Assembly: GCF_000519005.1 (NCBI RefSeq)
Contig: NZ_JAER01000011.1
Coordinates: 1-64,000, forward strand
Direction of reading: 5' to 3'
Source of the DNA: Nocardioides sp. J54
Lineage (GTDB): Bacteria > Actinomycetota > Actinomycetes > Propionibacteriales > Nocardioidaceae
DNA: 64,000 nucleotides
Position 1 is the first letter of the stretch; each line of letters begins with the position of its first letter. The translations under genes were made by a program, and so were the position numbers. Below, one piece after another: positions 1 through 64,000 of this stretch. The notes under the pieces were generated by a model. It worked only from the letters and a program-made list of their open reading frames with translations, ran no database searches and was not told where the DNA came from.

Positions 1-258
1 CCGCGCGAGCATTGGCGCAAGATCTGGTCGACCAATCCGCTCGAGCGGGTCAACAAGGAGATCAAGCGCCGCGCCCGGGTCGTGGGGATCTTCCCCAACG
101 CCGCCGCCGTGATCCGACTCGTCGGCGCGGTGCTCATCGACATGCACGACGAATGGATCGCCGGCGACCGCCGCTACCTGTCCGAAGGCTCCATGGCCAA
201 GCTCTACGAGACCAGCAATACTGATCCCGTCGCCGCCATCAAGAGCAGCGACGAGTAG
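1..258 (+). CDS. IS256-family (mutator) transposase, C-terminal part
   Basis: The reading frame is open from the first base and stops at 256-258, so only the last 85 residues are present. The fragment has the IS256-family C-terminal signature: a [14 protein letters not shown]-like segment containing the catalytic Glu of the DDE triad, then [19 protein letters not shown] and a closing [16 protein letters not shown] segment. The enzyme would cut and join element ends in the nucleus-free cytoplasm as a DDE recombinase. It differs in sequence from the complete IS256-type transposase near 56-57.5 kb, so it is a separate element abutting the integrase end of the mobile region. Whether it is intact cannot be told because its 5' part is outside the window. 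Confidence 0.85.
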
Positions 259-755
259 GCACCGAGGACCACCTCAAAACCCACCACCCCACGGGGCTCT
301 TTCGGGCGGCCCGGACACCGTCGACACCAAGAAGATGGAGAAGCTCTTTCTCGCTCTGGCGTGACGCCGGACGAGCGCAAGGCCCGGCACTTCGCCGGGG
401 CCCTGTGTCACGAGTCTCAGTTCGAGCTGTTGCACAGATCTGATCGAACTCGCTTGCACCCCATCTGCACCCCAACGAGAAGTGGCGGCTGACGCGCGGG
501 GAGTTTCCGCAGGTCAGCCGCCACTTTCGACGACTCTGGAGAACGAGTTCGAGCTGTTCTCCTATATCTAGGTCTAGATGTCGTAGTTCTGACGCCGGGT
601 GGCCCCTGACCTGCTCAAACGCTCGATTTCAGGGCTCGTGGGCCGCGCCGTGGCCGCACGTCACCGAGTCGCGACACGCGCCGGCGACGGCAGATCGATC
701 CCAGTTTGACCCTTTCACGGCTCTGGCCACGGTCATGAAGCCAAACCCCGCGTGC
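259..755. other. Gene-free stretch between transposase end and integrase; possible att side
   Basis: No convincing coding frame. It contains a long stem-loop (481-525) and a short palindrome, ATCTAG-GT-CTAGAT, at 566-579. Because the integrase stop codon lies at 756, this is the expected place for one attachment end of the integrating element, but no tRNA gene or duplicated core could be recognised here. Confidence 0.4.
481..525. terminator. Long hairpin with 13-bp perfect arms
   Basis: AGTGGCGGCTGAC at 481-493 is followed after 19 bases by its exact reverse complement at 513-525. It lies downstream of both the transposase fragment and the integrase, so it could end transcription from either side or be part of an att or IS end. 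There is only a short T run after the right arm (ttt, 525-527). Confidence 0.4.
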
Positions 756-1994
756 TCAGACATCATCGTCGTCGCCCTCGTCTGGCTCATCGTCCTCCGT
801 GAGGCCTTCGTCTGGTTCTGCGTTGTCTGCGTCGTCTGGGTCGGGCTCCGGCGTCTGGTGCCCGAACACGGCGTCGACGGCGCGCTTGGTGCGCTCGGCA
901 CTGTCCTCGACGAGGTGGGTGTAGGTGCGCAGGGTGAAGCCTGGGTCGGCGTGACCGAGGTATTCACTCAGGGCCTTGATCGACTCACCTTCATGGAGCG
1001 CTGTGCTGGCGTAGAAATGCCGGAGAGCGTGGCTGCCGTTCTCGCGTGTCATGGGCACCCCCGCTCGCTTCAGCGCCGGCTTCCAGATGAACGTGTTGAT
1101 GTAGTTCCGGCCCAGCGCCTTCTTCTCGCGGCTGTACAGGAGTAACGAGAAGGTCGTGGGCTTCCCATCCGTCCTGTCCCACGGGAGCGTTACCTCGATA
1201 GGTGGGTAGGCGGTCATGTGCGCGTTGATCGCCTCCAGGACCGCGTCGGGCAGCGGAATGTCTCGGACCTTCCGTCCCTTCGGCAGGCCGAACATCTGCT
1301 TGTTGCCGACCAGCTTGACCTGGCGCCGAACGTGCACCTCACCACGGTCGATGTCGATGTCCTCGGGGGAGAGTCCGAAGATCTCGCCCTGCCGCATGCC
1401 GAGTCCGGCACCGAGCCAGACCATGAGTTGGTAGCGCGGCGGCAACTCGTCGCGGACGGCGAGCACTCGATCCCGGGTCCAGGGCACGACCTTGTGGTGC
1501 CCGCGCTTCGGGCGGCGGACGGACCGCGCTCGACACGGGTTCGCGACGATCAGGGCGTCGTCGACCGCCGCCGTGAAGACCGTCGACACGTTCGCGAAGA
1601 TGATCAGTCGATAGGACGGCGCGAGATCCGTGAGCGTGCGAAGCCAGCCCTGGATCGTCGATGGCTGGATGTCGTTCAGATTCCGTTTCCCGAGCACCGG
1701 AAACGCGTGCAGGCGGAACCTGAGCTCGACGGCGACGTGGGTGCCTTCATCGAAGGTTTGGGCCGCGAGCCACTTCCGGGCGTAGGTCTCGAAGAGGATC
1801 TTGCCCGCGTCAGGGTCGACGTACTGACCGCGCACGAGATCGGCTGAAATCGTGGCCGCGAAGCGGTCTGCGTCGACCTTGCGTTTGAAGCTCTTGTTGC
1901 GCTCCTTGCCGTCCGGACCGCGCCAGCGGACGCGGTAGGACCTCAGGACCTGGCCGTTTTTCCCGCGGCGCTCGCGCCGTTCAACGTGGGCCAT
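756..1994 (-). CDS. int: Tyrosine site-specific recombinase (integrase)
   Basis: Phage/ICE-type integrase of 412 residues that would integrate and excise the element. The N-terminal AP2-like arm-binding segment (about 1-60) is followed by a SAM-like core-binding domain (70-155) and the catalytic domain. Visible catalytic residues are R201 (GLGMRQGEIFGL), H322 and R325 (HALRHFY), H348 (LGHAD) and nucleophile Y358 (TYTHL). The start at 1994 (MAHVERRERRG) was chosen over a more upstream frame opening because it overlaps the excisionase end by only 14 bp and matches the usual N-terminus. The tail is unusually acidic (DDDDV end). It is co-transcribed with the excisionase gene upstream. Confidence 0.92.
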   Translation of the reverse strand: MAHVERRERRGKNGQVLRSYRVRWRGPDGKERNKSFKRKVDADRFAATISADLVRGQYVDPDAGKILFETYARKWLAAQTFDEGTHVAVELRFRLHAFPVLGKRNLNDIQPSTIQGWLRTLTDLAPSYRLIIFANVSTVFTAAVDDALIVANPCRARSVRRPKRGHHKVVPWTRDRVLAVRDELPPRYQLMVWLGAGLGMRQGEIFGLSPEDIDIDRGEVHVRRQVKLVGNKQMFGLPKGRKVRDIPLPDAVLEAINAHMTAYPPIEVTLPWDRTDGKPTTFSLLLYSREKKALGRNYINTFIWKPALKRAGVPMTRENGSHALRHFYASTALHEGESIKALSEYLGHADPGFTLRTYTHLVEDSAERTKRAVDAVFGHQTPEPDPDDADNAEPDEGLTEDDEPDEGDDDDV

Positions 1995-2220
1995 GGCGAT
2001 CCGCCAGATGTTCGTCCAGCCATGCGCGCACAGCGGCCGGCTCGTACCGGAGGTGCCGGCCGACGCGATAGGCCTCAGGGCCGGCGCCCTTGTGTCGCCA
2101 CTGGTAGAGGGTCGCCACCGGAATGCCGAGGAACTCGGCAACCTCGTCCACCGAGAGCAGACTCTCCATCTTCTGCCTTTGCCGGGGAACGGACGCCTTC
2201 GCGCTAGAAACCTGGGACAT
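1981..2220 (-). CDS. xis: Excisionase / AlpA-BldC type helix-turn-helix protein
   Basis: 79-residue DNA-binding protein with a MerR/excisionase winged helix: LLSVDEVAEFLGIPVATLYQWRHKG then GRHLRYEPAAVRAWLDEH. It is expected to act with the adjacent integrase as directionality factor. The start at 2220 is favoured by a GGGAG ribosome site; MESLLSVDE at 2169 is an alternative. Its 3' end overlaps the integrase start by 14 bp, and its 5' end overlaps the upstream unknown gene by 17 bp, indicating one transcript. Confidence 0.85.
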   Translation of the reverse strand: MSQVSSAKASVPRQRQKMESLLSVDEVAEFLGIPVATLYQWRHKGAGPEAYRVGRHLRYEPAAVRAWLDEHLADRHGPR

Positions 2221-3514
2221 CGGGCTGCGCTCCCTTCTCGAGCGGACGGTGAATCAGGGCGGCATGGAGATCGATCCGGCTCGCGCCTGGCGAAGCCGCG
2301 ACGGGCTTTGCCGGCGGCCGCAGGTGCTCACGCGCGGTTCTGATGACCTCGAGGTCGGCCGCACGGGCGACTGGCACGAAGCGCTCGCGAACGGGGTGGA
2401 CCAGCCGTCCCTCGCCGCTCACCAGCCGCGGGACAGTCACGCGCTGGACGAATGCCCCGCGCTCGACACCGGCTTCGAGGACATCGCTGATGCGCTCGTC
2501 GATGCGGCGGAAGAGTGTCTGGAAACCACCGAGCATCCGCGGCTCGATCACGGTGTCGGCTGGCAACGCCTTCATTCGGCTGACCGCGTTCGCTGCCTCT
2601 GTCGTGGCGCCGGCCCCATTGCCGAGTCGTCCTCCGACGTTGCGGAGCTCGCGCTGCATCCGCGTGTACGTCGCGGTGCGGGCTCGCCATTGCTCGGCCA
2701 GCTCGGGATCGACGCGTTCGGCGTACGGAACTAGTTGCGAGCTGAGGAGGCGCTGGGAGTCGACGATCAGCCGCAGGTTCATGGCGTTCGGGAACGACTT
2801 CAGTCGGACCAGGAGGTTGTGCTCGGCCTGGAGCACTCCGAGGATCCCCGGCTTGGCCGGTCCGCGGATCGGCTTGGTCCGCGGGCGCCATCCGGTTTGG
2901 TCGACGCTGTAGTCGGGCTGCCCGAGACTGACGTCGAGCGCCGTAGCGAGTGCGGCCCACCCGAGGCGCTCGCAGCCAGGGAGCGACTCCCAGTCAGGTG
3001 TGTTCCGATAGCGACGATCAAGCACGACCAGTGCTTGGCTGATCGCCGCGACGTCGCCTGCGATGGTTCGGGCCTGGGCTGCCGTGAGGTGGACCGCCAG
3101 GTCGGGCGCGGTGTCGTGCTCCGCGAGTGCCGCGGCCCGGGCCGCCAAGCGCCAGTGTTCGACGACGTCGTTCGAGCTTGGCGTCGCGAGCTCAGTACTG
3201 GACGCGGCGGGCGCAGTTGCCTGGTCGCGAGCGAGTTCGAGGGCCCGCGCCAGCTCGCTGATTGCCGCGCCGTGCTCGGTCGTCGCGCGGAACGGGTCCG
3301 CCGGCTTCGGCGGGATGTTCGGGAACGTGAGCGGCTGTGCCACACGGATGGCTTGCGCGCACCAGACGATGAGCGCGTGCCTGAAGCGAAGGATCTGCTG
3401 CCCGACCTCAGTCCGCTCGGCGGGCGAGTCAGCGGGGAGGCGGTGCATTACCCGGTGCTGGCGCAGGAGCGCAGCCAACTCCGTGCGCATTTGGGCACCG
3501 TTCTCGCCATACAT
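2204..3514 (-). CDS. Unknown helical protein, 436 aa
   Basis: No family recognised with confidence. The protein is hydrophilic, rich in Ala, Arg and Glu, predicted mostly helical, with no signal peptide, membrane span or nucleotide-binding motif that can be seen. It starts with ATG at 3514 directly on the stop codon of the upstream 99-aa gene (TGATG arrangement) and ends inside the excisionase start region. Position between integrase/excisionase and SSB suggests a role in element maintenance or processing, perhaps an unrecognised replication or transfer-initiation protein, but that is inference only. Confidence 0.75.
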   Translation of the reverse strand: MYGENGAQMRTELAALLRQHRVMHRLPADSPAERTEVGQQILRFRHALIVWCAQAIRVAQPLTFPNIPPKPADPFRATTEHGAAISELARALELARDQATAPAASSTELATPSSNDVVEHWRLAARAAALAEHDTAPDLAVHLTAAQARTIAGDVAAISQALVVLDRRYRNTPDWESLPGCERLGWAALATALDVSLGQPDYSVDQTGWRPRTKPIRGPAKPGILGVLQAEHNLLVRLKSFPNAMNLRLIVDSQRLLSSQLVPYAERVDPELAEQWRARTATYTRMQRELRNVGGRLGNGAGATTEAANAVSRMKALPADTVIEPRMLGGFQTLFRRIDERISDVLEAGVERGAFVQRVTVPRLVSGEGRLVHPVRERFVPVARAADLEVIRTAREHLRPPAKPVAASPGASRIDLHAALIHRPLEKGAQPDVPGF

Positions 3515-3813
3515 CAGCCGATGTCCAGATCGTGTGCGTCGACGAGCATTGCCAGGATGAGCTCGACCGACAGGGGGTCGACGCCGTAGTTCTCGAGCTC
3601 CTCAACCGCGTTGCTCGCGACGGCGAGCAGGATGTCGCGGTCGTCCGTGAGGTCCTCGGTGTTGAGCGCCGGGCAGTCGTCGGCGTGGACGCGGTCGAGT
3701 TCCAGGAGCACCCGCTCGTAAGCGGACGACGCCTCGAGGGTCAGAGCCTGGTCGGCGAGGGCGGCGACGTACGACCTGGCTTGGGCGAGGGTCTGTGTGT
3801 GGTGGAGAAGCAT
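3514..3813 (-). CDS. Small unknown acidic protein, 99 aa
   Basis: Acidic, helical 99-residue protein with many Asp, Glu and Leu and no recognised domain. Its stop codon overlaps the start of the 436-aa gene by one base, so the two are translationally coupled. A clear Shine-Dalgarno-like AGGGAGG lies just upstream of the ATG at 3813 (ctccctcctt on the plus strand is its complement region). Function unknown; it may partner the 436-aa protein. Confidence 0.7.
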   Translation of the reverse strand: MLLHHTQTLAQARSYVAALADQALTLEASSAYERVLLELDRVHADDCPALNTEDLTDDRDILLAVASNAVEELENYGVDPLSVELILAMLVDAHDLDIG

Positions 3814-3929
3814 GTTCCCTCCTTCAGGGGTCGGGAATCGACCGTGCGCCGGTGATCGCTCTCAGTCGTCTTGCGGCGCGAATGCTGTGGACGAATGTGG
3901 GCGCGACTCGGCCATGGCACGTATCCGGC

Positions 3930-4466
3930 TCACCCAATGAGTTCCTGATTCGCGATTGCCTCGATCCGGCGACGACGCAGAACGTCTTCGCTGATGAACT
4001 CGACGAAGTCCTTGTTGCGGTCGCGGATCTCGATCTCGCCGCCTTCATCAGCGGGGAGATCACCGGGCCAGGTGGTCTGCCTAGTCGGGCGGTCGCGGTC
4101 GAGCCGAGTGCCGCAGATCGAGACCCAGTCCCGAAGTCGGCTGCGAGCTTCGGCGAAGTCCCGCATCCAGCTGATCGGAGCCGACGGCGATGCCGACTCG
4201 TGGTAGCAGCTGAGCCAGTGGCAGTGCAGCGCCGACAGTTCCCAGACAAGCTCGTCGTGGCGATGCCAGTACGGCGGCACGATGTTCGGCGGGAGACCGA
4301 ACGTGTTCTTGAGCCACTTGACCCACTGGTCCAGGTCGTGCCACTCGATCTCGGCCTGCTCCGCGTCCAGCAGGTTCCAGTTGATCGGAACCGGCGGTCG
4401 CTCCAGGAGATCGGCCACGCTGCGGTAGCCGTCAGGGTCGTTGGGCTCGTCCGGGTACGGACTCAT
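3930..4466 (-). CDS. DUF4913-like protein
   Basis: 178-residue soluble protein. The central part (roughly 40-105) has the pattern W-x2-L-x2-WVKWLKNTFG...PYWHRHDELVWELSALHCHW, which resembles the actinobacterial DUF4913 family found on conjugative elements. No catalytic motif is obvious, though there is a His/Trp-rich core. It lies 11 bp downstream of the SSB gene in the same direction, so the two are likely one transcript. Function of the family is not established; the assignment rests on pattern memory, not a search. Confidence 0.6.
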   Translation of the reverse strand: MSPYPDEPNDPDGYRSVADLLERPPVPINWNLLDAEQAEIEWHDLDQWVKWLKNTFGLPPNIVPPYWHRHDELVWELSALHCHWLSCYHESASPSAPISWMRDFAEARSRLRDWVSICGTRLDRDRPTRQTTWPGDLPADEGGEIEIRDRNKDFVEFISEDVLRRRRIEAIANQELIG

Positions 4467-4477
4467 GGCGAGCCCGA

Positions 4478-4891
4478 TCAGAGGCCAACGGCGGGCGGCT
4501 GGGGCACGGATGTCAGGGACCGGTCAGCAGCGTGCCGGCCGCGCTGGACGACGTAGTCAGTCTTGTTGACGTTGTGGCCGATCTTGCGGGCGACGAACTC
4601 CTCCTTGATGACGCTGCCCTCGCGGCCGTCCACCTCGTACTCGTGGACGTAGCCGCTGGCCACGAAGGAGTCGCCCTTGCGGAAGCGGGCGTAGGTCTCG
4701 CGGGCCGTGCTCTCGAAGGCGACCATGTCGTGGAAGGTCGGGTCGAGCTTCGTGAAGCTCCCGTCGACCTCCTTGCGCCACTGCTCGATGCCGACGCGCA
4801 TGCGGCAGCACTCGGCGCCGGCCTTGGTGAAGTGAAGTTCGGGTGCTGAGGCGATGAAGCCGACCAGGCTCATCTGGGTGGGGATGGACAT
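4478..4891 (-). CDS. ssb: Single-stranded DNA-binding protein
   Basis: 137-residue OB-fold protein. The N-terminus MSLVGFIASAPELHFTKAGAECCRMRVG and the following WRKEVDGSFTKLDPTFHDMVAFESTARETYARFRKGDSFVASGYV match the beta-barrel of SSB, including the aromatic and basic strand residues that bind ssDNA. The C-terminal tail is short and lacks the classic acidic tip, as is common for SSB copies on mobile elements. It would protect transferred or replicating single strands of the element. Start at 4891 has a GGAGG site upstream. Confidence 0.85.
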   Translation of the reverse strand: MSIPTQMSLVGFIASAPELHFTKAGAECCRMRVGIEQWRKEVDGSFTKLDPTFHDMVAFESTARETYARFRKGDSFVASGYVHEYEVDGREGSVIKEEFVARKIGHNVNKTDYVVQRGRHAADRSLTSVPQPPAVGL

Positions 4892-5110
4892 GCTGCCTCC
4901 TGATATCGAGCGGACTCCGGTTTAGCTCCGCGTTCAGTCATCAGGTGCGTTGGCCCTCCCAGCAGATGGCTGTTCCTTGACGGGAGCAGGCGCGTCGCTC
5001 GGTTCGGCAATGTGGAGCGCAGAAGGCCCCGCAGAGTGGATCATGTGGTCCATGACCGCTCCGCTCGAACTTCGACTCGCAGGCGGTGATCCATCGGTGG
5101 CAGTGATTTT

Positions 5111-5440
5111 GTGTTCCGCGCTTCCGCGGATTACGCCGACGACTTGACCACAACGCTTCAACGCGCGGGCTTCCATGCAGAGGTTCCGCTCTCGCATGCA
5201 GCCCACGGCCAGCAGGCGATTGAGATTCTCGTGAGCCTCGGGAAGGCAGCGGCAGGAATCGATGCCCTCGCGAAGGTTCTCGCTGCTGTTCTGGCAAGGC
5301 ACGACAAGAAACGCGTTGTGCTTCCTGACGGGACCACCCTGGACGGCTACGGCGCAGCCGGCGTTAGCAAGGTTCTCAATGCGCTTCACGGCAACGGTTC
5401 CGGGTCAGCCCCGGATCCGGGTCCGTCAAGCGGGATGTGA
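5111..5440 (+). CDS. EACC1-like (effector-associated constant component) small protein, possibly frameshifted at its 5' end
   Basis: Plus-strand frame of 109 aa inside an otherwise minus-strand block. The part ALEILVSLG-like (here QAIEILVSLGKAAAGIDALAKVLAAVLARHDKKRVVLPDG) followed by a short beta strand resembles the EACC1 class of small proteins that accompany conflict-system effectors in actinobacteria. The only start in this frame is GTG at 5111. A separate upstream frame from ATG 5052 encodes MTAPLELRLAGGDPSVA, which looks like the missing N-terminus; joining needs one extra base near 5100. Its 3' end overlaps the convergent coupling-protein gene by 15 bp. No effector gene is adjacent. 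Confidence 0.45.
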   Translation: MFRASADYADDLTTTLQRAGFHAEVPLSHAAHGQQAIEILVSLGKAAAGIDALAKVLAAVLARHDKKRVVLPDGTTLDGYGAAGVSKVLNALHGNGSGSAPDPGPSSGM

Positions 5441-7183
5441 CCGCCGGGCGTCAGCACCGCCCGATCCTTGACGCATGATCCAAGGTCGGAGGTCCGCAAC
5501 GAGTGGCGGAGCGCTACGCAAGAGCACGAGCCCGGTACCGAACGGGAGGGTGCGGATCCGCTCGGGCGGCATCACTGGCGCCCGTCGGGTCGACCGCTGT
5601 AGAGAGCGGGCGCCGTAGTCGCTGATCGTCACTGTGTCGGAGCGCTCGTCGCGGTCGCCGATGAGTACAGAAAGTTCCTGGAGGTCCTTGGAAGCCGACG
5701 CTCCGCCGAGGATGACTTTGACGATCGAGGCGTCCCAGATCGTGCTGGCGGCGTGGTCACCCCATTTGTTGCGCGCCTGTGAGAGCGACTGGAGGACGGG
5801 CATCGTCGTGATGCCGGTCCCGCCGCCCTCCGCCATGAGGACTGGAAGGGAGGGGAGCGGGGCGAGGTTGCCGATCTCGTCGAGCGCCAGAAGAAGCGGG
5901 GGATCAAGCCGTGCGCCGGTGGAGCCGGCCGCGAGGTGCCGGGCGACTTCGGTGAGGTCCTCAATGAAGGCCGCCACGAGTGGCCAGGAAGCGCCAGCGC
6001 CGGCGCCGGTCCCCAGTAAGTACAGCGTCCCGTTCTGCAGAAGGAAGTCGCGCGGATCGAAGGCGTCGTCTGGGTCGGGACTCACGGCGTCGAGCACAGC
6101 CGGATCGGCCAGGCACGCGAGGGCTTGGCTCACCGCCATCCAGATCGAGTCTCGGGTGCGCGGGTCGGCGTTGATCATCCCGTCGAGAGCATCCGACCAA
6201 CCTGGCGCGGCTTGGGGTCGGCTGGCGAGGATGCCGACCGCATCGAGCGCAGCCGAGGGCGACAGCGACCACTCGAAGAGTGCGCGGGTGGGTAGACGCT
6301 CGATCGCAGCCGCGTGGAGCAGGGATTGGAGTGCTGATCTCGCCTTCCCCTCCCAGAAGCCACCGGACTCGACTCCGCCGGACGACAGACCGGTCGTCGA
6401 TGCGAGACCGGCAGCTCGGATCATCGCGGTTAGTGGCTGCTCGCAGCCGCGGATGGGGGACCAGCGGACTCCGGTCCCGTCGACGATAGGGAGTCCTGCA
6501 GTGAGGTGCTGCGGGTCGAAGACCGCCACCGGTCCGCGTTTCTTACGGGCCGCAATGGTGGCGACGATGTTGTCGGGGCGGGTGGACGTCGTGACGACGG
6601 CACCGGGCGCGTCGAGGATCGCGTTGATGACGAGGTGCAGGCCCTTGCCGGACCGGGGCGGTCCGATGACCAGGATCGAGTCCTCGACCGAGGCCCAGAT
6701 CTCTCGGCCGCAGCTGCGCCCGAGCAGGTAGCCGACATCCTCCGGCCGCGGCCGGCCGATCGAGGGGCGGAGGGTCTCGCCTCTGCGTACGAGTGCTCGC
6801 TTTGACGCCACCAGGTCGATGTCGCGGCGGGTGGCGATGCCCTCGATCTTGTGAGGATCCTGCTTGGTGCGGTGGCGCAGTTGCGCGATGACGGTCCAGA
6901 CGAGCCACGCAGCGATGGCGACCAGCGTCAGCATGGCTGCGACGACGAGCCAGTACGCCGCGGCCGACAGGCCGGGTGTGCCGAGCGCCGTTCCGGGGTG
7001 CCCTGGGTCAGTGAGGACACGAAGCCCGCTGGCCATACCTCCGCGGGGCCCCGGCGCACCGGCCAGGAACGCTGCGACCTCTCCGGCGACTCCGAGGGCG
7101 AGCCCAAAGCCGAAGAGGGCGGTGAGACCCATCAGAGCAAGGTTGACGAGCTCGTCATTCGCGCTGCGAGCATTCGGATTCAT
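5426..7183 (-). CDS. Type IV coupling protein (VirD4/TraG-like ATPase)
   Basis: 585-residue inner-membrane ATPase that would link the DNA substrate to the conjugation channel. Two N-terminal membrane segments (about 13-40 and 74-100) precede a cytoplasmic RecA-like domain. Walker A is ILVIGPPRSGKG near 170-181 and Walker B is LLLALDEIGNLAPLP in the middle of the C-terminal half, followed by the TGITTMPVLQSLSQ segment typical of the family. The start ATG overlaps the stop of the upstream 154-aa gene (ATGA), so it is part of a run ArdC-like, 154 aa, T4CP. Other conjugation genes of the same system lie at 32-43 kb, separated by cargo. Confidence 0.88.
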   Translation of the reverse strand: MNPNARSANDELVNLALMGLTALFGFGLALGVAGEVAAFLAGAPGPRGGMASGLRVLTDPGHPGTALGTPGLSAAAYWLVVAAMLTLVAIAAWLVWTVIAQLRHRTKQDPHKIEGIATRRDIDLVASKRALVRRGETLRPSIGRPRPEDVGYLLGRSCGREIWASVEDSILVIGPPRSGKGLHLVINAILDAPGAVVTTSTRPDNIVATIAARKKRGPVAVFDPQHLTAGLPIVDGTGVRWSPIRGCEQPLTAMIRAAGLASTTGLSSGGVESGGFWEGKARSALQSLLHAAAIERLPTRALFEWSLSPSAALDAVGILASRPQAAPGWSDALDGMINADPRTRDSIWMAVSQALACLADPAVLDAVSPDPDDAFDPRDFLLQNGTLYLLGTGAGAGASWPLVAAFIEDLTEVARHLAAGSTGARLDPPLLLALDEIGNLAPLPSLPVLMAEGGGTGITTMPVLQSLSQARNKWGDHAASTIWDASIVKVILGGASASKDLQELSVLIGDRDERSDTVTISDYGARSLQRSTRRAPVMPPERIRTLPFGTGLVLLRSAPPLVADLRPWIMRQGSGGADARRSHPA

Positions 7184-7644
7184 GCCTGCGCCTCGACTGG
7201 CGCGACCGTCAGCGAGGTCAGACCGAGGAGAACCAGCCCTTGGCGTGTTCCGGTCAACAGCGCCGGTGGGAGGTTGATTGCGGCATTGCCGTTGGCATCG
7301 GCTTCCTGGCGTGCCACGACGTAGGCGAGGGCGACCTGTTCGCCTGGGCGGAAGCCGGCGCCGGCAAGTGCCGCTGTGGCTGTCTCCGGCTCGGGCTCCA
7401 TGGCATTCGGAGCCGTGCTCTCCGCGGGAGTCTCGATGTCCGAGTACGTCGTGCCGTCAGCCTCGTGGACTTCGACACGCACAGCAGTGCCGAGCCTCGC
7501 AGTGATCTCGTCGAGGACCGATCGGAGGTCGCTGCGAGACAACCTTCGATCGTCGGCGTGTGGCTGCCCGTCGACGCTGACCTCGAGCCGGCCGGCGTTG
7601 TCGATGTCGAAGCGGACGGTGGTGAGGACGACTGGGACCTTCAT
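7180..7644 (-). CDS. Small unknown protein of the conjugation block, 154 aa
   Basis: Begins MKVPVVLTTVRFDIDNAGRLEVSVDGQPH; the longer frame extends further upstream but the start at 7644 overlaps the ArdC-like stop in an ATGA junction and is preferred. The first half suggests a small alpha/beta domain, the second contains a predicted strand-rich segment LVLLGLTSLTVAPVE. No recognised family. Stop at 7180 overlaps the coupling-protein ATG (ATGA), so translation of three genes is coupled. Role likely in transfer or element defence, by context only. Confidence 0.7.
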   Translation of the reverse strand: MKVPVVLTTVRFDIDNAGRLEVSVDGQPHADDRRLSRSDLRSVLDEITARLGTAVRVEVHEADGTTYSDIETPAESTAPNAMEPEPETATAALAGAGFRPGEQVALAYVVARQEADANGNAAINLPPALLTGTRQGLVLLGLTSLTVAPVEAQA

Positions 7645-8720
7645 AGCCCGATAACCGATCCGTCGCGACGCGTGCCGGTGATGGCAGGCGCCATCCCAGC
7701 TCGGTGGCTGAGTGGCTCTCGATCGAGACCGGGCGGGGTGCCGTCGCCGACCTTCTGGGTGTCGAGCTTGTCGAGCACGCTGAGCGCCGTGTTCCTGACC
7801 CGCTCGGCCGTCGACTGGACGACCTCGACCGGCGTCTTGCCGGGGACGCTCGCTGCCCACGTCGAGACGTAAGGGACGGTGTACGACGAGGTGTCGAGCC
7901 CGTGCGCTGCGCCGACCATCAGCGCGATCGACTCCGCTTCGACCTCCGCGATCCCACGGTGCAGGGTCGCGTCGGCGGCGAGGTCTGTGGAGATGACGTT
8001 CTCCTGAGGAGGGTGGAGAAGGAGATGTCCGAGCTCGTGGGCCAGAGTCTTCACCTGGGCGGCGTCATCCATGTCCGTGCGTACCGAGACCTCGCGGGCG
8101 AGGAAGTCGGTCAGCCCATTGGCGCCACCGATCGCCGCCGCGGAGGAGACCAATCGGAGCTCAAACCCGAGAGCCGTGATCTGATCGGCGAGACCGTCCC
8201 AGAGACCGGCAGGCGCCTGGCCGTGCAGTAGGGTCGGGCGGGGCAACTCGGGCAGGGGATCGCCGGCCGTCTGCGAGACGTCCCAGACGTGGGTGGGCTT
8301 GAGGCCGACGAGCTTCGACCTCACTGACTCCCCAGAACCCGGCTTCTCGCCGCGCGAGAGACGACGCCACGACGCCGGGTCCGACGGGTTCGCGGAGGCG
8401 AACCTGGCAGTGACCGGCGCGAGAATCCCGTAGCCGTGCTGGCCCTTCTCGACATGGCGTCCGAGCGTGAGCCACTGGTGGAAACCGGCCACGTACGTCG
8501 GCGTCGGTTCGGGCACGCGTCCCTCTTTGAACGCAGAGTAGTGCTGGGCGTAGATCAGCATCGTGTTGTTGAAGCTGCGCGAGCGGAACTCGGCGGCAAA
8601 CGTCAGCGCTCGCTTCCAGTCATCACCCGTGACGAGCGCGGACACCGACGCTGAGAGTTGTTGCTGTAGGGCCTCGAGCTTCGCCTCGCGACGGTCTCGG
8701 GCGCCGGGCTGGCCGGTCAT
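7641..8720 (-). CDS. ArdC-like antirestriction protein with zinc metallopeptidase motif
   Basis: 359-residue protein. The N-terminal part (about 15-130: FAAEFRSRSFNNTMLIYAQ, then GFHQWLTLGRHVEKGQHGYGILAP) matches the ArdC N-terminal ssDNA-binding domain. The C-terminal part carries an ImmA/IrrE-type zinc site, TLAHELGHLLLHP, with a later Glu in IAEVEAESIALMV. Proteins of this type on plasmids protect incoming DNA or act on host proteins. Start at 8720 (MTGQPGARDRRE) is chosen over an in-frame ATG at 8777 because the extra 19 residues are not conserved-looking. It is the first gene of the coupled trio that ends with the coupling protein. Confidence 0.82.
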   Translation of the reverse strand: MTGQPGARDRREAKLEALQQQLSASVSALVTGDDWKRALTFAAEFRSRSFNNTMLIYAQHYSAFKEGRVPEPTPTYVAGFHQWLTLGRHVEKGQHGYGILAPVTARFASANPSDPASWRRLSRGEKPGSGESVRSKLVGLKPTHVWDVSQTAGDPLPELPRPTLLHGQAPAGLWDGLADQITALGFELRLVSSAAAIGGANGLTDFLAREVSVRTDMDDAAQVKTLAHELGHLLLHPPQENVISTDLAADATLHRGIAEVEAESIALMVGAAHGLDTSSYTVPYVSTWAASVPGKTPVEVVQSTAERVRNTALSVLDKLDTQKVGDGTPPGLDREPLSHRAGMAPAITGTRRDGSVIGL

Positions 8721-9317
8721 CCCGGTTGCCGAATCGCGTCGGGCGGCGATGCATCGCGGCAGGGCAGCGCGCCGCACCTCAGTATGTGCTTGTCACGCCC
8801 GTGTGTGGGCAGCGGACACAGAGCGGATGAGCCATCGCTCTGGCTAACGGTTTCGCAAGACTGTCGACGCATGCTCGCCTCGCTCGAAGTCCATGGCTGA
8901 CGGGGTTGGGCGTTGCCGGGGACCCCCTGTTGATCCGGCACTTCTAGGTACGCGGGCTGAGCCGGCTTGGAGCATGAGCTGGTCGACCGTACGCGCTGGC
9001 AGTGTCCGCGAGTGGCTAATGACCATGTCACTCGACCTCAATCACGGCTGATAGCCGCAGCCGGCGGCAGAGCGGTGTAGCGCTGGCTACGCTGCGCCGT
9101 TTCAATGCCTATGAGTTCGTGATCGCCTCCGCGATCCGCCCGCAGGTCGCGGCTGGATTCCATGGTGCGACGTTCCTCGCGTCGCCGGAGCCGATTGATC
9201 GCCCGCGTTTCGTGGAGACTCTGGTGTGTCCCGATCCTCCGTCAGCCCCCTGGGCGATTCAATCGCTGACGGGCTGTTGCTGCCGCCTGGGCCCCGGGGG
9301 CCCATGGAGACTTGCCC
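8721..9317. other. About 600 bp without a recognisable gene; backbone/cargo 1 junction
   Basis: Several short frames exist but none has a convincing family match or ribosome site. A plus-strand frame near 9090-9260 (ALATLRRFNAYEFVIASAIRP...) looks protein-like but was not recognised and may be a degraded gene. This stretch separates conjugation-type genes from the P450/MMPL cargo and is the most likely left junction of that cargo. Confidence 0.5.
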
Positions 9318-10496
9318 CTACTCCAGGGGAAGCGAGACGTAGCCGCGGATGGGGCCAGAGCGGAGTCGAACGGCCGAGTCGAGGTCGACCTGCCAGTCCG
9401 GCTTGCGGGCCAAGAGTGTCTGCAGGGCGATGCGCGCTTCGAGCCGGGCCAGCGCCGCGCCGAGACAGAAGTGGATGCCGCGTCCGAACGCGACCTGCCG
9501 TTCTGGCGCGCGGTGGAGGTCGAAGTGATCCGCATTGGGGAAGGCTTGGTCGTCGCGGTTGGCGGATCCGAACAGAAGCAGCACGGTCTGGCCAGCCGTC
9601 ATGTGTTGTCCGTGCACGTCGACCGGGCGGGTCAGGGTGCGCGAGAGGCCCTGGACGGGGGAGTCGTAGCGGAGCAGTTCCTCCACGGCGCTGGTGACGA
9701 GCTCTGGGCGGTTCGCCAGTTCGCGGCGGCTATCGGGATGCTGAGCGAGCACGACCGCGCTGTTGGAGAGAAGGTTCGTGGTGGTCTCGTGTCCGGCCAC
9801 GAGCAGGAGCAGGCAGAAGCCGAGCAGTTCCTCCTCGCTGAGGCGTTCGCCGTCGGCATCGGCCTGGACCAGGGCGGTCATGAGGTCGTCCTGCGGGTGC
9901 GCGCGTCGTTCCTCGAGGAACCCTGAGAAGTACTCGTAGAGCGACGCCGCGGCGTCCAGGCCGGGGCCGAACTCGCCGCGGGTGGGGTTGGATTGGATGA
10001 GGGTGGTGGACCAGATACGGAACCGGTCACGGTCTGCGCGTGGCACGCCGAGCATGTCGGCGATCACGACGGCGGGGAGGGGACCGGCGAACCCGGAGAC
10101 GAAGTCCCACCCGCCGGATTCTGGCGAATCGTTGAGGAGGTCCTCGACGATGGTGTGGATTTGTGGTTCGAGTGCGGCGATTCGCCGGGGGGTGAAGGCC
10201 TTGCTGACGATCTTGCGCAACGCGGTGTGCCGCGGTGGATCAGTCATGATGAGCATGGGCAGGAACAACTCGGTCATGTCGACCCCCGGAGGGGTCGGGA
10301 AGATCCCGGACGCCGAGGAGTACGTCGCCGGGTCGGCGAGAGCTGCGCAGACGTCGTCGTATCGGCTGAGCACCCAGGTGTTCGCCTGCTCCGACCAGTA
10401 GGCGGGGGCTTCGCTGCGAAGCTCCCGGTAGATCGGGTAGGGGTCGGCGATGATGTCGGGATCGAAGGGGCTGTAGGTCAGCTGTTGGTTGCCCAT
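9318..10496 (-). CDS. Cytochrome P450 (class I, soluble)
   Basis: 392-residue bacterial P450 that would insert one oxygen atom into an unknown lipophilic substrate, receiving electrons from a ferredoxin. Visible motifs: I-helix LLLVAGHETTTNLL, K-helix EELLRYDSPV (ExxR), and heme loop FGRGIHFCLGAALARLE with Cys ligand near residue 344. The start at 10496 (MGNQQLTYSPF) is set by a GGAGAG site; the longer frame to 10550 is unlikely. No ferredoxin gene is adjacent, so it may use the ferredoxin/reductase pair encoded at 22-25 kb. A TTGTACT-N3-AGTACAA palindrome lies about 180 bp upstream. Confidence 0.9.
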   Translation of the reverse strand: MGNQQLTYSPFDPDIIADPYPIYRELRSEAPAYWSEQANTWVLSRYDDVCAALADPATYSSASGIFPTPPGVDMTELFLPMLIMTDPPRHTALRKIVSKAFTPRRIAALEPQIHTIVEDLLNDSPESGGWDFVSGFAGPLPAVVIADMLGVPRADRDRFRIWSTTLIQSNPTRGEFGPGLDAAASLYEYFSGFLEERRAHPQDDLMTALVQADADGERLSEEELLGFCLLLLVAGHETTTNLLSNSAVVLAQHPDSRRELANRPELVTSAVEELLRYDSPVQGLSRTLTRPVDVHGQHMTAGQTVLLLFGSANRDDQAFPNADHFDLHRAPERQVAFGRGIHFCLGAALARLEARIALQTLLARKPDWQVDLDSAVRLRSGPIRGYVSLPLE

Positions 10497-10811
10497 CGGC
10501 GCTCTCCAAGTGGTGTTCGTCGCGTGCCTTGCGCGGAGGCGCCCGCTCACGCCGCTGCACTCCTGCCGGAATCTGGTGTGTCTCGCCTGGGCGTCCTGCG
10601 AGGGCGCTGCCGGAAGGTGGTGATCCCGTCAGGGCCGAGGACCCCAGAGGTAACTCTCGGTCTCGACAATGTGTTTGTACTCCGAGTACAACACACCCCC
10701 ACAGTTCAGGTCGAGACCTCTGGCAGAGTCGAGGGGTCGTTCCCGGGCCCTGTCAGAAGTGGGCGGGCCAACAGGTCTGACGTTCGTCGGCGCCCCGTCG
10801 CCCTCGGGCAA
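10497..10811. promoter_or_regulatory. Upstream region of the P450 gene
   Basis: 315 bp with no convincing gene, between the P450 start and the end of the minus-strand membrane-protein gene. It holds the palindromic site at 10675-10691 and is therefore the presumed P450 promoter region. Confidence 0.55.
10675..10691. promoter_or_regulatory. Palindromic operator, copy 1 (TTGTACT-N3-AGTACAA)
   Basis: Perfect 7-bp arms TTGTACT (10675-10681) and AGTACAA (10685-10691) around CCG. The same arms with spacer CAA occur at 19984-20000 between an MMPL gene and a divergent TetR gene. TetR-family dimers commonly bind such spaced palindromes, so both copies are likely bound by the TetR protein encoded at 20072-20650. 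Confidence 0.7.
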
Positions 10812-11306
10812 TCACGTTCGCCGCGCGGTTCGTCTCAGAATGAGGCCCAGAGCCGCTGCGGCGGCGATCAGGTCCTGGCTCAGCAGTGCGGCCGGCATTC
10901 CCAGGATCCGTTGGGGGATGTGGTGTTGGTCGTAGGGCGACGTGCCGGGTATGAGCAGGGTCAGGTTGAACGGCGCCCAGCGGGCGATCGGCAGCAGAGC
11001 CGCCGCGGTGATGAGACGCTCCGAGGAGGGGGCGCCCGACTGGCGGTTGCGCAGCAGCCAGAGCGCCACAAGTCCTTCCGTAGTCGCGCTGACGACCTCC
11101 GACGTGCCGTGCCAGCGGGCGTGCGGCCCGTACTCGGGGCCGAAGGTATGGCGGCGGTTCCAGTCTGCGAGCCACGGAAGCGTGGCCGAGGCGAGGACAG
11201 AACCAGCGATCAAACGCAGGCCCAATCTGGCTAGTCCGCGGCGGGCCTCAGGGACGCGCGAACCCTCGGTCCCGGAGTGACCTCCTGGTGTCATCGCCAT
11301 TCCCAC
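10812..11306 (-). CDS. Small integral membrane protein of unknown function (DUF6640-like?)
   Basis: 164 residues with about four hydrophobic segments. The first loop has ADWNRRHTFGPEYGPHARWH, resembling the ADWN-x-TH...PPHARFH signature I associate with a small actinobacterial membrane family (DUF6640-like); this link is from memory. The N-terminus is uncertain: 11306 gives MGMAMTPGG and 11294 gives MTPGGHSG. It is transcribed divergently from a TetR gene and shares with it the palindromic region at 11442-11464, so it is probably a target of that regulator. Confidence 0.7.
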   Translation of the reverse strand: MGMAMTPGGHSGTEGSRVPEARRGLARLGLRLIAGSVLASATLPWLADWNRRHTFGPEYGPHARWHGTSEVVSATTEGLVALWLLRNRQSGAPSSERLITAAALLPIARWAPFNLTLLIPGTSPYDQHHIPQRILGMPAALLSQDLIAAAAALGLILRRTARRT

Positions 11307-11441
11307 TCACCTCATCGTCGAGCCTCGGCCGGCCCTGGCACGGCGCGGACGCCAGTCGGGCAGCCCTGCGACCCATGGTGCCCAGGACCGTCCTCCTCAT
11401 GCCGTCCGACGTGGCCCCATCTCGACGGCCGGGGTGCGTAA

Positions 11442-11464
11442 TGGGCAATCTTGCCCAATGGGCA
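11442..11464. promoter_or_regulatory. Overlapping palindromes, likely TetR operator
   Basis: TGGGCAA-TC-TTGCCCA (11442-11457) overlaps a second palindrome TGCCCA-A-TGGGCA (11452-11464). They lie 22 bp upstream of the GTG start of the TetR gene at 11486 and in the divergent promoter to the membrane-protein gene, fitting autoregulation and control of both directions. Confidence 0.6.
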
Positions 11465-11485
11465 CATTCCTGTGAGAGTGGCGTC

Positions 11486-12085
11486 GTGATCGAAGGCCTG
11501 AGGGAGAGGAAGCGTGCGGCGACCGCGCGGGCACTTGCCGAGGCCGCCTTCGACCTGGCGAAGGAGCGCGGCCTGGACGGGTTCGTGATCGAGGAGGTCG
11601 CGGAGATGGCTGGGTACTCGCGCCGTACCTTCGCGAACCACTATCCCTGCAAGGAGGCGGCGGTGGCATCGGTCGCCTACGCCGGTATCGAGGCAGCCGC
11701 CGATGCACTCGAGGAAGTGTCGGAGGGACGGGGGTTGCTGGATGCGGTCGAGGTCGCGCTGCGGCTGCAGCTGACGACCACGGGACTGTCCCGGATGCGG
11801 GAGGTCTTGACGTTGGCGCGCGCGAATCCCTCGTTGGAGCCACACGTCTACCACGTCCAACACCGGATGCGGTTGGAGGTCGAGGAGCGAATGGTCGCCG
11901 TGGCGGCCGGGCGCTACCCGCCTTCGTACGTCACGCTGCTGGTCGGCGCCGTCTACGGCATGGTCTCCTCCGCGCTCGAGGGGCTCGTCGACGTCCGCCT
12001 TCCTGGCGAACTTCCCAGTCGCGGGGCCGTGGAGTTCGACGACTTCCTGACCGAGGTCTTCAAGCACCTCCGTAACGGCTTCTGA
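11486..12085 (+). CDS. TetR-family transcriptional regulator
   Basis: About 199 residues from GTG 11486 (VIEGLRERKRAATARALAEAAFDLAKERG). The HTH is DGFVIEEVAEMAGYSRRTFANHYPCKEAAV, followed by a helical ligand domain. The open frame extends back to 11288, but the operator at 11442-11464 would then be coding, so the internal start is preferred. It sits 31 bp upstream of an MMPL exporter gene with a shared direction, the usual arrangement of an exporter with its own repressor. Confidence 0.85.
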   Translation: MIEGLRERKRAATARALAEAAFDLAKERGLDGFVIEEVAEMAGYSRRTFANHYPCKEAAVASVAYAGIEAAADALEEVSEGRGLLDAVEVALRLQLTTTGLSRMREVLTLARANPSLEPHVYHVQHRMRLEVEERMVAVAAGRYPPSYVTLLVGAVYGMVSSALEGLVDVRLPGELPSRGAVEFDDFLTEVFKHLRNGF

Positions 12086-12116
12086 CCCGCACATCACCCG
12101 CTGAGGAGCAGCCCCG

Positions 12117-14456
12117 ATGTCCACATTCTTGTACCACCTCGGACGCGGCTGCTACGGCAGACCCTGGCCCTTCATCGTCGGGTGGCTGTTGGTGCTGGCT
12201 GCGGTGGCGGCTGCGTTGGTGGTCAACGGGGTGAAGGTGACCTCGGAGATGAAGATCGACAACACCGAGGCCCAACAGGTCCTGGACCGGGTCACCGAGG
12301 AGCTACCGCAGGCTTCGGGTGGCCAGGCGAGTGTCGTGTTCACCGTCCCGGACGGCGAGCGGCTGGAGACACCGGAGCGGATGGCCGCCATCGCCGAGAC
12401 GGTGCGGGAGGTCTACGAGCTGCAGCAGGTCGTCAACCCGGCCGAACTGAGCCAGGGCCAGGGCCAGGCACAACCTCAGGCAGAGCCGAGGGTCGACCAG
12501 CCGCAACGGGAGTCGGAGACGACCGCGCCGCCGTACCGGCCGATGGTCGTCGACGGGACCCCGGTGCCCGGCGTCCTGGTCTCGACCCGGGCACCGGTGG
12601 CGCTGCTCCAATTCCAGTTCACGGTGCCGTCCACTTCGCTGACCGACGAGCAGGTCTTTGCGGTGTTGGAGGTGGTCGAGGATGCGGAGCAGGGAACCGG
12701 CCTGCAGGTACTGCCGAGTGACTCGCTTAAGGCGATCGAGATCCCGGTCGGCGCGGCCGAGGTGGTCGGTCTCGCGGTCGCGGCCGTGGTGCTCGTCCTC
12801 ACGCTTGGCTCGCTCGTCGCCGCCGGTCTTCCTTTGATCACCGCCCTGGTCGGAGTCGGGGTGGGTGTGGGGACGGCGTTTGCGCTGTCGACGTCGGTGG
12901 AGATGACCACCGCAACCCCGGTGCTGGCGTTGATGATCGGCCTCGCCGTGGGCATCGATTATGCGTTGTTCGTGGTCAACCGGCAGCGGCGACTGATCAT
13001 CGACCGCGGCCTCGATGCCCGCGAGGCAGCTGGCCGTGCGGTCGGGACCGCGGGCAGCGCGGTGCTCTTCGCCGGCCTCACCGTGATCGTGGCGCTGGTC
13101 GCGCTCACCGTCATCGGGATCTCGATGCTCACCACCATGGCCTTGGTCGCCGCGGCCACGGTCCTGCTTGCCGTCCTCATCGCCCTGACCCTGTTGCCGG
13201 CCATGCTCGGACTGATCGGAGAGCGGATCGTCTCGGCCAAGACGCGGCAGAAGGGACACAACAAGCGGGAGAGGCAGGGCAGCCACAGCGTGGCCGACCG
13301 GTGGGTCAAGGCGGTGCTGCGGTTTCGCTGGCCGGTGATCCTCGGTGTGGTGGCGGTGCTGGGCGTGGGCGCTGCTCCCGCGGCGAGCATGGACCTGGGG
13401 TTGCCGACGGGTGCGACCGCGAACACCGACACGGCCGCCCGCCAGAGCTATGAACTGGTGACGCAGGGGTTCGGTGAGGGGTTCAACGGGCCGCTGCTGG
13501 TGACCGTGGAGTCCTCGGAGGGTGCTGCCCTCGACGGCCAGACCCTCGCTGCGGTGAGTCAGCAGCTGCAGCAGCGTGACGAGGTGGTGGCCGCGGTGCC
13601 TGTGGGCACCAGCAAGGACGGGCAGATGACGGTCCTCAGCATCATCCCAACCTCCGGTCCGGACGACGACGCCACCGCTGACCTCGTCAAGGCGCTGCGT
13701 GCACCCAGGTCGGCGGTCGCACAGGAGTACGACGTCGAAGTCGGTGTCACCGGCTTCACCGCGATCGGGATCGACATGTCCGACCGGCTCGCCGAGATCG
13801 TGCCGCTCTACCTGGCCATCATCGTCGGACTGTCGCTGATGATTCTGCTGGTGGTCTTCCGGTCACTCGTGGTCCCGATCCAGGCCACGCTCGGATTTCT
13901 GCTCAGTATCCTGGCGACCTTCGGGGTGACCACCGCGGTGTTCTCGTGGGGGTGGCTTGGCTGGCTGGTGGGGATCGACACCGGCGGGCCGTTGTTCAGC
14001 TTCGTCCCGGTGATCGTCACTGGAATCCTTTACGGGCTGGCGATGGACTACCAGGTCTTCCTGGTCTCCTCGATGCGCGAGTCCCACGTCCACGGCCACC
14101 ACGGCCAGGCCGGCGTGGTGCACGGTTTCGACCAGGCCAGCCGGGTCGTGGTCGCCGCCGCGGTGATCATGGTCTCGGTGTTCGCCGGATTCATCTCCAG
14201 CCACGACGTGATGATCAAGCAGATCGGGTTCGCGCTCGCGATCGGCATCCTCATCGACGCATTCTTGGTGCGCATCACGTTGACCCCGGCGCTGATGGCA
14301 CTGTTTGGCGACAAGGCATGGTGGCTGCCGCCTTGGCTGGACCGGATCCTGCCCGACCTCGACGTCGAGGGTGACCGACTCCTGCGGATGCTCACCGAAG
14401 GCGAGGGCAGCGAGGGGACGCCCGGAATCGACGCCGTGAGCAAGGCAACCGACTGA
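12117..14456 (+). CDS. MMPL/RND-type lipid or drug exporter, 779 aa
   Basis: Twelve-span MMPL transporter of 779 residues. After an N-terminal span (20-40) comes a periplasmic domain, then six-span blocks carrying the family's proton-relay motifs GLAVGIDYALFVVNRQRR in the first half and YGLAMDYQVFLVSSMRE in the second. Such proteins move lipids or lipophilic compounds across the membrane using proton force. Start at 12117 has a GAGGAG site. The gene follows a TetR gene by 31 bp and is likely in the same transcript. Cargo is unknown; the setting with P450s and acyl enzymes favours a lipid-like compound. Confidence 0.9.
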   Translation: MSTFLYHLGRGCYGRPWPFIVGWLLVLAAVAAALVVNGVKVTSEMKIDNTEAQQVLDRVTEELPQASGGQASVVFTVPDGERLETPERMAAIAETVREVYELQQVVNPAELSQGQGQAQPQAEPRVDQPQRESETTAPPYRPMVVDGTPVPGVLVSTRAPVALLQFQFTVPSTSLTDEQVFAVLEVVEDAEQGTGLQVLPSDSLKAIEIPVGAAEVVGLAVAAVVLVLTLGSLVAAGLPLITALVGVGVGVGTAFALSTSVEMTTATPVLALMIGLAVGIDYALFVVNRQRRLIIDRGLDAREAAGRAVGTAGSAVLFAGLTVIVALVALTVIGISMLTTMALVAAATVLLAVLIALTLLPAMLGLIGERIVSAKTRQKGHNKRERQGSHSVADRWVKAVLRFRWPVILGVVAVLGVGAAPAASMDLGLPTGATANTDTAARQSYELVTQGFGEGFNGPLLVTVESSEGAALDGQTLAAVSQQLQQRDEVVAAVPVGTSKDGQMTVLSIIPTSGPDDDATADLVKALRAPRSAVAQEYDVEVGVTGFTAIGIDMSDRLAEIVPLYLAIIVGLSLMILLVVFRSLVVPIQATLGFLLSILATFGVTTAVFSWGWLGWLVGIDTGGPLFSFVPVIVTGILYGLAMDYQVFLVSSMRESHVHGHHGQAGVVHGFDQASRVVVAAAVIMVSVFAGFISSHDVMIKQIGFALAIGILIDAFLVRITLTPALMALFGDKAWWLPPWLDRILPDLDVEGDRLLRMLTEGEGSEGTPGIDAVSKATD

Positions 14457-14541
14457 CCATCCAAGGACGCCGCCACGGCGGAGCCCATGCCGGCCCGGCA
14501 CGACCACAGTCGCCGCACAGGGTGGGTGTGGCGGCGCGGAC

Positions 14542-14856
14542 TCAGGCTCGGGGAGATTCACCTCGGTAGGGGCGCCACCGGTGGGTCCGGGGTGCCTTCG
14601 ACGCCTTCTCCGCGTGCGCTCCGTTCGAAGGACACTGGTCCTGCAAGAACTGCTCAACCTCACGCAGGCCGCGAGCGACGTCATCCTCGAGCCGGTGTGC
14701 CCGCCGCTCCTCGCGCCGCTGAAGCCGATCCCGATCCCACTCCTGCCAGGCGCGGTAGCCGCCGTATCCCATCCACCAGCAGCTCCCGAAGGCGATCAAT
14801 CCGCCGTAGAGCCACCACATGGCGTTTAGCACCGCGTCGGAGAGCAGATCAGCCAT
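14542..14856 (-). CDS. Small single-span membrane protein, unknown
   Basis: 104 residues from MADLLSDAVLN at 14856 (MHDRHAWHQ at 14883 is an alternative start). One membrane segment (about 10-32: MWWLYGGLIAFGSCWWMGYGG) is followed by a strongly charged helical segment WDRDRLQRREERRAHRLEDDVARGLREVEQFL, which looks like a coiled coil. No family recognised. It converges with the MMPL gene; its upstream region contains an 8-bp-arm palindrome at 14936-14955. Confidence 0.6.
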   Translation of the reverse strand: MADLLSDAVLNAMWWLYGGLIAFGSCWWMGYGGYRAWQEWDRDRLQRREERRAHRLEDDVARGLREVEQFLQDQCPSNGAHAEKASKAPRTHRWRPYRGESPRA

Positions 14857-15203
14857 CTGGTGCCAGGCGTGTCGGTCATGCATGGGTTACCCCGCCTCAC
14901 GTGGACGGGACGAGAGGACCGTCCAATCAGCAGGCTACATGCGATCGCGCATGTATGTAAGTCTTCGCGGGCAGCTTTTGGGTGGGCTTGCCGGAGCGGC
15001 CTTGAGGAGGAAGCGCGCCGGCGTTCCAGCCGGGGGCGCGCGAGCGGCCGGAGGTTGGGCCGCATCTGTCTCGCCTGAGGGCGTCGTGACTGGGGAGCCC
15101 GGTGTATCTCGCGCCGTGGGGGCACCGAACCTCCGCGGATGGTCAGCGGACACGCAACAGGCGCCCGTTGGTTGGCGCGAAGCGGTCTGGCCGCCGTGGA
15201 GAG
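14857..15203. other. Gene-free stretch with palindrome
   Basis: About 350 bp between the thioesterase end and the small membrane-protein start. The only notable structure is the palindrome at 14936-14955; the remaining frames are short and not protein-like. Confidence 0.5.
14936..14955. promoter_or_regulatory. Palindrome TACATGCG-N4-CGCATGTA
   Basis: Perfect 8-bp arms around ATCG, upstream of the small membrane-protein gene. The arm TACATGC is also present in the CATGCATGCATG site in front of the TetR gene at 15700-16293 (16304-16317), so the same regulator may bind both. Confidence 0.5.
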
Positions 15204-15707
15204 TCAGCCGGTGGGGGATCCCGATGGAGTGCCTTGCGCGAAGTGCTCGGCGCCCACTTTGACGAACACGGCCGTCGAAGTGATGACGGTGGGACCGTCT
15301 GGTGCGGCTGCGCTGGCGGCGACGAACAACTTGCGTCCGTCGCGTCGGATGACGTCGGCTTGGAGTCGGTAGGTCGTTCCGATCAGCACCGGCGCCAGGT
15401 AGTCGATGGAGAGCTGGCGGGTGACAGCGGGCCCGCCCTCCAGGAAGAGAAGGAACCCGTAGAGGTCATCGACGACCGTGGCCACGGCGCCGCCATGGAC
15501 GATCCCAGGGGCGCCTACGTGGCGGTTGTCGAAGGTGTGCCAGGCGTGCACGCCATCGCCGTGGCGGACGGATCGAAGGTGGTGCCCGTGTGGGTTGTGC
15601 GGTCCGCACCCCAGGCACTCGTCGTGGTGGGGCGGCAGGTCGGCGCCGTCGGGGTAGCTGACGAACTTCTCCGCCCACGCGGAGAGCAGCGTGTGCAGGT
15701 CAGCCAC
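15204..15707 (-). CDS. PaaI-type hotdog thioesterase
   Basis: 167-residue hotdog-fold protein, expected to hydrolyse an acyl-CoA. The conserved block GAPGIVHGGAVATVVDDLYGFLLF contains the HGG turn and the catalytic acidic residues; the N-terminal DECLGCGPHNPHG segment is typical of the subgroup with a CxGC motif. Its start overlaps the end of the TetR gene (15700-16293) by 8 bp, so regulator and enzyme are one transcript. A clear paralogue with the same CxGCGPxNPxG and GAPGIxHGGAVA motifs is encoded at 30979-31569. Confidence 0.85.
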   Translation of the reverse strand: MADLHTLLSAWAEKFVSYPDGADLPPHHDECLGCGPHNPHGHHLRSVRHGDGVHAWHTFDNRHVGAPGIVHGGAVATVVDDLYGFLLFLEGGPAVTRQLSIDYLAPVLIGTTYRLQADVIRRDGRKLFVAASAAAPDGPTVITSTAVFVKVGAEHFAQGTPSGSPTG

Positions 15708-16293
15708 GAGGCCGTCCTTGGAGGCGTCGCGCCCAGGCGTCCAGGGCCTCGGCTTGACGCTGACCTGAATGCGGACTCAGCAGGCCGCTGACCCCTCGAC
15801 CGAGGAGGAGGTCGAGGGTGAGCCGGATCTCCACAGGGTCCTCGGTGACGTAGGTTCGGCAGATCTCGGCGAGTTCGGCGTTGACGCGTTCTTCGGCGGG
15901 AACCAGCTCGGCCCGTAGGGCCTGATGAGCGCGAGCTGCGACCCACAACTCGAGGCTCGCGGCGTACAGGGGGCCGGAGAGCGCCTCGGCGAGCAACCGG
16001 AGCGCCGTCTCCCTCTTCCCTGCTCCGGCGCCAGCGGGTCCGAGGAGGACCATCTGCTCTCGGGCCCGGCGTAGGCGTTCCTGCGCCAAGTGCTCGACGG
16101 CCGAGACGACCAACCGGTCCCGTGTACCGAAGTGATGCAGCTGGGCGCCGCGCGAGAGACCTGCCCGCGCCGCTACCGCGGCACTGGTCGTGCCCGCGTA
16201 GCCGAGTTCGGCCAGGCAGGCCACCGTGGCGTCCAGGAGCGCCAGCCGCGTCGCGGCCGAGCGCTCTTCTTGGGTTCTGACTTGGACCGGCAC
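15700..16293 (-). CDS. TetR-family transcriptional regulator
   Basis: 197 residues. HTH segment YAGTTSAAVAARAGLSRGAQLHHFGTRDRLVV lies at about 32-65, followed by a C-terminal helical domain with ALSGPLYAASLELWVAARAH. It resembles regulators of acyl-CoA metabolism. The gene overlaps the thioesterase gene downstream, and a 12-bp palindrome lies 13 bp upstream of its ATG, consistent with autorepression. Confidence 0.87.
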   Translation of the reverse strand: MPVQVRTQEERSAATRLALLDATVACLAELGYAGTTSAAVAARAGLSRGAQLHHFGTRDRLVVSAVEHLAQERLRRAREQMVLLGPAGAGAGKRETALRLLAEALSGPLYAASLELWVAARAHQALRAELVPAEERVNAELAEICRTYVTEDPVEIRLTLDLLLGRGVSGLLSPHSGQRQAEALDAWARRLQGRPRG

Positions 16294-16926
16294 GGGGAGA
16301 GACTACATGCATGCATGAACGCACGTTGCTTCGAAGGGCGGGGCAGCGGGCCGCTGAAGGTTGCGCACCACAGTCGCGATCCGCCGCTGTGCGCTGCCCC
16401 CGGGCTCCGGAACGTGGAAGACCACGGCGATCTCGCCGGCCATCGACAACTGCGACGCCCGTAGAGCGCTGGGAAGATGAAAGAAGATCTGCGCCGCCAT
16501 CGAGGCGTCGCTGGTGAGGAGGTCGAGCGCGCCCACGACCACGACGCCGGCGATCGGCGCGAGGCCCAAAGAGGCGGTGGCGCTCGTCGAACCGGTGGGC
16601 CACGACGGCGATGACCGGGACGGTCAGAACCACAAGCCTGCGATCACGATGTCTATGCTGCCGAGTCCCTGCTCGTCCAAGGGGCGGCGAACGCGGTCGT
16701 GGTCCCTGCGACCCCGGTCAGCGTCGCGATAGACCGTGTCGCGGTCGGTGGCGCTCCGGGGAAGCAGCCAACTCAGACGGCATGTCGTACCCCAACTGCG
16801 CCACGACGTCGAGCGTCGGCGCTAGTCCGAGCCACTTCCGATCCGCACAGCAAGCCAAGGCCGGCACTCGATCCCCTTGCGCGGCACAATCGGATGGCTC
16901 AGCGGATGGAGATGTGCGGGCGCGGT
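16294..16926. other. Gene-free region of about 630 bp, possible degraded gene
   Basis: Contains the palindrome at 16306-16317 next to the TetR start. On the minus strand, short hydrophobic stretches in two frames (VLTVPVIAVVAHRFDER near 16600 and LAPIAGVVVVGALDLL near 16550) suggest the remains of a membrane protein broken by a frameshift, but no family could be assigned. Confidence 0.4.
16306..16317. promoter_or_regulatory. 12-bp perfect palindrome CATGCATGCATG before the TetR gene
   Basis: Continuous 12-bp self-complementary sequence centred 18 bp upstream of the TetR ATG at 16293. The flanking bases extend it to TACATGC...GCATGAA, similar to the palindrome at 14936-14955. Likely the regulator's own operator. 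Confidence 0.5.
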
Positions 16927-19900
16927 TCAGGAGGCCGTCTTTGCCCGCGATGCCGCGGGTTGCTCAGAGTGCCGCGGGTTGCGGGCGGGCCACCAGTTGT
17001 GGTTCTCGAGTAGCGCTGCACAGGCGGGGACGATGAGGCTGCGGACCACGAAGGTGTCAAGCAGCAGCCCGGCTGCGACGGCGAACCCGGTTTGGGCGAG
17101 GGTGATCACCGGTGAGCTCAGGAGTGCGATGAAGGTGCTGGCGAAGATGATGCCGGCGGAGGTGATCACCGGGCCGGTGAGGGTGACGGCTTCGGCGACT
17201 GCCGCGCGGGTCAGGGTGGTGCCGTTCTCGCGCATGCGACTCATGAGCAGGATGTTGTAGTCGGCGCCAACGGCGACCAGCAGCACGAAAGTGATGACCG
17301 GGACGGGGAACTGGATGTCGTGGCCGAGGATGTCTTGGAAGACCAGGGTGGTCAGACCGAGGGCCGCAGCGCAGGAGAGCGCGACTGAGGCGAGCAGGTA
17401 CAGGGGGGCGGCGAGGGAGCGCAGGGTGATGATGAGGAGCAGCAGGACGACCAGGAGGACCGCAGCGAGCACGAGCTTGGCGTCGTCGTACAGGTAGCGG
17501 TTCAGGTCGGCGCCGAGCCCTGCAGCTCCGGTGCCGCTGATGGTCGCGTCGTCGAGACGTGTCTGGTTGAGCGCGGATTCGGCGGTCGCCTGGGCTTCGT
17601 CGAAGCGGCGCAGCCCGTCGGGGCTCAGGGGGTCGGTGTCGCCGGTGACCTGGATGCGTGCGACGCGGCCGTCGGGGCTGAGAAAGACGTCGCGGGCGTA
17701 AGCGAAACGCTGGTCGCGCAGGGCGCTGGCGGGTAGATAGAAGCCGCCTGCCTCTGGGGTGTTGGCCTGACGGTTGACTGTTCGCAGGTAGGACTCAGAG
17801 CGTTCCAGGTTCTCGGCGAGCACGCTGGTCTGACTGATGAGCTCCTCGATTCCCGGAGCGAAGGCCTCGGCGTTTCCGGCGATCTGGTTGGTGCCGTCCG
17901 CCATTTGCCCCAGCCGGGTGCGCAGGATGCGTTGGCCCTTGGTGATCTGTTTGGAACCCTTCTTGGCCTGGTTCAGCCCGGCGGCGAGGCTGTCGAGTCC
18001 ACCCGCGAGCCGCCCTTGACCGCGGGCGATCCGTGCCGCGCCGTTGGCTGCCTTCTGCAGTCCGGGCAGGAGTTCGTTCTTCAGGCCGCGGTGGATCTGG
18101 GCGAGGCCCTCCCTGGATCGGCGACAGATTGGGTCGGCGGTGCAGAGCAGGTCGCGGTTGAGTGCCTGGACGATCAGGTCGATGCCGTCTACTGCGATGC
18201 TGACTTGGTCGTGCGCGGTCTGGAGGCCTGTCGCCAAGGTGGCGGCACCGGTCTGGAGGCGGCGGGCGCCCTGCGCGGCTCCCCGGGTGTTCTTCGCAGC
18301 CCGGCCGAGGCCGTCGGTGAGGTCGTTGGTGCCGCTTACCAGCTGGCCAACGCCGTCGTGGGCCTGGTCGGCGCCGTTGGCCACCTGGTCGATCGCGTCC
18401 GCGAGCTGAGTGCTGCCTGAGGAGAGCCGTTCCAGCCCGGGTTGGCCCTCCTCCAGGCCGTCGCTGGCACGCCCGAGGCCGTTGGCGAGTCGCTTGAGCT
18501 GCCGGGCGATCGATGCCGGCTTCAGAGGCGTGCCGGCCGGCTGGGTGATGCTGCGGACACCAGTCACGCCGTCGACCTTGGCCACGGCACGGCTGACTTC
18601 GTTGAGGACGGCGAGGTCCTTGGGATTGCGCATGTCGCGAGGGGATTCGACCAGCAGATAGTCAGGCAGGGTCTCGTTGCGGGGGAAGTGCTCCTCCAGC
18701 ACTGTCAGGCCCTGGTTGCTCGGGGTCTCTTCGGGCTGGGAGTTCCGTTGGTCGTAGGAGATCACCATCGTCGGCAAGAACGCGGCCAGCGCCACCAACA
18801 CGGCGGTACCGACCAAGAGCACGCGAGCGGGTCGACGCGCCACGAGCTGGCCCACACGCGACCACGCCGAGGTCGGTGTGGGCGTACGCGCCGGACCGAT
18901 TCTCGGGCCGAACCAGACCATCAGCGCCGGGGTAAAGGTCAGGCTCACCGCCACGGTGACCGCGACGCAGATCGCCATCGGCGGTCCGGTCGTGGAGAAG
19001 ATGGCCAGCTTGGTGAACCCCAGGCAGATCGCGGCCAGGATGACCGTGCCCGCGGAGGCCACCAGGGCTGGTCCCACCCTGGTCGCGGATTCCTCGACCG
19101 CCGCGAGCGGGTCGATCCCGCGCCCGAACGCCTCACGGAATCTGCTGATCAGGAACACGCAGTAGTCGGTGCCGGCGCCGAGCACGATGGCGGTTACGAA
19201 CGCATCGGTATAGGTCGACAGCGCCATTCCTTGCTCACCGGCCCACGCCAGCACCCCTCGGGCGCAGGCCAGTGCGACACCGATCGTCACCAAGGTGAGC
19301 AGCACCGTGGTGATCCGGCGGTAGATAATCAACAAGATGATGACCAGGAGGAGGCCTGAGACGACGGTGATCCTCACCGAGGCGGCGTTCACCTCCGTGG
19401 TCAGGTCCGTGATCATCGCCGGGTCGCCGGTCACATGCGTCGTGGTTCCCGATGGCGCCGACAGCTCGTCAACCTGTTCACGCAGCCAGTGCACGTCCTG
19501 CTCGGAGTCCGGCGACCCGATCCCACTGGTCAGCCCCACCACCAGGTAGGCGGCCTGACCGTCCTCGCTGACCAGCTGCTGCCGGGCCTCCTTGTTGCCG
19601 ACGAAGTGCTGCACATCGGAGACCCGCTCCTCATTCGCCTGCAGGGTCCGCACTAGATTGCGGTAGGCGCGCGTGTCCGCTGCGCTCAAGCCCTTCTCGT
19701 TGCGGAACACGACGTAGGCGAACGACTCGGTGCGTCCCGACCCGAACGCCTCATCCATCCGATGCAACGCAGCCAACGTCGGAGCATCCTCGGGCAGGAA
19801 CGCGGCGCTGTTTCGCTCAACCACCGATGGCAGAGACGGCAGCCCGAAGGTCACCGCCGCAGCGGCGATCAGCCAGCCCACAACCACCACACGCGGGAAG

Positions 19901-19965
19901 CGGATTCCCACCGCGCACAAGTGGGCCAGACGGCCCGGCGCCCCAACACCCACGGATACCCCCAC
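16927..19965 (-). CDS. MMPL-family exporter, 1012 aa
   Basis: Large MMPL/RND transporter. First half: an N-terminal span (28-48), a periplasmic loop and a six-span block with AGTDYCVFLISRFREAFG. The middle region, roughly residues 480-720, is a long hydrophilic segment with repeating L-x2-G-x2-Q-L-x2-G units, the YhgE/Pip-like repeat seen in some MMPL proteins. The second block carries VGADYNILLMSRMRENG. It is transcribed divergently from the TetR gene at 20072; the intergenic region holds operator copy 2, about 20 bp upstream of this start. Substrate unknown; lipid export is likely. Confidence 0.9.
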   Translation of the reverse strand: MGVSVGVGAPGRLAHLCAVGIRFPRVVVVGWLIAAAAVTFGLPSLPSVVERNSAAFLPEDAPTLAALHRMDEAFGSGRTESFAYVVFRNEKGLSAADTRAYRNLVRTLQANEERVSDVQHFVGNKEARQQLVSEDGQAAYLVVGLTSGIGSPDSEQDVHWLREQVDELSAPSGTTTHVTGDPAMITDLTTEVNAASVRITVVSGLLLVIILLIIYRRITTVLLTLVTIGVALACARGVLAWAGEQGMALSTYTDAFVTAIVLGAGTDYCVFLISRFREAFGRGIDPLAAVEESATRVGPALVASAGTVILAAICLGFTKLAIFSTTGPPMAICVAVTVAVSLTFTPALMVWFGPRIGPARTPTPTSAWSRVGQLVARRPARVLLVGTAVLVALAAFLPTMVISYDQRNSQPEETPSNQGLTVLEEHFPRNETLPDYLLVESPRDMRNPKDLAVLNEVSRAVAKVDGVTGVRSITQPAGTPLKPASIARQLKRLANGLGRASDGLEEGQPGLERLSSGSTQLADAIDQVANGADQAHDGVGQLVSGTNDLTDGLGRAAKNTRGAAQGARRLQTGAATLATGLQTAHDQVSIAVDGIDLIVQALNRDLLCTADPICRRSREGLAQIHRGLKNELLPGLQKAANGAARIARGQGRLAGGLDSLAAGLNQAKKGSKQITKGQRILRTRLGQMADGTNQIAGNAEAFAPGIEELISQTSVLAENLERSESYLRTVNRQANTPEAGGFYLPASALRDQRFAYARDVFLSPDGRVARIQVTGDTDPLSPDGLRRFDEAQATAESALNQTRLDDATISGTGAAGLGADLNRYLYDDAKLVLAAVLLVVLLLLIITLRSLAAPLYLLASVALSCAAALGLTTLVFQDILGHDIQFPVPVITFVLLVAVGADYNILLMSRMRENGTTLTRAAVAEAVTLTGPVITSAGIIFASTFIALLSSPVITLAQTGFAVAAGLLLDTFVVRSLIVPACAALLENHNWWPARNPRHSEQPAASRAKTAS

Positions 19966-19983
19966 GGTGTCTGCATCTTTGGT

Positions 19984-20000
19984 TTGTACTCAAAGTACAA
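19984..20000. promoter_or_regulatory. Palindromic operator, copy 2 (TTGTACT-N3-AGTACAA)
   Basis: TTGTACT at 19984-19990, spacer CAA, AGTACAA at 19994-20000, in the divergent promoter between the 1012-aa MMPL gene and a TetR gene. Arms are identical to those at 10675-10691. Confidence 0.75.
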
Positions 20001-20071
20001 CATAGACTGGCGCCACAGTCGATACACATCGAACGAACGCAGAGACGTTCGCCCGAAAGGTCAAGGCACAG

Positions 20072-20650
20072 ATGCGGCAACTGCCAGCAACGATCGCGAG
20101 CAAGCTCTACGGCGCAGCAGAGCTGATCGCCGAGCGCGGCATCACCGAGGCCAAGATGGACGACATCGCCGCCGCCTCCGGCATCCCCCGCGCAACGCTC
20201 TACTACTACTTCACAGGCAAGGACGAGATCCTGGCCTTCCTACTCACCGACATGCTCGAAGCCATCGCCGGGGAGGTTGCGGCCGCCGTCGGCACCCCCG
20301 GAACCGCCCGCGAGCGTCTCGAAGCCGCGGTCCACGCGCAGATCGCCGTCATGCTCGACCAGCCGGCCGCATGCCGAGCGCTCGTGGGTGACCTTGGTCG
20401 TGCCACCAGACTCCCGGAGCTGGCCCACGCCCTCCAGGAGGCTTTCCAGCGACCCATCGAACAACTTCTCGACGAAGGCGCCGCCGATGGATCGCTACAG
20501 GTCCAGCCCCACCCCGAAGACGCCTCGCTCGCGATCTTCGGCGCCATCACCGTCGCCGGTCTCTACCACGCCGTCGAAGACACCCGCCCGTCCGCAGAAC
20601 AAATCGCGAAACGGGTCCTCGCTGTACTGATGCAGGGCCTTGCTGGCTAG
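20072..20650 (+). CDS. TetR-family transcriptional regulator
   Basis: 192 residues; HTH ITEAKMDDIAAASGIPRATLYYYFTGKDEILAFLL at about 24-58 is a textbook TetR recognition unit. The ligand domain is helical and hydrophobic. It is divergent from the 1012-aa MMPL exporter with the TTGTACT palindrome between them, so it most likely represses that exporter and itself; the second copy of the palindrome suggests it also controls the P450 at 9318-10496. Confidence 0.9.
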   Translation: MRQLPATIASKLYGAAELIAERGITEAKMDDIAAASGIPRATLYYYFTGKDEILAFLLTDMLEAIAGEVAAAVGTPGTARERLEAAVHAQIAVMLDQPAACRALVGDLGRATRLPELAHALQEAFQRPIEQLLDEGAADGSLQVQPHPEDASLAIFGAITVAGLYHAVEDTRPSAEQIAKRVLAVLMQGLAG

Positions 20651-20898
20651 CGTCTCCGACCGCTGTACTCCGCCGACACCGCTGGAGGTCTCGCTATCGG
20701 TGGAGCTCGTCGGAATCTGGAATCAGCAGTTGGGGGCGGCAGTAGCCAGTACCTGGCAGGCGACGGAGGGCACGCATCGTGAGATCGGGCGCCGACCTTG
20801 GCCGAGCACGGCGAGTCGGGACAGATCTGATCGATGCCGGCACGTAGGTCGGGCCGGGCGCTGTGCCGGCTACGCGAGCCGCACACCAATCGGATCGA

Positions 20899-21909
20899 TC
20901 ACCAGCTCCGGCACGATTCTCGAAACTGCCGTGGAGACCGGCCCGTCCACCGCTTGAAGGCGTGCGAGAAGTTGGTGAGGTCGCTGTAACCGAGGTCAAC
21001 GGCGATCTCGCTGACCGACATGGATCGGTCGAGTAGCCGTAGCGTGGCGCGCTCAAGCAACGACGACTCGAGCAACTCGCGGAACGTGGTGCCCTCCTCG
21101 TGGAGGCGCCGTTTGAGGGTGCTGGCGGACACTGACAGCTCCTCGGCGACCGTCCGGCACGTCTTGAGCGCTGCAGCTTCGTCCAACGACGCTCGTACCT
21201 TGGCCGAGTACGACGTGGGTCCGACCCTGTGCTCGAGAGCTTCCCGGAGGTCGGCAATGGCGAGCCGATAGGCAACGGGATCGGAGAATCGACAGACCTC
21301 ATTCAGAGCCTCGGTGGGCACGTGGAGGAACGTCATCGGGGCGTTGAAAACCATGTTCCCGGGCCGCGCTTCGTCCTGATCCACGTCGGTCGGTGCTGGC
21401 CAACTCGTGTGCAGTCTGACGGTTGATTCGTCGCCGACGAGCATCTGGACCAATCGCCGCAGTGCGGCGCCGCAGTAGGTGACGATCAGGCAGTCCAGGT
21501 CCGAATCACCTATGTGGCCTGTGAGCCCAACCGTGAGTCCCTCTTCGTTCGGATGGAACCGTGTCGTGACGGCCGTCGTGATCAAGGGAAGATACGTGAG
21601 CAGTTCCATGATCTCGGCTACGGACCCTGCGCTGATGAGCGGAACGCTCAAGGGGCCGAAAGAGGTCAACTGAGCGTGTTCTGCGAACGCGTGGCCGAGC
21701 TTGGTTGCTTGTTCGGCGTCAAGCTCGGGGTAGACCTCCCGGAACCACCGCACCGGGACCTGGCCCTCAAGCTGCAGCAGCGTCGGATCGGCGGCACTCT
21801 CGCGAGTCATGATGGCGCGGAACTGTGCGACCGCGTGCGCGTCGAGCGCTTGGCTCTCGAGCAACTGCGCGAATGCGGTGTAGGGGACACCCGGTTCGGT
21901 GAAGCTCAT
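20899..21909 (-). CDS. AraC-family regulator (CypR-like)
   Basis: 336-residue regulator with an N-terminal arabinose-binding-like sensor domain (LLTYLPLITTAVTTRFHPNEEGLTVGL region) and a C-terminal double HTH: VAEELSVSASTLKRRLHEEGTTFRELL, then VSEIAVDLGYSDLTNFSHAFKRWTGRSPRQFR. The start MSFTEPGVPY at 21909 is preferred over a frame running to 22137, which would overlap the divergent ferredoxin gene. AraC-type regulators adjacent to CYP153 operons are known alkane-responsive activators in actinobacteria (CypR in Dietzia); by context this gene should activate the operon starting at 22031. Confidence 0.88.
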   Translation of the reverse strand: MSFTEPGVPYTAFAQLLESQALDAHAVAQFRAIMTRESAADPTLLQLEGQVPVRWFREVYPELDAEQATKLGHAFAEHAQLTSFGPLSVPLISAGSVAEIMELLTYLPLITTAVTTRFHPNEEGLTVGLTGHIGDSDLDCLIVTYCGAALRRLVQMLVGDESTVRLHTSWPAPTDVDQDEARPGNMVFNAPMTFLHVPTEALNEVCRFSDPVAYRLAIADLREALEHRVGPTSYSAKVRASLDEAAALKTCRTVAEELSVSASTLKRRLHEEGTTFRELLESSLLERATLRLLDRSMSVSEIAVDLGYSDLTNFSHAFKRWTGRSPRQFRESCRSW

Positions 21910-22030
21910 CGAAGCCTTTCTCTGACCCGAACTCACAACTATCTGGATCCGGTGAACATAGCCAGGCCCGGCGCCCGCGGCAAGAGTTTGAGCAAGGCAT
22001 TGCGGCCCCCGACATGCACCAGGAGTTGTT
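21910..22030. promoter_or_regulatory. Divergent promoter region, AraC gene / CYP153 operon
   Basis: 121 bp between divergent start codons. A ribosome site AGGAG precedes the ferredoxin ATG, and a GAAAGG precedes the AraC-gene ATG. The AraC-type activator should bind here, but no clear direct repeats could be picked out by eye. Confidence 0.5.
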
Positions 22031-22351
22031 ATGGCAGTGGTTACTTTCGTGTCGCACGACGGCGAGACACACGCGGCGTCCCTGGAGGAAGGGCAGTCGT
22101 TGATGCAGGTCGCGACGAACAACGCGGTGCCCGGCATCGACGGCGACTGCGGGGGCGAGGCTGCGTGCGGGACCTGTCACGTCATCGTTGACCCTCCGTG
22201 GTCGGACCGCGTGGGGCCATCCGGTGCCGACGAGGAGCAGATGCTCGCCATGAACCCCGAGCGTGAACCGACCTCTCGGTTGTCCTGCCAGATGGTGGTC
22301 TCCGAGGCCTGGAACGGACTGACTGTCCGGCTGCCCGAATTCCAGATGTGA
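22031..22351 (+). CDS. [2Fe-2S] ferredoxin (P450 redox partner)
   Basis: 106-residue plant/adrenodoxin-type ferredoxin. Cluster cysteines are C40, C46, C49 (CGGEAACGTC) and C86 (RLSCQM). It would carry single electrons from the ferredoxin reductase at 23760-24977 to the CYP153-type P450 encoded next. Start has an AGGAG site. The stop lies 23 bp upstream of the P450 ATG, so it is the first gene of the operon. Confidence 0.93.
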   Translation: MAVVTFVSHDGETHAASLEEGQSLMQVATNNAVPGIDGDCGGEAACGTCHVIVDPPWSDRVGPSGADEEQMLAMNPEREPTSRLSCQMVVSEAWNGLTVRLPEFQM

Positions 22352-22374
22352 TCAACGAGAGGAGCGTCGAAATC

Positions 22375-23763
22375 ATGAGGATTCCTGAGGCGATCACTGC
22401 CAAAGTTCAGTCAGCCATCCCGATGGAGCGGCAGATCCAGGGTGCGCATCTCTACGACAAGACGAGGAGGTGGGTGACGGGCACCAACGGTGAGCGAATG
22501 TTCGTCGAGCGTCCCATCCCGCCAGTCGAAGAAGTCGAGCTCGCGGACATCGACCTCAGCAATCCGTTCCTGTACCGACAGGGCCGTTGGCAGTCCTACT
22601 TCCAGCGGCTGCGGAACGAGGCTCCCGTCCACTATCAGTCGAACAGCCCGTTCGGGCCATTCTGGTCGGTCACCCGGCACGCCGACATCATCGCCGTCGA
22701 CAAGAACCATGAGGTCTTCTCAGCCGAACCCTTGATCGTGATCGGCGTGCCACCCCGCTTCCTCGATATCGAGATGTTCATCGCAATGGACCCGCCGCGG
22801 CACGACCTGCAGCGGCAGGCGGTCCAGGGCGTTGTCGCGCCGAAGAACCTCCGCGAGATGGAGAGTCTCATCCGACAGCGCGTCCGCGAGGTCTTGGACG
22901 GCCTTCCGGTCGGCGAACCCTTCAACTGGGTGCAACACGTGTCGATCGAGCTGACGGGCCGCATGCTGGCCACTTTGCTCGACTTTCCGTACGAGCAACG
23001 ACACAAGCTGACCTACTGGTCAGATCTTGCGTCGTCGATGGAGCAGGCGAACGGCGGTCCCTCTGACAACGACGAGGTCTTCCACGGAATGCGCGACATG
23101 GCGCGAGGTCTCAGCGCGCTCTGGCATGACAAGGCCGCCCGAACTGCCGCAGGGGAGGAACCGGGCTTCGATCTGATCACCATGTTGCAGAGCAACGAGA
23201 ACACCAAGGACCTGATCGATCGCCCCATGGAGTTCCTCGGAAACCTGGTGCTGCTGATCGTCGGGGGCAACGACACGACCCGCAACTCGATGAGTGGCGG
23301 CGTTCTTGCGCTCAACCAGTTCCCCGATCAATTTGAGAAGCTGAAGGCCAACCCCGACCTGATCCCCAACATGGTGTCGGAGATCATCCGCTGGCAGACT
23401 CCGCTCGCCTACATGCGCCGGATCGCCAAGGCGGACACAGTCCTGAACGGCCAGTTCATCCGCAAGGGCGACAAGGTCGTGATGTGGTACGCCTCCGGCA
23501 ACCGCGACGAGACCGTGTTCGAGCGTCCGGATGAGCTGATCATCGATCGGCCCAACGCGCGCAACCACATCGCCTTTGGCTTCGGCGTCCACCGCTGTAT
23601 GGGCAATCGGCTGGCCGAGCTCCAGCTGAGGGTCCTGTGGGAGGAACTGCTCCCGCGCTTCGAGAAGATCGAGGTCGTGGGGGAGCCGGAGTACGTACAG
23701 TCCAACTTCGTACGGGGCATCAGCAAGCTGATGGTCCGGCTCACCGCGAAGCCCACCGCATGA
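22375..23763 (+). CDS. CYP153-type cytochrome P450 (terminal alkane/fatty-acid hydroxylase)
   Basis: 462 residues from ATG 22375, which has a GAGGAG site; an upstream GTG frame adds only nine residues. Strong CYP153 markers: FIAMDPPRHDLQRQAV, I-helix LLIVGGNDTTRNSMSGGVLALN, ExxR in EIIRWQTPLAYMRR, and heme loop AFGFGVHRCMGNRLAELQLRVLWEELLPRF with Cys near 408. The family hydroxylates the terminal carbon of medium-chain alkanes, alcohols or fatty acids. It has its own ferredoxin upstream and reductase downstream (start overlaps this stop by 4 bp), a complete three-component system. Confidence 0.92.
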   Translation: MRIPEAITAKVQSAIPMERQIQGAHLYDKTRRWVTGTNGERMFVERPIPPVEEVELADIDLSNPFLYRQGRWQSYFQRLRNEAPVHYQSNSPFGPFWSVTRHADIIAVDKNHEVFSAEPLIVIGVPPRFLDIEMFIAMDPPRHDLQRQAVQGVVAPKNLREMESLIRQRVREVLDGLPVGEPFNWVQHVSIELTGRMLATLLDFPYEQRHKLTYWSDLASSMEQANGGPSDNDEVFHGMRDMARGLSALWHDKAARTAAGEEPGFDLITMLQSNENTKDLIDRPMEFLGNLVLLIVGGNDTTRNSMSGGVLALNQFPDQFEKLKANPDLIPNMVSEIIRWQTPLAYMRRIAKADTVLNGQFIRKGDKVVMWYASGNRDETVFERPDELIIDRPNARNHIAFGFGVHRCMGNRLAELQLRVLWEELLPRFEKIEVVGEPEYVQSNFVRGISKLMVRLTAKPTA

Positions 23764-24977
23764 GCGTGCAGCGAGCGGTGATCGTCGGGGCAAGCCATGC
23801 CGGTGCCCAAGTCGCCGCCAGTCTGCGCCAGGAAGGCTGGGCCGGCGAGGTTGTCCTGGTCGGTGACGAGTCGGCACTTCCCTATCAACGCCCTCCCTTG
23901 TCGAAGGACTACCTGGCAGGGAAGAGCACACTCGCGGAACTGGCGATCCGCAGCGCAGAGTTCTACGCGCGCCAAGAGATCCGCCTTCTCGGTGCGACCG
24001 TGGAGCGGATCGACCGCTCTGCTGGTCGAGTATCGCTGAGCACCGGCGAGTCGCTGGGCTACGACAAGCTGGCTTTGTGCACCGGCGCGCGTCCGCGACG
24101 GCTCCGGGTTCCGGGAGCCCACCTTGCCGGAGTCCACTACCTTCGCACCGCCGCGGACGTGGATTTGATCAGAGCGACAGCCAAACCGGGCAGCAGGGCG
24201 GTGGTCGTCGGTGGCGGCTATGTCGGGCTGGAGACGGCCGCCTCACTCCGCGCGCTGGGTCTCGACGTCACCGTCCTCGAGGCGACCGAGCGAGTCCTCG
24301 AACGCGTGACGGCCCCCGAGGTCTCGGCATTTTTCGATCGAATCCACCGTGAGGAGGGGGTGTGCATTCAGACGAGCGCCCTGGTCGAGGCCCTCGCGGG
24401 TGATGCTCGGGTCCGCGAAGTGGTCCTGTCCAGCGGTGAATCAGTCCCGGCAGACCTCGTCATTGTTGGTATCGGTATCGAGCCGAACACTGAACTCGCC
24501 GCATCCGCTGGCCTGGTGATCGACAACGGTGTCGTGATTGACGACCGGGCCCGGACCAGCGATCCGGACATCGTCGCGGCCGGCGACTGCACGAGTCGAG
24601 ACATCGCCCGCTACGGCAGTCGGGTCCGCCTGGAGTGCGTGCCCAGTGCGGGGGAGCAGGCGAAGGCGGCGGCCGCGACAATCTCTGGAAAGTGCAGGGA
24701 GATTACGGCGCTTCCGTGGTTCTGGTCAGATCAGTACGACGTCAAGCTCCAGATCGCTGGACTCAACACCGGGTACGACGAAGTCGTCCTCAGCGGTGAT
24801 CCGAACCGGGACCGCGACTTCACCTGCTTCTACCTCCGCCAAGGCGAGCTGATCGCCGCGGACTGTGTCAACCGCCCCCGCGACTTCGTCTTCAGCAAGC
24901 GGCTTCTAACGCAAGCAACTCAGGGCGTTGGGCGGGCAGAGTTGCCCCTGGTGACCGTGAGTGACCTCGGTGCGTGA
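23760..24977 (+). CDS. Ferredoxin reductase (FAD/NAD, P450 system)
   Basis: 405-residue pyridine-nucleotide:ferredoxin oxidoreductase. FAD-binding Rossmann fold at the start (VIVGASHAGAQVAASLRQ), NAD-binding fold in the middle (VVVGGGYVGLETAASLR), and a second FAD contact IVAAGDCTSRD, with the rubredoxin/putidaredoxin-reductase C-terminal domain (WFWSDQYDVKLQIAGL). It passes electrons from NAD(P)H to the ferredoxin. ATG overlaps the P450 stop (ATGA), giving coupled translation. Confidence 0.92.
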   Translation: MSVQRAVIVGASHAGAQVAASLRQEGWAGEVVLVGDESALPYQRPPLSKDYLAGKSTLAELAIRSAEFYARQEIRLLGATVERIDRSAGRVSLSTGESLGYDKLALCTGARPRRLRVPGAHLAGVHYLRTAADVDLIRATAKPGSRAVVVGGGYVGLETAASLRALGLDVTVLEATERVLERVTAPEVSAFFDRIHREEGVCIQTSALVEALAGDARVREVVLSSGESVPADLVIVGIGIEPNTELAASAGLVIDNGVVIDDRARTSDPDIVAAGDCTSRDIARYGSRVRLECVPSAGEQAKAAAATISGKCREITALPWFWSDQYDVKLQIAGLNTGYDEVVLSGDPNRDRDFTCFYLRQGELIAADCVNRPRDFVFSKRLLTQATQGVGRAELPLVTVSDLGA

Positions 24978-25095
24978 TGGCCCTCGAGTCGAATCACCGT
25001 CGTGGCCTGAGTCGGGCCGCGGTTGTCCGGAGAACCGGCCCATCAGGTAGTCGCAGGACAACGAGAAGCGGAACCGCTCGTAGAAGGGACAACCG

Positions 25096-26553
25096 ATGAC
25101 GAACCTCCTTCGGCTGGCGCCGAACCGACGCGCCCGACTGTCGTCGGTGCTTCTCGTCCCGCTACCGGCTCGGGTAGACAGAGCCCTGTGTGAGGCCCAG
25201 GACCGGTGGCCGGTCCGCGACCTCGCCCCCGTTCCGGCAGGCTCGGGCCTCAAGTCCGTTCAAGGGACGGCCGGATTCCCGGTTCTCGGCCACACCCTGG
25301 ACTACATCCGATACGGATCCGACTTCGCGCGTGCCAGACACGAGCGGCTCGGGCCGGTGACGTGGATGGGCGCCTTTGGCACCAAGGTGGTGGTAGTGGC
25401 CGGCCCGGACGCCACACAGGAGGCGCTGACCACCAAGGCGAAGTCCTTCTCTCAGGACGGATGGACCTTCCTCATCGATGCCTTCTTTCACCGGGGCCTG
25501 ATGCTGATGAGTTTCGACGAACACAAGATGCATCGACGGATCATGCAGGAGGCGTTCACCCGCGATCGGCTCGCTGGATACGTCAACCAGCTCGGACCGA
25601 CGCTGGAGGCGCGAATCCCGGAGTGGACTGCCGGCAAGTCCACGCGCATCTACCCGCTGCTCAAGACGCTGACCCTGGACGTTGCGACAGAGGTCTTCAT
25701 GGCAGGGCGGGGCGGACGCGAGGACGCCGCTGCGATCAACGAAGCCTTCGTGGCGACCGTGCGCGCCGCCAGCTCGATCGTCCGGGTCCCGCTGCCTGGC
25801 ACGCGCTGGAGAGCCGGTGTCCGTGGGCGCGCCTTGCTGGAGGCCTATTTCGCGCGTCACCTTCCGGCAGCGCGCAACGGTCAGGGCAGCGACCTCTTCG
25901 CGGGACTGTGTCATGCGCGGACGCCCGAAGGACAGGCCTTCACCGACGAGGACGTCATCAACCACATGATCTTCTTGATGATGGCGGCCCACGACACCTC
26001 CACCATCACCACCGCGGCCGCCGCCTACTTTCTCGCCAAGCACCCGGCGTGGCAGGAACGGGCCCGGACCGAGTCCGACCGCATCGGTGAACGGACCCCG
26101 AACATCGACGACCTGGAGTCGCTGGTGACTCTCGATCTCGTGATCAAGGAAACGCTGCGCCTGGCGGCGCCAGTGCCGATCGTCATGCGCAAGACCATCG
26201 AGGATGCAGAGATCGCGGGTCACCACATTCCAGCTGACACACTGGTGGCCGTCGCTCCGGCGGTCAACCACTTCGATGAATCGTGCTGGACCGACCCTGA
26301 CGCCTTCGACCCGAGCCGATTCAGCGAGCCGCGGCGCGAGGACCAGCATCACCGCTTCGGGTGGATCCCGTTCGGCGGGGGAGTGCACAAGTGTATTGGT
26401 CTCCACTTCGGAACACTCGAGGTCAAGGCGATCCTTCACCACATGCTGCGCAACTATCGATGGACGGTCCCCGACGGCTACGAAGTCAGATGGGACAACA
26501 CATCCCTACCGATTCCGGTAGACGGGCTGCCGATCACACTGGAGCGACGATGA
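25096..26553 (+). CDS. Second cytochrome P450, long type (CYP51/CYP136-like)
   Basis: 485-residue P450 with a longer N-terminus than the soluble bacterial norm. After a basic leader (1-45) comes TAGFPVLGHTLDYIRYG and the P450 fold: I-helix MMAAHDTSTITTAAAAYF, KETLRLAAPVPIVMRK (ExxR) and heme loop PFGGGVHKCIGLHFGTLEVK with Cys near 433. The layout resembles sterol/fatty-chain P450s such as CYP51 or CYP136 rather than CYP153. It lies 118 bp after the reductase gene and its stop overlaps the next start (ATGA). Substrate unknown. Confidence 0.87.
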   Translation: MTNLLRLAPNRRARLSSVLLVPLPARVDRALCEAQDRWPVRDLAPVPAGSGLKSVQGTAGFPVLGHTLDYIRYGSDFARARHERLGPVTWMGAFGTKVVVVAGPDATQEALTTKAKSFSQDGWTFLIDAFFHRGLMLMSFDEHKMHRRIMQEAFTRDRLAGYVNQLGPTLEARIPEWTAGKSTRIYPLLKTLTLDVATEVFMAGRGGREDAAAINEAFVATVRAASSIVRVPLPGTRWRAGVRGRALLEAYFARHLPAARNGQGSDLFAGLCHARTPEGQAFTDEDVINHMIFLMMAAHDTSTITTAAAAYFLAKHPAWQERARTESDRIGERTPNIDDLESLVTLDLVIKETLRLAAPVPIVMRKTIEDAEIAGHHIPADTLVAVAPAVNHFDESCWTDPDAFDPSRFSEPRREDQHHRFGWIPFGGGVHKCIGLHFGTLEVKAILHHMLRNYRWTVPDGYEVRWDNTSLPIPVDGLPITLERR

Positions 26554-27275
26554 GTCGCGCACCAGCGACGCTCCTGGCGGCGACCGAGTTTCTCGACACC
26601 GAGCACGAGGACGTCCGCGCCTTCACCGAGGCCACCGTGGGGGACGCGCGCAGCGACAAAGAAAAGGCGAAGCGCCTCTTCACTGCTGTCCGCGACCAAG
26701 TCTGGTACGACCCCTACACCGTGTCGACCGACCCCACCCACTACCGCGCGAGCTTCGTCCTCCAAGCAGGGCGCGCCTATTGCGTCCCGAAGGCGGTGCT
26801 CTTGACCGCGGTGTGCCGTGCAGCCGGAATCCCAGCGCGGTTGGGGTTCGCCGATGTGCGCAACCATCTGCAGACCGAATCGTTGCGAACCCTCATGGGC
26901 GGCACCGACTTGTTCGTCTACCACGGATACAGCAGCCTCCACATCGACGGGAAATGGCTCAAGGCCACCCCGGCGTTCAACGTCGAACTGTGCGCTCGTT
27001 TCGGTGTCCCGCCTGTGGAGTTCGACGGTGAGCACGACGCGCTCATGCACGCCTTCACTGGGGACGGGACCCAGCACATGGAGTACGTCCGCGACCGAGG
27101 TGTCTTTGACGACCTTCCCCTGACCGCGATCCTGACCGAGCTCCGGACCACATATGGATCGATGGTCCAGGCCTCGGCGCACGCGATCGACGACGCCTTC
27201 ACCGCCGGGCCCGCCAGCCCGGTCAGAGCCGATGGTTCCTCAGGTCGGTCCACTTCGCCTCAGGAGGATCAATGA
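26550..27275 (+). CDS. Transglutaminase-like cysteine protein
   Basis: 241 residues. Core motif GRAYCVPKAVLLTAVCRAAGIPARLGFADVRNHL holds the probable catalytic Cys, followed by YHGYSSLHIDGKWLKATPAFN with the His and acidic partner positions of the transglutaminase/NAT-like fold. Such proteins act as peptidases, amidases or acyl/amide transferases. The ATG overlaps the P450 stop, and the gene is followed directly by an aldehyde dehydrogenase gene (overlap 4 bp), so it belongs to this pathway, where it could form or cut an amide on an oxidised acyl chain (inference). Confidence 0.82.
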   Translation: MSRAPATLLAATEFLDTEHEDVRAFTEATVGDARSDKEKAKRLFTAVRDQVWYDPYTVSTDPTHYRASFVLQAGRAYCVPKAVLLTAVCRAAGIPARLGFADVRNHLQTESLRTLMGGTDLFVYHGYSSLHIDGKWLKATPAFNVELCARFGVPPVEFDGEHDALMHAFTGDGTQHMEYVRDRGVFDDLPLTAILTELRTTYGSMVQASAHAIDDAFTAGPASPVRADGSSGRSTSPQEDQ

Positions 27276-28801
27276 TCACAACGACTACAGGTGCCGCACT
27301 CGAAGTGCGCAACCCGTCCGACGGTCGGCTGGTGGGAACCGTGTCCGTTGACGACCGTGACGCCGTGAACCGCCGTGCCACGCAGCTCCGCCTGGCCCAA
27401 GGTGCATGGGCCGAGGCTGGTCCGCGGCATCGTTCCAGGTGGCTGCGCCTCTGGCGCGACTGGATCCTCGCTCACTCCGATGAGCTCACCGACCTGCTAC
27501 AGGCCGAGACGGGCAAGGTGCGTCCTGACGCTCTCGTAGAGACGACCGCGTCGTGCGAGTTCATCACCTACTACGCCGACCATGCGGAAGAGTTCCTCGC
27601 CGACGAAAGGGTCAAGACCGCGGGCGTCCTGAGCCTGCCGAAGCGACTGTCCCGGACCTACCAGCCCTACCCTCTCGTCGGTCTGATCACCCCGTGGAAT
27701 TTCCCGATCACCCTATTCCTCATGGACGCAGCCCCCGCACTGGCTGCTGGTTGCGCGGTACTGGTGAAGTCCTCGGAGGAGACACCGCTGACTTGTGCGC
27801 GGGTCATCGACGGCTGGCGTGAGATCGGCGCTCCACCAGTCCTGGCCCATGTCACAGGAGCCGGCGGCGCTGGTGCCGCAGTGGCGGACGCCGCCGACTT
27901 CGTCCAGTTCACAGGCTCGACAGCGACAGGGCGCCAGGTCGCCCTCCGCTGTGCTGAGCAGTTGAAACCGGTGAGTCTGGAGCTGGGCGGCAAGGATCCG
28001 GCGATCGTGCTGGAGGACGCCGACCTCGCTCGAGCGGCCGAGGGCGTCGCCTGGGGTGGCCTGTTCAACGCAGGGCAGGTCTGCATCTCAGTCGAGCGCG
28101 TGTATGTCGTCGCTGCGGTCTACGAGGAGTTCGTGGCCCGCCTGACAGAGCGCGTGCAGTCCCTGACCCAGGGTGCGGACGCCGGCAACGATGTCGGTGC
28201 GATGGTGACCGCGAGACAGGTTGACATCGCGGATCGCCACGTCAGCGAGGCGGTGGCGGCGGGAGCGAAGCTAGTGGCCGGCGGCAGACGGGGAGCGGCC
28301 GGAAACTACTACGCGCCAACGGTCCTCGTCGGCGTGGATCACACGATGTCCTGCATGACCGAAGAGACCTTTGGACCCACGATCCCGGTGATGCGCGTCG
28401 CCGACGAAGAAGAGGCCATCCGACTGGCCAACGACTCGCCGTACGGATTGTCGGCGACAGTGTGGACTCGCAATCACGCTCGCGCCCGCCGCGTCGCACG
28501 GCGCCTGGAGGCCGGCGCGGTCAACATCAACGACGTCTTCAGCAACCTCTTCGCGATGACGTTGCCTCACAGTGGCTGGAAGGCCTCCGGCATGGGCGCC
28601 CGGCTCGGAGGACCCGACGGGCTGCACAAGTACTGCCGCGTCCGAGCGGTCACTGAGCCGCGACTTCCCGTCCTGCCAAAAGAACTTACGTGGTACCCGT
28701 ACTCCGCCCGGCGCACGGCCATCGCCGCCACGGTCTTGCGCGCCGCAGCCGGGCGCGGCCTGCGCCAACGCCTCGGCCTGAACAAGGAACAGAGCAAATG
28801 A
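27272..28801 (+). CDS. Aldehyde dehydrogenase (succinate-semialdehyde dehydrogenase type)
   Basis: 509-residue NAD(P)-dependent ALDH that oxidises an aldehyde to an acid. Visible motifs: FTGSTATGR (cofactor loop), SLELGGKDPAIVLEDADL with the general-base Glu, and GLFNAGQVCISVERVYV with the catalytic Cys; PWNFPITLF earlier is also diagnostic. In the operon context the likely substrate is a fatty or omega-oxidised aldehyde formed after P450 hydroxylation and alcohol oxidation. The C-terminus is longer than usual and basic. Confidence 0.9.
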   Translation: MITTTTGAALEVRNPSDGRLVGTVSVDDRDAVNRRATQLRLAQGAWAEAGPRHRSRWLRLWRDWILAHSDELTDLLQAETGKVRPDALVETTASCEFITYYADHAEEFLADERVKTAGVLSLPKRLSRTYQPYPLVGLITPWNFPITLFLMDAAPALAAGCAVLVKSSEETPLTCARVIDGWREIGAPPVLAHVTGAGGAGAAVADAADFVQFTGSTATGRQVALRCAEQLKPVSLELGGKDPAIVLEDADLARAAEGVAWGGLFNAGQVCISVERVYVVAAVYEEFVARLTERVQSLTQGADAGNDVGAMVTARQVDIADRHVSEAVAAGAKLVAGGRRGAAGNYYAPTVLVGVDHTMSCMTEETFGPTIPVMRVADEEEAIRLANDSPYGLSATVWTRNHARARRVARRLEAGAVNINDVFSNLFAMTLPHSGWKASGMGARLGGPDGLHKYCRVRAVTEPRLPVLPKELTWYPYSARRTAIAATVLRAAAGRGLRQRLGLNKEQSK

Positions 28802-29631
28802 CGCGCACCACTTCCCTCCCCGCCAAGACGATTGCGATCACCGGTGGAGCTCGCGGCATCGGCTATCAGACCGCGAAGGAGCTGATCCGACGCGGTCATC
28901 GGGTCGCCATCGGCGACATCGATGAGGCCCGTGTCAAGGAGTCGGCGGATGAGCTCGGTATCTCTGCTGTCACCCGCCTCGACGTCACTGACACCGACTC
29001 ATTCCGTGCATTTCTCGACATGGTCGAGGACCAGCTTGGTCCCCTCGACGTGCTGGTCAACAACGCGGGGATCATGCCCACCGGGCACGCTCACGAGGAG
29101 GACGACGACGTGACCCGGCGGCAGGTGGAGATCAACGTCCTCGGAGTGATCTTCGGAACCAAGCTCGCCCTCCAGCGGATGCTGCCGCGGCGGGCCGGAC
29201 ACATCATCAACACCGCATCGCTGGCCGGGGAGCTCCCCGTACCGGGCCTGGCTACCTACTGCGGCACGAAGTTCGCGGTCATCGGATTCACCGAGGCAGC
29301 TCGACAGGAGTACCGCAACTCCGGAGTCCAGCTCTCCACCGTTCGGCCGACATTCACCAACACCGAGCTCGTCGCCGGCACCACCGGAGCCAAGGGGCTG
29401 CGCAACGCCGAGCCCGAGGAGATTGCTCGGGCGACAGCCGAGCTCATCGAACGTCCCCGCCCGTTCGTACGCGTCACCCGCCTCGCCGGAGGCATGGTCG
29501 CAGCAATGAAGTTCGTGCCGGGACGGTTGGCCTCCGCGCTGGGTTCGACCCTCGGCACGGATTCGGTCTTCCTCGACGACGTCGACATGGGCGCGCGCCA
29601 GGCCTACCTGGACCGAATCCGGAACAACTGA
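28798..29631 (+). CDS. Short-chain dehydrogenase/reductase
   Basis: 277-residue classical SDR. Cofactor motif AITGGARGIGYQTAKEL at the start, NNAGIMPTGH, and active site TASLAGELPVPGLATYCGTKFAV with the Ser, Tyr-x3-Lys residues. The 3' half matches membrane-associated or lipid SDRs by its basic hydrophobic tail (GGMVAAMKFVPGRLASALG). ATG at 28798 overlaps the ALDH stop. It likely oxidises the alcohol made by the P450 to the aldehyde used by the ALDH. Confidence 0.9.
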   Translation: MTRTTSLPAKTIAITGGARGIGYQTAKELIRRGHRVAIGDIDEARVKESADELGISAVTRLDVTDTDSFRAFLDMVEDQLGPLDVLVNNAGIMPTGHAHEEDDDVTRRQVEINVLGVIFGTKLALQRMLPRRAGHIINTASLAGELPVPGLATYCGTKFAVIGFTEAARQEYRNSGVQLSTVRPTFTNTELVAGTTGAKGLRNAEPEEIARATAELIERPRPFVRVTRLAGGMVAAMKFVPGRLASALGSTLGTDSVFLDDVDMGARQAYLDRIRNN

Positions 29632-29672
29632 CTCCACGCTCCAGAACCATCCGGCACACGAGAGGACGCAAC

Positions 29673-30740
29673 ATGACCGTCACCGCCTTGGTCGAGGACT
29701 ACCCCCATCGAATGGGGGGACACTGCGGCTCCGGTGCGATGCGCGATCTCCTGCACTGGCACGGTCTGGGATGGGACGGCCCGCCCGATGAGGGTCTGGT
29801 GTTCGCGCTCGGCGGCGCCCTAGGGCTCTCCTACCTCCGGTCGAGCGAACTGTTTCCCCCGCTGTACCTGGTGGGACGAGGTGCCGACTTCGAAGTCGAT
29901 CTACCGACACGACTGGGCGGAGTCGTGCAGGTGCTCACCACCGACGATCCCGGGGAGGGCTGGTCGTGGGTGCGTGAGGAACTCGACGCCGGCAGGCCCA
30001 GCCTGATCTGGGGCGACATCGCCGAGCTTCCCTATCTCCGTGTCCAGTTGCAGATGAGCCGCCACGACATCGTCGTCATCGGCTATGACGATGAGAGACA
30101 ACTCGCCTACGTCGTGGACAACGATCGCGCCGAGGCGCAGGAGGTTCCGCTGGCAGCGTTGGCTCGGGCACGGGCCTCACAGGCGTTCCCGCAACCCACT
30201 CGTCACTGCACGTACCGCATCACCTGGCCCCCCTCCTTGCCCGGCATCGCGGAAGTCGCTGCAAGCGCGTTCTCCCAATCCGCAGGCAACATGCGCAATC
30301 CGTCACGCCACAGCATTGCCGGCCCAACCACTGCCGCCGTCGGTTCCGAAGGCCTGGAGGCGGTTGCTTTGTTCGCTGACGACATCGCGACCTGGGCGGA
30401 GCTTCCCGAAGACGAACTCGGGATCTTGCTGTTCAGCCTCGGTGCCTTCATCGAGAAGGCAGGCACCGGCGGCGGACTGTTCCGCCGACTGCTCGCAGAC
30501 GGTTCCGCTGAGGTCGCACGACTGACCGGCGACCCGGCAAGCGCTGAGCTTGCGACCGAAGCCGCCCGTTGCGCACAAGGCTGGACAGACGCCGCCCGCG
30601 CCGCGGTCAAACGCGACACCCATCCGCGGTCGCGGATTGACGACCTGGTCCGGACGGCCAGCCGGCTACCGGAGTTGGAGTTGCGTCTCGTCGAGTCCCT
30701 CGAGCGTGCCGCAATCTCCTTGAACGCGAGAGATCACTGA
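29673..30740 (+). CDS. BtrH-like protein (BtrH_N / DUF4872), cysteine-protease fold
   Basis: 355 residues. N-terminal half resembles the butirosin-biosynthesis BtrH domain: YPHRMGGHCGSGAMRDLLHWHG with a candidate nucleophile Cys18, SRHDIVVIGYDDE with a His, and AYVVDNDRAE with an Asp, as in C39/papain-like acyltransferases. The C-terminal half corresponds to the DUF4872-type helical region. BtrH transfers an acyl group from a carrier protein to an amine; a comparable acyl transfer is possible here but no carrier protein gene is in the cluster. RBS is GAGGA upstream of the ATG. Confidence 0.78.
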   Translation: MTVTALVEDYPHRMGGHCGSGAMRDLLHWHGLGWDGPPDEGLVFALGGALGLSYLRSSELFPPLYLVGRGADFEVDLPTRLGGVVQVLTTDDPGEGWSWVREELDAGRPSLIWGDIAELPYLRVQLQMSRHDIVVIGYDDERQLAYVVDNDRAEAQEVPLAALARARASQAFPQPTRHCTYRITWPPSLPGIAEVAASAFSQSAGNMRNPSRHSIAGPTTAAVGSEGLEAVALFADDIATWAELPEDELGILLFSLGAFIEKAGTGGGLFRRLLADGSAEVARLTGDPASAELATEAARCAQGWTDAARAAVKRDTHPRSRIDDLVRTASRLPELELRLVESLERAAISLNARDH

Positions 30741-30817
30741 TCATCTCCATCGTCATCCCGAGGTTGCGTGCTTGCGAAATCGCTCCGTCAAGAAGTGCAC
30801 ATGAATCTAGGAATCGA

Positions 30818-30982
30818 ATGCAGAGAACGATGTTGAACGTCCTCCCGACGACCACAGCAGTTCTGCGTCACGAGCTGGCGTTGCTCTCGACGGGTGCTGC
30901 GCTGCACACCCTGGCTGCCATCGAGCTTGCCGACGGCTCGCCCCATTCGGAGGTCCTGAGGCAGACAGGGGACCAGGAGTGA
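30818..30982 (+). CDS. Small unknown protein, 54 aa
   Basis: Starts ATG 30818 after an AGGAA site and ends in a GTGA overlap with the next gene, so coupling supports it being real. Sequence MQRTMLNVLPTTTAVLRHELALLSTGAALHTLAAIELADG has one amphipathic or weakly hydrophobic helix. No family recognised. It may be an accessory peptide to the thioesterase. Confidence 0.5.
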   Translation: MQRTMLNVLPTTTAVLRHELALLSTGAALHTLAAIELADGSPHSEVLRQTGDQE

Positions 30983-31569
30983 CACGGATGTCGAAAGCAT
31001 TGGACCAAGGCGACCACCAGCATGCGCAGGGCGGCACCGAAGTAGGAGCGCCCCGCGATCGGGAAACGATCTCGCGGTGGGCGTCGCACCTCGCCGGCCA
31101 GACTCCGGTGGAGATTGGCCAGACATTGCCCCCGCACTCGCCCGACTGCGCCGGGTGCGGGCCAGATAATCCCTCCGGCCTGCATTTGCACGCGGTCCGC
31201 ACGGCGTTGGGCGTCGAAGCTGTGCATCGCTTCGCCGAGGGCCAGGTAGGCGCCCCTGGTATCGCACACGGAGGAGCGGTCGCTCTCGCTTTCGACGACC
31301 TCTTCGGGTTCGCCCTCTACACCGTTGGGTCGCTCGCCGTCACACGCAGCCTCACCATCGATTACCGAGCCCCGTTCCGGTTGCATCGGACGTACACGTT
31401 CCGTGCCCATGTGGCGCAACACGAAGGACGTCGGCTGCTACTTCATGCGGACGCGTGGGACGACGCCGGTCAGAAGGCCGGATCGGCCGGGGCCACTTTC
31501 GTGGTGGTCGGCCCTGAACACTTCACCGCGGTTGACCCAGAAACACAGCTGGAGGCGGAGTGCCGGTGA
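30979..31569 (+). CDS. PaaI-type hotdog thioesterase (second paralogue)
   Basis: 196 residues from GTG 30979 (ATG 30988 also possible). Same subgroup as the protein at 15204-15707: SPDCAGCGPDNPSG, GAPGIAHGGAVALAFDDLFGFALY and SLTIDYRAPF. Expected to hydrolyse an acyl-thioester, probably fatty acyl-CoA from the preceding oxidation steps. It has a longer N-terminus than its paralogue. Stop overlaps the PlsC start by 10 bp. Confidence 0.86.
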   Translation: MTRMSKALDQGDHQHAQGGTEVGAPRDRETISRWASHLAGQTPVEIGQTLPPHSPDCAGCGPDNPSGLHLHAVRTALGVEAVHRFAEGQVGAPGIAHGGAVALAFDDLFGFALYTVGSLAVTRSLTIDYRAPFRLHRTYTFRAHVAQHEGRRLLLHADAWDDAGQKAGSAGATFVVVGPEHFTAVDPETQLEAECR

Positions 31570-32318
31570 GGATTCATGCAATCCGGCCTGGTTGGGGCGT
31601 GGCGTGGTGGGTCGCTTTCTTGATCTGCAAGCCGGTGTTGGTGTTGGTCCGCCGTCGAGACTGGCGTGGGCTCGAACAGATCCCGTCGTGTGGCGGCGCT
31701 GTCCTTGCCGCGAACCACGTTTCCCATGTGGATCCCCTGCTCATCGCCGAGCTGGTGCTCGCGCACGGCAGGACTCCGGCCTTCTTGGCCAAGAGCAGTC
31801 TTTTCAGGAAGGGCGTCGTGGGATGGTGGTTCCGCGCTGCCGGGCATGTCGAGGTGGATCGATCGCATGGTGCGGACGGATTCGGCGCCGCGTTGATGGC
31901 ACTTCGTGGCGGTGCACTTCTCGTGGTTTACCCCGAGGGATCGATCACGAAAGACCCAGGTGGGCGCATGATGCCTCTCAAGACAGGCGCCGTCCGATTG
32001 GCGCTAGAGACAGGTGCACCGCTCATTCCGGTAGCACAGCGGGGCGCCCAAGAGATCCTCCCCGCCTATGGTCGACGGCCGAGACTGTCCAAGCGCACGA
32101 CGGTCACGATCAGCATCGGTCGTCCGCTGGATCTGACCGATCTCACGCAGCGCGGAGCCGTGCCTGACGCGGTCGATGCCGGGACGCGTCGCCTGGCGGA
32201 CACCCTCGGCCGCATGCTGGAGGAACTGGCCGATGAGCGGCCTGGCCTCGCGAACACTTCAACGGGGTGTGACAGCACCCGATATCCGGCGCGGAAGAGG
32301 GCACCGCGCACCGAGTAG
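31560..32318 (+). CDS. 1-acyl-glycerol-3-phosphate acyltransferase (PlsC-type)
   Basis: 252 residues with an N-terminal membrane segment (about 12-30). Acyltransferase block I is AANHVSHVDPLL (HxxxxD) and block III is LLVVYPEGSITKD; the GAPLIPVAQRG segment is block IV. It would transfer an acyl chain to lysophosphatidate or a related acceptor at the membrane. Start is GTG 31560, overlapping the thioesterase end. It is the last gene of the operon; only 10 bp separate it from the stop of the convergent VirB4-like gene. Confidence 0.88.
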   Translation: MPVRIHAIRPGWGVAWWVAFLICKPVLVLVRRRDWRGLEQIPSCGGAVLAANHVSHVDPLLIAELVLAHGRTPAFLAKSSLFRKGVVGWWFRAAGHVEVDRSHGADGFGAALMALRGGALLVVYPEGSITKDPGGRMMPLKTGAVRLALETGAPLIPVAQRGAQEILPAYGRRPRLSKRTTVTISIGRPLDLTDLTQRGAVPDAVDAGTRRLADTLGRMLEELADERPGLANTSTGCDSTRYPARKRAPRTE

Positions 32319-32328
32319 CTTCGGCTTC

Positions 32329-33819
32329 TTAGAGCATTCCAGTCATCCGGGCCGTTGTGTCGAAGAGCTGAACCTCGGCAGGATGCATCTGGTGTTGGAC
32401 GACGAACGACCGGTGCTTGATCCGCCACAAGCCTTGGCCCGTGCCGAGCGTGGGGATGAGGCTCTGTTCGGTGCCGGTGAGCCCGAGTGCGGTGGCGGTG
32501 GCGCCGAGCTGGTCGGACTCCTGGCGATAGACGATCCGTGTCTCGGCGTTCGCCAGAAGCGAGGAGGCCAACGCACGCATTGCCGAACCCTGGTCGCCGA
32601 CGTTGTCGAGGTCAGTGAGCTTGTGGAAGATCAGCATGTTCGCGATGCCGTAGTGGCGAGCGAGCCGCCAGTGCGCGTCCATCCGCCGCAGCAGGGCTGG
32701 GTGCGACATGAGCCGCCACGCTTCGTCGTACACGACCCAGCGCTGACCTCCGGCGGGATCCAGGAGCGCTGACTCCATCCACGCCGACGCGCAGGTCATC
32801 AGGACCGAGATGAGGGTCGCGTTCTCGGTGACGCGGGAGAGGTCGAGCGAGATCATCGGGAGCGTTGGGTCGAAAGTGACCGTGGACGGCCCGTCGAAGA
32901 GGCCGGCGAGGTCGCCGGCGACGAGCCGACGGAGGGCGTGCCCGACGAGTCGCCCGTCCTCGGTGAGGCGCCCATCCGGGTCGTCGGTGCGGTCCGGTGC
33001 GAGCAGCCGGTCGACGACCATCGGGAGGACGGGTACGTCGGTGCTCCGCACTGTGCGGTCGATCGCGATGTCGACGGCTGTGTGTTCGAGCGGGCTGAGG
33101 CGGCGGTCGAGCACGGTCTCGGCGAGCGCGCCGACGAGGTCTCGGCGGCGGGAGGCGATCTGGTTGGACCATTGCGCATCGTCGAGGCCAGATGGTCGGT
33201 GGCCTTCGTCGAGCGGGTTGAGTCGGTTGGGCATCCCGTGGCCGAGGGCGATGGCTCGGCCGCCTACGGCCTCGGCGACCGCGGTGTGCTCGCCCTTGGG
33301 GTCGCCGGGCACGTACACGCGGCGGCCGAACGGGATGGATCGCGTGTAGAGACTCTTGGCGAGGCAGGACTTGCCGGAACCGACGATGCCGGCAAGGACC
33401 AGATTTGGTGCGGTGATGAGGCCGCGGGCGTAGAGGATCCAGGGGTCGTAGACGAACGAGCTGCCGGAGTACAGGTCCTGGCCGACGAATACGCCCTCGC
33501 TGCCCAGGCCGCCTTCGGCAAGGAACGGGTACGCGCCCGCCAGGGTTGCTGACGTGTCCTGATGGCGTGGGACTCGGAATCGTCCGGGCGTGCGGAGAGC
33601 GGCCGGGCCCGTTTCGCCGGGGCGGGGTAGCGTCACCGTTGCCCGCTTCTCAGCCGAGAGCTGCTCAGCTTTGCGCTTCGCCTCGGTACGCCGGGCTTCG
33701 CGATCGGTGGACAGGAGCTCTCGCGCAGCCGCCTTGCGGAGCTTGCGATCGTGCCGCCGTTCGCGGCCTGGTGAGACGAGGACGGCTGAGTGGAGGCGCC
33801 CGTCCTGCCACCCGGTCAC
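32329..33819 (-). CDS. VirB4-like conjugation ATPase
   Basis: 496 residues from GTG 33819 (VTGWQDGRLHSAV), whose start overlaps the stop of the upstream 135-aa gene (GTGA). Walker A is LAGIVGSGKSCLAK near 142-154; Walker B is RWVVYDEAWRLMS; a TRIVYRQESDQLGATATALGLTGTEQ segment is typical of the family in actinobacterial elements. It would power assembly of the transfer channel at the inner membrane. The protein lacks the long VirB4 N-terminal domain; the SCO6880-type protein may supply the missing part. Confidence 0.87.
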   Translation of the reverse strand: MTGWQDGRLHSAVLVSPGRERRHDRKLRKAAARELLSTDREARRTEAKRKAEQLSAEKRATVTLPRPGETGPAALRTPGRFRVPRHQDTSATLAGAYPFLAEGGLGSEGVFVGQDLYSGSSFVYDPWILYARGLITAPNLVLAGIVGSGKSCLAKSLYTRSIPFGRRVYVPGDPKGEHTAVAEAVGGRAIALGHGMPNRLNPLDEGHRPSGLDDAQWSNQIASRRRDLVGALAETVLDRRLSPLEHTAVDIAIDRTVRSTDVPVLPMVVDRLLAPDRTDDPDGRLTEDGRLVGHALRRLVAGDLAGLFDGPSTVTFDPTLPMISLDLSRVTENATLISVLMTCASAWMESALLDPAGGQRWVVYDEAWRLMSHPALLRRMDAHWRLARHYGIANMLIFHKLTDLDNVGDQGSAMRALASSLLANAETRIVYRQESDQLGATATALGLTGTEQSLIPTLGTGQGLWRIKHRSFVVQHQMHPAEVQLFDTTARMTGML

Positions 33820-34223
33820 AGCGACATCCCTGGCTGGTGCGGCGAGCGCTGAACCGGTGCGAATGACGGGTAGTCGTGGATGTCGTAGGCGATCGTCGCC
33901 TCGATCTCGTGCGCCCGGTCCACGCATTCGGCGACCTGGTGGATCATCTCGGCGGCGCGGTGCAGCTCCCAGGACTCCCTGTACGACGCCGCCCGCCCGG
34001 CGTGTGCATCGCCGTTCATCCACGCCTGCTTGCGAGTTGGGCCATCGTGGAACTGGCCGAGCTGGTGCAGCGACTGGCTCAGCGACGCGAGCGTGGAGGT
34101 GATGGACCCGAGCACGGCATAGATCGCGGTCGGATCCTCGATCGAGCGCGTCGCGTGGGCGAGGCCGCGGACTGCTTCCCGGAGTTCGTCAGCGTCGGCG
34201 ACCGGGTCGTTGAAGGTCGGCAT
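33816..34223 (-). CDS. Small helical protein of the conjugation block, 135 aa
   Basis: Acidic helical protein (MPTFNDPVADADELREAVRGLAHATRS...) with no membrane span. Its stop overlaps the VirB4-like start by 4 bp. Proteins of this size occur beside VirB4 genes in actinobacterial conjugative elements, but the family was not recognised. Possible accessory or chaperone role by context. Confidence 0.68.
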   Translation of the reverse strand: MPTFNDPVADADELREAVRGLAHATRSIEDPTAIYAVLGSITSTLASLSQSLHQLGQFHDGPTRKQAWMNGDAHAGRAASYRESWELHRAAEMIHQVAECVDRAHEIEATIAYDIHDYPSFAPVQRSPHQPGMSL

Positions 34224-34321
34224 TGGTGCTCCTCAGTCGATGGGCTTCTCATCGATGAGGTGCGCGTGATGGTCCGCCGTGTCGCCGGGGTCGCGCTCGC
34301 GGGCCGACCTACCCTAGGGCC

Positions 34322-34444
34322 GTGGCCGACCTAACTGAGCCTTGCCCGAACTGCGGCACCCTGATGCGCTGGGAGACCTCTCACGAGCGTTGCGACGGCT
34401 GCGGTTACATCCGGCCTTGCTGTGAGGGCGCCCCCTGTAACTGA
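34322..34444 (+). CDS. 40-aa zinc-ribbon peptide
   Basis: Short plus-strand frame from GTG 34322 to TGA 34444. It has four to six metal-ligand cysteines in CPNC-x12-CDGC spacing plus a C-terminal CC-x4-C cluster, a compact rubredoxin/zinc-ribbon-like fold. Codon use is good. It is antisense to the surrounding conjugation genes. No adjacent partner; function unknown. Confidence 0.5.
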   Translation: MADLTEPCPNCGTLMRWETSHERCDGCGYIRPCCEGAPCN

Positions 34445-34450
34445 GCCGGT

Positions 34451-34615
34451 CTACTCGTCGGCGGCGTCGCCGATGTCCCGGCGGCGGACACGGCGGCGCT
34501 TGCCTGTCTTGCGAAGCACGGGTCAAGGCTCGCGCACGGCGCGCCCGTTGCGACGGTTCTTGTGGGGCTTACAGAGCTGGCAGCCCTTGTGCTGCCGGTG
34601 AGGCGAGTCCGCCAT
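34451..34615 (-). pseudogene. Small conserved CxxCKPHK protein interrupted by in-frame TGA
   Basis: From ATG 34615 the frame reads MADSPHRQHKGCQLCKPHK, a pattern seen in a family of ~55-aa actinobacterial proteins with a Cys-x2-Cys motif. A TGA at 34523-34525 stops it after 30 residues; beyond it the same frame continues PVLRKTGKRRRVRRRDIGDAADE to a TAG at 34451-34453. A Trp codon (TGG) is expected at the TGA position, so a single G to A change has truncated the gene. The 30-aa product may still be made. Confidence 0.55.
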
Positions 34616-34727
34616 GGTGACGACTCCGATCCGTGAACAACACCCGCCACGGAGGGCGGGGTTGGTGCGGGATCGAGGCCATGGAGGAACGCTACGCCGG
34701 ATGTCCGACACCTTCTGGGGAACGGAA

Positions 34728-34761
34728 GACCCCGCAGGCGTCTCGGGTCACCTGCGGGGTC
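34728..34761. terminator. Strong hairpin in front of the SCO6880-gene end
   Basis: GACCCCGCAGG at 34728-34738 is followed by its exact complement CCTGCGGGGTC at 34751-34761, with a 12-base loop. It lies about 70 bp downstream of the minus-strand SCO6880-type stop, so it could terminate that transcript; no T run is seen. Confidence 0.45.
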
Positions 34762-34832
34762 TGGGCAGAATCTTGGAGTATGCCGTCGGCCGTTGTCCCC
34801 GGAATCGAGATTTCAAGGTGGTTCCGGCGTCT

Positions 34833-36284
34833 CTAGACGCCTCGCGCGAGTGGCAGCGCGGCTACGGCGAAGCCCTGAGCCTGCTGTCCCCAGAGCCGCC
34901 GCGTTTCGCACGACGCCTGGATCGCCGCCTGCTCGATCGCGGCGACAGCGCGCTCGAGCTCGTCAGGATCGCTCGCGCTGACGGCGACGAAGCCGGTTGC
35001 CCGTAGGACGCCGTGGCCGGCGGTCAGGTCCGCCTCCTGCTGGAGAACGTCCTGGTACTCGGCCGCCTGTTGTGCGTCGTCGATCTGCCCGATCTTCTGT
35101 CGCTGGGCGGCGTCGGAGATGTACTCGGTCTTCTTCTTGCGGATGTCCCGAGCCGCTCTGTCGGTGCGCATCGGCGTATAGAGGATGGAGAACGTCCGCC
35201 GGATCCCGGAGGAGAGGAGCAGTGGTGCCAGGAAGCCAGGGAAGACCAGTGAGCGCGGCCACTCGCTGATCCAGAGAACGCAGTGGTGCGCGGAGTCGCT
35301 GCGAAGGCTGCCCCACGACTCGGTCACAGCTACCGGGCCGGCTGTCGCCAGATCACGGCCGACATCGCCGTGCCGCTCCAGGGCGCCCGCGACGGCCGGG
35401 TCGTAGGCCGAGCGAAGAATGAGGGCAAGGTCGCCAGGCGTAAGCCAGTCCGAGGGGGAGAGGTCTGCTGACCGAAGGGCCGCGAGCGTAGTCGCCATCT
35501 CCTGGCGGAGTACTGCGGCAGCGCCGCGGTTCCCGCCACCTGCGGCCCGGATCGCTCGACCAGCCGTCTTGATGTCGAGGGAGATCGAGATGGTGCTTGC
35601 GTGGCGCTCGCCGGCCGGGCCGGCGCGGTCGACGAGCTCGCCGTAAGTCCTCGACGCCCAGGTCTCGGTCCGGTTCCCGTGCTGCTCCCACCAGTCCGCC
35701 AGTCCCTTTCCGGAGTCGGGGAGCGTGCGCTCCATGACCTGGAGCGAAGCCAGGCGTCCGGATCGGCAGGCGGTCGCGAGCACGCGCCCCCAGCTGACCA
35801 CCCGACGTTCCTGCTCCGCGGGGTCGAGCAGCACGAAGGCGGGGTGGGAGACGCCGACGATCGCGGTGAGTGTGGCGGCGTGCGGGTCGTGGACCATGAC
35901 TGCGCTGGTCTCCGGATCGACCCACTGCCTGAGCCGAGCGGCATCACCGGGCAGCGCCAGTGTTCCTGCCGGGCGCGGTTTGACCACGCGGCGTCGGTAC
36001 AACAGTTGACCGCCAGCGGAGCGCCAAAGCCACCGTGCTCCGATGGGTCCCCACTCGATGATCTTCCGGCCACCGACGCCGACGAATCCGAACACGACGA
36101 AGACGAGGATGATCGGAAAGGTCATGACGACCGCGCCCAGATAGAGGCCCAGGATCAGGGTCCCGGCGGCCAGGCTCGCCATCACGAGCTGCGGACCTGA
36201 CAACCCGAGGAGGATCCCGCGCTTGGTGAGCCGCGAGAACTTGATCGGTGTCAGCGACGGTTCGGCGCTGCTCGGCGTACTCAC
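34833..36284 (-). CDS. SCO6880-family type IV secretion protein
   Basis: 483 residues with two adjacent membrane segments near the N-terminus (about 32-75: LVMASLAAGTLILGLYLGAVVMTFPIILVFVVFGFVG) followed by a large cytoplasmic region. The pattern of a PrgI-like double span plus soluble domain fits the SCO6880 family found next to VirB4 in actinobacterial conjugation systems. No Walker motif is visible, so it may complement the short VirB4. Start ATG at 36284 lies 6 bp after the TrbL-like stop. Confidence 0.82.
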   Translation of the reverse strand: MSTPSSAEPSLTPIKFSRLTKRGILLGLSGPQLVMASLAAGTLILGLYLGAVVMTFPIILVFVVFGFVGVGGRKIIEWGPIGARWLWRSAGGQLLYRRRVVKPRPAGTLALPGDAARLRQWVDPETSAVMVHDPHAATLTAIVGVSHPAFVLLDPAEQERRVVSWGRVLATACRSGRLASLQVMERTLPDSGKGLADWWEQHGNRTETWASRTYGELVDRAGPAGERHASTISISLDIKTAGRAIRAAGGGNRGAAAVLRQEMATTLAALRSADLSPSDWLTPGDLALILRSAYDPAVAGALERHGDVGRDLATAGPVAVTESWGSLRSDSAHHCVLWISEWPRSLVFPGFLAPLLLSSGIRRTFSILYTPMRTDRAARDIRKKKTEYISDAAQRQKIGQIDDAQQAAEYQDVLQQEADLTAGHGVLRATGFVAVSASDPDELERAVAAIEQAAIQASCETRRLWGQQAQGFAVAALPLARGV

Positions 36285-36290
36285 TGCCGA

Positions 36291-37616
36291 TCACTTCCAT
36301 CCTGCGGACTCGGCAAGTGTCGAGTCCGCGACCGGCGGCGGGACCGTCGATGGCGCCGCCGAATCGTGAGCCTGGGCTTGACCCGTCGCCTGGGCGGCAA
36401 CGAAGCCTCCGAGCCGTGGGCCGGCCGCCGCTGCTTCCTTCGCCACGACCGCGCCCGCGGCGACCGCGCCGCCCGCGGCGACCGCGCCGCCCGCGGCGGC
36501 CGCGCCCCCCGAGGCACCGGCTGCCGTCAGGCCACGGGAACCGCCACCAGCGGTGGCGCCGCCTGACGTCGTTCCGGCCGGTCCGCCACCGCCCGCCGTT
36601 GGCGTGACCGCGGGCGGCCCACCGGTCGTCATACCTCCGCCCCCGTCCCCGAGGATCTTGGTGGGCTCGCTGCCGGTGCGGCGCGCGAGCGGGATCGGCA
36701 TCGGCCGGTTGAGCGACGCCTTGGCCTCCTGTTCGGCGGACATCGCGTGGTACATGTCGAAGCCCATGAAGGCGATGGCCTTGTAGGTCAGGTACGGCGC
36801 GAAGCCGGCCATCAGCATCAGGACGACGCCGGCCATCGGCTGGCTCACGGACTCCAGGTCCGCGTCGATCGGGGCCGAGACCTGAGCGGTGGCGAGCAGG
36901 AAGATCACCACGAGGACGACCTTCGAGAGGATCATGGCGATCACGAAGGTCGCCCAGCGGCTGAGCCAGGTGCGGGTGTGGTCCCAGCTGGATCCGGCCA
37001 GGGCGATGGGCGCGAACACGATCGCGATGAGCAGAAGGGCCTTCCGGATCAGGAGGCTGATCCAGACCACCATCGCGCCGATGATGGCGAGGCTGGCGAG
37101 GAAGATCGTCAGGATCGCGCCGGCGCCCGGGGCGCTGAGGTTGATCGCGCCGAGTCCGGCGGCGAGTACGGCGACCTTGTCGCCCATCTCGTTCATGTTG
37201 GTGCCGGCGGCGTTGACGATGCCGATGCAGAGCTGGTCGGTGATCTCGAGCGCCGTAGCGAGCAGAGCGAGGGCGACGAAGGATCCCAGGATCGATTTCG
37301 CGAGCCCGAGCGCAGCTCTGGAGAGAGCGGCTGGCTCACGGCGGATCATGCCGCCGATGACCTGGAGCATGAAGAAGCCGAGCATCACGAAGACGCCGAC
37401 GCCAAACATGATGTTGTAGACCTTCGTGTACTCACCGCTGGTCACATCGACGACGGTCGTGGTGTCGATGACCTTCCACACCGAGGTGAACATCCATTCG
37501 GCCGCACCGCCCATGCCCTGGGCGAGCCAATCGAATGGCGCTGTCACAACTGCGCCGGCCGCATCGCCAGCGGCGTTGCAGACCTCGTGAATCACCGGGA
37601 CGTCGCAGACACTCAT
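36291..37616 (-). CDS. TrbL/VirB6-like conjugation channel protein
   Basis: 441-residue polytopic membrane protein: an N-terminal extracellular segment with Cys (VCDVPVIHEVCNAAG), about five to six spans between 75 and 300, then a cytoplasmic tail. The tail (from about 335) is low-complexity Gly/Ala/Pro with near-repeats GGAVAAG encoded by repeated 19-base units at about 36450-36500. It forms part of the inner-membrane channel in type IV secretion. It follows the DUF6112-like genes in the same direction. Confidence 0.85.
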   Translation of the reverse strand: MSVCDVPVIHEVCNAAGDAAGAVVTAPFDWLAQGMGGAAEWMFTSVWKVIDTTTVVDVTSGEYTKVYNIMFGVGVFVMLGFFMLQVIGGMIRREPAALSRAALGLAKSILGSFVALALLATALEITDQLCIGIVNAAGTNMNEMGDKVAVLAAGLGAINLSAPGAGAILTIFLASLAIIGAMVVWISLLIRKALLLIAIVFAPIALAGSSWDHTRTWLSRWATFVIAMILSKVVLVVIFLLATAQVSAPIDADLESVSQPMAGVVLMLMAGFAPYLTYKAIAFMGFDMYHAMSAEQEAKASLNRPMPIPLARRTGSEPTKILGDGGGGMTTGGPPAVTPTAGGGGPAGTTSGGATAGGGSRGLTAAGASGGAAAAGGAVAAGGAVAAGAVVAKEAAAAGPRLGGFVAAQATGQAQAHDSAAPSTVPPPVADSTLAESAGWK

Positions 37617-37626
37617 GACAGGTTCC

Positions 37627-37932
37627 TCAGACCTGCTGGCCGACGTTCCAGAAGAAGTTCACCAGGGTCACGGAGGCGCCGCAGACAATCGCGGCGCCGA
37701 GCGCTACGAGGACGCCGAGTTTGCCGCGACCGGCGAGGTGCGGGTTGGACGAGTTGGCTCCCAACGCCCACACGATGGCCGAGATGATCAGGGCGAGTAC
37801 GGCGAGGACCAGACCGACCGTCATCGATGCCCCGACGATCTTCTTGAGCTGGCCGATTCCAGGCAGGCCGTTGGAGTTCGGATCGATCTGGATGTCGAGG
37901 GGGAGCAGGAGAGCTGCAGTGAGAAGGTTCAT
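37627..37932 (-). CDS. DUF6112-like small membrane protein (pilin-like)
   Basis: 101 residues with a signal-like N-terminus and two hydrophobic spans (about 36-57 and 72-94). The layout resembles VirB2-type pilin subunits and the DUF6112 family of actinobacterial elements. The core LKKIVGASMTVGLVLAVLALIISAIVWALGANS...GKLGVLVALGAAIVCGA parallels the next protein, indicating tandem duplication. It likely contributes to the channel or pilus. Confidence 0.75.
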   Translation of the reverse strand: MNLLTAALLLPLDIQIDPNSNGLPGIGQLKKIVGASMTVGLVLAVLALIISAIVWALGANSSNPHLAGRGKLGVLVALGAAIVCGASVTLVNFFWNVGQQV

Positions 37933-37965
37933 CGGAGGGCTCCTGACGTCGGACGGGCGGACGTC

Positions 37966-38262
37966 TTAGAGGTGTGCGCCGATGTCCAGCAGCCAGTTCG
38001 CCCAACCCAGGGCGGCACCGGTCAGCGTGGCTCCGCCTATCGCGACGAAACAGCCAACCTTCGCCTTCTGGGCTGTGTGCCAGCTACCAGAGTTGGACGC
38101 GATGGCCCAGGTCGTAGCCGAGATGACGAGCATGAGTACGGCGATGATCAGGCCATAGGTCAGGAGGGCACCGACGATGGCTCGGAGGTCACCGGCGCCG
38201 CCGACTGCACCGAAGTCTGGGCCAACTTCAGCCCTGACCAGATTGCGTGGGCTCACGGTCAT
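37966..38262 (-). CDS. DUF6112-like small membrane protein, second copy
   Basis: 98 residues from ATG 38262 (38289 is another option). Core: GDLRAIVGALLTYGLIIAVLMLVISATTWAIASNSGSWHTAQKAKVGCFVAIGGATLTGAALGWANWLLDIG. The two spans and their spacing match the neighbouring 101-aa protein. Tandem small membrane proteins next to TrbL and NlpC genes are usual in this system. N-terminus uncertain. Confidence 0.72.
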   Translation of the reverse strand: MTVSPRNLVRAEVGPDFGAVGGAGDLRAIVGALLTYGLIIAVLMLVISATTWAIASNSGSWHTAQKAKVGCFVAIGGATLTGAALGWANWLLDIGAHL

Positions 38263-38331
38263 CAGGTGCGCGGCGGAGACCGCGCGCATCTGGCGGGGTC
38301 GAGCCCTCAAACGGTGGACACTTCTTGGCGG

Positions 38332-39450
38332 TCAACCCAGCCGGCGAACGGTCATGACCTCACCCGCGAACTCACCGATCGTTCCGTAGCGGACGACATC
38401 GCCAGTCCGGGGCGCGTGCAGGATCCGGTCGCCGCCGACGTAGATGGCGACGTGGTGTGGGCGGCCGGCGCCCGGATAGCCGAAGAAGATCAGGTCTCCG
38501 GGCCGCTTGTCGCTCCACGCGATGCCCTGTCCGGCGTGAATCTGGGAGCCGCTGTAGTGGGGGAGTCGGATGCGTCCCCCTGAGGCTTGGTATGCGGCGT
38601 AGAGCACGAGGCCGGAGCAGTCGAAACCTCCGCCGGTGGGTCCTTCAAAGTTGCCTCCGCCCCAGACGTACGGCTTGCCGAGTTGTGTGGCTGCCGCAGT
38701 GACGAAGGCCCCAGGGAAGCCCGGTGGGAGGTTCGCGGGAAGCTCGCCGGCGGGCTGGGCGCAGTCGAGGTTGCTGGTGAGCGCGACGCCGCTGAGAGCG
38801 CTCAGGACCTTCTCGGCGATCGGCTGGTTGACGGCGTACCGGTCCGGATACGCGGATACCTGCACAGCCTGCGCTGCGGCTCCTGGGTCCATCGACTGCC
38901 AACCATTGATGTCGAGGAGTCCGCGCGGAGACCCGTGGTTGGGCCCGTTCGGCCCGCCGTAGAAGGCACGGGTCGACCAGACCGGATCCATGAGGTTCTC
39001 GACCGCGCCCCAGCCTGCGGCGGGTCTCTGTTGGAACATGCCAACGGAGTCGTGGTCGCTGCCGTCACCGTCGTTGGGGATGTCCGCGGAATGTGGGTAG
39101 GCGCTCGTGTTCGACAGGACTCGGAGTGACGACTCCGTCAGGGCGGTCATGATCGCGATGAGCTGACCGCGCGCCGGTATCTGCTGCTGGTTGCCGACGG
39201 CGATGATCGTCGCGGCCCGCGTGAGCTGTTGCTTGTCGAGGGTGACTGTCTCGCCGTGCGTGTTAGTGGCGGAGAGCCCCTCCGGGACAGGGCCAGCAAC
39301 GCCGAGGCTCGAGGTCGCCTGGCCGTCCCACATGCAGCTGCCTGATCCTGCGGCTGCCGGGCTCACGAGTGTTGCCACTCCGAGGACGGCGGCTCCAGGC
39401 GCGAGCAGGACTGCGGCTGCGGCGCCGACGGCGAGGACCTTCATGCCCAT
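38332..39450 (-). CDS. Lytic transglycosylase/NlpC-P60 cell-wall hydrolase
   Basis: 372 residues with a signal peptide (MGMKVLAVGAAAAVLLAPGAAVLGV). An internal segment with TALTESSLRVLSN and DSVGMFQQRP matches a transglycosylase-like domain (catalytic Glu in ALTES). The C-terminal NlpC/P60 domain (from about 245) has FDCSGLVLYAAY with the catalytic Cys, PHHVAIYVGG with the His, and a third polar residue near HAPRTG. Such enzymes open the peptidoglycan for the conjugation channel. Stop precedes the small membrane genes in the same direction. Confidence 0.88.
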   Translation of the reverse strand: MGMKVLAVGAAAAVLLAPGAAVLGVATLVSPAAAGSGSCMWDGQATSSLGVAGPVPEGLSATNTHGETVTLDKQQLTRAATIIAVGNQQQIPARGQLIAIMTALTESSLRVLSNTSAYPHSADIPNDGDGSDHDSVGMFQQRPAAGWGAVENLMDPVWSTRAFYGGPNGPNHGSPRGLLDINGWQSMDPGAAAQAVQVSAYPDRYAVNQPIAEKVLSALSGVALTSNLDCAQPAGELPANLPPGFPGAFVTAAATQLGKPYVWGGGNFEGPTGGGFDCSGLVLYAAYQASGGRIRLPHYSGSQIHAGQGIAWSDKRPGDLIFFGYPGAGRPHHVAIYVGGDRILHAPRTGDVVRYGTIGEFAGEVMTVRRLG

Positions 39451-39456
39451 CCGGGC

Positions 39457-40122
39457 TCACCTCAGTGGATTGTCGAGCTCGGAGAGGCGCAGGACGTGGC
39501 AGCGCTCGAAGGACGGCTGGCAGGCGACGAAGATCGTGAAGGAGACCGGGTACGACGACTCGGCCACCTCGCCGTTCCAGACTCCGGTGCGGTGACGGGT
39601 GCCCGTGATCGTCACGGCTGTCGTCCCTGGGCGCAGATGCCCGTGTGCTTGCTCGACGGCGTCTGCCCAGGAGTCAGGCACGTAGGCCTCGTCGATCTCC
39701 ATGGTCTGCTCGACTTCCATCGCACCGAGGTCGAGCCATTGCTCCACGGTCGGGAGGTACGTCGCGACGTCGGTTAGCAGGCCGGGTGTCTCCTCGCCGG
39801 AGGGATCGGCGTCGGCCAGGACTGCCGAGGTGTAGTCGGTCGGAAGGAACCCTGCCGTTGTGTCCCAGTCGAACAGCGAGACCGCCACGGCCCGGGCGTA
39901 GGCCACCGCGTCGGTAGTGTGCGGCAGAGAGCGATCCCGCAGGGTGTCGACCGGGTTGGTCGGGTCCGCCACGACCTCGACAGCCGTGGGTGGCCCGTCG
40001 GGTGCTCCGGAGGATGTGCCGCCAGGTCCGCGGATAAGGCCGTAGATGCCGATGGCCGCGGTCAGAATCGCGAGCGCGCATCCGAGGAGAAGCATGATCT
40101 GGCGGCCGGTCAGGTTGGACAT
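39457..40122 (-). CDS. VirB8/TraM-like single-span protein
   Basis: 221 residues: cytoplasmic start, one membrane segment (about 10-30: MLLLGCALAILTAAIGIYGLI), then an extracytoplasmic region predicted to form an NTF2-like fold as in VirB8/TcpC. WLDLGAMEVEQTMEIDEAYVPD and the final strand-rich part with two Cys fit that type. It lies 6 bp upstream of the NlpC gene. No catalytic motif; likely a scaffold of the channel. Confidence 0.65.
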   Translation of the reverse strand: MSNLTGRQIMLLLGCALAILTAAIGIYGLIRGPGGTSSGAPDGPPTAVEVVADPTNPVDTLRDRSLPHTTDAVAYARAVAVSLFDWDTTAGFLPTDYTSAVLADADPSGEETPGLLTDVATYLPTVEQWLDLGAMEVEQTMEIDEAYVPDSWADAVEQAHGHLRPGTTAVTITGTRHRTGVWNGEVAESSYPVSFTIFVACQPSFERCHVLRLSELDNPLR

Positions 40123-40172
40123 CGGAGCTCCGAGTGGCGACGTATTTCAGGGACGCCCGATAGGTGCGCTGA

Positions 40173-41132
40173 CTATGCCGATGTCGCGGCGTGCCGACGC
40201 GCGGCAACGAGCTGGTCGCGGAACGCGATCGTCGCTGTCACGACGCGGTCGAAGCGCTCCCAATCGCTGCGTGTGAGCTGGGCGGCGAGGGCGTCGACGT
40301 CGTACAGCTCCGTCCACCCGTCGAGCTCGGTCCAGGTCAGGTTGAAGGAGCGGACGCTTCTGTAGTGGCTGCTCGGTCCGTGGCTGCGCTTGAGGTTCTT
40401 GCGGCCCTTCTCGCGCGCCTCGCGCTCGGCACGCTCCCGTGCCTCGCGCGCCAGCCGCGCGAGATCCGTCTCTTCCTCCGGCTGAGGCCGTTGCGCCTGG
40501 TCGAAGGCTTCCTTGACCTGGACGTAGAGCGGCTTCACCGGCTCACCCTGTTCGATCCTCTTCAGCGCGTCGTTCGCCATCGCGCGGATCTCCGGCGGCG
40601 TCGCCTTTCGGGAGGCCCAGTCCATGAGCGCGCAGACCCGCTCGTGGGTGTTGTACGACGCCTTGCCGGTGATTGCCATGGCCGCATGTGACCGAGCGTC
40701 ACCGGCTTCACCTGGCTCCGCACCGGGTGCGGACCCGGAGCCCCCGAACTGCGTCGCCTGCATCCGCCGCTCCGCGTCTTCGGCTCGAAGCGCCTTCAGT
40801 TCTCGGTAGAGCGCTGCCTTCTCGAGCTCGTTGAGCGGCTTGTGCAGCTGGTTCTCATCCTGCTCGGCGAGCAGCAGCGAGAGCTTGTCGGAGATCCCGG
40901 AGCGCACCCAGACCTTCATGGTGCGCCAGCCGAGCCGGCGTACGGCCTCGAGCCGCCGCCACCCGCACACGAGGACTCCTTCGGGGGTGATGGTGATCGG
41001 CTGGAGCATGCCGAGCCGTTCGATCGACTCCATGAGGGGCTTGAGGTCGCCGGGGTCCTTGCGGTGGCGGACGCCGACCGTGATCGAGTCGAGCGCTCGG
41101 TCGAGTTCGATGTGGCCGCGGATGTCAGGCAT
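40173..41132 (-). CDS. ParB-like partition/DNA-binding protein
   Basis: 319 residues. N-terminal ParB/Srx-like domain: RALDSITVGVRHRKDPGDLKPLMESIERLGMLQPITITPEGVLVCGWRRLEAVRRLGW, then NELEKAALYRELKAL typical of the HTH-linked part. The middle has a long Arg/Glu-rich helix (LAREARERAEREAREKGRKN). It may help partition, transfer regulation or replication of the element. Start overlaps the end of the upstream 269-aa gene by 8 bp. Confidence 0.84.
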   Translation of the reverse strand: MPDIRGHIELDRALDSITVGVRHRKDPGDLKPLMESIERLGMLQPITITPEGVLVCGWRRLEAVRRLGWRTMKVWVRSGISDKLSLLLAEQDENQLHKPLNELEKAALYRELKALRAEDAERRMQATQFGGSGSAPGAEPGEAGDARSHAAMAITGKASYNTHERVCALMDWASRKATPPEIRAMANDALKRIEQGEPVKPLYVQVKEAFDQAQRPQPEEETDLARLAREARERAEREAREKGRKNLKRSHGPSSHYRSVRSFNLTWTELDGWTELYDVDALAAQLTRSDWERFDRVVTATIAFRDQLVAARRHAATSA

Positions 41133-41934
41133 GGATCCGAGCCTTCGGTCGAGGAGCGGTCTCGCTGATCTCGAAGACGAGGAGGTCGTCGTCCAGGAGT
41201 TCGGCTACCGGGTGGCCGATGAGAAGTCGCAGAAGGACGCCGTGGCCGTCCGACGTACATGCCTCGTCGGGGTTCGGATTGCCAAGCACGATCCGCAGCA
41301 CCGTCGACCATGCCTCTTGCTCGATGTCGAGGAGTGCCCGCGCGGTGTGGTCGCGACGGAGGGCCGCGTGGGCCTTGGGGCGTGATCCGGATTCGACTAG
41401 GCGGGCGGAGATGTAGTCGAGCGTGCAGGTCGCCGTGTCTCGTGGCCAGCCGAGCGCGGTGAAGAGGTCGATCGTCGCGTCGACCGCTTCGTACGCGCCC
41501 GTCGGCGGAGTCTCGTCCCGGTTGAACGGCTCGACGGCGAGCGCGGGAAGGAAGTTGGGCAGGTCGGCGTCCGTGTCGCAGAACCGGCGTACGTCATGAT
41601 GCCTGGAGATCTCTGGCCGCCTGGCCTGGTCGACAGAACACAGGAGCCCGTCGGCGCGCTCCTCGGCAATGAGCGTGACCTTGACCGCCATGGTGACGAC
41701 GGCCCACGGGTCATCGGCCGTGCGCACCGCGTAGGTCCGCATTGCCTCGAACGCTGCTGCAGCTCCGGCGGTCGGGTCGCAGCGGTGCTTGATCGCGAGC
41801 GCCTCGTACTTCCGGGCGGCGTAGAGCATGAGGTCGTGGGCCTCGGCGTCGTGCTCCCACGCGTTCTGGCCGGACACCCGCAGACGGACGAGCAGCCGGC
41901 GCAGTCCAGTTGCGGTTTCGAATGAGTGGCTCAT
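41125..41934 (-). CDS. Unknown soluble protein, 269 aa
   Basis: Helical protein with an AWEHDAEAHDLMLYAARKYEALAIKHRCDP segment and a later HAALRRDHTARALLDIEQEAW. No recognised family; the early helices loosely resemble a sigma-factor region but no DNA-binding motif can be confirmed. Coupled to the ParB-like gene (8-bp overlap) and to the 114-aa gene upstream (4-bp overlap). Likely part of the replication/partition block. Confidence 0.72.
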   Translation of the reverse strand: MSHSFETATGLRRLLVRLRVSGQNAWEHDAEAHDLMLYAARKYEALAIKHRCDPTAGAAAAFEAMRTYAVRTADDPWAVVTMAVKVTLIAEERADGLLCSVDQARRPEISRHHDVRRFCDTDADLPNFLPALAVEPFNRDETPPTGAYEAVDATIDLFTALGWPRDTATCTLDYISARLVESGSRPKAHAALRRDHTARALLDIEQEAWSTVLRIVLGNPNPDEACTSDGHGVLLRLLIGHPVAELLDDDLLVFEISETAPRPKARIHA

Positions 41935-42275
41935 AGCGACAGTCCTTCCGTCTGATTTGCCGCCGGTATCGGCGCGGGGGAGTGGACCCCTCGTTGGACG
42001 GACCGCTGCTTCGTGATGGGAGTACGGCGTGCGCGGCGGATCATCTCGGCATGGAGGTCGATGCCGCGCCCGACCATAGGAGTGACGTACGAAGCGAGCT
42101 CGGTCGGGCGAATCCAGGCGATGCCCTTGGGCGCCTTTGCCGGAGCGTGCGCTTCAGTCGCCGACAGTGACGGATCTTGGTGATGAGCGAGGGCGCTCGC
42201 GGCCGCGTCGGTGTTCGGCACCGTTGGCTCGGGCGGACGGTAGCTGTGGCGGTGGTACTCGACGTGGGTGTTCAC
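41931..42275 (-). CDS. Small unknown protein, 114 aa
   Basis: Mostly disordered-looking start (HSYRPPEPTVPNTDAAASALAHHQD) then AWIRPTELASYVTPMVGRGIDLHAEMIRRARRTPI, a helical basic segment. Overlaps both neighbours by 4 bp (ATGA), which supports it. Function unknown; may assist the primase. Confidence 0.65.
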   Translation of the reverse strand: MNTHVEYHRHSYRPPEPTVPNTDAAASALAHHQDPSLSATEAHAPAKAPKGIAWIRPTELASYVTPMVGRGIDLHAEMIRRARRTPITKQRSVQRGVHSPAPIPAANQTEGLSL

Positions 42276-43180
42276 AGGTGGATCGCCTCAGTCCGCTGAG
42301 TAGGGCCCAGGCGGCTCCCGGGGCCGAGCCGGGACGCGATCCGAAAGGCGGAGTCGATGGTCGACTCGATCTCCCGATCGGGGAGGCCGGCGTACTGGGC
42401 GGCGGGCATCAAGTAGCTGACGGCGTTCGCGCGGCTCTGGCCGTCTTCGGCCATGCGGCATGACGCCCAGAAGAGGGCACGGTTGCGTCCGCCTTCGGGA
42501 GTCAGTGCAACTACCCGGGCGAGTGCCTCTGGTCGACATCCTGTGGGTGGGAGGCGGGAGGGTGGACCTACCGGCTTCAGTCGGGGCGGCTCCAGTAACT
42601 GGCGCAGCATGGCGGCGTCCAGCGACTTCGCCGGCTGGGTCGTCACCGCGAGGACGTCGTACGCCCTGTTCGCGCCGTCGACCTCGAGTCGCGACGGGGG
42701 AGCAATGACGTAGCCGCCATCGCCCCGGAAGTCGACGTGGGCGGACGGAACCTGCCAGGAGCGTTGCTCGTGGTCCGGCTCGGCGGGGTAGTAGGCGTGG
42801 ATCCCGCCTGACGGAGTGCGGACAAGCCAGCCCCAGCCGTCGGCGAGCCCCTCGGAGCGCGCGCGCTCGAACGCACCGAATCCGCTGCCTCCCGTGTGGA
42901 CGTCAACGTCGACGACGACGATGCCGGTGTGGGTGCCGGTGGGAAGACCGATGTTCGCTTCGGGGGTGCGCTCCCACCAGCTGTGAACGACGCGCGCGGA
43001 TGACGTCGCGTCATGGAATCCGTTGGGCGTGAGGGGCTGCTTGCCGCGCGGGACACATGGGAATACCGGGATCCCCAGGTTGGCGTAGCGGACCGCGGCG
43101 CCGGCCAGGGTGGGCTCGGCTGCGACGCGTTGCATCGTTGACACTGTCCACTGGGGGACTGGCTTTGCCGGGTCGAACAT
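42272..43180 (-). CDS. Bifunctional DNA primase/polymerase
   Basis: 302 residues from ATG 43180. N-terminal prim-pol domain: AVRYANLGIPVFPCVPRGKQPLTPNGFHDAT, WWERTPEANIGLPTGTHTGIVVVDVDVH with the metal-binding acidic triad, and YVIAPPSRL. The C-terminal part is a short helical PriCT-like region ending at GLPDREIESTIDSAFR. It could prime replication of the element after transfer. First gene of the coupled block to ParB; a 19-bp palindrome lies 23 bp upstream of its ATG. Confidence 0.88.
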   Translation of the reverse strand: MFDPAKPVPQWTVSTMQRVAAEPTLAGAAVRYANLGIPVFPCVPRGKQPLTPNGFHDATSSARVVHSWWERTPEANIGLPTGTHTGIVVVDVDVHTGGSGFGAFERARSEGLADGWGWLVRTPSGGIHAYYPAEPDHEQRSWQVPSAHVDFRGDGGYVIAPPSRLEVDGANRAYDVLAVTTQPAKSLDAAMLRQLLEPPRLKPVGPPSRLPPTGCRPEALARVVALTPEGGRNRALFWASCRMAEDGQSRANAVSYLMPAAQYAGLPDREIESTIDSAFRIASRLGPGSRLGPTQRTEAIHL

Positions 43181-43202
43181 GCCCCGACGTTGACCCGGGA
43201 GC

Positions 43203-43221
43203 GTTACCGGATTCCGGTAAC
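43203..43221. promoter_or_regulatory. 19-bp palindrome GTTACCGGA-T-TCCGGTAAC before the primase gene
   Basis: Perfect 9-bp arms around one base, 23 bp from the ATG. It is a good candidate operator for a repressor that controls the primase/ParB/conjugation transcript, or a replication origin element. Confidence 0.55.
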
Positions 43222-43371
43222 AAGGGCGGCGAACGTCGAGCGGAACGATGCGTTTCCGCAGGTCAGCGGCGTTCCCTAAGAAACCCGGGCGTTGCTGGCG
43301 TTGGCTGCTTGTGAGAGGAAGTGGTCGTCCCTTGCCGTGACGCGAACGCCCGGCCTGGTTCGACCGCGCGA

Positions 43372-44484
43372 TCACGGCCCCGCGAGACTGAGGCGCTCGT
43401 TGATCGCTGCCACCGTGCGGCCGGCGGTCCGTCCCACGCCGAGCAGAGTGGCAGAGGCCGCCCCGGTCCAGTCGCCATACCCGACCAGGAACAGTCGCGG
43501 TTCGCCGACGGCCTGGGTGCCTGACGGGCCGCTGGTCGCGATCCGGCCTTCCCGCCCGCGCAGGCCAAGCGGGGCGAGGTGTCGGAGGGTGGGGCGGAAG
43601 CCGGTGCACCAGATGATGGTGTCCACCGCTTCCGTGTTGCCGTCTGCCCAGGCGACCCCGTCGCGGGTGAGCCGGTCGAACATCGGCCGAGCCTGGAGCG
43701 CGCCGCGGTCCCGGGCCCGGCGGACCGTGGGCACCATGACGATGTCGCCGAGCCCGGCCACGCCGGCGTGTTCGCGGCCTTCCTGGAGGGCGCGGACTCG
43801 TTGGGTGGCTTCGGCGAAGAGGACCCGGCCGTCGATGTCGTCGGGCAGGAACCGCGGCGGTCGCAGTGTGAACCAGAACGTTTCTGCTACCTCGGAGACC
43901 TCGGCGAGGATCTGGGCCGCGGAGTTCCCGCCGCCCACCACCGCCACACGCCGCTCCGCGAGCTTGTCGGGGTTGCGGTAGTTGGCGGCGTGCAGCTGTT
44001 CTCCGGCGAAGGTCTCCATGGCGGGGTAGCGCGGCCAGAAAGGCTGGTCCCAGGTCCCGGTCGCCGACACCACCACGCGTGCGTGCACGTCCAAGCCCGC
44101 CGCGGACACCAGCACCCGGCCGCGCGGGTCGTCGTCGACGCGTTGGACCCGGGTCACCCGGTGCGGGCGCAGCGGGCGCAGCTCGTAGCGGGACTCGTAG
44201 GCGGCGAGGTAGTCGACGACGTGCTGACGGGGCGGGAACCCGAGGGCGGCGTCGTTCCAGGGCGGCATCATCAATCCCGGCAGGGAGGAGAAGCTTGCGG
44301 GCGAGAACAGCCGCAGGCCGTCCCACATCCGGGGCCAGGCGCCGCCGGGTCCGTCACCGGCATCGAGGATCACGAAGTTCTCACCGGGGACTAGGCCGGC
44401 GCGGCGCAGATAGTAGCCGGTGGCGAGGCCGGCCTGTCCGCCGCCGATGATGGCGACGTCGACCTCCCGCACGACGTCGCGCAC
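43372..44484 (-). CDS. FMO-like flavoprotein (ArsO-type), arsenic island
   Basis: 370 residues from GTG 44484 (GTG 44472 also possible). FAD motif VAIIGGGQAGLATGYYLRRAG, NADP motif AVVGGGNSAAQILAEV and C-terminal TGFRP segment define a flavin monooxygenase-like fold. Its gene begins 17 bp after the ArsR-ArsN stop in the same direction. ArsO-type flavoproteins accompany ars operons; precise role unproven. It is a paralogue of the protein at 46851-47918. Confidence 0.82.
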   Translation of the reverse strand: MRDVVREVDVAIIGGGQAGLATGYYLRRAGLVPGENFVILDAGDGPGGAWPRMWDGLRLFSPASFSSLPGLMMPPWNDAALGFPPRQHVVDYLAAYESRYELRPLRPHRVTRVQRVDDDPRGRVLVSAAGLDVHARVVVSATGTWDQPFWPRYPAMETFAGEQLHAANYRNPDKLAERRVAVVGGGNSAAQILAEVSEVAETFWFTLRPPRFLPDDIDGRVLFAEATQRVRALQEGREHAGVAGLGDIVMVPTVRRARDRGALQARPMFDRLTRDGVAWADGNTEAVDTIIWCTGFRPTLRHLAPLGLRGREGRIATSGPSGTQAVGEPRLFLVGYGDWTGAASATLLGVGRTAGRTVAAINERLSLAGP

Positions 44485-44501
44485 GTCCGGGGCGGCGGGG
44501 T

Positions 44502-45404
44502 TCAGTTGACCGGGCTGCGGCGCTCGAGCAGGACGGTGTCGCGCCAGACGCCGTCGAGTTGGGCGATCCGGGTGCGGACGGCGAGGGTCCGGTAGCCGGC
44601 TGAGTGGTGGAGCGCGAGGCTGGCGCGGTTCTCGGGGAAGATCGAGGTCTGCAGGGTCCACATGCCGGCGGCGTCGGCCTCGGTGACTTGGGTGAACAGC
44701 AGTGCCTTGCCGACGCCGCGGCCCCGGGCGGCCTCGGTGACGTAGACCGAGGTCTCGCCGACGCCGCGGTAGCACTCGCGGCTGGAGGCGGGGGTGATCG
44801 CGGTCCAGCCGACGACCTCCTCATCGAGCTCGGCCACCCAGGCCAGTCCGGGCAGCCACCTGGCCCGCATCTGCTTCGCGGTCGGCACCTGGGTCTCGAA
44901 GGTGGCGTTGCGGGTGGCCAGGCCCTCCTCGTAGATCGCGAGCACGCGCGGCATGTCCGCGTCGACGACCGGGCGGGTGGTGACGTCGGTCGGAAGGTCC
45001 TCGGGGCAGCACGGCGGCGAGGAGAGGGTGCCCATGATGACGTCAGCGGCGTGGGGGAGGCCTGTGCAGCAGGCCGCGTTGACCGACACCATGCTGGAGG
45101 TGCCCACCTTGTCCACGATCACGAAACCGACCTTCTTGAGCAGGTCGACGTGGTGGCTGCAGGTGCTCTGGCTGATCCCGAGCTGCCGGGCGAGATCGCC
45201 GATCCGCAGCGCGCCGGACGGCGACGTCGACAGCGCGTGCAGCAACCGGACCCGCGTCGGGTCGGCCAGGAGCGCGAACCACTCGGCGTAGTTCTCCGCG
45301 TCCGTCTTCGTCAGTGACGGCGCCGGGCGGACGTCCTCGTACAGCGGCAGCCGGCGGCTGTCGGCGGCCCGCGCGGGCGGCTGGGTGACCGGGGTTGTCG
45401 GCAT
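44502..45404 (-). CDS. ArsR-ArsN fusion: arsenic-type repressor joined to GNAT acetyltransferase
   Basis: 300 residues. Residues about 30-125 form an ArsR winged helix (WFALLADPTRVRLLHALSTSPSGALRIGDLARQLGISQSTCSHHVDLLKKVGF), with Cys pairs NAACCTG and PPCCPED for metalloid sensing. Residues about 140-300 are a GNAT domain like ArsN/phosphinothricin acetyltransferase (ADMPRVLAIYEEGLATRNATFET, VGETSVYVTEAARGRGVGKALL as the acetyl-CoA loop). It would repress the operon and also acetylate an organoarsenical or related toxin. Two inverted repeats lie in its divergent promoter with 45505. Confidence 0.88.
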   Translation of the reverse strand: MPTTPVTQPPARAADSRRLPLYEDVRPAPSLTKTDAENYAEWFALLADPTRVRLLHALSTSPSGALRIGDLARQLGISQSTCSHHVDLLKKVGFVIVDKVGTSSMVSVNAACCTGLPHAADVIMGTLSSPPCCPEDLPTDVTTRPVVDADMPRVLAIYEEGLATRNATFETQVPTAKQMRARWLPGLAWVAELDEEVVGWTAITPASSRECYRGVGETSVYVTEAARGRGVGKALLFTQVTEADAAGMWTLQTSIFPENRASLALHHSAGYRTLAVRTRIAQLDGVWRDTVLLERRSPVN

Positions 45405-45426
45405 GGGGAAAGAATACCTTGCTTTC

Positions 45427-45442
45427 ATCGACGGGGGTCGAT
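45427..45442. promoter_or_regulatory. ArsR-type operator 1 (ATCGAC-N4-GTCGAT)
   Basis: 6-bp arms around GGGG, in the divergent promoter between the ArsR-ArsN gene and the flavoprotein gene. Shares ATCGAC...GTCGAT with operator 2. Confidence 0.65.
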
Positions 45443-45455
45443 ACAGTCCAAATCC

Positions 45456-45471
45456 ATCGACGGACGTCGAT
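45456..45471. promoter_or_regulatory. ArsR-type operator 2 (ATCGACG-GA-CGTCGAT)
   Basis: Perfect 7-bp arms around GA, centred 29 bp from operator 1. The pair fits binding of two ArsR-like dimers controlling both directions. Confidence 0.7.
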
Positions 45472-45504
45472 AGATTAGCCGACTGTTCTGAGGAGTCCCC
45501 TGTC

Positions 45505-46854
45505 ATGCAGCACCCCCTGGTCATCATCGGAGCCGGCCCGATCGGCCTGGCCGCCGCCGCGAACGCCGCCGACCGCAGCATCGACTTCGTCGTCCTCGAA
45601 GCGGGTCCGGAGGCCGGCGCCGCGGTCGGGGAGTGGGCACACGTGCGGCTGTTCTCCGCCTGGTCCGAGCTCGTCGACCCGGTCGCCCGCCGGCTGCTGG
45701 ACGCGACCGGCACCTGGACCGCTCCGGATGAGAAGACCTACCCGACCGGCGGTGAGTGGCGCACCCGATACCTGCAGCCGCTGGCCGACATCCTCGACAA
45801 GACCGAGCACGGCTCGGTGCGCTACGGCGCCCGGGTGGTCGGTGTCAGCCGTGACGGCCGGGACCTGGTGGTCGATTCCGGCCGCGAGGGCGACCCGTTC
45901 GCCATCCACGTCGAAACCCAGACCGGGCACGAGCGCCTGCTGGCACGCGCCGTGGTGGACGCCTCCGGCACCTGGGCCCGGCCGAACCCGCTCGGCGCCG
46001 ACGGCTACCCGGCGCTGGGTGAGCGGGACAACGCCGCACGGTTCGCCTACGGCATCCCGGACTTCTCCGACCCGGCCGTGTCCGCGCGCTACGCCGGCAA
46101 GCACGTCGCCGTGGCCGGCAAGGGCGCCTCGGCGCAGGGCGTCCTGATCGGGCTCGCCCGGCTCGCCGAGCGCGACCCCGGGACTCGAGTCTCGTGGTTG
46201 CTGCGCCGCCCCAGCGTCGGGGACGCGTTCGGCGGCGGCGACAACGACCAGCTGGAGGAGCGCGGCAAGCTCGGCCAAGCCGCCAAGGCCGCCACCTCCA
46301 GCGGGCACGTCGTCAACGTCACCCAGTTCCGCACCCGCGCCGTGGAGACCCAGCCGGACGGCCGCCTCACGTTGACCTCGACCAACGGCCAGCAGGTCAC
46401 GGACGTCGACGAGGTCATCGTGGTCACCGGCTACCGCCCCGACTTCAGCTTTCTCTCGGAGGTGCGGCTCGACCTCGACCCAGCCCTCGGCGCGGCCCGG
46501 TTCCTCGCCGCGCAGATCCACCCCGATCACCACTCCTGCGGCGACGTGGCACCGCACGGCTACAAGGAGCTCGGCCAGCCGGAGGAGGGCCTATACCTGG
46601 TGGGGATGAAGTCCTACGGCCGGGCGCCGTCGTTCCTGGCGATGACCGGGTTCGAGCAGGTCCGCTCGGTGGTCGCCGCCCTGGACGGCGACCTCGAGGC
46701 AGCCGACCGGGTCGACCTGGTGCTGCCTGAGACCGGTGTGTGCGACGGCGCCGGCGCCTTCGACGACGCGACCGCCACCGCGAGCGGTGGTGGCTGCTGC
46801 GGAGCTCCGGCGGAACCGCAGGTCCTCACGCTCGGAGGTCTCGGCGTCCGATGA
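45505..46854 (+). CDS. FAD-dependent oxidoreductase with C-terminal Cys pair, arsenic island
   Basis: 449 residues from ATG 45505 (GAGGAG site). FAD motif LVIIGAGPIGLAAAANA, a second nucleotide motif VAVAGKGASAQGVLIG, and VVTGYRPDFSF near the C-terminal half. The tail has GVCDGAGAFDDATATASGGGCCGAPAEP, with Cys positions that could bind metalloid. Likely acts in redox handling of arsenic or an organoarsenical. Stop overlaps the next start (ATGA). Confidence 0.83.
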   Translation: MQHPLVIIGAGPIGLAAAANAADRSIDFVVLEAGPEAGAAVGEWAHVRLFSAWSELVDPVARRLLDATGTWTAPDEKTYPTGGEWRTRYLQPLADILDKTEHGSVRYGARVVGVSRDGRDLVVDSGREGDPFAIHVETQTGHERLLARAVVDASGTWARPNPLGADGYPALGERDNAARFAYGIPDFSDPAVSARYAGKHVAVAGKGASAQGVLIGLARLAERDPGTRVSWLLRRPSVGDAFGGGDNDQLEERGKLGQAAKAATSSGHVVNVTQFRTRAVETQPDGRLTLTSTNGQQVTDVDEVIVVTGYRPDFSFLSEVRLDLDPALGAARFLAAQIHPDHHSCGDVAPHGYKELGQPEEGLYLVGMKSYGRAPSFLAMTGFEQVRSVVAALDGDLEAADRVDLVLPETGVCDGAGAFDDATATASGGGCCGAPAEPQVLTLGGLGVR

Positions 46855-47918
46855 ACACCCAGCGAGTGTTGATCGTCGGCGGCGGCCAGTCCGGGTTGGC
46901 CGCCGCCCGCGCCGCCCGCGACGCCGGCCTCGAGCCGGTCGTGCTCGAGGCCGGCGAGGAGCCGACCGGGTCGTGGCCGCGCTACTACGACAGCCTGCGG
47001 CTCTTCTCGCCCAGTAAGTACAGCGGCTTTCCCGGTTACGCGTTCCCCGGCCAGCCGGGCCGCTACCCGACCCGGGACGAGGTCGTGGGCTTCTTGCGCG
47101 GCTACGCGTCCTGGCTCGGTGTCGACATCCGCACCGGCGCCCGGGTCGAGGACGTCACCACCGACGGCCAGCGGTTCGTCTCCCACCTCAACGACGGCAC
47201 GAATGTCGAGGGCGACGCTCTGGTGGCCGCGTCCGGTTCGTTCGCCAACCCCTACCTTCCCGCGATCCCGGGCCGCGATGAGTTCGCCGGCGAGGTGCTG
47301 CACGTCGCCGACTACCGCTCACCGCTGCCCTACGCCGGGAAGCGGGTCGTCGTGGTGGGGGCCGGGAACTCAGCGGTTCAGGTCGGCCACGAGCTCGCTA
47401 CGGTCGCCGACACTACGCTCGCGGTGCGTTCCCCGATCCAGTTCGTGCCCCAGGTACGCGGCGGCCGGGACCTCCACTTCTGGCTCGACAAGCTCAAGCT
47501 CGACCTGCTGCCGCCGGCGGTGCTGGTCCGGCTGGTCAAGGGCACACCGGTGCTCGACACCGGCGAGTACCGGGCCGCCGTCGAGGCCGGCCGGCTGCCG
47601 CAGCGCCCGGTGTTCACCTCGTTCACGTCCGACGGCGTCGTGTGGGCGGACGGGACAACGGAGCCAGTCGACACGGTGATCTTCGCGACCGGCTACCGGC
47701 CACACCTGCCCTATCTGAACGGCATCGGAGCCCTGGCCGGGGACGGCACCCCGTTGCACGACCGCGGGTTGTCCACCACCCACCCCGGGCTGGCCTACCT
47801 CGGGTTGGAGTTCCAGCGTTCCTTCTCCTCCAACACCCTGCGCGGTGTGCACCGCGACGCCGGTTACGTGATAGCCGCTCTGGGCTCGAGAACGCGCAGG
47901 GCGGCGGTTCGTGGCTGA
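46851..47918 (+). CDS. FMO-like flavoprotein (ArsO-type)
   Basis: 355 residues; FAD motif VLIVGGGQSGLAAARAARDAG, second motif VVVVGAGNSAVQVGHELATV and IFATGYRPHLPYL. Paralogue of the minus-strand protein at 43372-44484, sharing LRLFSPxKYSGFPG-like and GNSAxQ segments. Overlaps the preceding gene by 4 bp and the MFS gene by 8 bp, so three genes form one operon. Confidence 0.84.
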   Translation: MNTQRVLIVGGGQSGLAAARAARDAGLEPVVLEAGEEPTGSWPRYYDSLRLFSPSKYSGFPGYAFPGQPGRYPTRDEVVGFLRGYASWLGVDIRTGARVEDVTTDGQRFVSHLNDGTNVEGDALVAASGSFANPYLPAIPGRDEFAGEVLHVADYRSPLPYAGKRVVVVGAGNSAVQVGHELATVADTTLAVRSPIQFVPQVRGGRDLHFWLDKLKLDLLPPAVLVRLVKGTPVLDTGEYRAAVEAGRLPQRPVFTSFTSDGVVWADGTTEPVDTVIFATGYRPHLPYLNGIGALAGDGTPLHDRGLSTTHPGLAYLGLEFQRSFSSNTLRGVHRDAGYVIAALGSRTRRAAVRG

Positions 47919-49161
47919 ACCAGCCGCGATGCCGGGCGCCGCACACGCCATCCCGTCCGCGACGCCGCCGGTTCGGCCGGCGTTGCGGACGGTGCTCGCG
48001 GCGCTGTGCCTGACGGAGATCGTCAGCTGGGGCGTGCTGTACTACGCCTTCCCGGTGCTGGCTCCCGGCATCGCGGCCGACACGGGCTGGTCGCTGACCG
48101 CGATCAGCGCCGCCTTCTCCGCGGGCCTGGTCACCTCCGCGGTGGTCGGGATCCCGGTCGGCCGCCTGCTCGACGGGAGCGGGCCGCGTGCGGTGATGAC
48201 GGCCGGGTCGGTGTTGGCCGGGCTCGCGGTCGGGCTGATCGCCTGGTCGCCAAACCTGGCCGTCTTCGCGCTCGCGTGGGCGGTCGCCGGGGTCGCGATG
48301 GCCGGGGTCCTGTACCAGCCGGCATTCGCGGCCCTGACCCGCTGGTACGGCGCCCGCCACCTCCCGGCGCTCGCGACCCTCACCTTGGTGGCGGGCCTGG
48401 CCAGCACCGTGTTCGCACCCTTGACCGCCGGCCTCGATGCGCGCCTGGACTGGCGTGGCGTCTACCTCGTCCTCGGGATCGGGCTACTCGTGGTCACCGT
48501 GCCCGCCCATGCGATCGGGTTACGCCGACCCTGGCCGCCGGACTCCCACGGACACGACGACGAGTCGGCAGATGTCGGTGAGTACGCCGCCTCGGTGACC
48601 ACGACCGCCCGGTTCCGGCTCCTAGTCATCGGGCTCACCGCCGCGTCGCTGGCGATGTACGCCGCGCTGATCAACCTGGTGCCGCTCCTGCTCGAGCAGG
48701 GTATCTCGGCGGGTGTGGCCGCCTGGGCCCTCGGGCTGGGTGGCGTGGGTCAGGTCGCCGGACGGATCGTCTACACCCTCTCGGCCCACCGGGTAAGCCT
48801 GCGGTCCCGGACGGGTTTGGTGTTCACGCTGTCCGCAGCCAGCATCGCGGCGCTCGCTGTCGCACCGGGCCACGCGCTGATCCTCATCGGCCTGTCCATG
48901 GTGGCCGGGGTCGCTCGCGGGATCGCCACCCTGCTACACGCCACCGCGGTCACCGACCGTTGGGGTCCGCGGGCCTACGGCCGACTGTCAGGCATCCTCG
49001 GTGCTCCGGTCGTGTTCGCGTCCGCGCTCGCGCCGTGGGTCGGTGCCGCCCTCGCCGAACTCACCGGAAGCTACGCCACCACGTACGGACTGTTGTCGTT
49101 GATCGCCGCGACCGGTGCGCTGCTCATGACGCTCAGCACTCCTTCCAGAGCCGTCGCGTAG
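47911..49161 (+). CDS. MFS exporter of the arsenic island
   Basis: 416 residues with about 12 hydrophobic spans; GIPVGRLLDGSGPRAVMTAGS is the MFS loop 2-3 motif. Start GTG 47911 overlaps the flavoprotein stop. Genes of this type in ars operons export (organo)arsenicals, possibly the modified product of the flavoproteins; substrate is inferred only. Confidence 0.85.
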   Translation: MAEPAAMPGAAHAIPSATPPVRPALRTVLAALCLTEIVSWGVLYYAFPVLAPGIAADTGWSLTAISAAFSAGLVTSAVVGIPVGRLLDGSGPRAVMTAGSVLAGLAVGLIAWSPNLAVFALAWAVAGVAMAGVLYQPAFAALTRWYGARHLPALATLTLVAGLASTVFAPLTAGLDARLDWRGVYLVLGIGLLVVTVPAHAIGLRRPWPPDSHGHDDESADVGEYAASVTTTARFRLLVIGLTAASLAMYAALINLVPLLLEQGISAGVAAWALGLGGVGQVAGRIVYTLSAHRVSLRSRTGLVFTLSAASIAALAVAPGHALILIGLSMVAGVARGIATLLHATAVTDRWGPRAYGRLSGILGAPVVFASALAPWVGAALAELTGSYATTYGLLSLIAATGALLMTLSTPSRAVA

Positions 49162-49296
49162 TCCTCCGCTGGCTGCGTGGATGAAGGCTGCGGACTCGGC
49201 GGTCGATGGAGCGCCTGGCCCTACCGTCAAAGGTCGTGCCGGGCTGACGTTTCGCGTGCTGGCTCGAGGGCCCGAACCGCCAACGACCACGTCCTC

Positions 49297-49950
49297 TCAG
49301 CGCTGCCCCGGCACGTCGAGCTCGTCGAGTAGAGCGAGCACCCGGCGTTCGATCTCGTCGCGGATCGGACGGACGTCGGCGACGTCCTTGCCGGCTGGGT
49401 CCTCAAGCTCCCAGTCCTCGTACCTTTTGCCGGGGAAGTAGGGGCAGGCGTCGCCGCAGCCCATGGTGACCACGACGTCGGCGGCCTGGACGATCTCGTC
49501 GGTCCACGGCTTGGGGAACTCCTGAGCGATGTCGATGCCCCGCTCGGCCATCGCCGCGACCGCAGCCCGGTTGACGGCCTCGCCCGGCTCCGAGCCTCCG
49601 GACCACGCGACGGCCGCGTCTCCGGCGTGGTGGTTGAAGAAACCCAGTGCCATCTGGGATCGGCCCGCGTTGTGTACGCACAGGAACAGCACGACCGGCT
49701 TGCCGTCCGCGGACTTGCCCTCGATCTTCGCGGCGGCCTGGAGCTGCTGCTTGGCGTACCGCTCGGCCAGTAGCGGGAGGAACGTTGCGACGGTGGCCTT
49801 ACCAGCGAACTCGTTGAACGAGGAGTGCAGGAACCGCTCGATCGTCTCGAGGTTGAAGACCCCGGCGAAGTCCTCGGACAGTCGGGTGGCCGCCGTCTTC
49901 AGGGCGATCTGCTGGTCGAGGGTGACGGACATGTCATGCGTGCTGCTCAT
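49297..49950 (-). CDS. arsC: Arsenate reductase, mycothiol-type (ArsC)
   Basis: 217 residues. An N-terminal three-helix segment (LDQQIALKTAATRLSEDFAGVFNLETIERFLHSS) precedes the low-molecular-weight phosphatase fold with P-loop LFLCVHNAGRSQMALGF (catalytic Cys, Arg). Actinobacterial enzymes of this form use mycothiol to reduce arsenate to arsenite. The later CGDACPYFPGKRYEDWELEDPAGKD is diagnostic. It lies 43 bp downstream of the ArsR-type fusion gene and is probably co-transcribed with it. Confidence 0.9.
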   Translation of the reverse strand: MSSTHDMSVTLDQQIALKTAATRLSEDFAGVFNLETIERFLHSSFNEFAGKATVATFLPLLAERYAKQQLQAAAKIEGKSADGKPVVLFLCVHNAGRSQMALGFFNHHAGDAAVAWSGGSEPGEAVNRAAVAAMAERGIDIAQEFPKPWTDEIVQAADVVVTMGCGDACPYFPGKRYEDWELEDPAGKDVADVRPIRDEIERRVLALLDELDVPGQR

Positions 49951-49993
49951 CGTGAGCCTTCCGGTGGTGAAAGGTGCAGGGGCAGGTGATGGG

Positions 49994-50665
49994 TTAGGAG
50001 GCGAGTCGGGGCACCAGGGACAGCACCCGGCCCTCGATGTCGGCCAGGGCGGCGTCGAACGCCTTCGGCGTTCCGACGCTGACCGGATCCGGGATCGACC
50101 AGTGCAACTCGGCCCAGACACGCAGCTCCTCGTGAGCCAGATCGCACACCGTGATCACCAGGTCGTCCTCGGTCACCACGTCGGTGATCATGCGCGGTCG
50201 GACCCGTGGGAGTGGTACGCCGTGCCGGGCGGCGGCATCGATCGCGCCCGGGTCGATCCGGTCACCGGGATGAGTGCCGGCCGAGGCCGCCGGGACCTGG
50301 CTGGCCCTTCGCCACAGCGCGGCGGCAAGGTGGGATCGAGCCGAGTTCGCGGTGCACACGAACACCACCCGGGCCGGAGCCGCGAGCGGCTCGGTGGTGG
50401 CCGGTAGCAAGGTCCGGTCCGCGAGCCGGAGGTACTGGCGCCGCCCATCGCCCTGGGAACGGTGGCTGGTCACCAGCCCGACCTCGCGTAGGACCTTCAG
50501 GTGGTGGGCGAGCAGGTTCGACGGCATGTCGAGCGCTGCTGCCAGCTCCGAGGGAGAGGCATCGCCGACGCTGAGGATGTCGGCGATCCGCAAGCGCGCC
50601 GGATCGCCGAGTGCGGCGTACACAGCAGCACGTCGCTCAAGGTCCGTCTTTGACTCAGGATTCAT
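49994..50665 (-). CDS. ArsR HTH fused to a low-molecular-weight phosphatase/ArsC domain
   Basis: 223 residues. N-terminal ArsR winged helix: AVYAALGDPARLRIADILSVGDASPSELAAALDMPSNLLAHHLKVLREVGLV. From about residue 98: VVFVCTANSARSHLAAALWRRAS with the Cys-x5-Arg P-loop of the LMW phosphatase/arsenate reductase fold. It may sense and reduce arsenate. Divergent from the aquaporin gene; the 46-bp intergenic region holds a TCAA-GT-TTGA palindrome likely bound by this protein. Confidence 0.87.
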   Translation of the reverse strand: MNPESKTDLERRAAVYAALGDPARLRIADILSVGDASPSELAAALDMPSNLLAHHLKVLREVGLVTSHRSQGDGRRQYLRLADRTLLPATTEPLAAPARVVFVCTANSARSHLAAALWRRASQVPAASAGTHPGDRIDPGAIDAAARHGVPLPRVRPRMITDVVTEDDLVITVCDLAHEELRVWAELHWSIPDPVSVGTPKAFDAALADIEGRVLSLVPRLAS

Positions 50666-50666
50666 T

Positions 50667-50692
50667 GACTCAAGTTTGACTGAGTGATCGTC
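50667..50692. promoter_or_regulatory. Probable ArsR operator between fusion gene and aquaporin
   Basis: Contains TGACTCA...TGACTGAGT with arms ACTCA/TGAGT around 8 bases and an inner TCAA-GT-TTGA palindrome, placed within the divergent promoter. Confidence 0.5.
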
Positions 50693-50711
50693 CCGCGTCA
50701 AGAATGCTCGC

Positions 50712-51428
50712 GTGCTTCCATCCATCGCCCGGCGCCTGCTCGCCGAGTTCCTCGGTACCGGCCTCCTCGTTGCTGTCGTCGTGGGGTCCGGCATCGCTGC
50801 CCAAGAGTTGTCACCCGGCGATGTCGGCCTGCAGCTGCTGCAGAACTCGACCACAACGGTCCTTGGCCTCACAGCGCTGATCCTGCTGTTCGGTCCCGTC
50901 TCCGGCGCCCACTTCAATCCCGTAGTGTCGCTGGCCGACTGGTACCTCGGCCGCCGCTCACGGAAGGGGCTGAGCCTCGTGCAGGTGGGGACGTACGCCG
51001 TCGCGCAGATCAGTGGAGGCGTCGCGGGTGCCGTCCTCGCGAACGTCATGTTCGAGGTCAACGCAGCGATCTCCACCAAGGAGCGCGCGACCGGCGGACA
51101 CCTGGTGGCCGAGGTCGTCGCGACCGCGGTCCTGGTCGCGCTCATCTTCGCCCTGGTCCGCACGGACCGCGGCGCGATCGCGGCCCCGGCGGTCGGCGCC
51201 TACATCGGCGCCGCGTACTGGTTCACCAGCTCGACCTCGTTCGCCAACCCCGCGGTGACGATCGGCCGGATCTTCTCCGACACCTTCACCGGCATTGACC
51301 CGGCGTCTGCACCTGCATTCATCGGCATGCAGCTGCTCGGCCTTTGTGTCGGTGTCGCGGTCATCCTCGCGCTCTACCCCGACGCCGGCGAAAAGGCCGA
51401 CGATGTCGTCCTGCCACACCTCCGTTGA
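50712..51428 (+). CDS. aqpS: Aquaglyceroporin (AqpS-like)
   Basis: 238 residues, six spans and two half-helices with the Asn-Pro motifs HFNPVVSL and FANPAVTIGR. In ars operons such channels let arsenite out after reduction by ArsC. Start is GTG 50712. Divergent from the ArsR-phosphatase fusion. The first NPA is changed to NPV, as in some AqpS proteins. Confidence 0.87.
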   Translation: MLPSIARRLLAEFLGTGLLVAVVVGSGIAAQELSPGDVGLQLLQNSTTTVLGLTALILLFGPVSGAHFNPVVSLADWYLGRRSRKGLSLVQVGTYAVAQISGGVAGAVLANVMFEVNAAISTKERATGGHLVAEVVATAVLVALIFALVRTDRGAIAAPAVGAYIGAAYWFTSSTSFANPAVTIGRIFSDTFTGIDPASAPAFIGMQLLGLCVGVAVILALYPDAGEKADDVVLPHLR

Positions 51429-51450
51429 CGAGCCATCCCTAGGAAGCCCC

Positions 51451-51600
51451 ATGCACCTGGTAGCCATCGGCGGCAGTGACGCCGAAATCTTGGCGGCCCT
51501 GCGCGCCCGCGAGCTCGACCCAAGCGACTGATCGTGCGAAACCCCGATCGCACGTACGCCCTCGAATAGGACGAGCTCGTCATCGACACGGGTGCTAGAT
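51451..51600 (+). pseudogene. Remnant of a FAD/NAD oxidoreductase
   Basis: MHLVAIGGSDAEILAALRARELDPS matches the N-terminus of actinobacterial flavin oxidoreductases and stops at 51531. Nearby, another frame reads RNPDRTYALE-stop-DELVIDTGA, a later part of the same family. Internal sequence is missing and stops are present, so it is a decayed gene. The rest of 51429-51790 holds no recognisable gene. Confidence 0.6.
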
Positions 51601-51790
51601 GCGGCGGCGAGTTCCTCAGCCAATTGCCTTGTGACACGTCTCGTCCGCGTTTCGAGGGGCACGAGGACCACAGGAATACCCGTGCGGCTGTGCGGATGAG
51701 GTCCGGGTCCTTGGGGTACTGCGGGAGGGATGCGGCGGGGCGTCCGGGTCGCCACGAGGGTGGCTCGACCGTCGTTGGCGAGGAGGACTG

Positions 51791-52195
51791 ATGAAGCACC
51801 AGGAGATGCTGAACACCTATCCCGGAGACGTAGGGAACATCGACCAGGAGAAGCTGGCGGCGTGCATCGCCGCGTGCTTCGAGTGCGCCCAGGCGTGTAC
51901 GGCTTGCGCTGATGCTTGCCTGGCCGAGGACATGGTGGCCGAGCTGCGAGCCTGCATCCGCACCAACCTGGACTGTGCCGATGTCTGCGCCGCGACCGGA
52001 TCCGTCCTGTCGCGCCAGACCGCCGGTGACGCCAACATCGTCCGCACGATCCTGGAGGCATGCGCGGCCGCGTGCAAGGCCTGCGGCGACGAATGCGCCA
52101 AGCACGGCGACCAGCACGAGCACTGCGCAGTGTGCGCGGAGGCCTGCCGCCGCTGCGAAGACGCCTGCCGCGAGCTGCTCGCCGCGCTGCGCTGA
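51791..52195 (+). CDS. Csp-like four-helix-bundle copper protein
   Basis: 134 residues with 18 cysteines arranged in helices (CIAACFECAQACTACADAC, CIRTNLDCADVC, CAAACKACGDEC, CAVCAEACRRCEDAC). This is the copper-storage (Csp/DUF326) pattern; no signal peptide is seen, so it is likely the cytosolic type. It would bind many Cu(I) ions. GAGGA site before ATG. First gene of the copper-like part of the island. Confidence 0.88.
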   Translation: MKHQEMLNTYPGDVGNIDQEKLAACIAACFECAQACTACADACLAEDMVAELRACIRTNLDCADVCAATGSVLSRQTAGDANIVRTILEACAAACKACGDECAKHGDQHEHCAVCAEACRRCEDACRELLAALR

Positions 52196-52204
52196 CCGTC
52201 GAGA

Positions 52205-53302
52205 TTGGTTGCGGCGGCTCGCTGTCCTATGTCGGCAGCGGGCCTCCGATCGCTTCGCGAATCTGATCCGGAGGCATATGCCTCCCTACCGCCAAGGACC
52301 GTCTTGCTCGAGACCTTCCTCGTCGTTGTCGGCGCCGTCGTCGTCGCGCTCGTCTTCTTCGACGCGTTGGCCACCACCCTGGCGGTCTCCGGCGGCGCCG
52401 GCCCGTTGACGACCGGCATCCTCGGTGGCGCCTGGCGGGTGGCCTTGCGACTGCACCGCCGAGACCGCAAGTCCAGCCTTCTCAGATTCGCCGGGCCAGT
52501 GATGCTCATCGTGACCGTTCTGACGTGGGTCACCGCACTCTGGGCTGGCTGGACGCTGCTGTTCGTCGGCTCGGACTCCGTCGTGACCGCGCAGAAGGGC
52601 CGCCCGGCGGGCGTCGCCGATGTCGTCTACTTCACCGGGTTCACGCTGTTCACCCTCGGCACCGGTGACTTCGTCGCATCCTCAGCGGGATGGCGGATCG
52701 CGATGGCCGTTGCGGCGTTCTCAGGTCTGTTCCTCATCACCCTGGCCATCACCTATCTCCTGTCGGTTCTCTCCGCGGTCGTTAGCCGTCGCGTGCTCGC
52801 CCAGGAGATCCACGGACTCGGTGACAGCCCGACGCAGATCATGAGGAAGGGCTGGACCGGCGACGGGTTCGACGCGATGTTCCAGCAGCAGCTGATCTCG
52901 CTGTCGTCCTCTGTGGCCACCTCGGCCGAGCAACATCTCGCGTACCCGGTGCTGCACTACTTCCACGCCAGCTCCCGAGACCTGGCCGCACCGGTCGCGA
53001 TCGGACACCTCGACGAGGCTCTGACCCTGATCGAGACCTTGAAGCCCCCGCTGCGCCCACGGCCGGCTGTGGTGGATCCGCTGCGGTCGTCCATCGGCCG
53101 CTACCTCACCACCGCCTCCAGCACCACGTGGGCACCGAAGGTCGACGCTCCGCCCCCGCCCGAGACGAGCCAGGCCCTCGATGCCGGAATCCCAGTCAGC
53201 GGCGCCGCCGTCCGCCAGGCCGCCGAGCACCACCGGGAACGCCGAACCCAGTTGCATCGCCTCGTGGCCAGCGACGGCTGGTCATGGGAAGGCGCCGGGT
53301 AG
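52205..53302 (+). CDS. Two-span ion-channel protein with GTGD selectivity motif
   Basis: Up to 365 residues; the N-terminus is uncertain (52205 is the earliest start). Spans at about 35-60, 95-120 and 170-195, with the pore loop FTGFTLFTLGTGDFVASSAGW resembling a potassium-channel filter (TxGTGD instead of TVGYGD). The soluble C-terminal part has no known domain. Transport of K+ or another cation by inference. It follows the Csp gene by 9 bp. Confidence 0.75.
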   Translation: MVAAARCPMSAAGLRSLRESDPEAYASLPPRTVLLETFLVVVGAVVVALVFFDALATTLAVSGGAGPLTTGILGGAWRVALRLHRRDRKSSLLRFAGPVMLIVTVLTWVTALWAGWTLLFVGSDSVVTAQKGRPAGVADVVYFTGFTLFTLGTGDFVASSAGWRIAMAVAAFSGLFLITLAITYLLSVLSAVVSRRVLAQEIHGLGDSPTQIMRKGWTGDGFDAMFQQQLISLSSSVATSAEQHLAYPVLHYFHASSRDLAAPVAIGHLDEALTLIETLKPPLRPRPAVVDPLRSSIGRYLTTASSTTWAPKVDAPPPPETSQALDAGIPVSGAAVRQAAEHHRERRTQLHRLVASDGWSWEGAG

Positions 53303-53370
53303 CCGCCGCATGCACGCACAAGCCCCTACCGGCACCCACGAATGCCACGACGATCCGGAAAGCGGAACCC

Positions 53371-54189
53371 ATGCAGGAACAGCCCACACACCGCGCCGAC
53401 GTTCCAGGAGACAGCGAGGCTCACCCCGGCCACGGCAGTCACGGCTCCGTCGGTGACGGGCCGGACGACCATCACGGGCAGCACCCCGAACATGACGATC
53501 GTTCAGAACCCGGCCATTCCGGCGGCCACGGCGCGCATGGCGGGCACCCGGATTCCGGTAGTAGGGCCATGGCCGCTAGCGCGACCCTGCACTGCCTCTC
53601 AGGATGCGCGGTCGGCGAGATCAGCGGCCTCATGATCGGCACCGCGATCGGCCTCAGCACTGGCTGGACCATCGCCCTCGCGGTCGGTCTGGCGTTCTTC
53701 TTCGGCTACCTGCTCTCGACCCTTCCGCTGGTGAAGACGGGTCTCGGCCTGGGCGCGGCGCTGGGCGTGGTGTTCGCGGCCGACACGCTCTCCATCGCCG
53801 TCATGGAGATCGTCGACAACGCCGTGATGGCGCTCATCCCGAACGCCATGGACGCCGGGTTGGTGAACTGGATCTTCTGGGTCGGGATGGCCATCGCCCT
53901 CACGGTCGCGTTCTTCGCCGCCTACCCTGTCAACCGATACCTGCTCCAGCGCGGCAAGGGACACGCCCTCACCCACCAGTACCACCACGGGTCCAGTGCC
54001 GCGGTGACCGGCGTTCGCCGGTACATCCCGACCTTCCCGACGTCCACACTCGTCGCGGTGATCGCCGCCTTCATGCTGGGCGGTCTCATCGTCTCGATCG
54101 CCGCAGAAGGCGAAAGCGGCGCCGTGGGCGAAGGTCACGCAGCTCCACGCTCCGATGTTCTGGCTCCGGCGAAGAGCGGAACGTCGTGA
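53371..54189 (+). CDS. DUF4396 membrane protein with His-rich N-terminus
   Basis: 272 residues from ATG 53371. The first 65 residues are His/Gly/Asp-rich (a likely metal-binding tail). Then DUF4396: TLHCLSGCAVGEISGLMIGTAIG followed by spans to about 265. The His-Cys-Gly-Cys motif suggests metal contact. The stop overlaps the next start by one base. Function unproven; the copper/metal setting suggests metal handling. Confidence 0.8.
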   Translation: MQEQPTHRADVPGDSEAHPGHGSHGSVGDGPDDHHGQHPEHDDRSEPGHSGGHGAHGGHPDSGSRAMAASATLHCLSGCAVGEISGLMIGTAIGLSTGWTIALAVGLAFFFGYLLSTLPLVKTGLGLGAALGVVFAADTLSIAVMEIVDNAVMALIPNAMDAGLVNWIFWVGMAIALTVAFFAAYPVNRYLLQRGKGHALTHQYHHGSSAAVTGVRRYIPTFPTSTLVAVIAAFMLGGLIVSIAAEGESGAVGEGHAAPRSDVLAPAKSGTS

Positions 54190-54608
54190 TGGAGCAGATT
54201 CAGGATTCCGAGCACCGGCATCCCGTCGACCCAGAGCGGGTCGCGAGGGCCCGCGAACGGGTCCCGACGGGCGAGGAGGGGGACCGGCTGACCGGCGTGC
54301 TGTCGTTGATGGCAGACCCGACCAGGGCCAGGCTCCTGTACGCCCTCGATGTCGTGGAGGAGCTCTGCGTCGGTGACCTGGCCCTGGTCCTCGATGTCAG
54401 CGAGGACGCGGTCTCCTACGGGTTGCGGATCTTGCGCACCGCGGGCCTGGTCACCCGCCGAAAGGAAGGCAGGGTCGTCTACTACCGGCTCGCCGAGGGG
54501 TTCCCAGACCCACTGCGACAGCACTGCCTGCGTCAGCTCATCGAGATGTCCCGCGGACCCCTGGACGAAGACGAGCACGCATCACAAACGAAAGGTGGCA
54601 CGCCATGA
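54189..54608 (+). CDS. ArsR/SmtB-family metal-responsive repressor
   Basis: 139 residues. Winged helix: LSLMADPTRARLLYALDVVEELCVGDLALVLDVSEDAVSYGLRILRTAGLVTRRKEGRVVYYRLAEG. The ELCVGDL sensor-helix motif, with the Cys and later His residues, resembles CmtR/SmtB-type metal sites. Located between the DUF4396 and DUF305 genes (overlaps both), so it is autoregulated in this operon. Confidence 0.87.
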   Translation: MEQIQDSEHRHPVDPERVARARERVPTGEEGDRLTGVLSLMADPTRARLLYALDVVEELCVGDLALVLDVSEDAVSYGLRILRTAGLVTRRKEGRVVYYRLAEGFPDPLRQHCLRQLIEMSRGPLDEDEHASQTKGGTP

Positions 54609-55348
54609 ACAGCTCATCTCACCAGACCAATCACCAGCCGCACGACGACCAGCCGGCCGACGCTACCGGCGGCCAAGACGGCGCTCACAACCATGACGGC
54701 GGCCAGGACGAGATGAAGAAGAAGCACGAACGAGGCATGTACCTGAAGTTCGCCGCCATGATCGCGACGTCGGCCGCCGTGATGTTCGTGCTCATGTACA
54801 GCAGCGTCTACGACGTCGGACACATCCACTACAGTCAGGAGCGCCTCTACATGGCGCTCACCTCCACTGGTGCGATGGCGCTAGTGATGCTCGCCTACAT
54901 GGCCACCATGATGTACAAGAACCGCGTCCTGAACATCGTCATCGTGGTGGCGGCCCTCATCGTCGGTCTCGGCGCCTTCTACGCGTCCCGAACCCAGCTG
55001 TTCATCGACGACGAGAGGTACATGAAGGCGATGGTCCCTCACCACTCGATCGCGATCCTCACCAGCGAACGCGCGGACATCGAGGACGCCCGGGTCCGCG
55101 AGTTGGCCGACCAGATCATCAAGACCCAGCGCCTGGAGATCAAGGAGATGGAGTGGCTCCTCGAGGACATCGAGGAGAACGGCCTTGCCACCACGAAGGA
55201 GGAGGCAGAAGAACGCCCCGTCCCCGACTTCGAGGCCACCGCGGCCGAGGACATCTCATCGCCGGCTGAAGAGCGCCGGGTCACCGCCGCCCTGGAGTAC
55301 GTCCTACAGATCACCACACAAAGGCACGTGGACGAACCAAGCAAGTGA
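54605..55348 (+). CDS. DUF305 protein with membrane spans
   Basis: 247 residues: a His/Asp-rich start, spans at about 46-66, 81-100 and 107-125, then a DUF305 extracytoplasmic domain with ERYMKAMVPHHSIAILTSERADIEDARVRELADQIIKTQRLEIKEMEWLL. The His-His and Met residues of DUF305 are associated with copper. Start overlaps the ArsR-type stop. Likely a copper-binding surface protein. Confidence 0.82.
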   Translation: MNSSSHQTNHQPHDDQPADATGGQDGAHNHDGGQDEMKKKHERGMYLKFAAMIATSAAVMFVLMYSSVYDVGHIHYSQERLYMALTSTGAMALVMLAYMATMMYKNRVLNIVIVVAALIVGLGAFYASRTQLFIDDERYMKAMVPHHSIAILTSERADIEDARVRELADQIIKTQRLEIKEMEWLLEDIEENGLATTKEEAEERPVPDFEATAAEDISSPAEERRVTAALEYVLQITTQRHVDEPSK

Positions 55349-55455
55349 CACTTCTGGTAGCCGGCGTCGGCATGGCTGTGCGACCGCGCAGGCCTCGGCC
55401 GCCGGGCCGGTGACCTGCAATGTGGCTGTGGCCAAGTCTACCCCGAGCCGCTGCC

Positions 55456-55603
55456 ATCACCGACGAACACGTCGAACAGCTGCGCGCCCTCGGGGTTCAG
55501 CAACCGAAAGATCACGGACGTCGTAGGCATCGTCGTGCTCAACGTCTTGACCGGCGCATTCAATTTGATGGCGGGCATCGTCCCCGATGAATTTTCCGTT
55601 TGA
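55456..55603 (+). pseudogene. Remnant of a carboxymuconolactone-decarboxylase/AhpD-family gene
   Basis: ITDEHVEQLRALG in one frame continues, after a one-base shift, as FSNRKITDVVGIVVLNVLTGAFNLMAGIVPDEFSV to a stop at 55603. This is the usual C-terminal tail of the CMD/AhpD family. The N-terminal part with the catalytic CxxC region is absent. It shows this end of the island is decayed; 55349-55455 and 55604-55689 hold no recognised gene. Confidence 0.55.
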
Positions 55604-56092
55604 CCCGACGTCAGCTGCCTGGCTGACCTTGCCCGGGTGCTCGTCGATCTTGTCGTGCCGGAGTGACACCATGGCTCTGAGGTCGTTGACTAGCTGTGAT
55701 GTCCAGGGAGGTTGTACCGCCCGGCATCGGTGAGCCTGCCTGACAGGTGAAGGCCTCCGGTTGTGAAGTGGAGCTGTCTAGTTGAACGCTTCACCGACCG
55801 GAGGCCCTCGTGTCCCACGCTAACGCTGCCCTGACCCCGCGCGCCCGTTTGCGGCTCGCCCAGCTCGTCGTCGACCGCGGCTGGACCTACGCCGCGGCAG
55901 CCAAGATGTTCATGGTCGCCCCGCGCACCGCGAAGAAATGGGCGGACCGCTACCGGGCTGACGGGCCGGCCGGGATGGCTGACCGAAGCTCGCGGCCGCA
56001 CTCGAGTCCGACGAGAACCGGTCCAGATCAGGTCCGTCAGATCGTGCGGCTGCGATGGCGTCAACGGCTCGGTCCAGCGCAGATCGCCGGCC

Positions 56093-57592
56093 GGGGGTGT
56101 CAGATGGTCTGTGTAAGGGGTCGGTCTCAGCAAAGGAACGAAGATGAGTGCTGTGACCGAGGGAACCGGGCGACCGGACTACAAGAGAAGGCGGCCGCCG
56201 CTCGGCGGGCTGACCGCGCTGATATGCCGGGCGCGAAGGCTGCTGCCGAGCTCGCTGCGTCGGGAGCGTTGGACGGGCTGTTCGCGAAGATCGATGCTGG
56301 TGAGATCGAGCTGACCGGCGACGGTGGCTTCATCCCCGGGCTGATCAAGGCCACCCTCGAGCGCGGGCTCCAGGCCGAGCTCACGGGCCATCTGGGCTAC
56401 GAGAAGGGCGCTCCGGAGGCATCGGCGGTGTCGAACAGTCGGAACGGGACGACGCCGAAGACGGTCGCCACGACGGCCGGTGATGTCGAGCTGGCGATCC
56501 CGCGCGATCGTGACGGGAGCTTCACCCCGCTTCTGGTGCCGAAGGGCAGCCGGCGGCTGAACGGGCTGGACGAGATGATCATCAGCCTCTACGCCGGCGG
56601 GATGACGGTCCGCGACATCGCCCACCACCTTGCCTCGACGATCGGGACCGAGCTCTCCCACGAGACGATCTCGAACATCATCAATGCGATCACCGAGGAG
56701 ATCCTGGAGTGGCAGGCCAGGCCGCTGGACGCGTTCTACCCGGTGGTCTACCTCGACGCGATCGTGGTCAAGGTCCGCGACGGCGGGCACGTGATCAACA
56801 AGTCCGCCCACATCGCCGTCGGCGTCGACATGGACGGCGTCAAGCACGTCCTGGGGATCTGGATCCAGGACAACGAGGGCGCGAAGTTCTGGGCCGGTGT
56901 GTGCGCCGAGCTGGCCAACCGCGGCGTCCGCGATGTCCTCATCGTGTGCTGCGACGGCCTGACCGGGCTCCCGGAGGCGATCGAGGCGACCTGGCAGCAG
57001 GCAACCGTGCAGACCTGCGTGGTCCACCTGATCCGTGCGTCGATGCGGTTCGTGTCCTACAGCGACCGCAAGGCCGTGGCGAAGGCCCTGCGCCCGATCT
57101 ACACCGCGTCGAATGACAAGACCGCCCGGGAGGCGTTCGCGGACTTCGCGAACTCCAACTGGGGCAAGAAGTACCCCCACGCCGTGGCGACGTGGGAGGC
57201 GGCCTGGGAGCGGTTCATCCCGTTCCTGGCGTTCCCGCCCGAGCTGCGGCGGGTGATCTACACGACCAACAGCATCGAGTCGCTGAACTACCAGCTACGC
57301 AAGGTCACCAAGAACCGCGGTCACTTCCCCAACGACGAGGCCGTCGTGAAGCTGCTGTGGCTGGCGATCTGCAACATCGAGGACAAACGGGCCCGCGAGC
57401 GAGCCAAGGAACGCGGCAAGCCGGCTGCGCAGCGGAAGGCCAAGCCCCGACTCGTCCAGGGGCAGGTCGTGACGAACTGGAAGCAGGCACTGGGCCAGCT
57501 CGCCATCGCCTACCCCGACCGCATCAACCCCTACCTGTAAGAGAAACCCACCACGAGGGACCGATCGCTTACACAGAAATCTTGACAAGCTC
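56093..57592. mobile_element. IS256-type insertion sequence, 1500 bp, with 8-bp target duplication
   Basis: Ends carry imperfect inverted repeats sharing TGTCA-N5-TCTGTGTAAG (left from 56098, right complement ending near 57587). The target site CGCCGGCC is duplicated at 56085-56092 and 57593-57600, which lie inside the IS481-type transposase gene; joining the halves restores a continuous IAGRLGMQ reading frame. Confidence 0.85.
56224..57540 (+). CDS. IS256-family transposase
   Basis: About 438 residues from ATG 56224 (MPGAKAAAELAASGALDGLF). DDE motifs: PVVYLDAIVVKVRDGG, VLIVCCDGLTGLPEAIEATW and IYTTNSIESLNYQLRKVTKNRG with the Glu. The expected natural N-terminus, MSAVTEGTGRPDYK from ATG 56144, is in another frame; one missing base near 56189 separates it, so the start may be truncated by a frameshift. 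The remainder is intact and the termini are complete, so activity is uncertain. Confidence 0.85.
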   Translation: MPGAKAAAELAASGALDGLFAKIDAGEIELTGDGGFIPGLIKATLERGLQAELTGHLGYEKGAPEASAVSNSRNGTTPKTVATTAGDVELAIPRDRDGSFTPLLVPKGSRRLNGLDEMIISLYAGGMTVRDIAHHLASTIGTELSHETISNIINAITEEILEWQARPLDAFYPVVYLDAIVVKVRDGGHVINKSAHIAVGVDMDGVKHVLGIWIQDNEGAKFWAGVCAELANRGVRDVLIVCCDGLTGLPEAIEATWQQATVQTCVVHLIRASMRFVSYSDRKAVAKALRPIYTASNDKTAREAFADFANSNWGKKYPHAVATWEAAWERFIPFLAFPPELRRVIYTTNSIESLNYQLRKVTKNRGHFPNDEAVVKLLWLAICNIEDKRARERAKERGKPAAQRKAKPRLVQGQVVTNWKQALGQLAIAYPDRINPYL

Positions 57593-58311
57593 CGCCGGCC
57601 GGCTCGGCATGCAGGCCTCGACCGTGCACGCAGTGCTCGTGCGCTGCCGGATCAACCGGCTCTCCCACATCGACCGGGTCACCGGCGAACCACTACGCCG
57701 CTACGAACACCCCACCCCGGCTCACTGATCCATGTCGACGTCACCAAGTTCGCCAACATCCCCGACGGCAGCGGCCATCGGTTCTTGAGCAGGCAGCAGA
57801 GCAAACTCAACGCCCGCGCGACGGCTCGAAGGACCGGTGAACGCGGCAAGCGCTCCCGCCCCGCGATCGGGACCGCGTTCGTGCACACCGTGATCGATGA
57901 CCACTCCCGGGCCGCCTATGCCGAGATCTGCCCCGACGAGAAGGCCGCCACCGCGATCGGAGTGCTGCAACGAGCGACCGCCTGGTTCGCCGACCACGGC
58001 GTCACCATCGAGGGAGTGCTCTCCGACAACGGCTCGGCCTACCGCTCCTACGCCTGGCGCGACGCCTGCGTTGACCTCGGGATCACCCCCAAGCGGACCC
58101 GGCCCTACCGACCGCAGACCAACGGCAAGATCGAACGCTTCCACCGCACCCTGGCCGACGGCTGGACCTACGCCCGGCTCTACGACTCAACCGCGCAACG
58201 CGACGACGCGCTGCCGGGATGGCTCCACTTCTACAATCACCACCGCGCCCACTCAGCAATCGGAGGCAAACCGCCGATCACCCGGCTGACCAACCTCCCT
58301 GGACATCACAA

Positions 58312-61300
58312 CTAGCCGGTCTGCCGAGGGCGCGGTGGGCGTCTTCCCCAGTCCTTGCCGTGGACGATCTGCGCAGTCCGCCCCGGGAGTTCGATCGGCG
58401 GCAGCTCGTCGTCGCGGCGATTGATGACCTTGTCGTTCAGGTCCCGGTCTGCCTCCCCGTCATGACCGTTGGCCCTCTCCGCCTGGATCATGTCGAGTTG
58501 CGCGACCTCGTCGTACGGCGCCGCGGTGTAGGCGACCTGAGCAGCCCACATCGCGAGTGCAGGCTCGCCGGCGGCAAGCGCGTGGGTGGTGACGATGTGT
58601 CCGACATCGACGATGGCGCTGGTCATGATGTGGTCCCACCGGTCACCGTCGAGAAGCCAGTTCCAGTGGTCCTTGCGCAGTTCCGTGAACGGTTCACCGG
58701 TGACCAGTCGAAGCGCCGCGATCAGATCGTCAATGCCGTCGGCCCCGCGACTCTGGCCTCGCGCGCGGAGACGCCGGAAGAGATCCAGGTCGCACAGGAC
58801 GCCGTCGAGCCTGTAGAGGGCCGGCGCCTCGGTACCACCGGCAGAAGCGGCCTTCGGCAGGTACGGCTCGCCGGTTCGCGGGTTCGTACCCAGCCATCGG
58901 CGCAGTTGGCTCATGTCGACCCGGACCCGCTCCGGGCGGATCCCGAACGCGTCGGCGACGTCATGCGCGGTGACCCCGTTGGGGTGGAGGGCGAGGTACG
59001 CCAACAGTTCGACGTAGAACGGCCGTCGGTGTGCCGTTGCCTTTGTGTCCCCGGTCGTCCGGGCCCCGACTGGTCCGAGGAGCACCAGCTTGGGCGATGA
59101 CAGCGCGGGCGACTCCCAGCGGGCGAGATCCTCGTCCAGGCCCGGGTCCGCGGTCTCAACAGCCGTGCGAGCCTCACGCGTTGCCTTCGGCGCGAGCACC
59201 TCGACGTCCTCCACGGTCGTCGCGGCGGACTCGGCGTAGACGAGTGCATCGAGAGGCAGCAGGGACGCCTCGCCGACCGCCCCCTCGGAGCGTGGCTCGG
59301 TCAGTTGGTCAACCAGCGCACCCCCGAGGTCCGAGACCACGTTGTCCTCCTCGCGGTCTGGGACGGGAACGACGGTCTCGTCGAGCGTGAGGTCGAGGAG
59401 TAGGGCACACGCGCGGGCCTCGTCCGCACTCAATTCCGCCGCGAGAACATCGACTCCGAGGTTGGGCGACTGGAGGCGCCCGTCGCCGGTGAGCTGCAGG
59501 TGAGCGCTCGAGGAGCGAGGCTCGCCGTCGAGATCCACCAGCACTGCCGCCGAGCGACCGGGGACCGCCTCGATCGCCTCTGCGAGCGCATCGAGACCCG
59601 ATGTGGTGGCGTCCGCCGAAGCAATGATCACCGCGTGGAAGTCGTCGGGGTCGACCGGCTCGTTGCTGGACGACAAGTTGCGCGTGAGCTCGGCGATGAA
59701 GCCAGTGTCTCCGGGAGAGTGCGTGCGTAGGCGTCCGAGGTTGAAAGATGCCAGGTCGGCGCCGAGGCCGAGGAGGTCGACCGTCGTGACGATCGACCAC
59801 GGGTTGACGGCCAGTTCAGCCGCCACGTGGCGTGCGAACGAGGCCTTCCGGTCGGTGTCGCCCGTGACGGTGACCGTGCGGAGCTCCTCGAGGTTGAGGA
59901 ACAGGAAGGAGCCGTCGTTGCCTTGCCCGACGCTCACCAGGAGTGGGTAGGGCGGGAACGAGTTCTCGGGGCGCTCGGGCACCGCGGCCAGACCGATTCG
60001 CCACTCGGTGCCTGCCCCCGACCATGGCTCTGGCAGCTGGGCTGGCTCGCCAAGAACGAGGGAGATCTCGTCGGCAGAGAGCGTCGCGGTGACCAGGCGC
60101 AGCGCCGGCAGAGATCGCATTGCGGCGTCGAGTGCGTCGATCCGGGGCGCGACCACCGATGCGGTGGCCCGTGCCGTCTTCTCGGCTGGAACTAGCTCGG
60201 CGGGCGGGGGAGGGATGACCCTCCCCGGACGTCGATGGCGCAGTTGGGTTCGTCGTTGCGCGCGCAGCGCGATCCAGAGCGCGCCGCCGAGGACCGCTCC
60301 CGCCCCGGCGAGGCCGGGAACGAGCCAGCTGGGCACGACGCTGTCATCCGAACTCTTGCCTGGCGCGTCGGAGTCAGCCTCCGCTTCGCCGACCGGTTCA
60401 GAAGGCGTCACCTCGGGCGGGGGTGGGCTTGTATCGGGAGCCTTCTCGGGCGGCGTGGCGTGCTTCGGTTCCCGTGAGTCCGGCGGCGGCTGGCCGGGGA
60501 TGGTCAGCTTCCACCCGGGCAGGATCAGGTCGGGATCTGTGAGGCGGTCTCCGTTGGGCTGGACGGTGTTCCGGGAGGCCTCGTAGATCGTGGGGTAGGC
60601 GTCGGCGTCGCCGAGCTCGTGCTCTGAGATCTCCGAGAGGGTGTCGCCGGGCTGCACGATGTAGGCGTCCGCCGGAGCGGTCTCGGCGACAGGCACTCGC
60701 AGGATGGTGCCCGGCAGGAGGAAGTCGGGACGACCGTCGAGGACGGCCCGGTTGAGCGCGACGAGCTCGACGTACCGTGTGCCGTCGCCGAGGCGCTCTT
60801 CGGCGATCTTCCAGAGGCTGTCGCCACGCTTGACCGTGTATCGCTCGACCTCTGGCTCTCTCTCCTGGTCGTGCTCGACCGTTGGCGCCGGTGCAGCGGC
60901 AGCGGCGGGCGCGACCGTGACTCGGGAGTCATCGCGCAATGGTGTGGCTGTCGCGGCGGCCTCGGCCCTCGGCTGGGGCAGGAGCGTGGTCGCCGTCGGC
61001 AAGGCGACGAAGAGCAGGGCAGCTGCCGCGACGAGTCGATCGGCCGCGACCTGCGGCACGGCCAGTCCAGGCAACCGTGGCGTGCGGATGCCCCTAACCT
61101 GCGCGACGATCGATGCGACGACCTGGCAGGTGAACACTGCCCAGGCGATCCAGCAGACCGCGGCGATCAGCTCGACCACGAGCGTGCCGTCGTCCGGTGC
61201 GGTGAGTCGCGACCACGCGAACTGCGCCAGGTCCGGAACCGCGTCGATCGCGACCAAGACGGCCGGTACACCGAGCACGAAAGCGACAAGGGCCAGCGTG

Positions 61301-61338
61301 GCTGCCAGGCCACGCATGCGGGAGTTGAGAGTGCTCAT
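58312..61338 (-). CDS. LysM-BTAD membrane protein of the Tad-like operon
   Basis: 1008 residues. N-terminal membrane segments (about 12-32, 55-80 and 98-115), two LysM repeats (RYTVKRGDSLWKIAEERLGDG and AYIVQPGDTLSEISEHELGDA), a Pro-rich linker, another span near 350 (WLVPGLAGAGAVLGGALWIAL), a long central region, then a BTAD-type C-terminal domain (from about 790: KPTAHRRPFYVELLAYLALHPNGVTAHDVADAF and LDGVLCDLDLF). It could bind peptidoglycan and control or scaffold pilus assembly. Its TAG stop coincides with the CTAG target of the IS481 element. ATG overlaps the preceding stop by 4 bp. Confidence 0.87.
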   Translation of the reverse strand: MSTLNSRMRGLAATLALVAFVLGVPAVLVAIDAVPDLAQFAWSRLTAPDDGTLVVELIAAVCWIAWAVFTCQVVASIVAQVRGIRTPRLPGLAVPQVAADRLVAAAALLFVALPTATTLLPQPRAEAAATATPLRDDSRVTVAPAAAAAPAPTVEHDQEREPEVERYTVKRGDSLWKIAEERLGDGTRYVELVALNRAVLDGRPDFLLPGTILRVPVAETAPADAYIVQPGDTLSEISEHELGDADAYPTIYEASRNTVQPNGDRLTDPDLILPGWKLTIPGQPPPDSREPKHATPPEKAPDTSPPPPEVTPSEPVGEAEADSDAPGKSSDDSVVPSWLVPGLAGAGAVLGGALWIALRAQRRTQLRHRRPGRVIPPPPAELVPAEKTARATASVVAPRIDALDAAMRSLPALRLVTATLSADEISLVLGEPAQLPEPWSGAGTEWRIGLAAVPERPENSFPPYPLLVSVGQGNDGSFLFLNLEELRTVTVTGDTDRKASFARHVAAELAVNPWSIVTTVDLLGLGADLASFNLGRLRTHSPGDTGFIAELTRNLSSSNEPVDPDDFHAVIIASADATTSGLDALAEAIEAVPGRSAAVLVDLDGEPRSSSAHLQLTGDGRLQSPNLGVDVLAAELSADEARACALLLDLTLDETVVPVPDREEDNVVSDLGGALVDQLTEPRSEGAVGEASLLPLDALVYAESAATTVEDVEVLAPKATREARTAVETADPGLDEDLARWESPALSSPKLVLLGPVGARTTGDTKATAHRRPFYVELLAYLALHPNGVTAHDVADAFGIRPERVRVDMSQLRRWLGTNPRTGEPYLPKAASAGGTEAPALYRLDGVLCDLDLFRRLRARGQSRGADGIDDLIAALRLVTGEPFTELRKDHWNWLLDGDRWDHIMTSAIVDVGHIVTTHALAAGEPALAMWAAQVAYTAAPYDEVAQLDMIQAERANGHDGEADRDLNDKVINRRDDELPPIELPGRTAQIVHGKDWGRRPPRPRQTG

Positions 61339-61757
61339 CGCTGGCTACCTCCGAGGGTGCGGATCAGGCGAGCCGTCGCGGTGCCCGACACGTCAAGACG
61401 ATGGATGCCGATCAAGCCCAGGAACCGCGGGTCATACGAGTCCTGCACTGTGACCGTGATCGTGTCGCCATTGGTGATCTCGACCGTCCCGGTGACGCCC
61501 GCGGAGTCGAGATAGCGCTGGGCGGCGGCACGAGCGGCAGCAGGGCTGATGGTGAGCTCCCGCCCTTGGATGGCCGCACTACCCTCGACCTCCTCGCCGC
61601 CGGCGCGTGCCGCTTGGGCTGCCACATCGTGGGCTCGTTCGTGGGCGTGCACCTGGCCGCCGAGGTCGACGGCGAGTCCGACGAGGAACATCATTACGAA
61701 ACTGGCCAGGGCCAGCCAGACGGTGATCGAGCCGCGCTCGTCGCGCCGCCGGCTCAT
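61335..61757 (-). CDS. TadE/TadG-like pseudopilin
   Basis: 140 residues with the short basic start MSRRRDERGSITVWLALASFVMMFLVGLAVDLGGQVHAHERAHDVAAQAARAGGEE, the prepilin-like N-terminal helix of TadE/TadG proteins. The extracytoplasmic part is beta-rich. It has an ATGA junction with both neighbours. Likely a minor pilin. Confidence 0.8.
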   Translation of the reverse strand: MSRRRDERGSITVWLALASFVMMFLVGLAVDLGGQVHAHERAHDVAAQAARAGGEEVEGSAAIQGRELTISPAAARAAAQRYLDSAGVTGTVEITNGDTITVTVQDSYDPRFLGLIGIHRLDVSGTATARLIRTLGGSQR

Positions 61758-62176
61758 CGTTCCCGCCAGGTGTCGATCGGGCTGGACATGGTCGCCTGCA
61801 TGACCCGCGAGCCGGGGACGCCCGGGACCGCCAGGTCGGAGAGGTTCAGGCGGCAGGAGACCGTGACGTCGACTGAGCCGGGGACACCGGGCTGCTTGTT
61901 GAAGTCGTTGGTGTCGACGCTGACGTCCACGTCGGAGCAGCCGATCTTCTGGTTCGCGATACTCGCTATAGCTGCCGCGTGAGCGTCGGCGCGTGCGGTC
62001 TGCGCGTCCCGCGCCAGCGAGGCCGATCTGGCGCCGTCCGCGGCGGCCGACTGCAGCGCCTCGTGGGTGGTCGCCGTGCGGCCGCCGAAGATGATCAGGC
62101 CGACAAACAGCGCGAAGGCAGGTACGCCGATCGCCGACTCGATGGCCGCCGACCCGCGCTCGTCTCGCCGCTTCAT
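61754..62176 (-). CDS. TadE-like pseudopilin
   Basis: 140 residues: MKRRDERGSAAIESAIGVPAFALFVGLIIFGGRTATTHEALQSAAADGARSASL, a RDERGSAAIE start plus hydrophobic helix. A pair of Cys (KIGCSDVDV and VTVSCRLNL) could form a disulfide. Coupled by ATGA overlaps to the genes on both sides. Confidence 0.84.
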   Translation of the reverse strand: MKRRDERGSAAIESAIGVPAFALFVGLIIFGGRTATTHEALQSAAADGARSASLARDAQTARADAHAAAIASIANQKIGCSDVDVSVDTNDFNKQPGVPGSVDVTVSCRLNLSDLAVPGVPGSRVMQATMSSPIDTWRER

Positions 62177-62607
62177 GGTGTCCCCGCCGCGTTGGGAGCA
62201 GTGAGCCGCTCAACGGGGACCGACGCGCTCTGTGTGATCCGAACGTTCCATCCGGGGATCACGCTCAGGCTGAACCCCGTGACCGTGACTGTCGCGGTCG
62301 TGGTCGTGCGATTGGCGGTGGTCGAGGTCCCGGTGATCACGTCGTCGCCACCAGCTTCAGCGAGGAAGTCGTTGGCCGCTCCGACGCCGTCAGCCTCCCG
62401 GCCGTGTTCAGCACCGGCCGCTCGTGCGCCCTCCTGCGCCGCGGCGATGGCGACCGTCCGTGCGTGGTAGAAGAGCGCCGCCTGCATCCCAAGGAACATG
62501 ACCGCGAATAGCGCGGGCAGCAGGATGACGAGCTCGATGGAGACCGAGCCCCGGTCGTCGCGCCGCCGGCGGCGGCTACTTGATGTTGCCGGCCTGAGTT
62601 TTGACAT
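62173..62607 (-). CDS. TadE-like pseudopilin
   Basis: 144 residues: RRRRRDDRGSVSIELVILLPALFAVMFLGMQAALFYHARTVAIAAAQEGARAAGAE. The DRGSVSIELV start and hydrophobic helix are typical of TadE. The annotated ATG 62607 overlaps the Flp pilin 3' end by 32 bp; no later ATG exists. Second of three related pseudopilins in a row. Confidence 0.84.
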   Translation of the reverse strand: MSKLRPATSSSRRRRRDDRGSVSIELVILLPALFAVMFLGMQAALFYHARTVAIAAAQEGARAAGAEHGREADGVGAANDFLAEAGGDDVITGTSTTANRTTTTATVTVTGFSLSVIPGWNVRITQSASVPVERLTAPNAAGTP

Positions 62608-62770
62608 AGGTCGTCACGGCCGCGACCACAATCCCGACGATGGCGATCACGGCGACAGCCCAGAGGACGTGCTCCGTGGTCACCGAGCCACGCTCGTCTC
62701 GCCGGGCGGCTCGCAGGTCGTCGTACGCGGTCAGGACCGCCAGCTGAAGCAGGATCAGGACTTTCAACAT
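62576..62770 (-). CDS. Flp-type pilin
   Basis: 64 residues from ATG 62770 with a strong AAGGAGGA site. Contains RRDERGSVTTEHVLWAVAVIAIVGIVVAAVTTYVKTQAGNIK, a prepilin-like segment with conserved Glu after the Gly processing region and a hydrophobic helix. It would be the main pilin of the Tad-type fibre. It lies between TadC and the TadE-like genes. Confidence 0.85.
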   Translation of the reverse strand: MLKVLILLQLAVLTAYDDLRAARRDERGSVTTEHVLWAVAVIAIVGIVVAAVTTYVKTQAGNIK

Positions 62771-62799
62771 GAGTTCCTCCTTGGATCTGTCCTTCCGTG

Positions 62800-63702
62800 T
62801 CACGAGGTCGTGAACATGCGAAGCAATGAGGGGGCAACGAGCAGGGCCATGAATATGACGCCCAGCAGCGAGCCGGGGATGGTCATCCGCTCGCCGACGG
62901 CGTTCGCCTGGGCGATCTCTTCGTTGAGCATCGCCGTGCGCATGGCGGCGGACCGGGCACGCAGGGTGGCGTACACGCTCGCTCCCTCCTCGCCGGAGAG
63001 CCGCATGATGTCGGCGAAGTCGTCGAGCTCGGGCAGTCCGAGCTCCTCTGCCAAGGTGTGCAATGCGTCCCAAGGCGGGAGGCCCGACCAGCGCGACCGG
63101 GTCAGCTCCTCCGAGAGGCGGGTGAAGACCCAGGAGTCGCCGACCTCCGCCGCTGCCTCCATGGCCTGTCGGACACCTATGCCGTTGTGCCTTTCGAGTG
63201 CGACCAGGTCGATGTAGGCGCCGAGGGCGCGCGCGAACTCGACGCGCGCCTTCCGCGCCTCATCGAGCGCGTTGTAGTTCGGGATGAAGAACATGACGGC
63301 CGCGAGGGCGATCGACGCGAGCGCCGGGATCTGAAGTGGAAGGCCGAGGCCGAGGGAGTTGAAGAGCAGAGTGAGCCCGGGTGGGATGAGGAGACCGAGG
63401 CCCGCGAAGGTGAGCTTTTCGCCGTAGAACTGCGCGACGGATATCCGGAGCAGGGCAAGCTCGCGGGTCGGCGTCCGCACCCACACTCCCGAAGGCAACA
63501 CCCGCATGCCCCAGAGCCCGAGTCGTTCCTTACCGGTCCGGGCGGCTGCGGCACCGCCTGTGATGCGGTGGCGCGTGGACGAGACCCTCTCCAACGCGTC
63601 CGCGAGGTCCGGCTCCGCGGGCAGGAGTCGCGCGACGACCAGAGCGAGTCCGAGGCCGATCAGGCCGCCGGACAGGACCGCCAACTGGAGACCCGTGATC
63701 AT
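62800..63702 (-). CDS. TadC-like type II secretion F protein
   Basis: 300 residues with a T2SSF domain: spans at about 8-28, 98-115, 125-145 and 265-290, and the cytoplasmic region EFARALGAYIDLVALERHNGIGVRQAMEAAAEVGDSWVF...LPPWDALHTLAEELGLPELDDFADIMRLSGEEGASV. TadB and TadC form the inner-membrane platform of the pilus. ATG overlaps the TadB-like stop by 4 bp. Confidence 0.87.
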   Translation of the reverse strand: MITGLQLAVLSGGLIGLGLALVVARLLPAEPDLADALERVSSTRHRITGGAAAARTGKERLGLWGMRVLPSGVWVRTPTRELALLRISVAQFYGEKLTFAGLGLLIPPGLTLLFNSLGLGLPLQIPALASIALAAVMFFIPNYNALDEARKARVEFARALGAYIDLVALERHNGIGVRQAMEAAAEVGDSWVFTRLSEELTRSRWSGLPPWDALHTLAEELGLPELDDFADIMRLSGEEGASVYATLRARSAAMRTAMLNEEIAQANAVGERMTIPGSLLGVIFMALLVAPSLLRMFTTS

Positions 63703-64000
63703 GGCGTCGCCACCGCATCGGGTCGGGCTTCGAGGAAGCGCGGCAGCGGTTTGCCGGTGGCCATGCGCCGCATCCAGATCAGGGTGCCGACGTACGCCGA
63801 GAGAAGCACGACGAGGATCACTTGGCCGATGGCGGTCGCGTACGGCTCGACGTACTGGCCGGACAGGGCCAGGACGACCAGGACGCTGGCGCTGATGAGT
63901 GTCACCCAGCGAGCGGTCGCGCGAGGCTTTGCTCGGTCGGCCTCCACCTGGCGGCGGGCCCGTACGTCGGCCGCGACCGACTCCGCGAGACCTTCGAGAA
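63699..64000 (-). CDS. TadB-like type II secretion F protein, C-terminal part
   Basis: The frame continues to the window edge, so only about the last 100 residues are seen (LEGLAESVAADVRARRQVEADRAKPRATARWVTLISASVLVVLALSGQYVEPYATAIGQVILVVLLSAYVGTLIWMRRM). Two membrane segments and the end position directly before TadC support TadB. The upstream ATPase (TadA/CpaF) is expected beyond 64 kb. Confidence 0.78.
   Translation of the reverse strand, partial: LEGLAESVAADVRARRQVEADRAKPRATARWVTLISASVLVVLALSGQYVEPYATAIGQVILVVLLSAYVGTLIWMRRMATGKPLPRFLEARPDAVATP

Follow-up and report, generated by a model that had tools for sequence, protein, structure and literature searches.

CYP153 enzymes are widely studied soluble alkane hydroxylases, of interest for bioremediation and biocatalysis. 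In the soil bacterium Nocardioides sp. J54, a CYP153 gene shares an operon with a transglutaminase-like protein (TG) and a BtrH-type acyltransferase-like protein (BtrH). What does such an acyl-transfer-type pair do beside an alkane hydroxylase? Our best, still tentative, reading is that of a mobile hydrocarbon module which builds an N- or O-acyl lipid by condensing alkane-derived acyl thioesters; its close rival is a catabolic or CoA-recycling role.

Results

Gene content of the operon

We assigned genes by Pfam and NCBIfam profile searches of the window, the whole 64,000-nt stretch of J54 DNA analysed. Between positions 20899 and 32318, every member of the gene list proposed by the first-pass annotation, from the regulator to PlsC, matched a profile except a 54-aa ORF (Table 1).

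Table 1. Features of the operon, its neighbours and the surrounding mobile element.
Feature	Position	Strand	Evidence or remark
Tyrosine integrase	756..1994	-	PF00589
Conjugation coupling ATPase (T4CP)	5426..7183	-	PF12696, PF02534
MMPL/RND transporter, adjoins operon, candidate exporter	16927..19911	-	PF03176; TIGR00833 below cut-off
TetR regulator, between MMPL and AraC genes	20072..20650	+	PF00440 + PF17932
AraC-family regulator	20899..21909	-	HTH_18 + Arabinose_bd; divergent from operon
2Fe-2S ferredoxin	22031..22351	+	PF00111
CYP153, probable terminal hydroxylase of alkanes/fatty acids	22348..23763	+	PF00067
FAD ferredoxin reductase	23760..24977	+	Pyr_redox_2 + Reductase_C
Second P450	25096..26553	+	PF00067, 228.7 bits
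Transglutaminase-like protein (TG)	26550..27275	+	Transglut_core
Aldehyde dehydrogenase (ALDH)	27272..28801	+	PF00171
Short-chain dehydrogenase (SDR), PRK07825 family	28798..29631	+	NF005878, above cut-off
BtrH_N + DUF4872 acyltransferase-like protein (BtrH)	29673..30740	+	PF14399 + PF16169
Fatty-acid-CoA ligase scar ("54-aa unknown")	30818..30982	+	tblastn/blastn
PaaI-type hotdog thioesterase	30979..31569	+	PF03061 (4HBT)
PlsC-type acyltransferase	31560..32318	+	PF01553; TIGR00530 below cut-off
VirB4-like conjugation ATPase	32329..33819	-	NF045971, below cut-off
SCO6880-family protein, transfer region	34833..36284	-	NF042935, above cut-off
SCO6881-like protein, transfer region	36291..37616	-	NF047967, below cut-off
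NlpC/P60 protein, transfer region	38332..39450	-	PF00877

With start codons chosen inside the ORFs, overlaps of 4 nt join ferredoxin to CYP153, CYP153 to reductase, second P450 to TG, TG to ALDH and ALDH to SDR; PaaI and PlsC overlap by 10 nt, and gaps of 118, 41 and 238 nt separate reductase from second P450, SDR from BtrH and BtrH from PaaI, respectively. TG (dN/dS 0.14 and 0.21) and BtrH (0.15 and 0.22) are under purifying selection, which, together with gene content that recurs among relatives, argues that the operon is not a chance assembly. Relatives of the MMPL gene also adjoin the module elsewhere (loci L039, L040, L041, L043, L057, L058 and L191).

The regulator had been called CypR-like. 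It is of the AraC type, but on the CypR model NF053784 it scores 74.8 bits against a cut-off of 500; the Acinetobacter plasmid regulator scores 501.6. Codon scores place its start near 21909 rather than at 22137, from which the longest ORF would overlap the ferredoxin gene, and the gene holds the same position in many relatives' loci. The CYP153 system is complete, as proposed: a Fer2 ferredoxin and a Reductase_C reductase, class I electron partners, flank the CYP153-type P450. The best solved-structure matches of this P450 (705–707 bits) are titled merely "Cytochrome P450"; lower in the list come one "alkane hydroxylase" and entries that carry the names CYP153A7 and CYP153D17. It is 69% identical over 452 aa to the CYP153 of Acinetobacter plasmids, itself 99.8% identical to the record from EB104, which we take to be the CYP153A1 strain. 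The core genes and their order (AraC, ferredoxin, CYP153, reductase) are those of the CYP153 alkane hydroxylase operon of Dietzia and Acinetobacter, and at two Dietzia loci (L097, L098) a TG relative lies directly upstream of the AraC gene. A paper on the Dietzia system names CYP153, its electron carriers and CypR; in its main text the words "transglutaminase" and "BtrH" do not occur (PMC12472514).

The second P450, initially described as CYP51/136-like, has CYP120 as its nearest solved structure, with CYP51 second. It is present in 6 of 40 Nocardioidaceae loci and is an optional member of the module. Fatty-acid-CoA ligase (FadD) comes and goes among loci in the same way, and the 54-aa ORF, rejected as a gene, is the scar left by its deletion: the pieces match, in order, the start, an inner part and the DNA just past the stop of the intact ligase gene of relative L170. 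The ligase is intact in relatives.

The operon lies in a mobile element

The operon was thought to sit inside a conjugative-element backbone, and an integrase, a T4CP, a VirB4-like ATPase, SCO6880/SCO6881-type proteins and an NlpC/P60 protein indeed surround it. Integrase and conjugation genes together support placement inside an integrative conjugative element; no tRNA gene was found within the window. The operon moves horizontally: a second species carries it at 99% DNA identity, with rpoB at only 88%.

TG and BtrH accompany one CYP153 clade

Among 294 sampled Nocardioidaceae genomes, this CYP153 clade (≥82% identity) is present in all 53 with TG and in 53 of the 57 with BtrH. Conversely, the 54 genomes carrying the clade include 53 with BtrH and 53 with TG, and neither gene occurs in the 12 that have only other CYP153s (≤71% identity; TG 0, BtrH 0). 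The 82% line was drawn after seeing the values, which fall at 82–100 and 64–71 with none between, and the Fisher tests of co-occurrence ignore phylogeny. All 53 BtrH–CYP153 pairs share a contig, at most 26.1 kb apart (median 5.7 kb), and gene order and strand vary between loci while TG and BtrH stay. The neighbourhood comparison suggested by the first-pass annotation places both genes with one CYP153 clade across these genomes. The refuting condition set there, that the extra genes mostly occur away from CYP153, fails for TG and BtrH but holds for the second P450, with its 6 of 40 loci. Four of these 53 TG genomes (G013, G079, G179 and G256) match TG only in pieces, and one stop interrupts the matches of G069, G264 and G275; in these genomes TG may not be needed.

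Across a phylum-wide sample, 23 of 296 genomes matched the TG profile at 1e-10, five of them, J54 included, at 2e-79 or better. Of the 80 best TG loci from named genomes, among at least 529 TG relatives in all, 51 show BtrH and 35 CYP153 (≥45% identity) in the DNA viewed, many of these loci being cut by contig ends. We rejected TG as a general CYP153 partner: it adjoins fab genes in Pseudonocardia and lies within catabolic-looking clusters on two Rhodobacterales plasmids. On the latter, from Frigidibacter and Pseudosulfitobacter, it stands among CoA-transferase, thiolase, MaoC, acyl-CoA dehydrogenase and CoA ligase genes, and the 18.7 kb viewed on these alphaproteobacterial plasmids holds no BtrH.

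BtrH is paired with CYP153 a second time on Acinetobacter plasmids, where each gene has 45 records and 44 are shared; these records overlap in descent and do not represent 44 separate events. This BtrH is 26% identical to that of J54 and places outside the actinobacterial BtrH clade; the pairing is perhaps independent. At the Acinetobacter locus viewed, BtrH has no TG beside it. BtrH as a general CYP153 partner was likewise rejected: BtrH_N occurs in 19 of 369 sampled Gammaproteobacteria and none of the 19 has CYP153 or TG nearby, in neighbourhoods of 9.6–20 kb each, some cut by contig ends.

Predicted folds and conserved residues

TG scores 59.9 bits on Transglut_core (cut-off 23), and its predicted fold is of the transglutaminase/NAT type. 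Cys78 and His125 are invariant in 18 of 18 aligned sequences. As read from this alignment, the expected third position of the triad, the column before invariant Pro141, holds T/S rather than Asp, and nearby Asn144 is invariant.

The two BtrH domains score 136.8 and 143.5 bits (PF14399 and PF16169; cut-offs 29.7 and 28). Cys18 is kept in all 41 aligned rows that have a letter there, a further 7 being gapped, probably through late start calls; His131 and Asp149 are each kept in 48 of 48. The predicted model (pLDDT 87) matches a chain of the AziU2-U3 complex (Z 24.2), CtaG (21.7) and CcbD (20.5) over 292–315 residues. Solved CtaG variants carry Cys11, His128 and Asp144 in their titles; the CcbD triad, likewise of a Cys-His-acid type, is described as Cys-His-Glu (PMC12945683), in contrast to the putative Cys-His-Asp (Asp149) of J54 BtrH. 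Neither the BtrH nor the TG profile found a significant sequence match among solved structures, and BtrH reaches 49.7 bits on the DarH acyltransferase model NF053550 (cut-off 300). Papain-like, transglutaminase and NAT folds appear lower in the structural lists for both models; among them is the amide synthase GdmF (Z 9.2), at a level where a shared fold says little. The earlier label "amide-type enzymes" can thus be kept in part: predicted fold and Cys-His-Asp residues support BtrH as an acyl-transfer enzyme, possibly an amide-forming one.

CcbD uses a Cys ping-pong mechanism to form amides from carrier-bound acyl, and fatty acyl groups are among those it accepts (PMC12945683). CcbD/LmbD lincosamide synthetase and AziU2-U3 share their fold with most of BtrH, but they are only 13–18% identical to it and belong to antibiotic pathways, that of AziU2-U3 being azinomycin synthesis. 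In closthioamide formation, roles have been proposed for both CtaG, as amide-forming enzyme, and the transglutaminase CtaJ (PMC6772006), which puts a BtrH-fold transacylase and a transglutaminase in one pathway. That pathway, from Ruminiclostridium, is carrier-protein based, whereas the module offers a P450/ALDH/CoA-ligase setting with no local carrier found. BtrH of butirosin synthesis, described as an acyl carrier protein:aminoglycoside acyltransferase (PMC10318531), has the two domains that score above cut-off in the J54 protein, but the J54 operon shows no recognisable genes for aminoglycosides or carriers. Elsewhere, BtrH genes have ketosynthase III genes nearby at 2 of 3 loci scanned, and a dialkylresorcinol cluster contains another (PMC3949708).

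A motif scan of called ORFs of 80–140 aa at 131 loci found no acyl carrier protein gene near the module (control carriers, 9 of 9 detected), so carrier-dependent chemistry as in CcbD and CtaG is not obvious; a CoA donor, or a carrier encoded elsewhere, could still serve BtrH. Nor was a gene for an amine or hydroxyl acceptor recognised. Literature searches, with subscription papers mostly outside their scope, returned no paper combining CYP153, operon and transglutaminase, and none with the phrase "BtrH N-terminal domain".

Discussion

The observed gene content, conservation, linkage, conserved residues and horizontal transfer, taken with the predicted folds, are best read, if tentatively, as a module for lipid assembly. 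CYP153 with its ferredoxin and reductase would oxidise the end of an alkane-type chain, and SDR and ALDH would convert the alcohol to the acid. The acyl thioester would come from a CoA ligase; its gene is lost at this locus, and another genomic site presumably provides one. Cys18 of BtrH, with His131 and Asp149, would then receive the acyl group for transfer to an acceptor that bears an amine or hydroxyl. On the same intermediate, TG might form or trim another acyl linkage; PlsC would add an ester-linked chain and PaaI would clear away stray thioesters. Export may fall to the adjacent MMPL pump, the product being a hydrocarbon-built N- or O-acyl lipid that is perhaps surface-active. The substrates, the order of steps, an amide rather than an ester, and export are what we infer. 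The oxidised amide- or glycerol-linked lipid suggested initially is compatible with this scheme. The odds of the scheme as a whole are slightly lowered by the nearest BtrH fold, AziU2-U3, which we take to be an aziridine-forming rather than an amide-forming system.

Somewhat less probable is that the operon simply degrades hydrocarbons, with BtrH and TG as thioesterases, transacylases or amidases that keep CoA free, or that open up an acyl intermediate of a special kind, be it branched, cyclic or terminally oxidised. FadD, acyl-CoA dehydrogenase and NDMA-ADH recur beside the pair (at 52, 43 and 22 of 131 loci), as does the SCP2 family, and this suits plain catabolism. The catabolic neighbours of TG on the Frigidibacter and Pseudosulfitobacter plasmids and the lack of a nearby carrier in our scan point the same way, as does a CYP153 mutant of Dietzia CN-3 described as growing less well on pristane and slightly less well on hexadecane (PMC12472514). 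However, the operon already has a thioesterase, PaaI, and of the three solved structures nearest to BtrH in fold, two are from enzymes for which amide formation is described. Furthermore, 12 loci of other CYP153 relatives have no TG or BtrH nearby, which indicates that CYP153 as such needs neither.

It is improbable that BtrH and TG instead acylate or cross-link proteins, such as the P450, a surface protein or a carrier. Their models do also match protein-acting transglutaminases and papain-like proteases, but no annotated recurrent neighbour family resembles a protein substrate, and CcbD and CtaG, as described, act on small or carrier-bound molecules. Least probable, by a little, is that the genes merely ride the island with CYP153: the operon is mobile, its content is mosaic (second P450 and FadD vary) and a few TG copies look broken, but TG and BtrH persist despite varying order, strand and distance, are under purifying selection, and BtrH has its second CYP153 pairing in Acinetobacter.

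Returning to the lipid reading, a wider form of it, which we hold as doubtful, is that actinobacterial CYP153 oxidation feeds an undescribed N- or O-acyl lipid pathway, built on a BtrH-fold transacylase with a TG-fold partner and spread by conjugation, and that Acinetobacter plasmids do likewise through a BtrH perhaps recruited independently. The near-constant acyl-transfer-type pair beside one CYP153 clade suggests that these bacteria may use oxidised alkanes for more than fuel. Together with the Acinetobacter pairing, it would mean that part of the pathway has gone unnoticed: the oxidised chain may enter a lipid or be treated as a special thioester.

Gene content and mobility of the operon

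Pfam and NCBIfam supported every gene identity proposed in the first-pass annotation of the operon except that of one small ORF. When start codons are assigned within the ORFs, neighboring genes share 4 nt at five junctions and 10 nt at PaaI/PlsC, which is compatible with a single operon; gaps of 41, 118, and 238 nt separate SDR from BtrH (the BtrH_N and DUF4872 protein), ferredoxin reductase from the second P450, and BtrH from PaaI, respectively. The AraC gene is divergent from the operon. Its product resembles the curated CypR model, as had been suggested, but at 74.8 bits does not reach the cut-off of 500, whereas an Acinetobacter plasmid regulator does (501.6 bits).

The small ORF, earlier listed as a 54-aa unknown, is ruled out as a gene. 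A fatty-acid-CoA ligase gene lies between BtrH and PaaI on Rhodococcus plasmid pRWAY02 and was called there in 10 more loci (L040, L041, L044, L045, L048, L050, L085, L094, L095, and L096). Window DNA at the ORF matches, collinearly, the ligase start, an inner piece, and the stretch just past its end. These ordered pieces are a deletion scar, so acyl activation in this strain must depend on another ligase. Short BtrH–PaaI gaps without a called ligase also occur in other loci.

The module is authentic, conserved, and mobile. The conjugative surroundings noted at first pass were supported by a tyrosine integrase, a coupling ATPase, a VirB4-like ATPase, SCO6880/SCO6881-type proteins, and an NlpC/P60 protein. 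In a genome of a different species (G244), a 9,971-base operon stretch is 99% identical in DNA to that of the window, whereas rpoB is 88% identical over a 1,257-base part, indicating recent transfer. Plasmid records carry relatives of the transglutaminase-like protein (TG; 94 records) and of BtrH (95). Among the matches listed, the named-species TG loci closest to that of the window, whose host genome is 4.75 Mb, were from Nocardioides sp. Root190 and N. caeni.

Features of the element and their positions in the window
Feature	Position (nt)	Content
CYP153 operon	20899–32318	AraC (divergent), ferredoxin, CYP153, ferredoxin reductase, second P450, TG, ALDH, SDR, BtrH, PaaI, PlsC
Arsenic resistance cargo	43372–50725	ArsO-family monooxygenase scoring above its cut-off; ArsR-type regulators; ArsR/low-molecular-weight phosphatase fusion
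Another P450	9318–10496	
Second MMPL transporter	12117–14456	

Linkage of TG and BtrH to CYP153

We counted genomes, irrespective of phylogeny, in a sample of 294 Nocardioidaceae, with the CYP153 clade set at ≥ 82% identity to the window's CYP153, a line placed at a gap seen in the data. BtrH was present in 57 genomes, TG in 53, and clade CYP153 in 54; TG and BtrH each co-occurred with clade CYP153 in 53, and with each other in 52. The suspected association of the additional genes with CYP153 held for TG and BtrH but not for the second P450. BtrH occurred without clade CYP153 in G050, G226, G230, and, in pieces, G288; G144 had CYP153 and TG without BtrH, and G225 had CYP153 and BtrH without TG. 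The parts of the module and their linkage are direct observations: wherever BtrH and clade CYP153 co-occurred (53 genomes), the closest BtrH–CYP153 pair lay on one contig, 2.4–26.1 kb apart (median 5.7 kb), with variable gene order and strand.

Neither TG nor BtrH was found in the 12 genomes whose CYP153 relatives are all ≤ 71% identical, or near 12 loci of such relatives in 11 genomes (nine of those 12, the window's own genome, and G020). The window's genome encodes a second CYP153 relative (67% identity; contig C4, L189) with its own ferredoxin and reductase, and neither TG nor BtrH is near it.

Purifying selection acts on both proteins, with dN/dS values of 0.14–0.22 for TG and BtrH against two relatives. 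The TG match was in pieces only in G013, G079, G179, and G256 and contained one stop in G069, G264, and G275, so some copies may be broken. BtrH was split into two open frames or had an internal stop in G207, G237, G265, and G288, probably decaying copies; the first three also keep an intact BtrH, and G288 has pieces only.

CYP153 is accompanied by both genes in Gordonia (L081), Rhodococcus (L095), Nocardia (L094), and Tsukamurella (L113). TG lies within about 8 kb of CYP153 in mycobacterial loci L108, L110, L120–L123, and L130, and about 30 kb away on the M. chubuense NBB4 plasmid, where one gene is annotated as a metal-dependent hydrolase. Other mycobacterial loci, among them L109, L115, and L173, carry second P450–TG–FadD–acyl-CoA dehydrogenase–BtrH or parts of it, with no CYP153 in the DNA examined. 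In two Dietzia strains TG is directly upstream of the AraC–CYP153 genes; in another strain, CN-3, a CYP153 mutant is described in PMC12472514 as growing clearly more poorly on pristane and slightly more poorly on hexadecane. Two Rhodobacterales conjugative plasmids (L171 and L172) carry TG amid similar CoA-transferase/thiolase/MaoC/acyl-CoA dehydrogenase clusters.

A possibly independent pairing in Acinetobacter

Two Acinetobacter plasmids examined carry AraC, ferredoxin, CYP153, reductase, metal-dependent hydrolase, TetR, BtrH, and two thioesterases. A Metal_hydrol (PF10118) protein is near BtrH on an Acinetobacter and a Mycobacterium plasmid (L176, L175, and L173). CYP153 and BtrH shared 44 of the 45 Acinetobacter records of each, the sole CYP153 record without BtrH being a 4.4-kb fragment. 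Of the 45 BtrH records, 44 were ≥ 99% identical to the query; for CYP153, 26 records were ≥ 99% identical and the rest of those from Acinetobacter were near 78–84%. Acinetobacter BtrH is 26% identical to that of the window and, in a 48-row tree, groups with a gammaproteobacterial BtrH lacking a nearby CYP153, outside the actinobacterial clade. This suggests that the pairing arose independently. It falls short of proof, since the clade label covers all 28 actinobacterial rows, including a few without nearby CYP153, and the Acinetobacter branch is long. In a negative control, CYP153 was present in none of 19 other gammaproteobacterial BtrH neighborhoods; of three that were gene-scanned, two had a ketosynthase III-type gene two genes from BtrH and one had efflux genes.

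Predicted folds and a possible pathway

Built from 20 aligned sequences, with a mean pLDDT of 87, the BtrH model matched a chain of the AziU2-U3 complex, which serves aziridine formation (Z 24.2, 305 residues, 5.2 Å), CtaG (Z 21.7, 292 residues, 3.8 Å), and CcbD (Z 20.5, 315 residues, 4.8 Å), well above the next matches near Z 12. Conserved BtrH residues include Cys18, His131, and Asp149. According to a review (PMC12945683), CcbD uses a Cys ping-pong mechanism to form an amide, with a carrier-bound acyl donor, and accepts fatty acyl groups. The TG model (18 sequences, pLDDT 83.6) best matched the putative cysteine protease 3isr (Z 15.8), followed by another putative protease, transglutaminases, and arylamine N-acetyltransferases (Z near 9 to 11); Cys78 and His125 are invariant, with Thr or Ser at the usual Asp position. 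A precedent for such a pair is offered by closthioamide biosynthesis, for which PMC6772006 proposes peptidyl transferase CtaG and transglutaminase CtaJ in one pathway. In seven Pseudonocardia loci (L132, L134, L135, L137, L144, L152, and L157) a TG relative adjoins a metallo-beta-lactamase-fold gene near ketosynthase, ACP, FabH-type, and acyltransferase genes, a further hint of an acyl-thioester role for the family.

A catabolic or CoA-recycling role, rather than an acyl-transfer product, is a close rival: a motif scan of called ORFs in 131 loci found no carrier protein gene near the module, no acceptor for BtrH acyl transfer was recognized, TG keeps catabolic company on the Rhodobacterales plasmids, and genes for FadD (52), acyl-CoA dehydrogenase (43), and NDMA-ADH (22) are common beside the module in the same loci. 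For an acyl-transfer product, the narrowly preferred reading, we infer the chemistry from the families and folds. CYP153 would oxidize the chain terminus, SDR and ALDH would oxidize it to the acid, and a CoA ligase would activate it. BtrH would then take the acyl group onto Cys18 and pass it to an amine or alcohol. TG would work on that intermediate too, PlsC would attach a chain through an ester bond, and the MMPL pump beside the operon may export the product.
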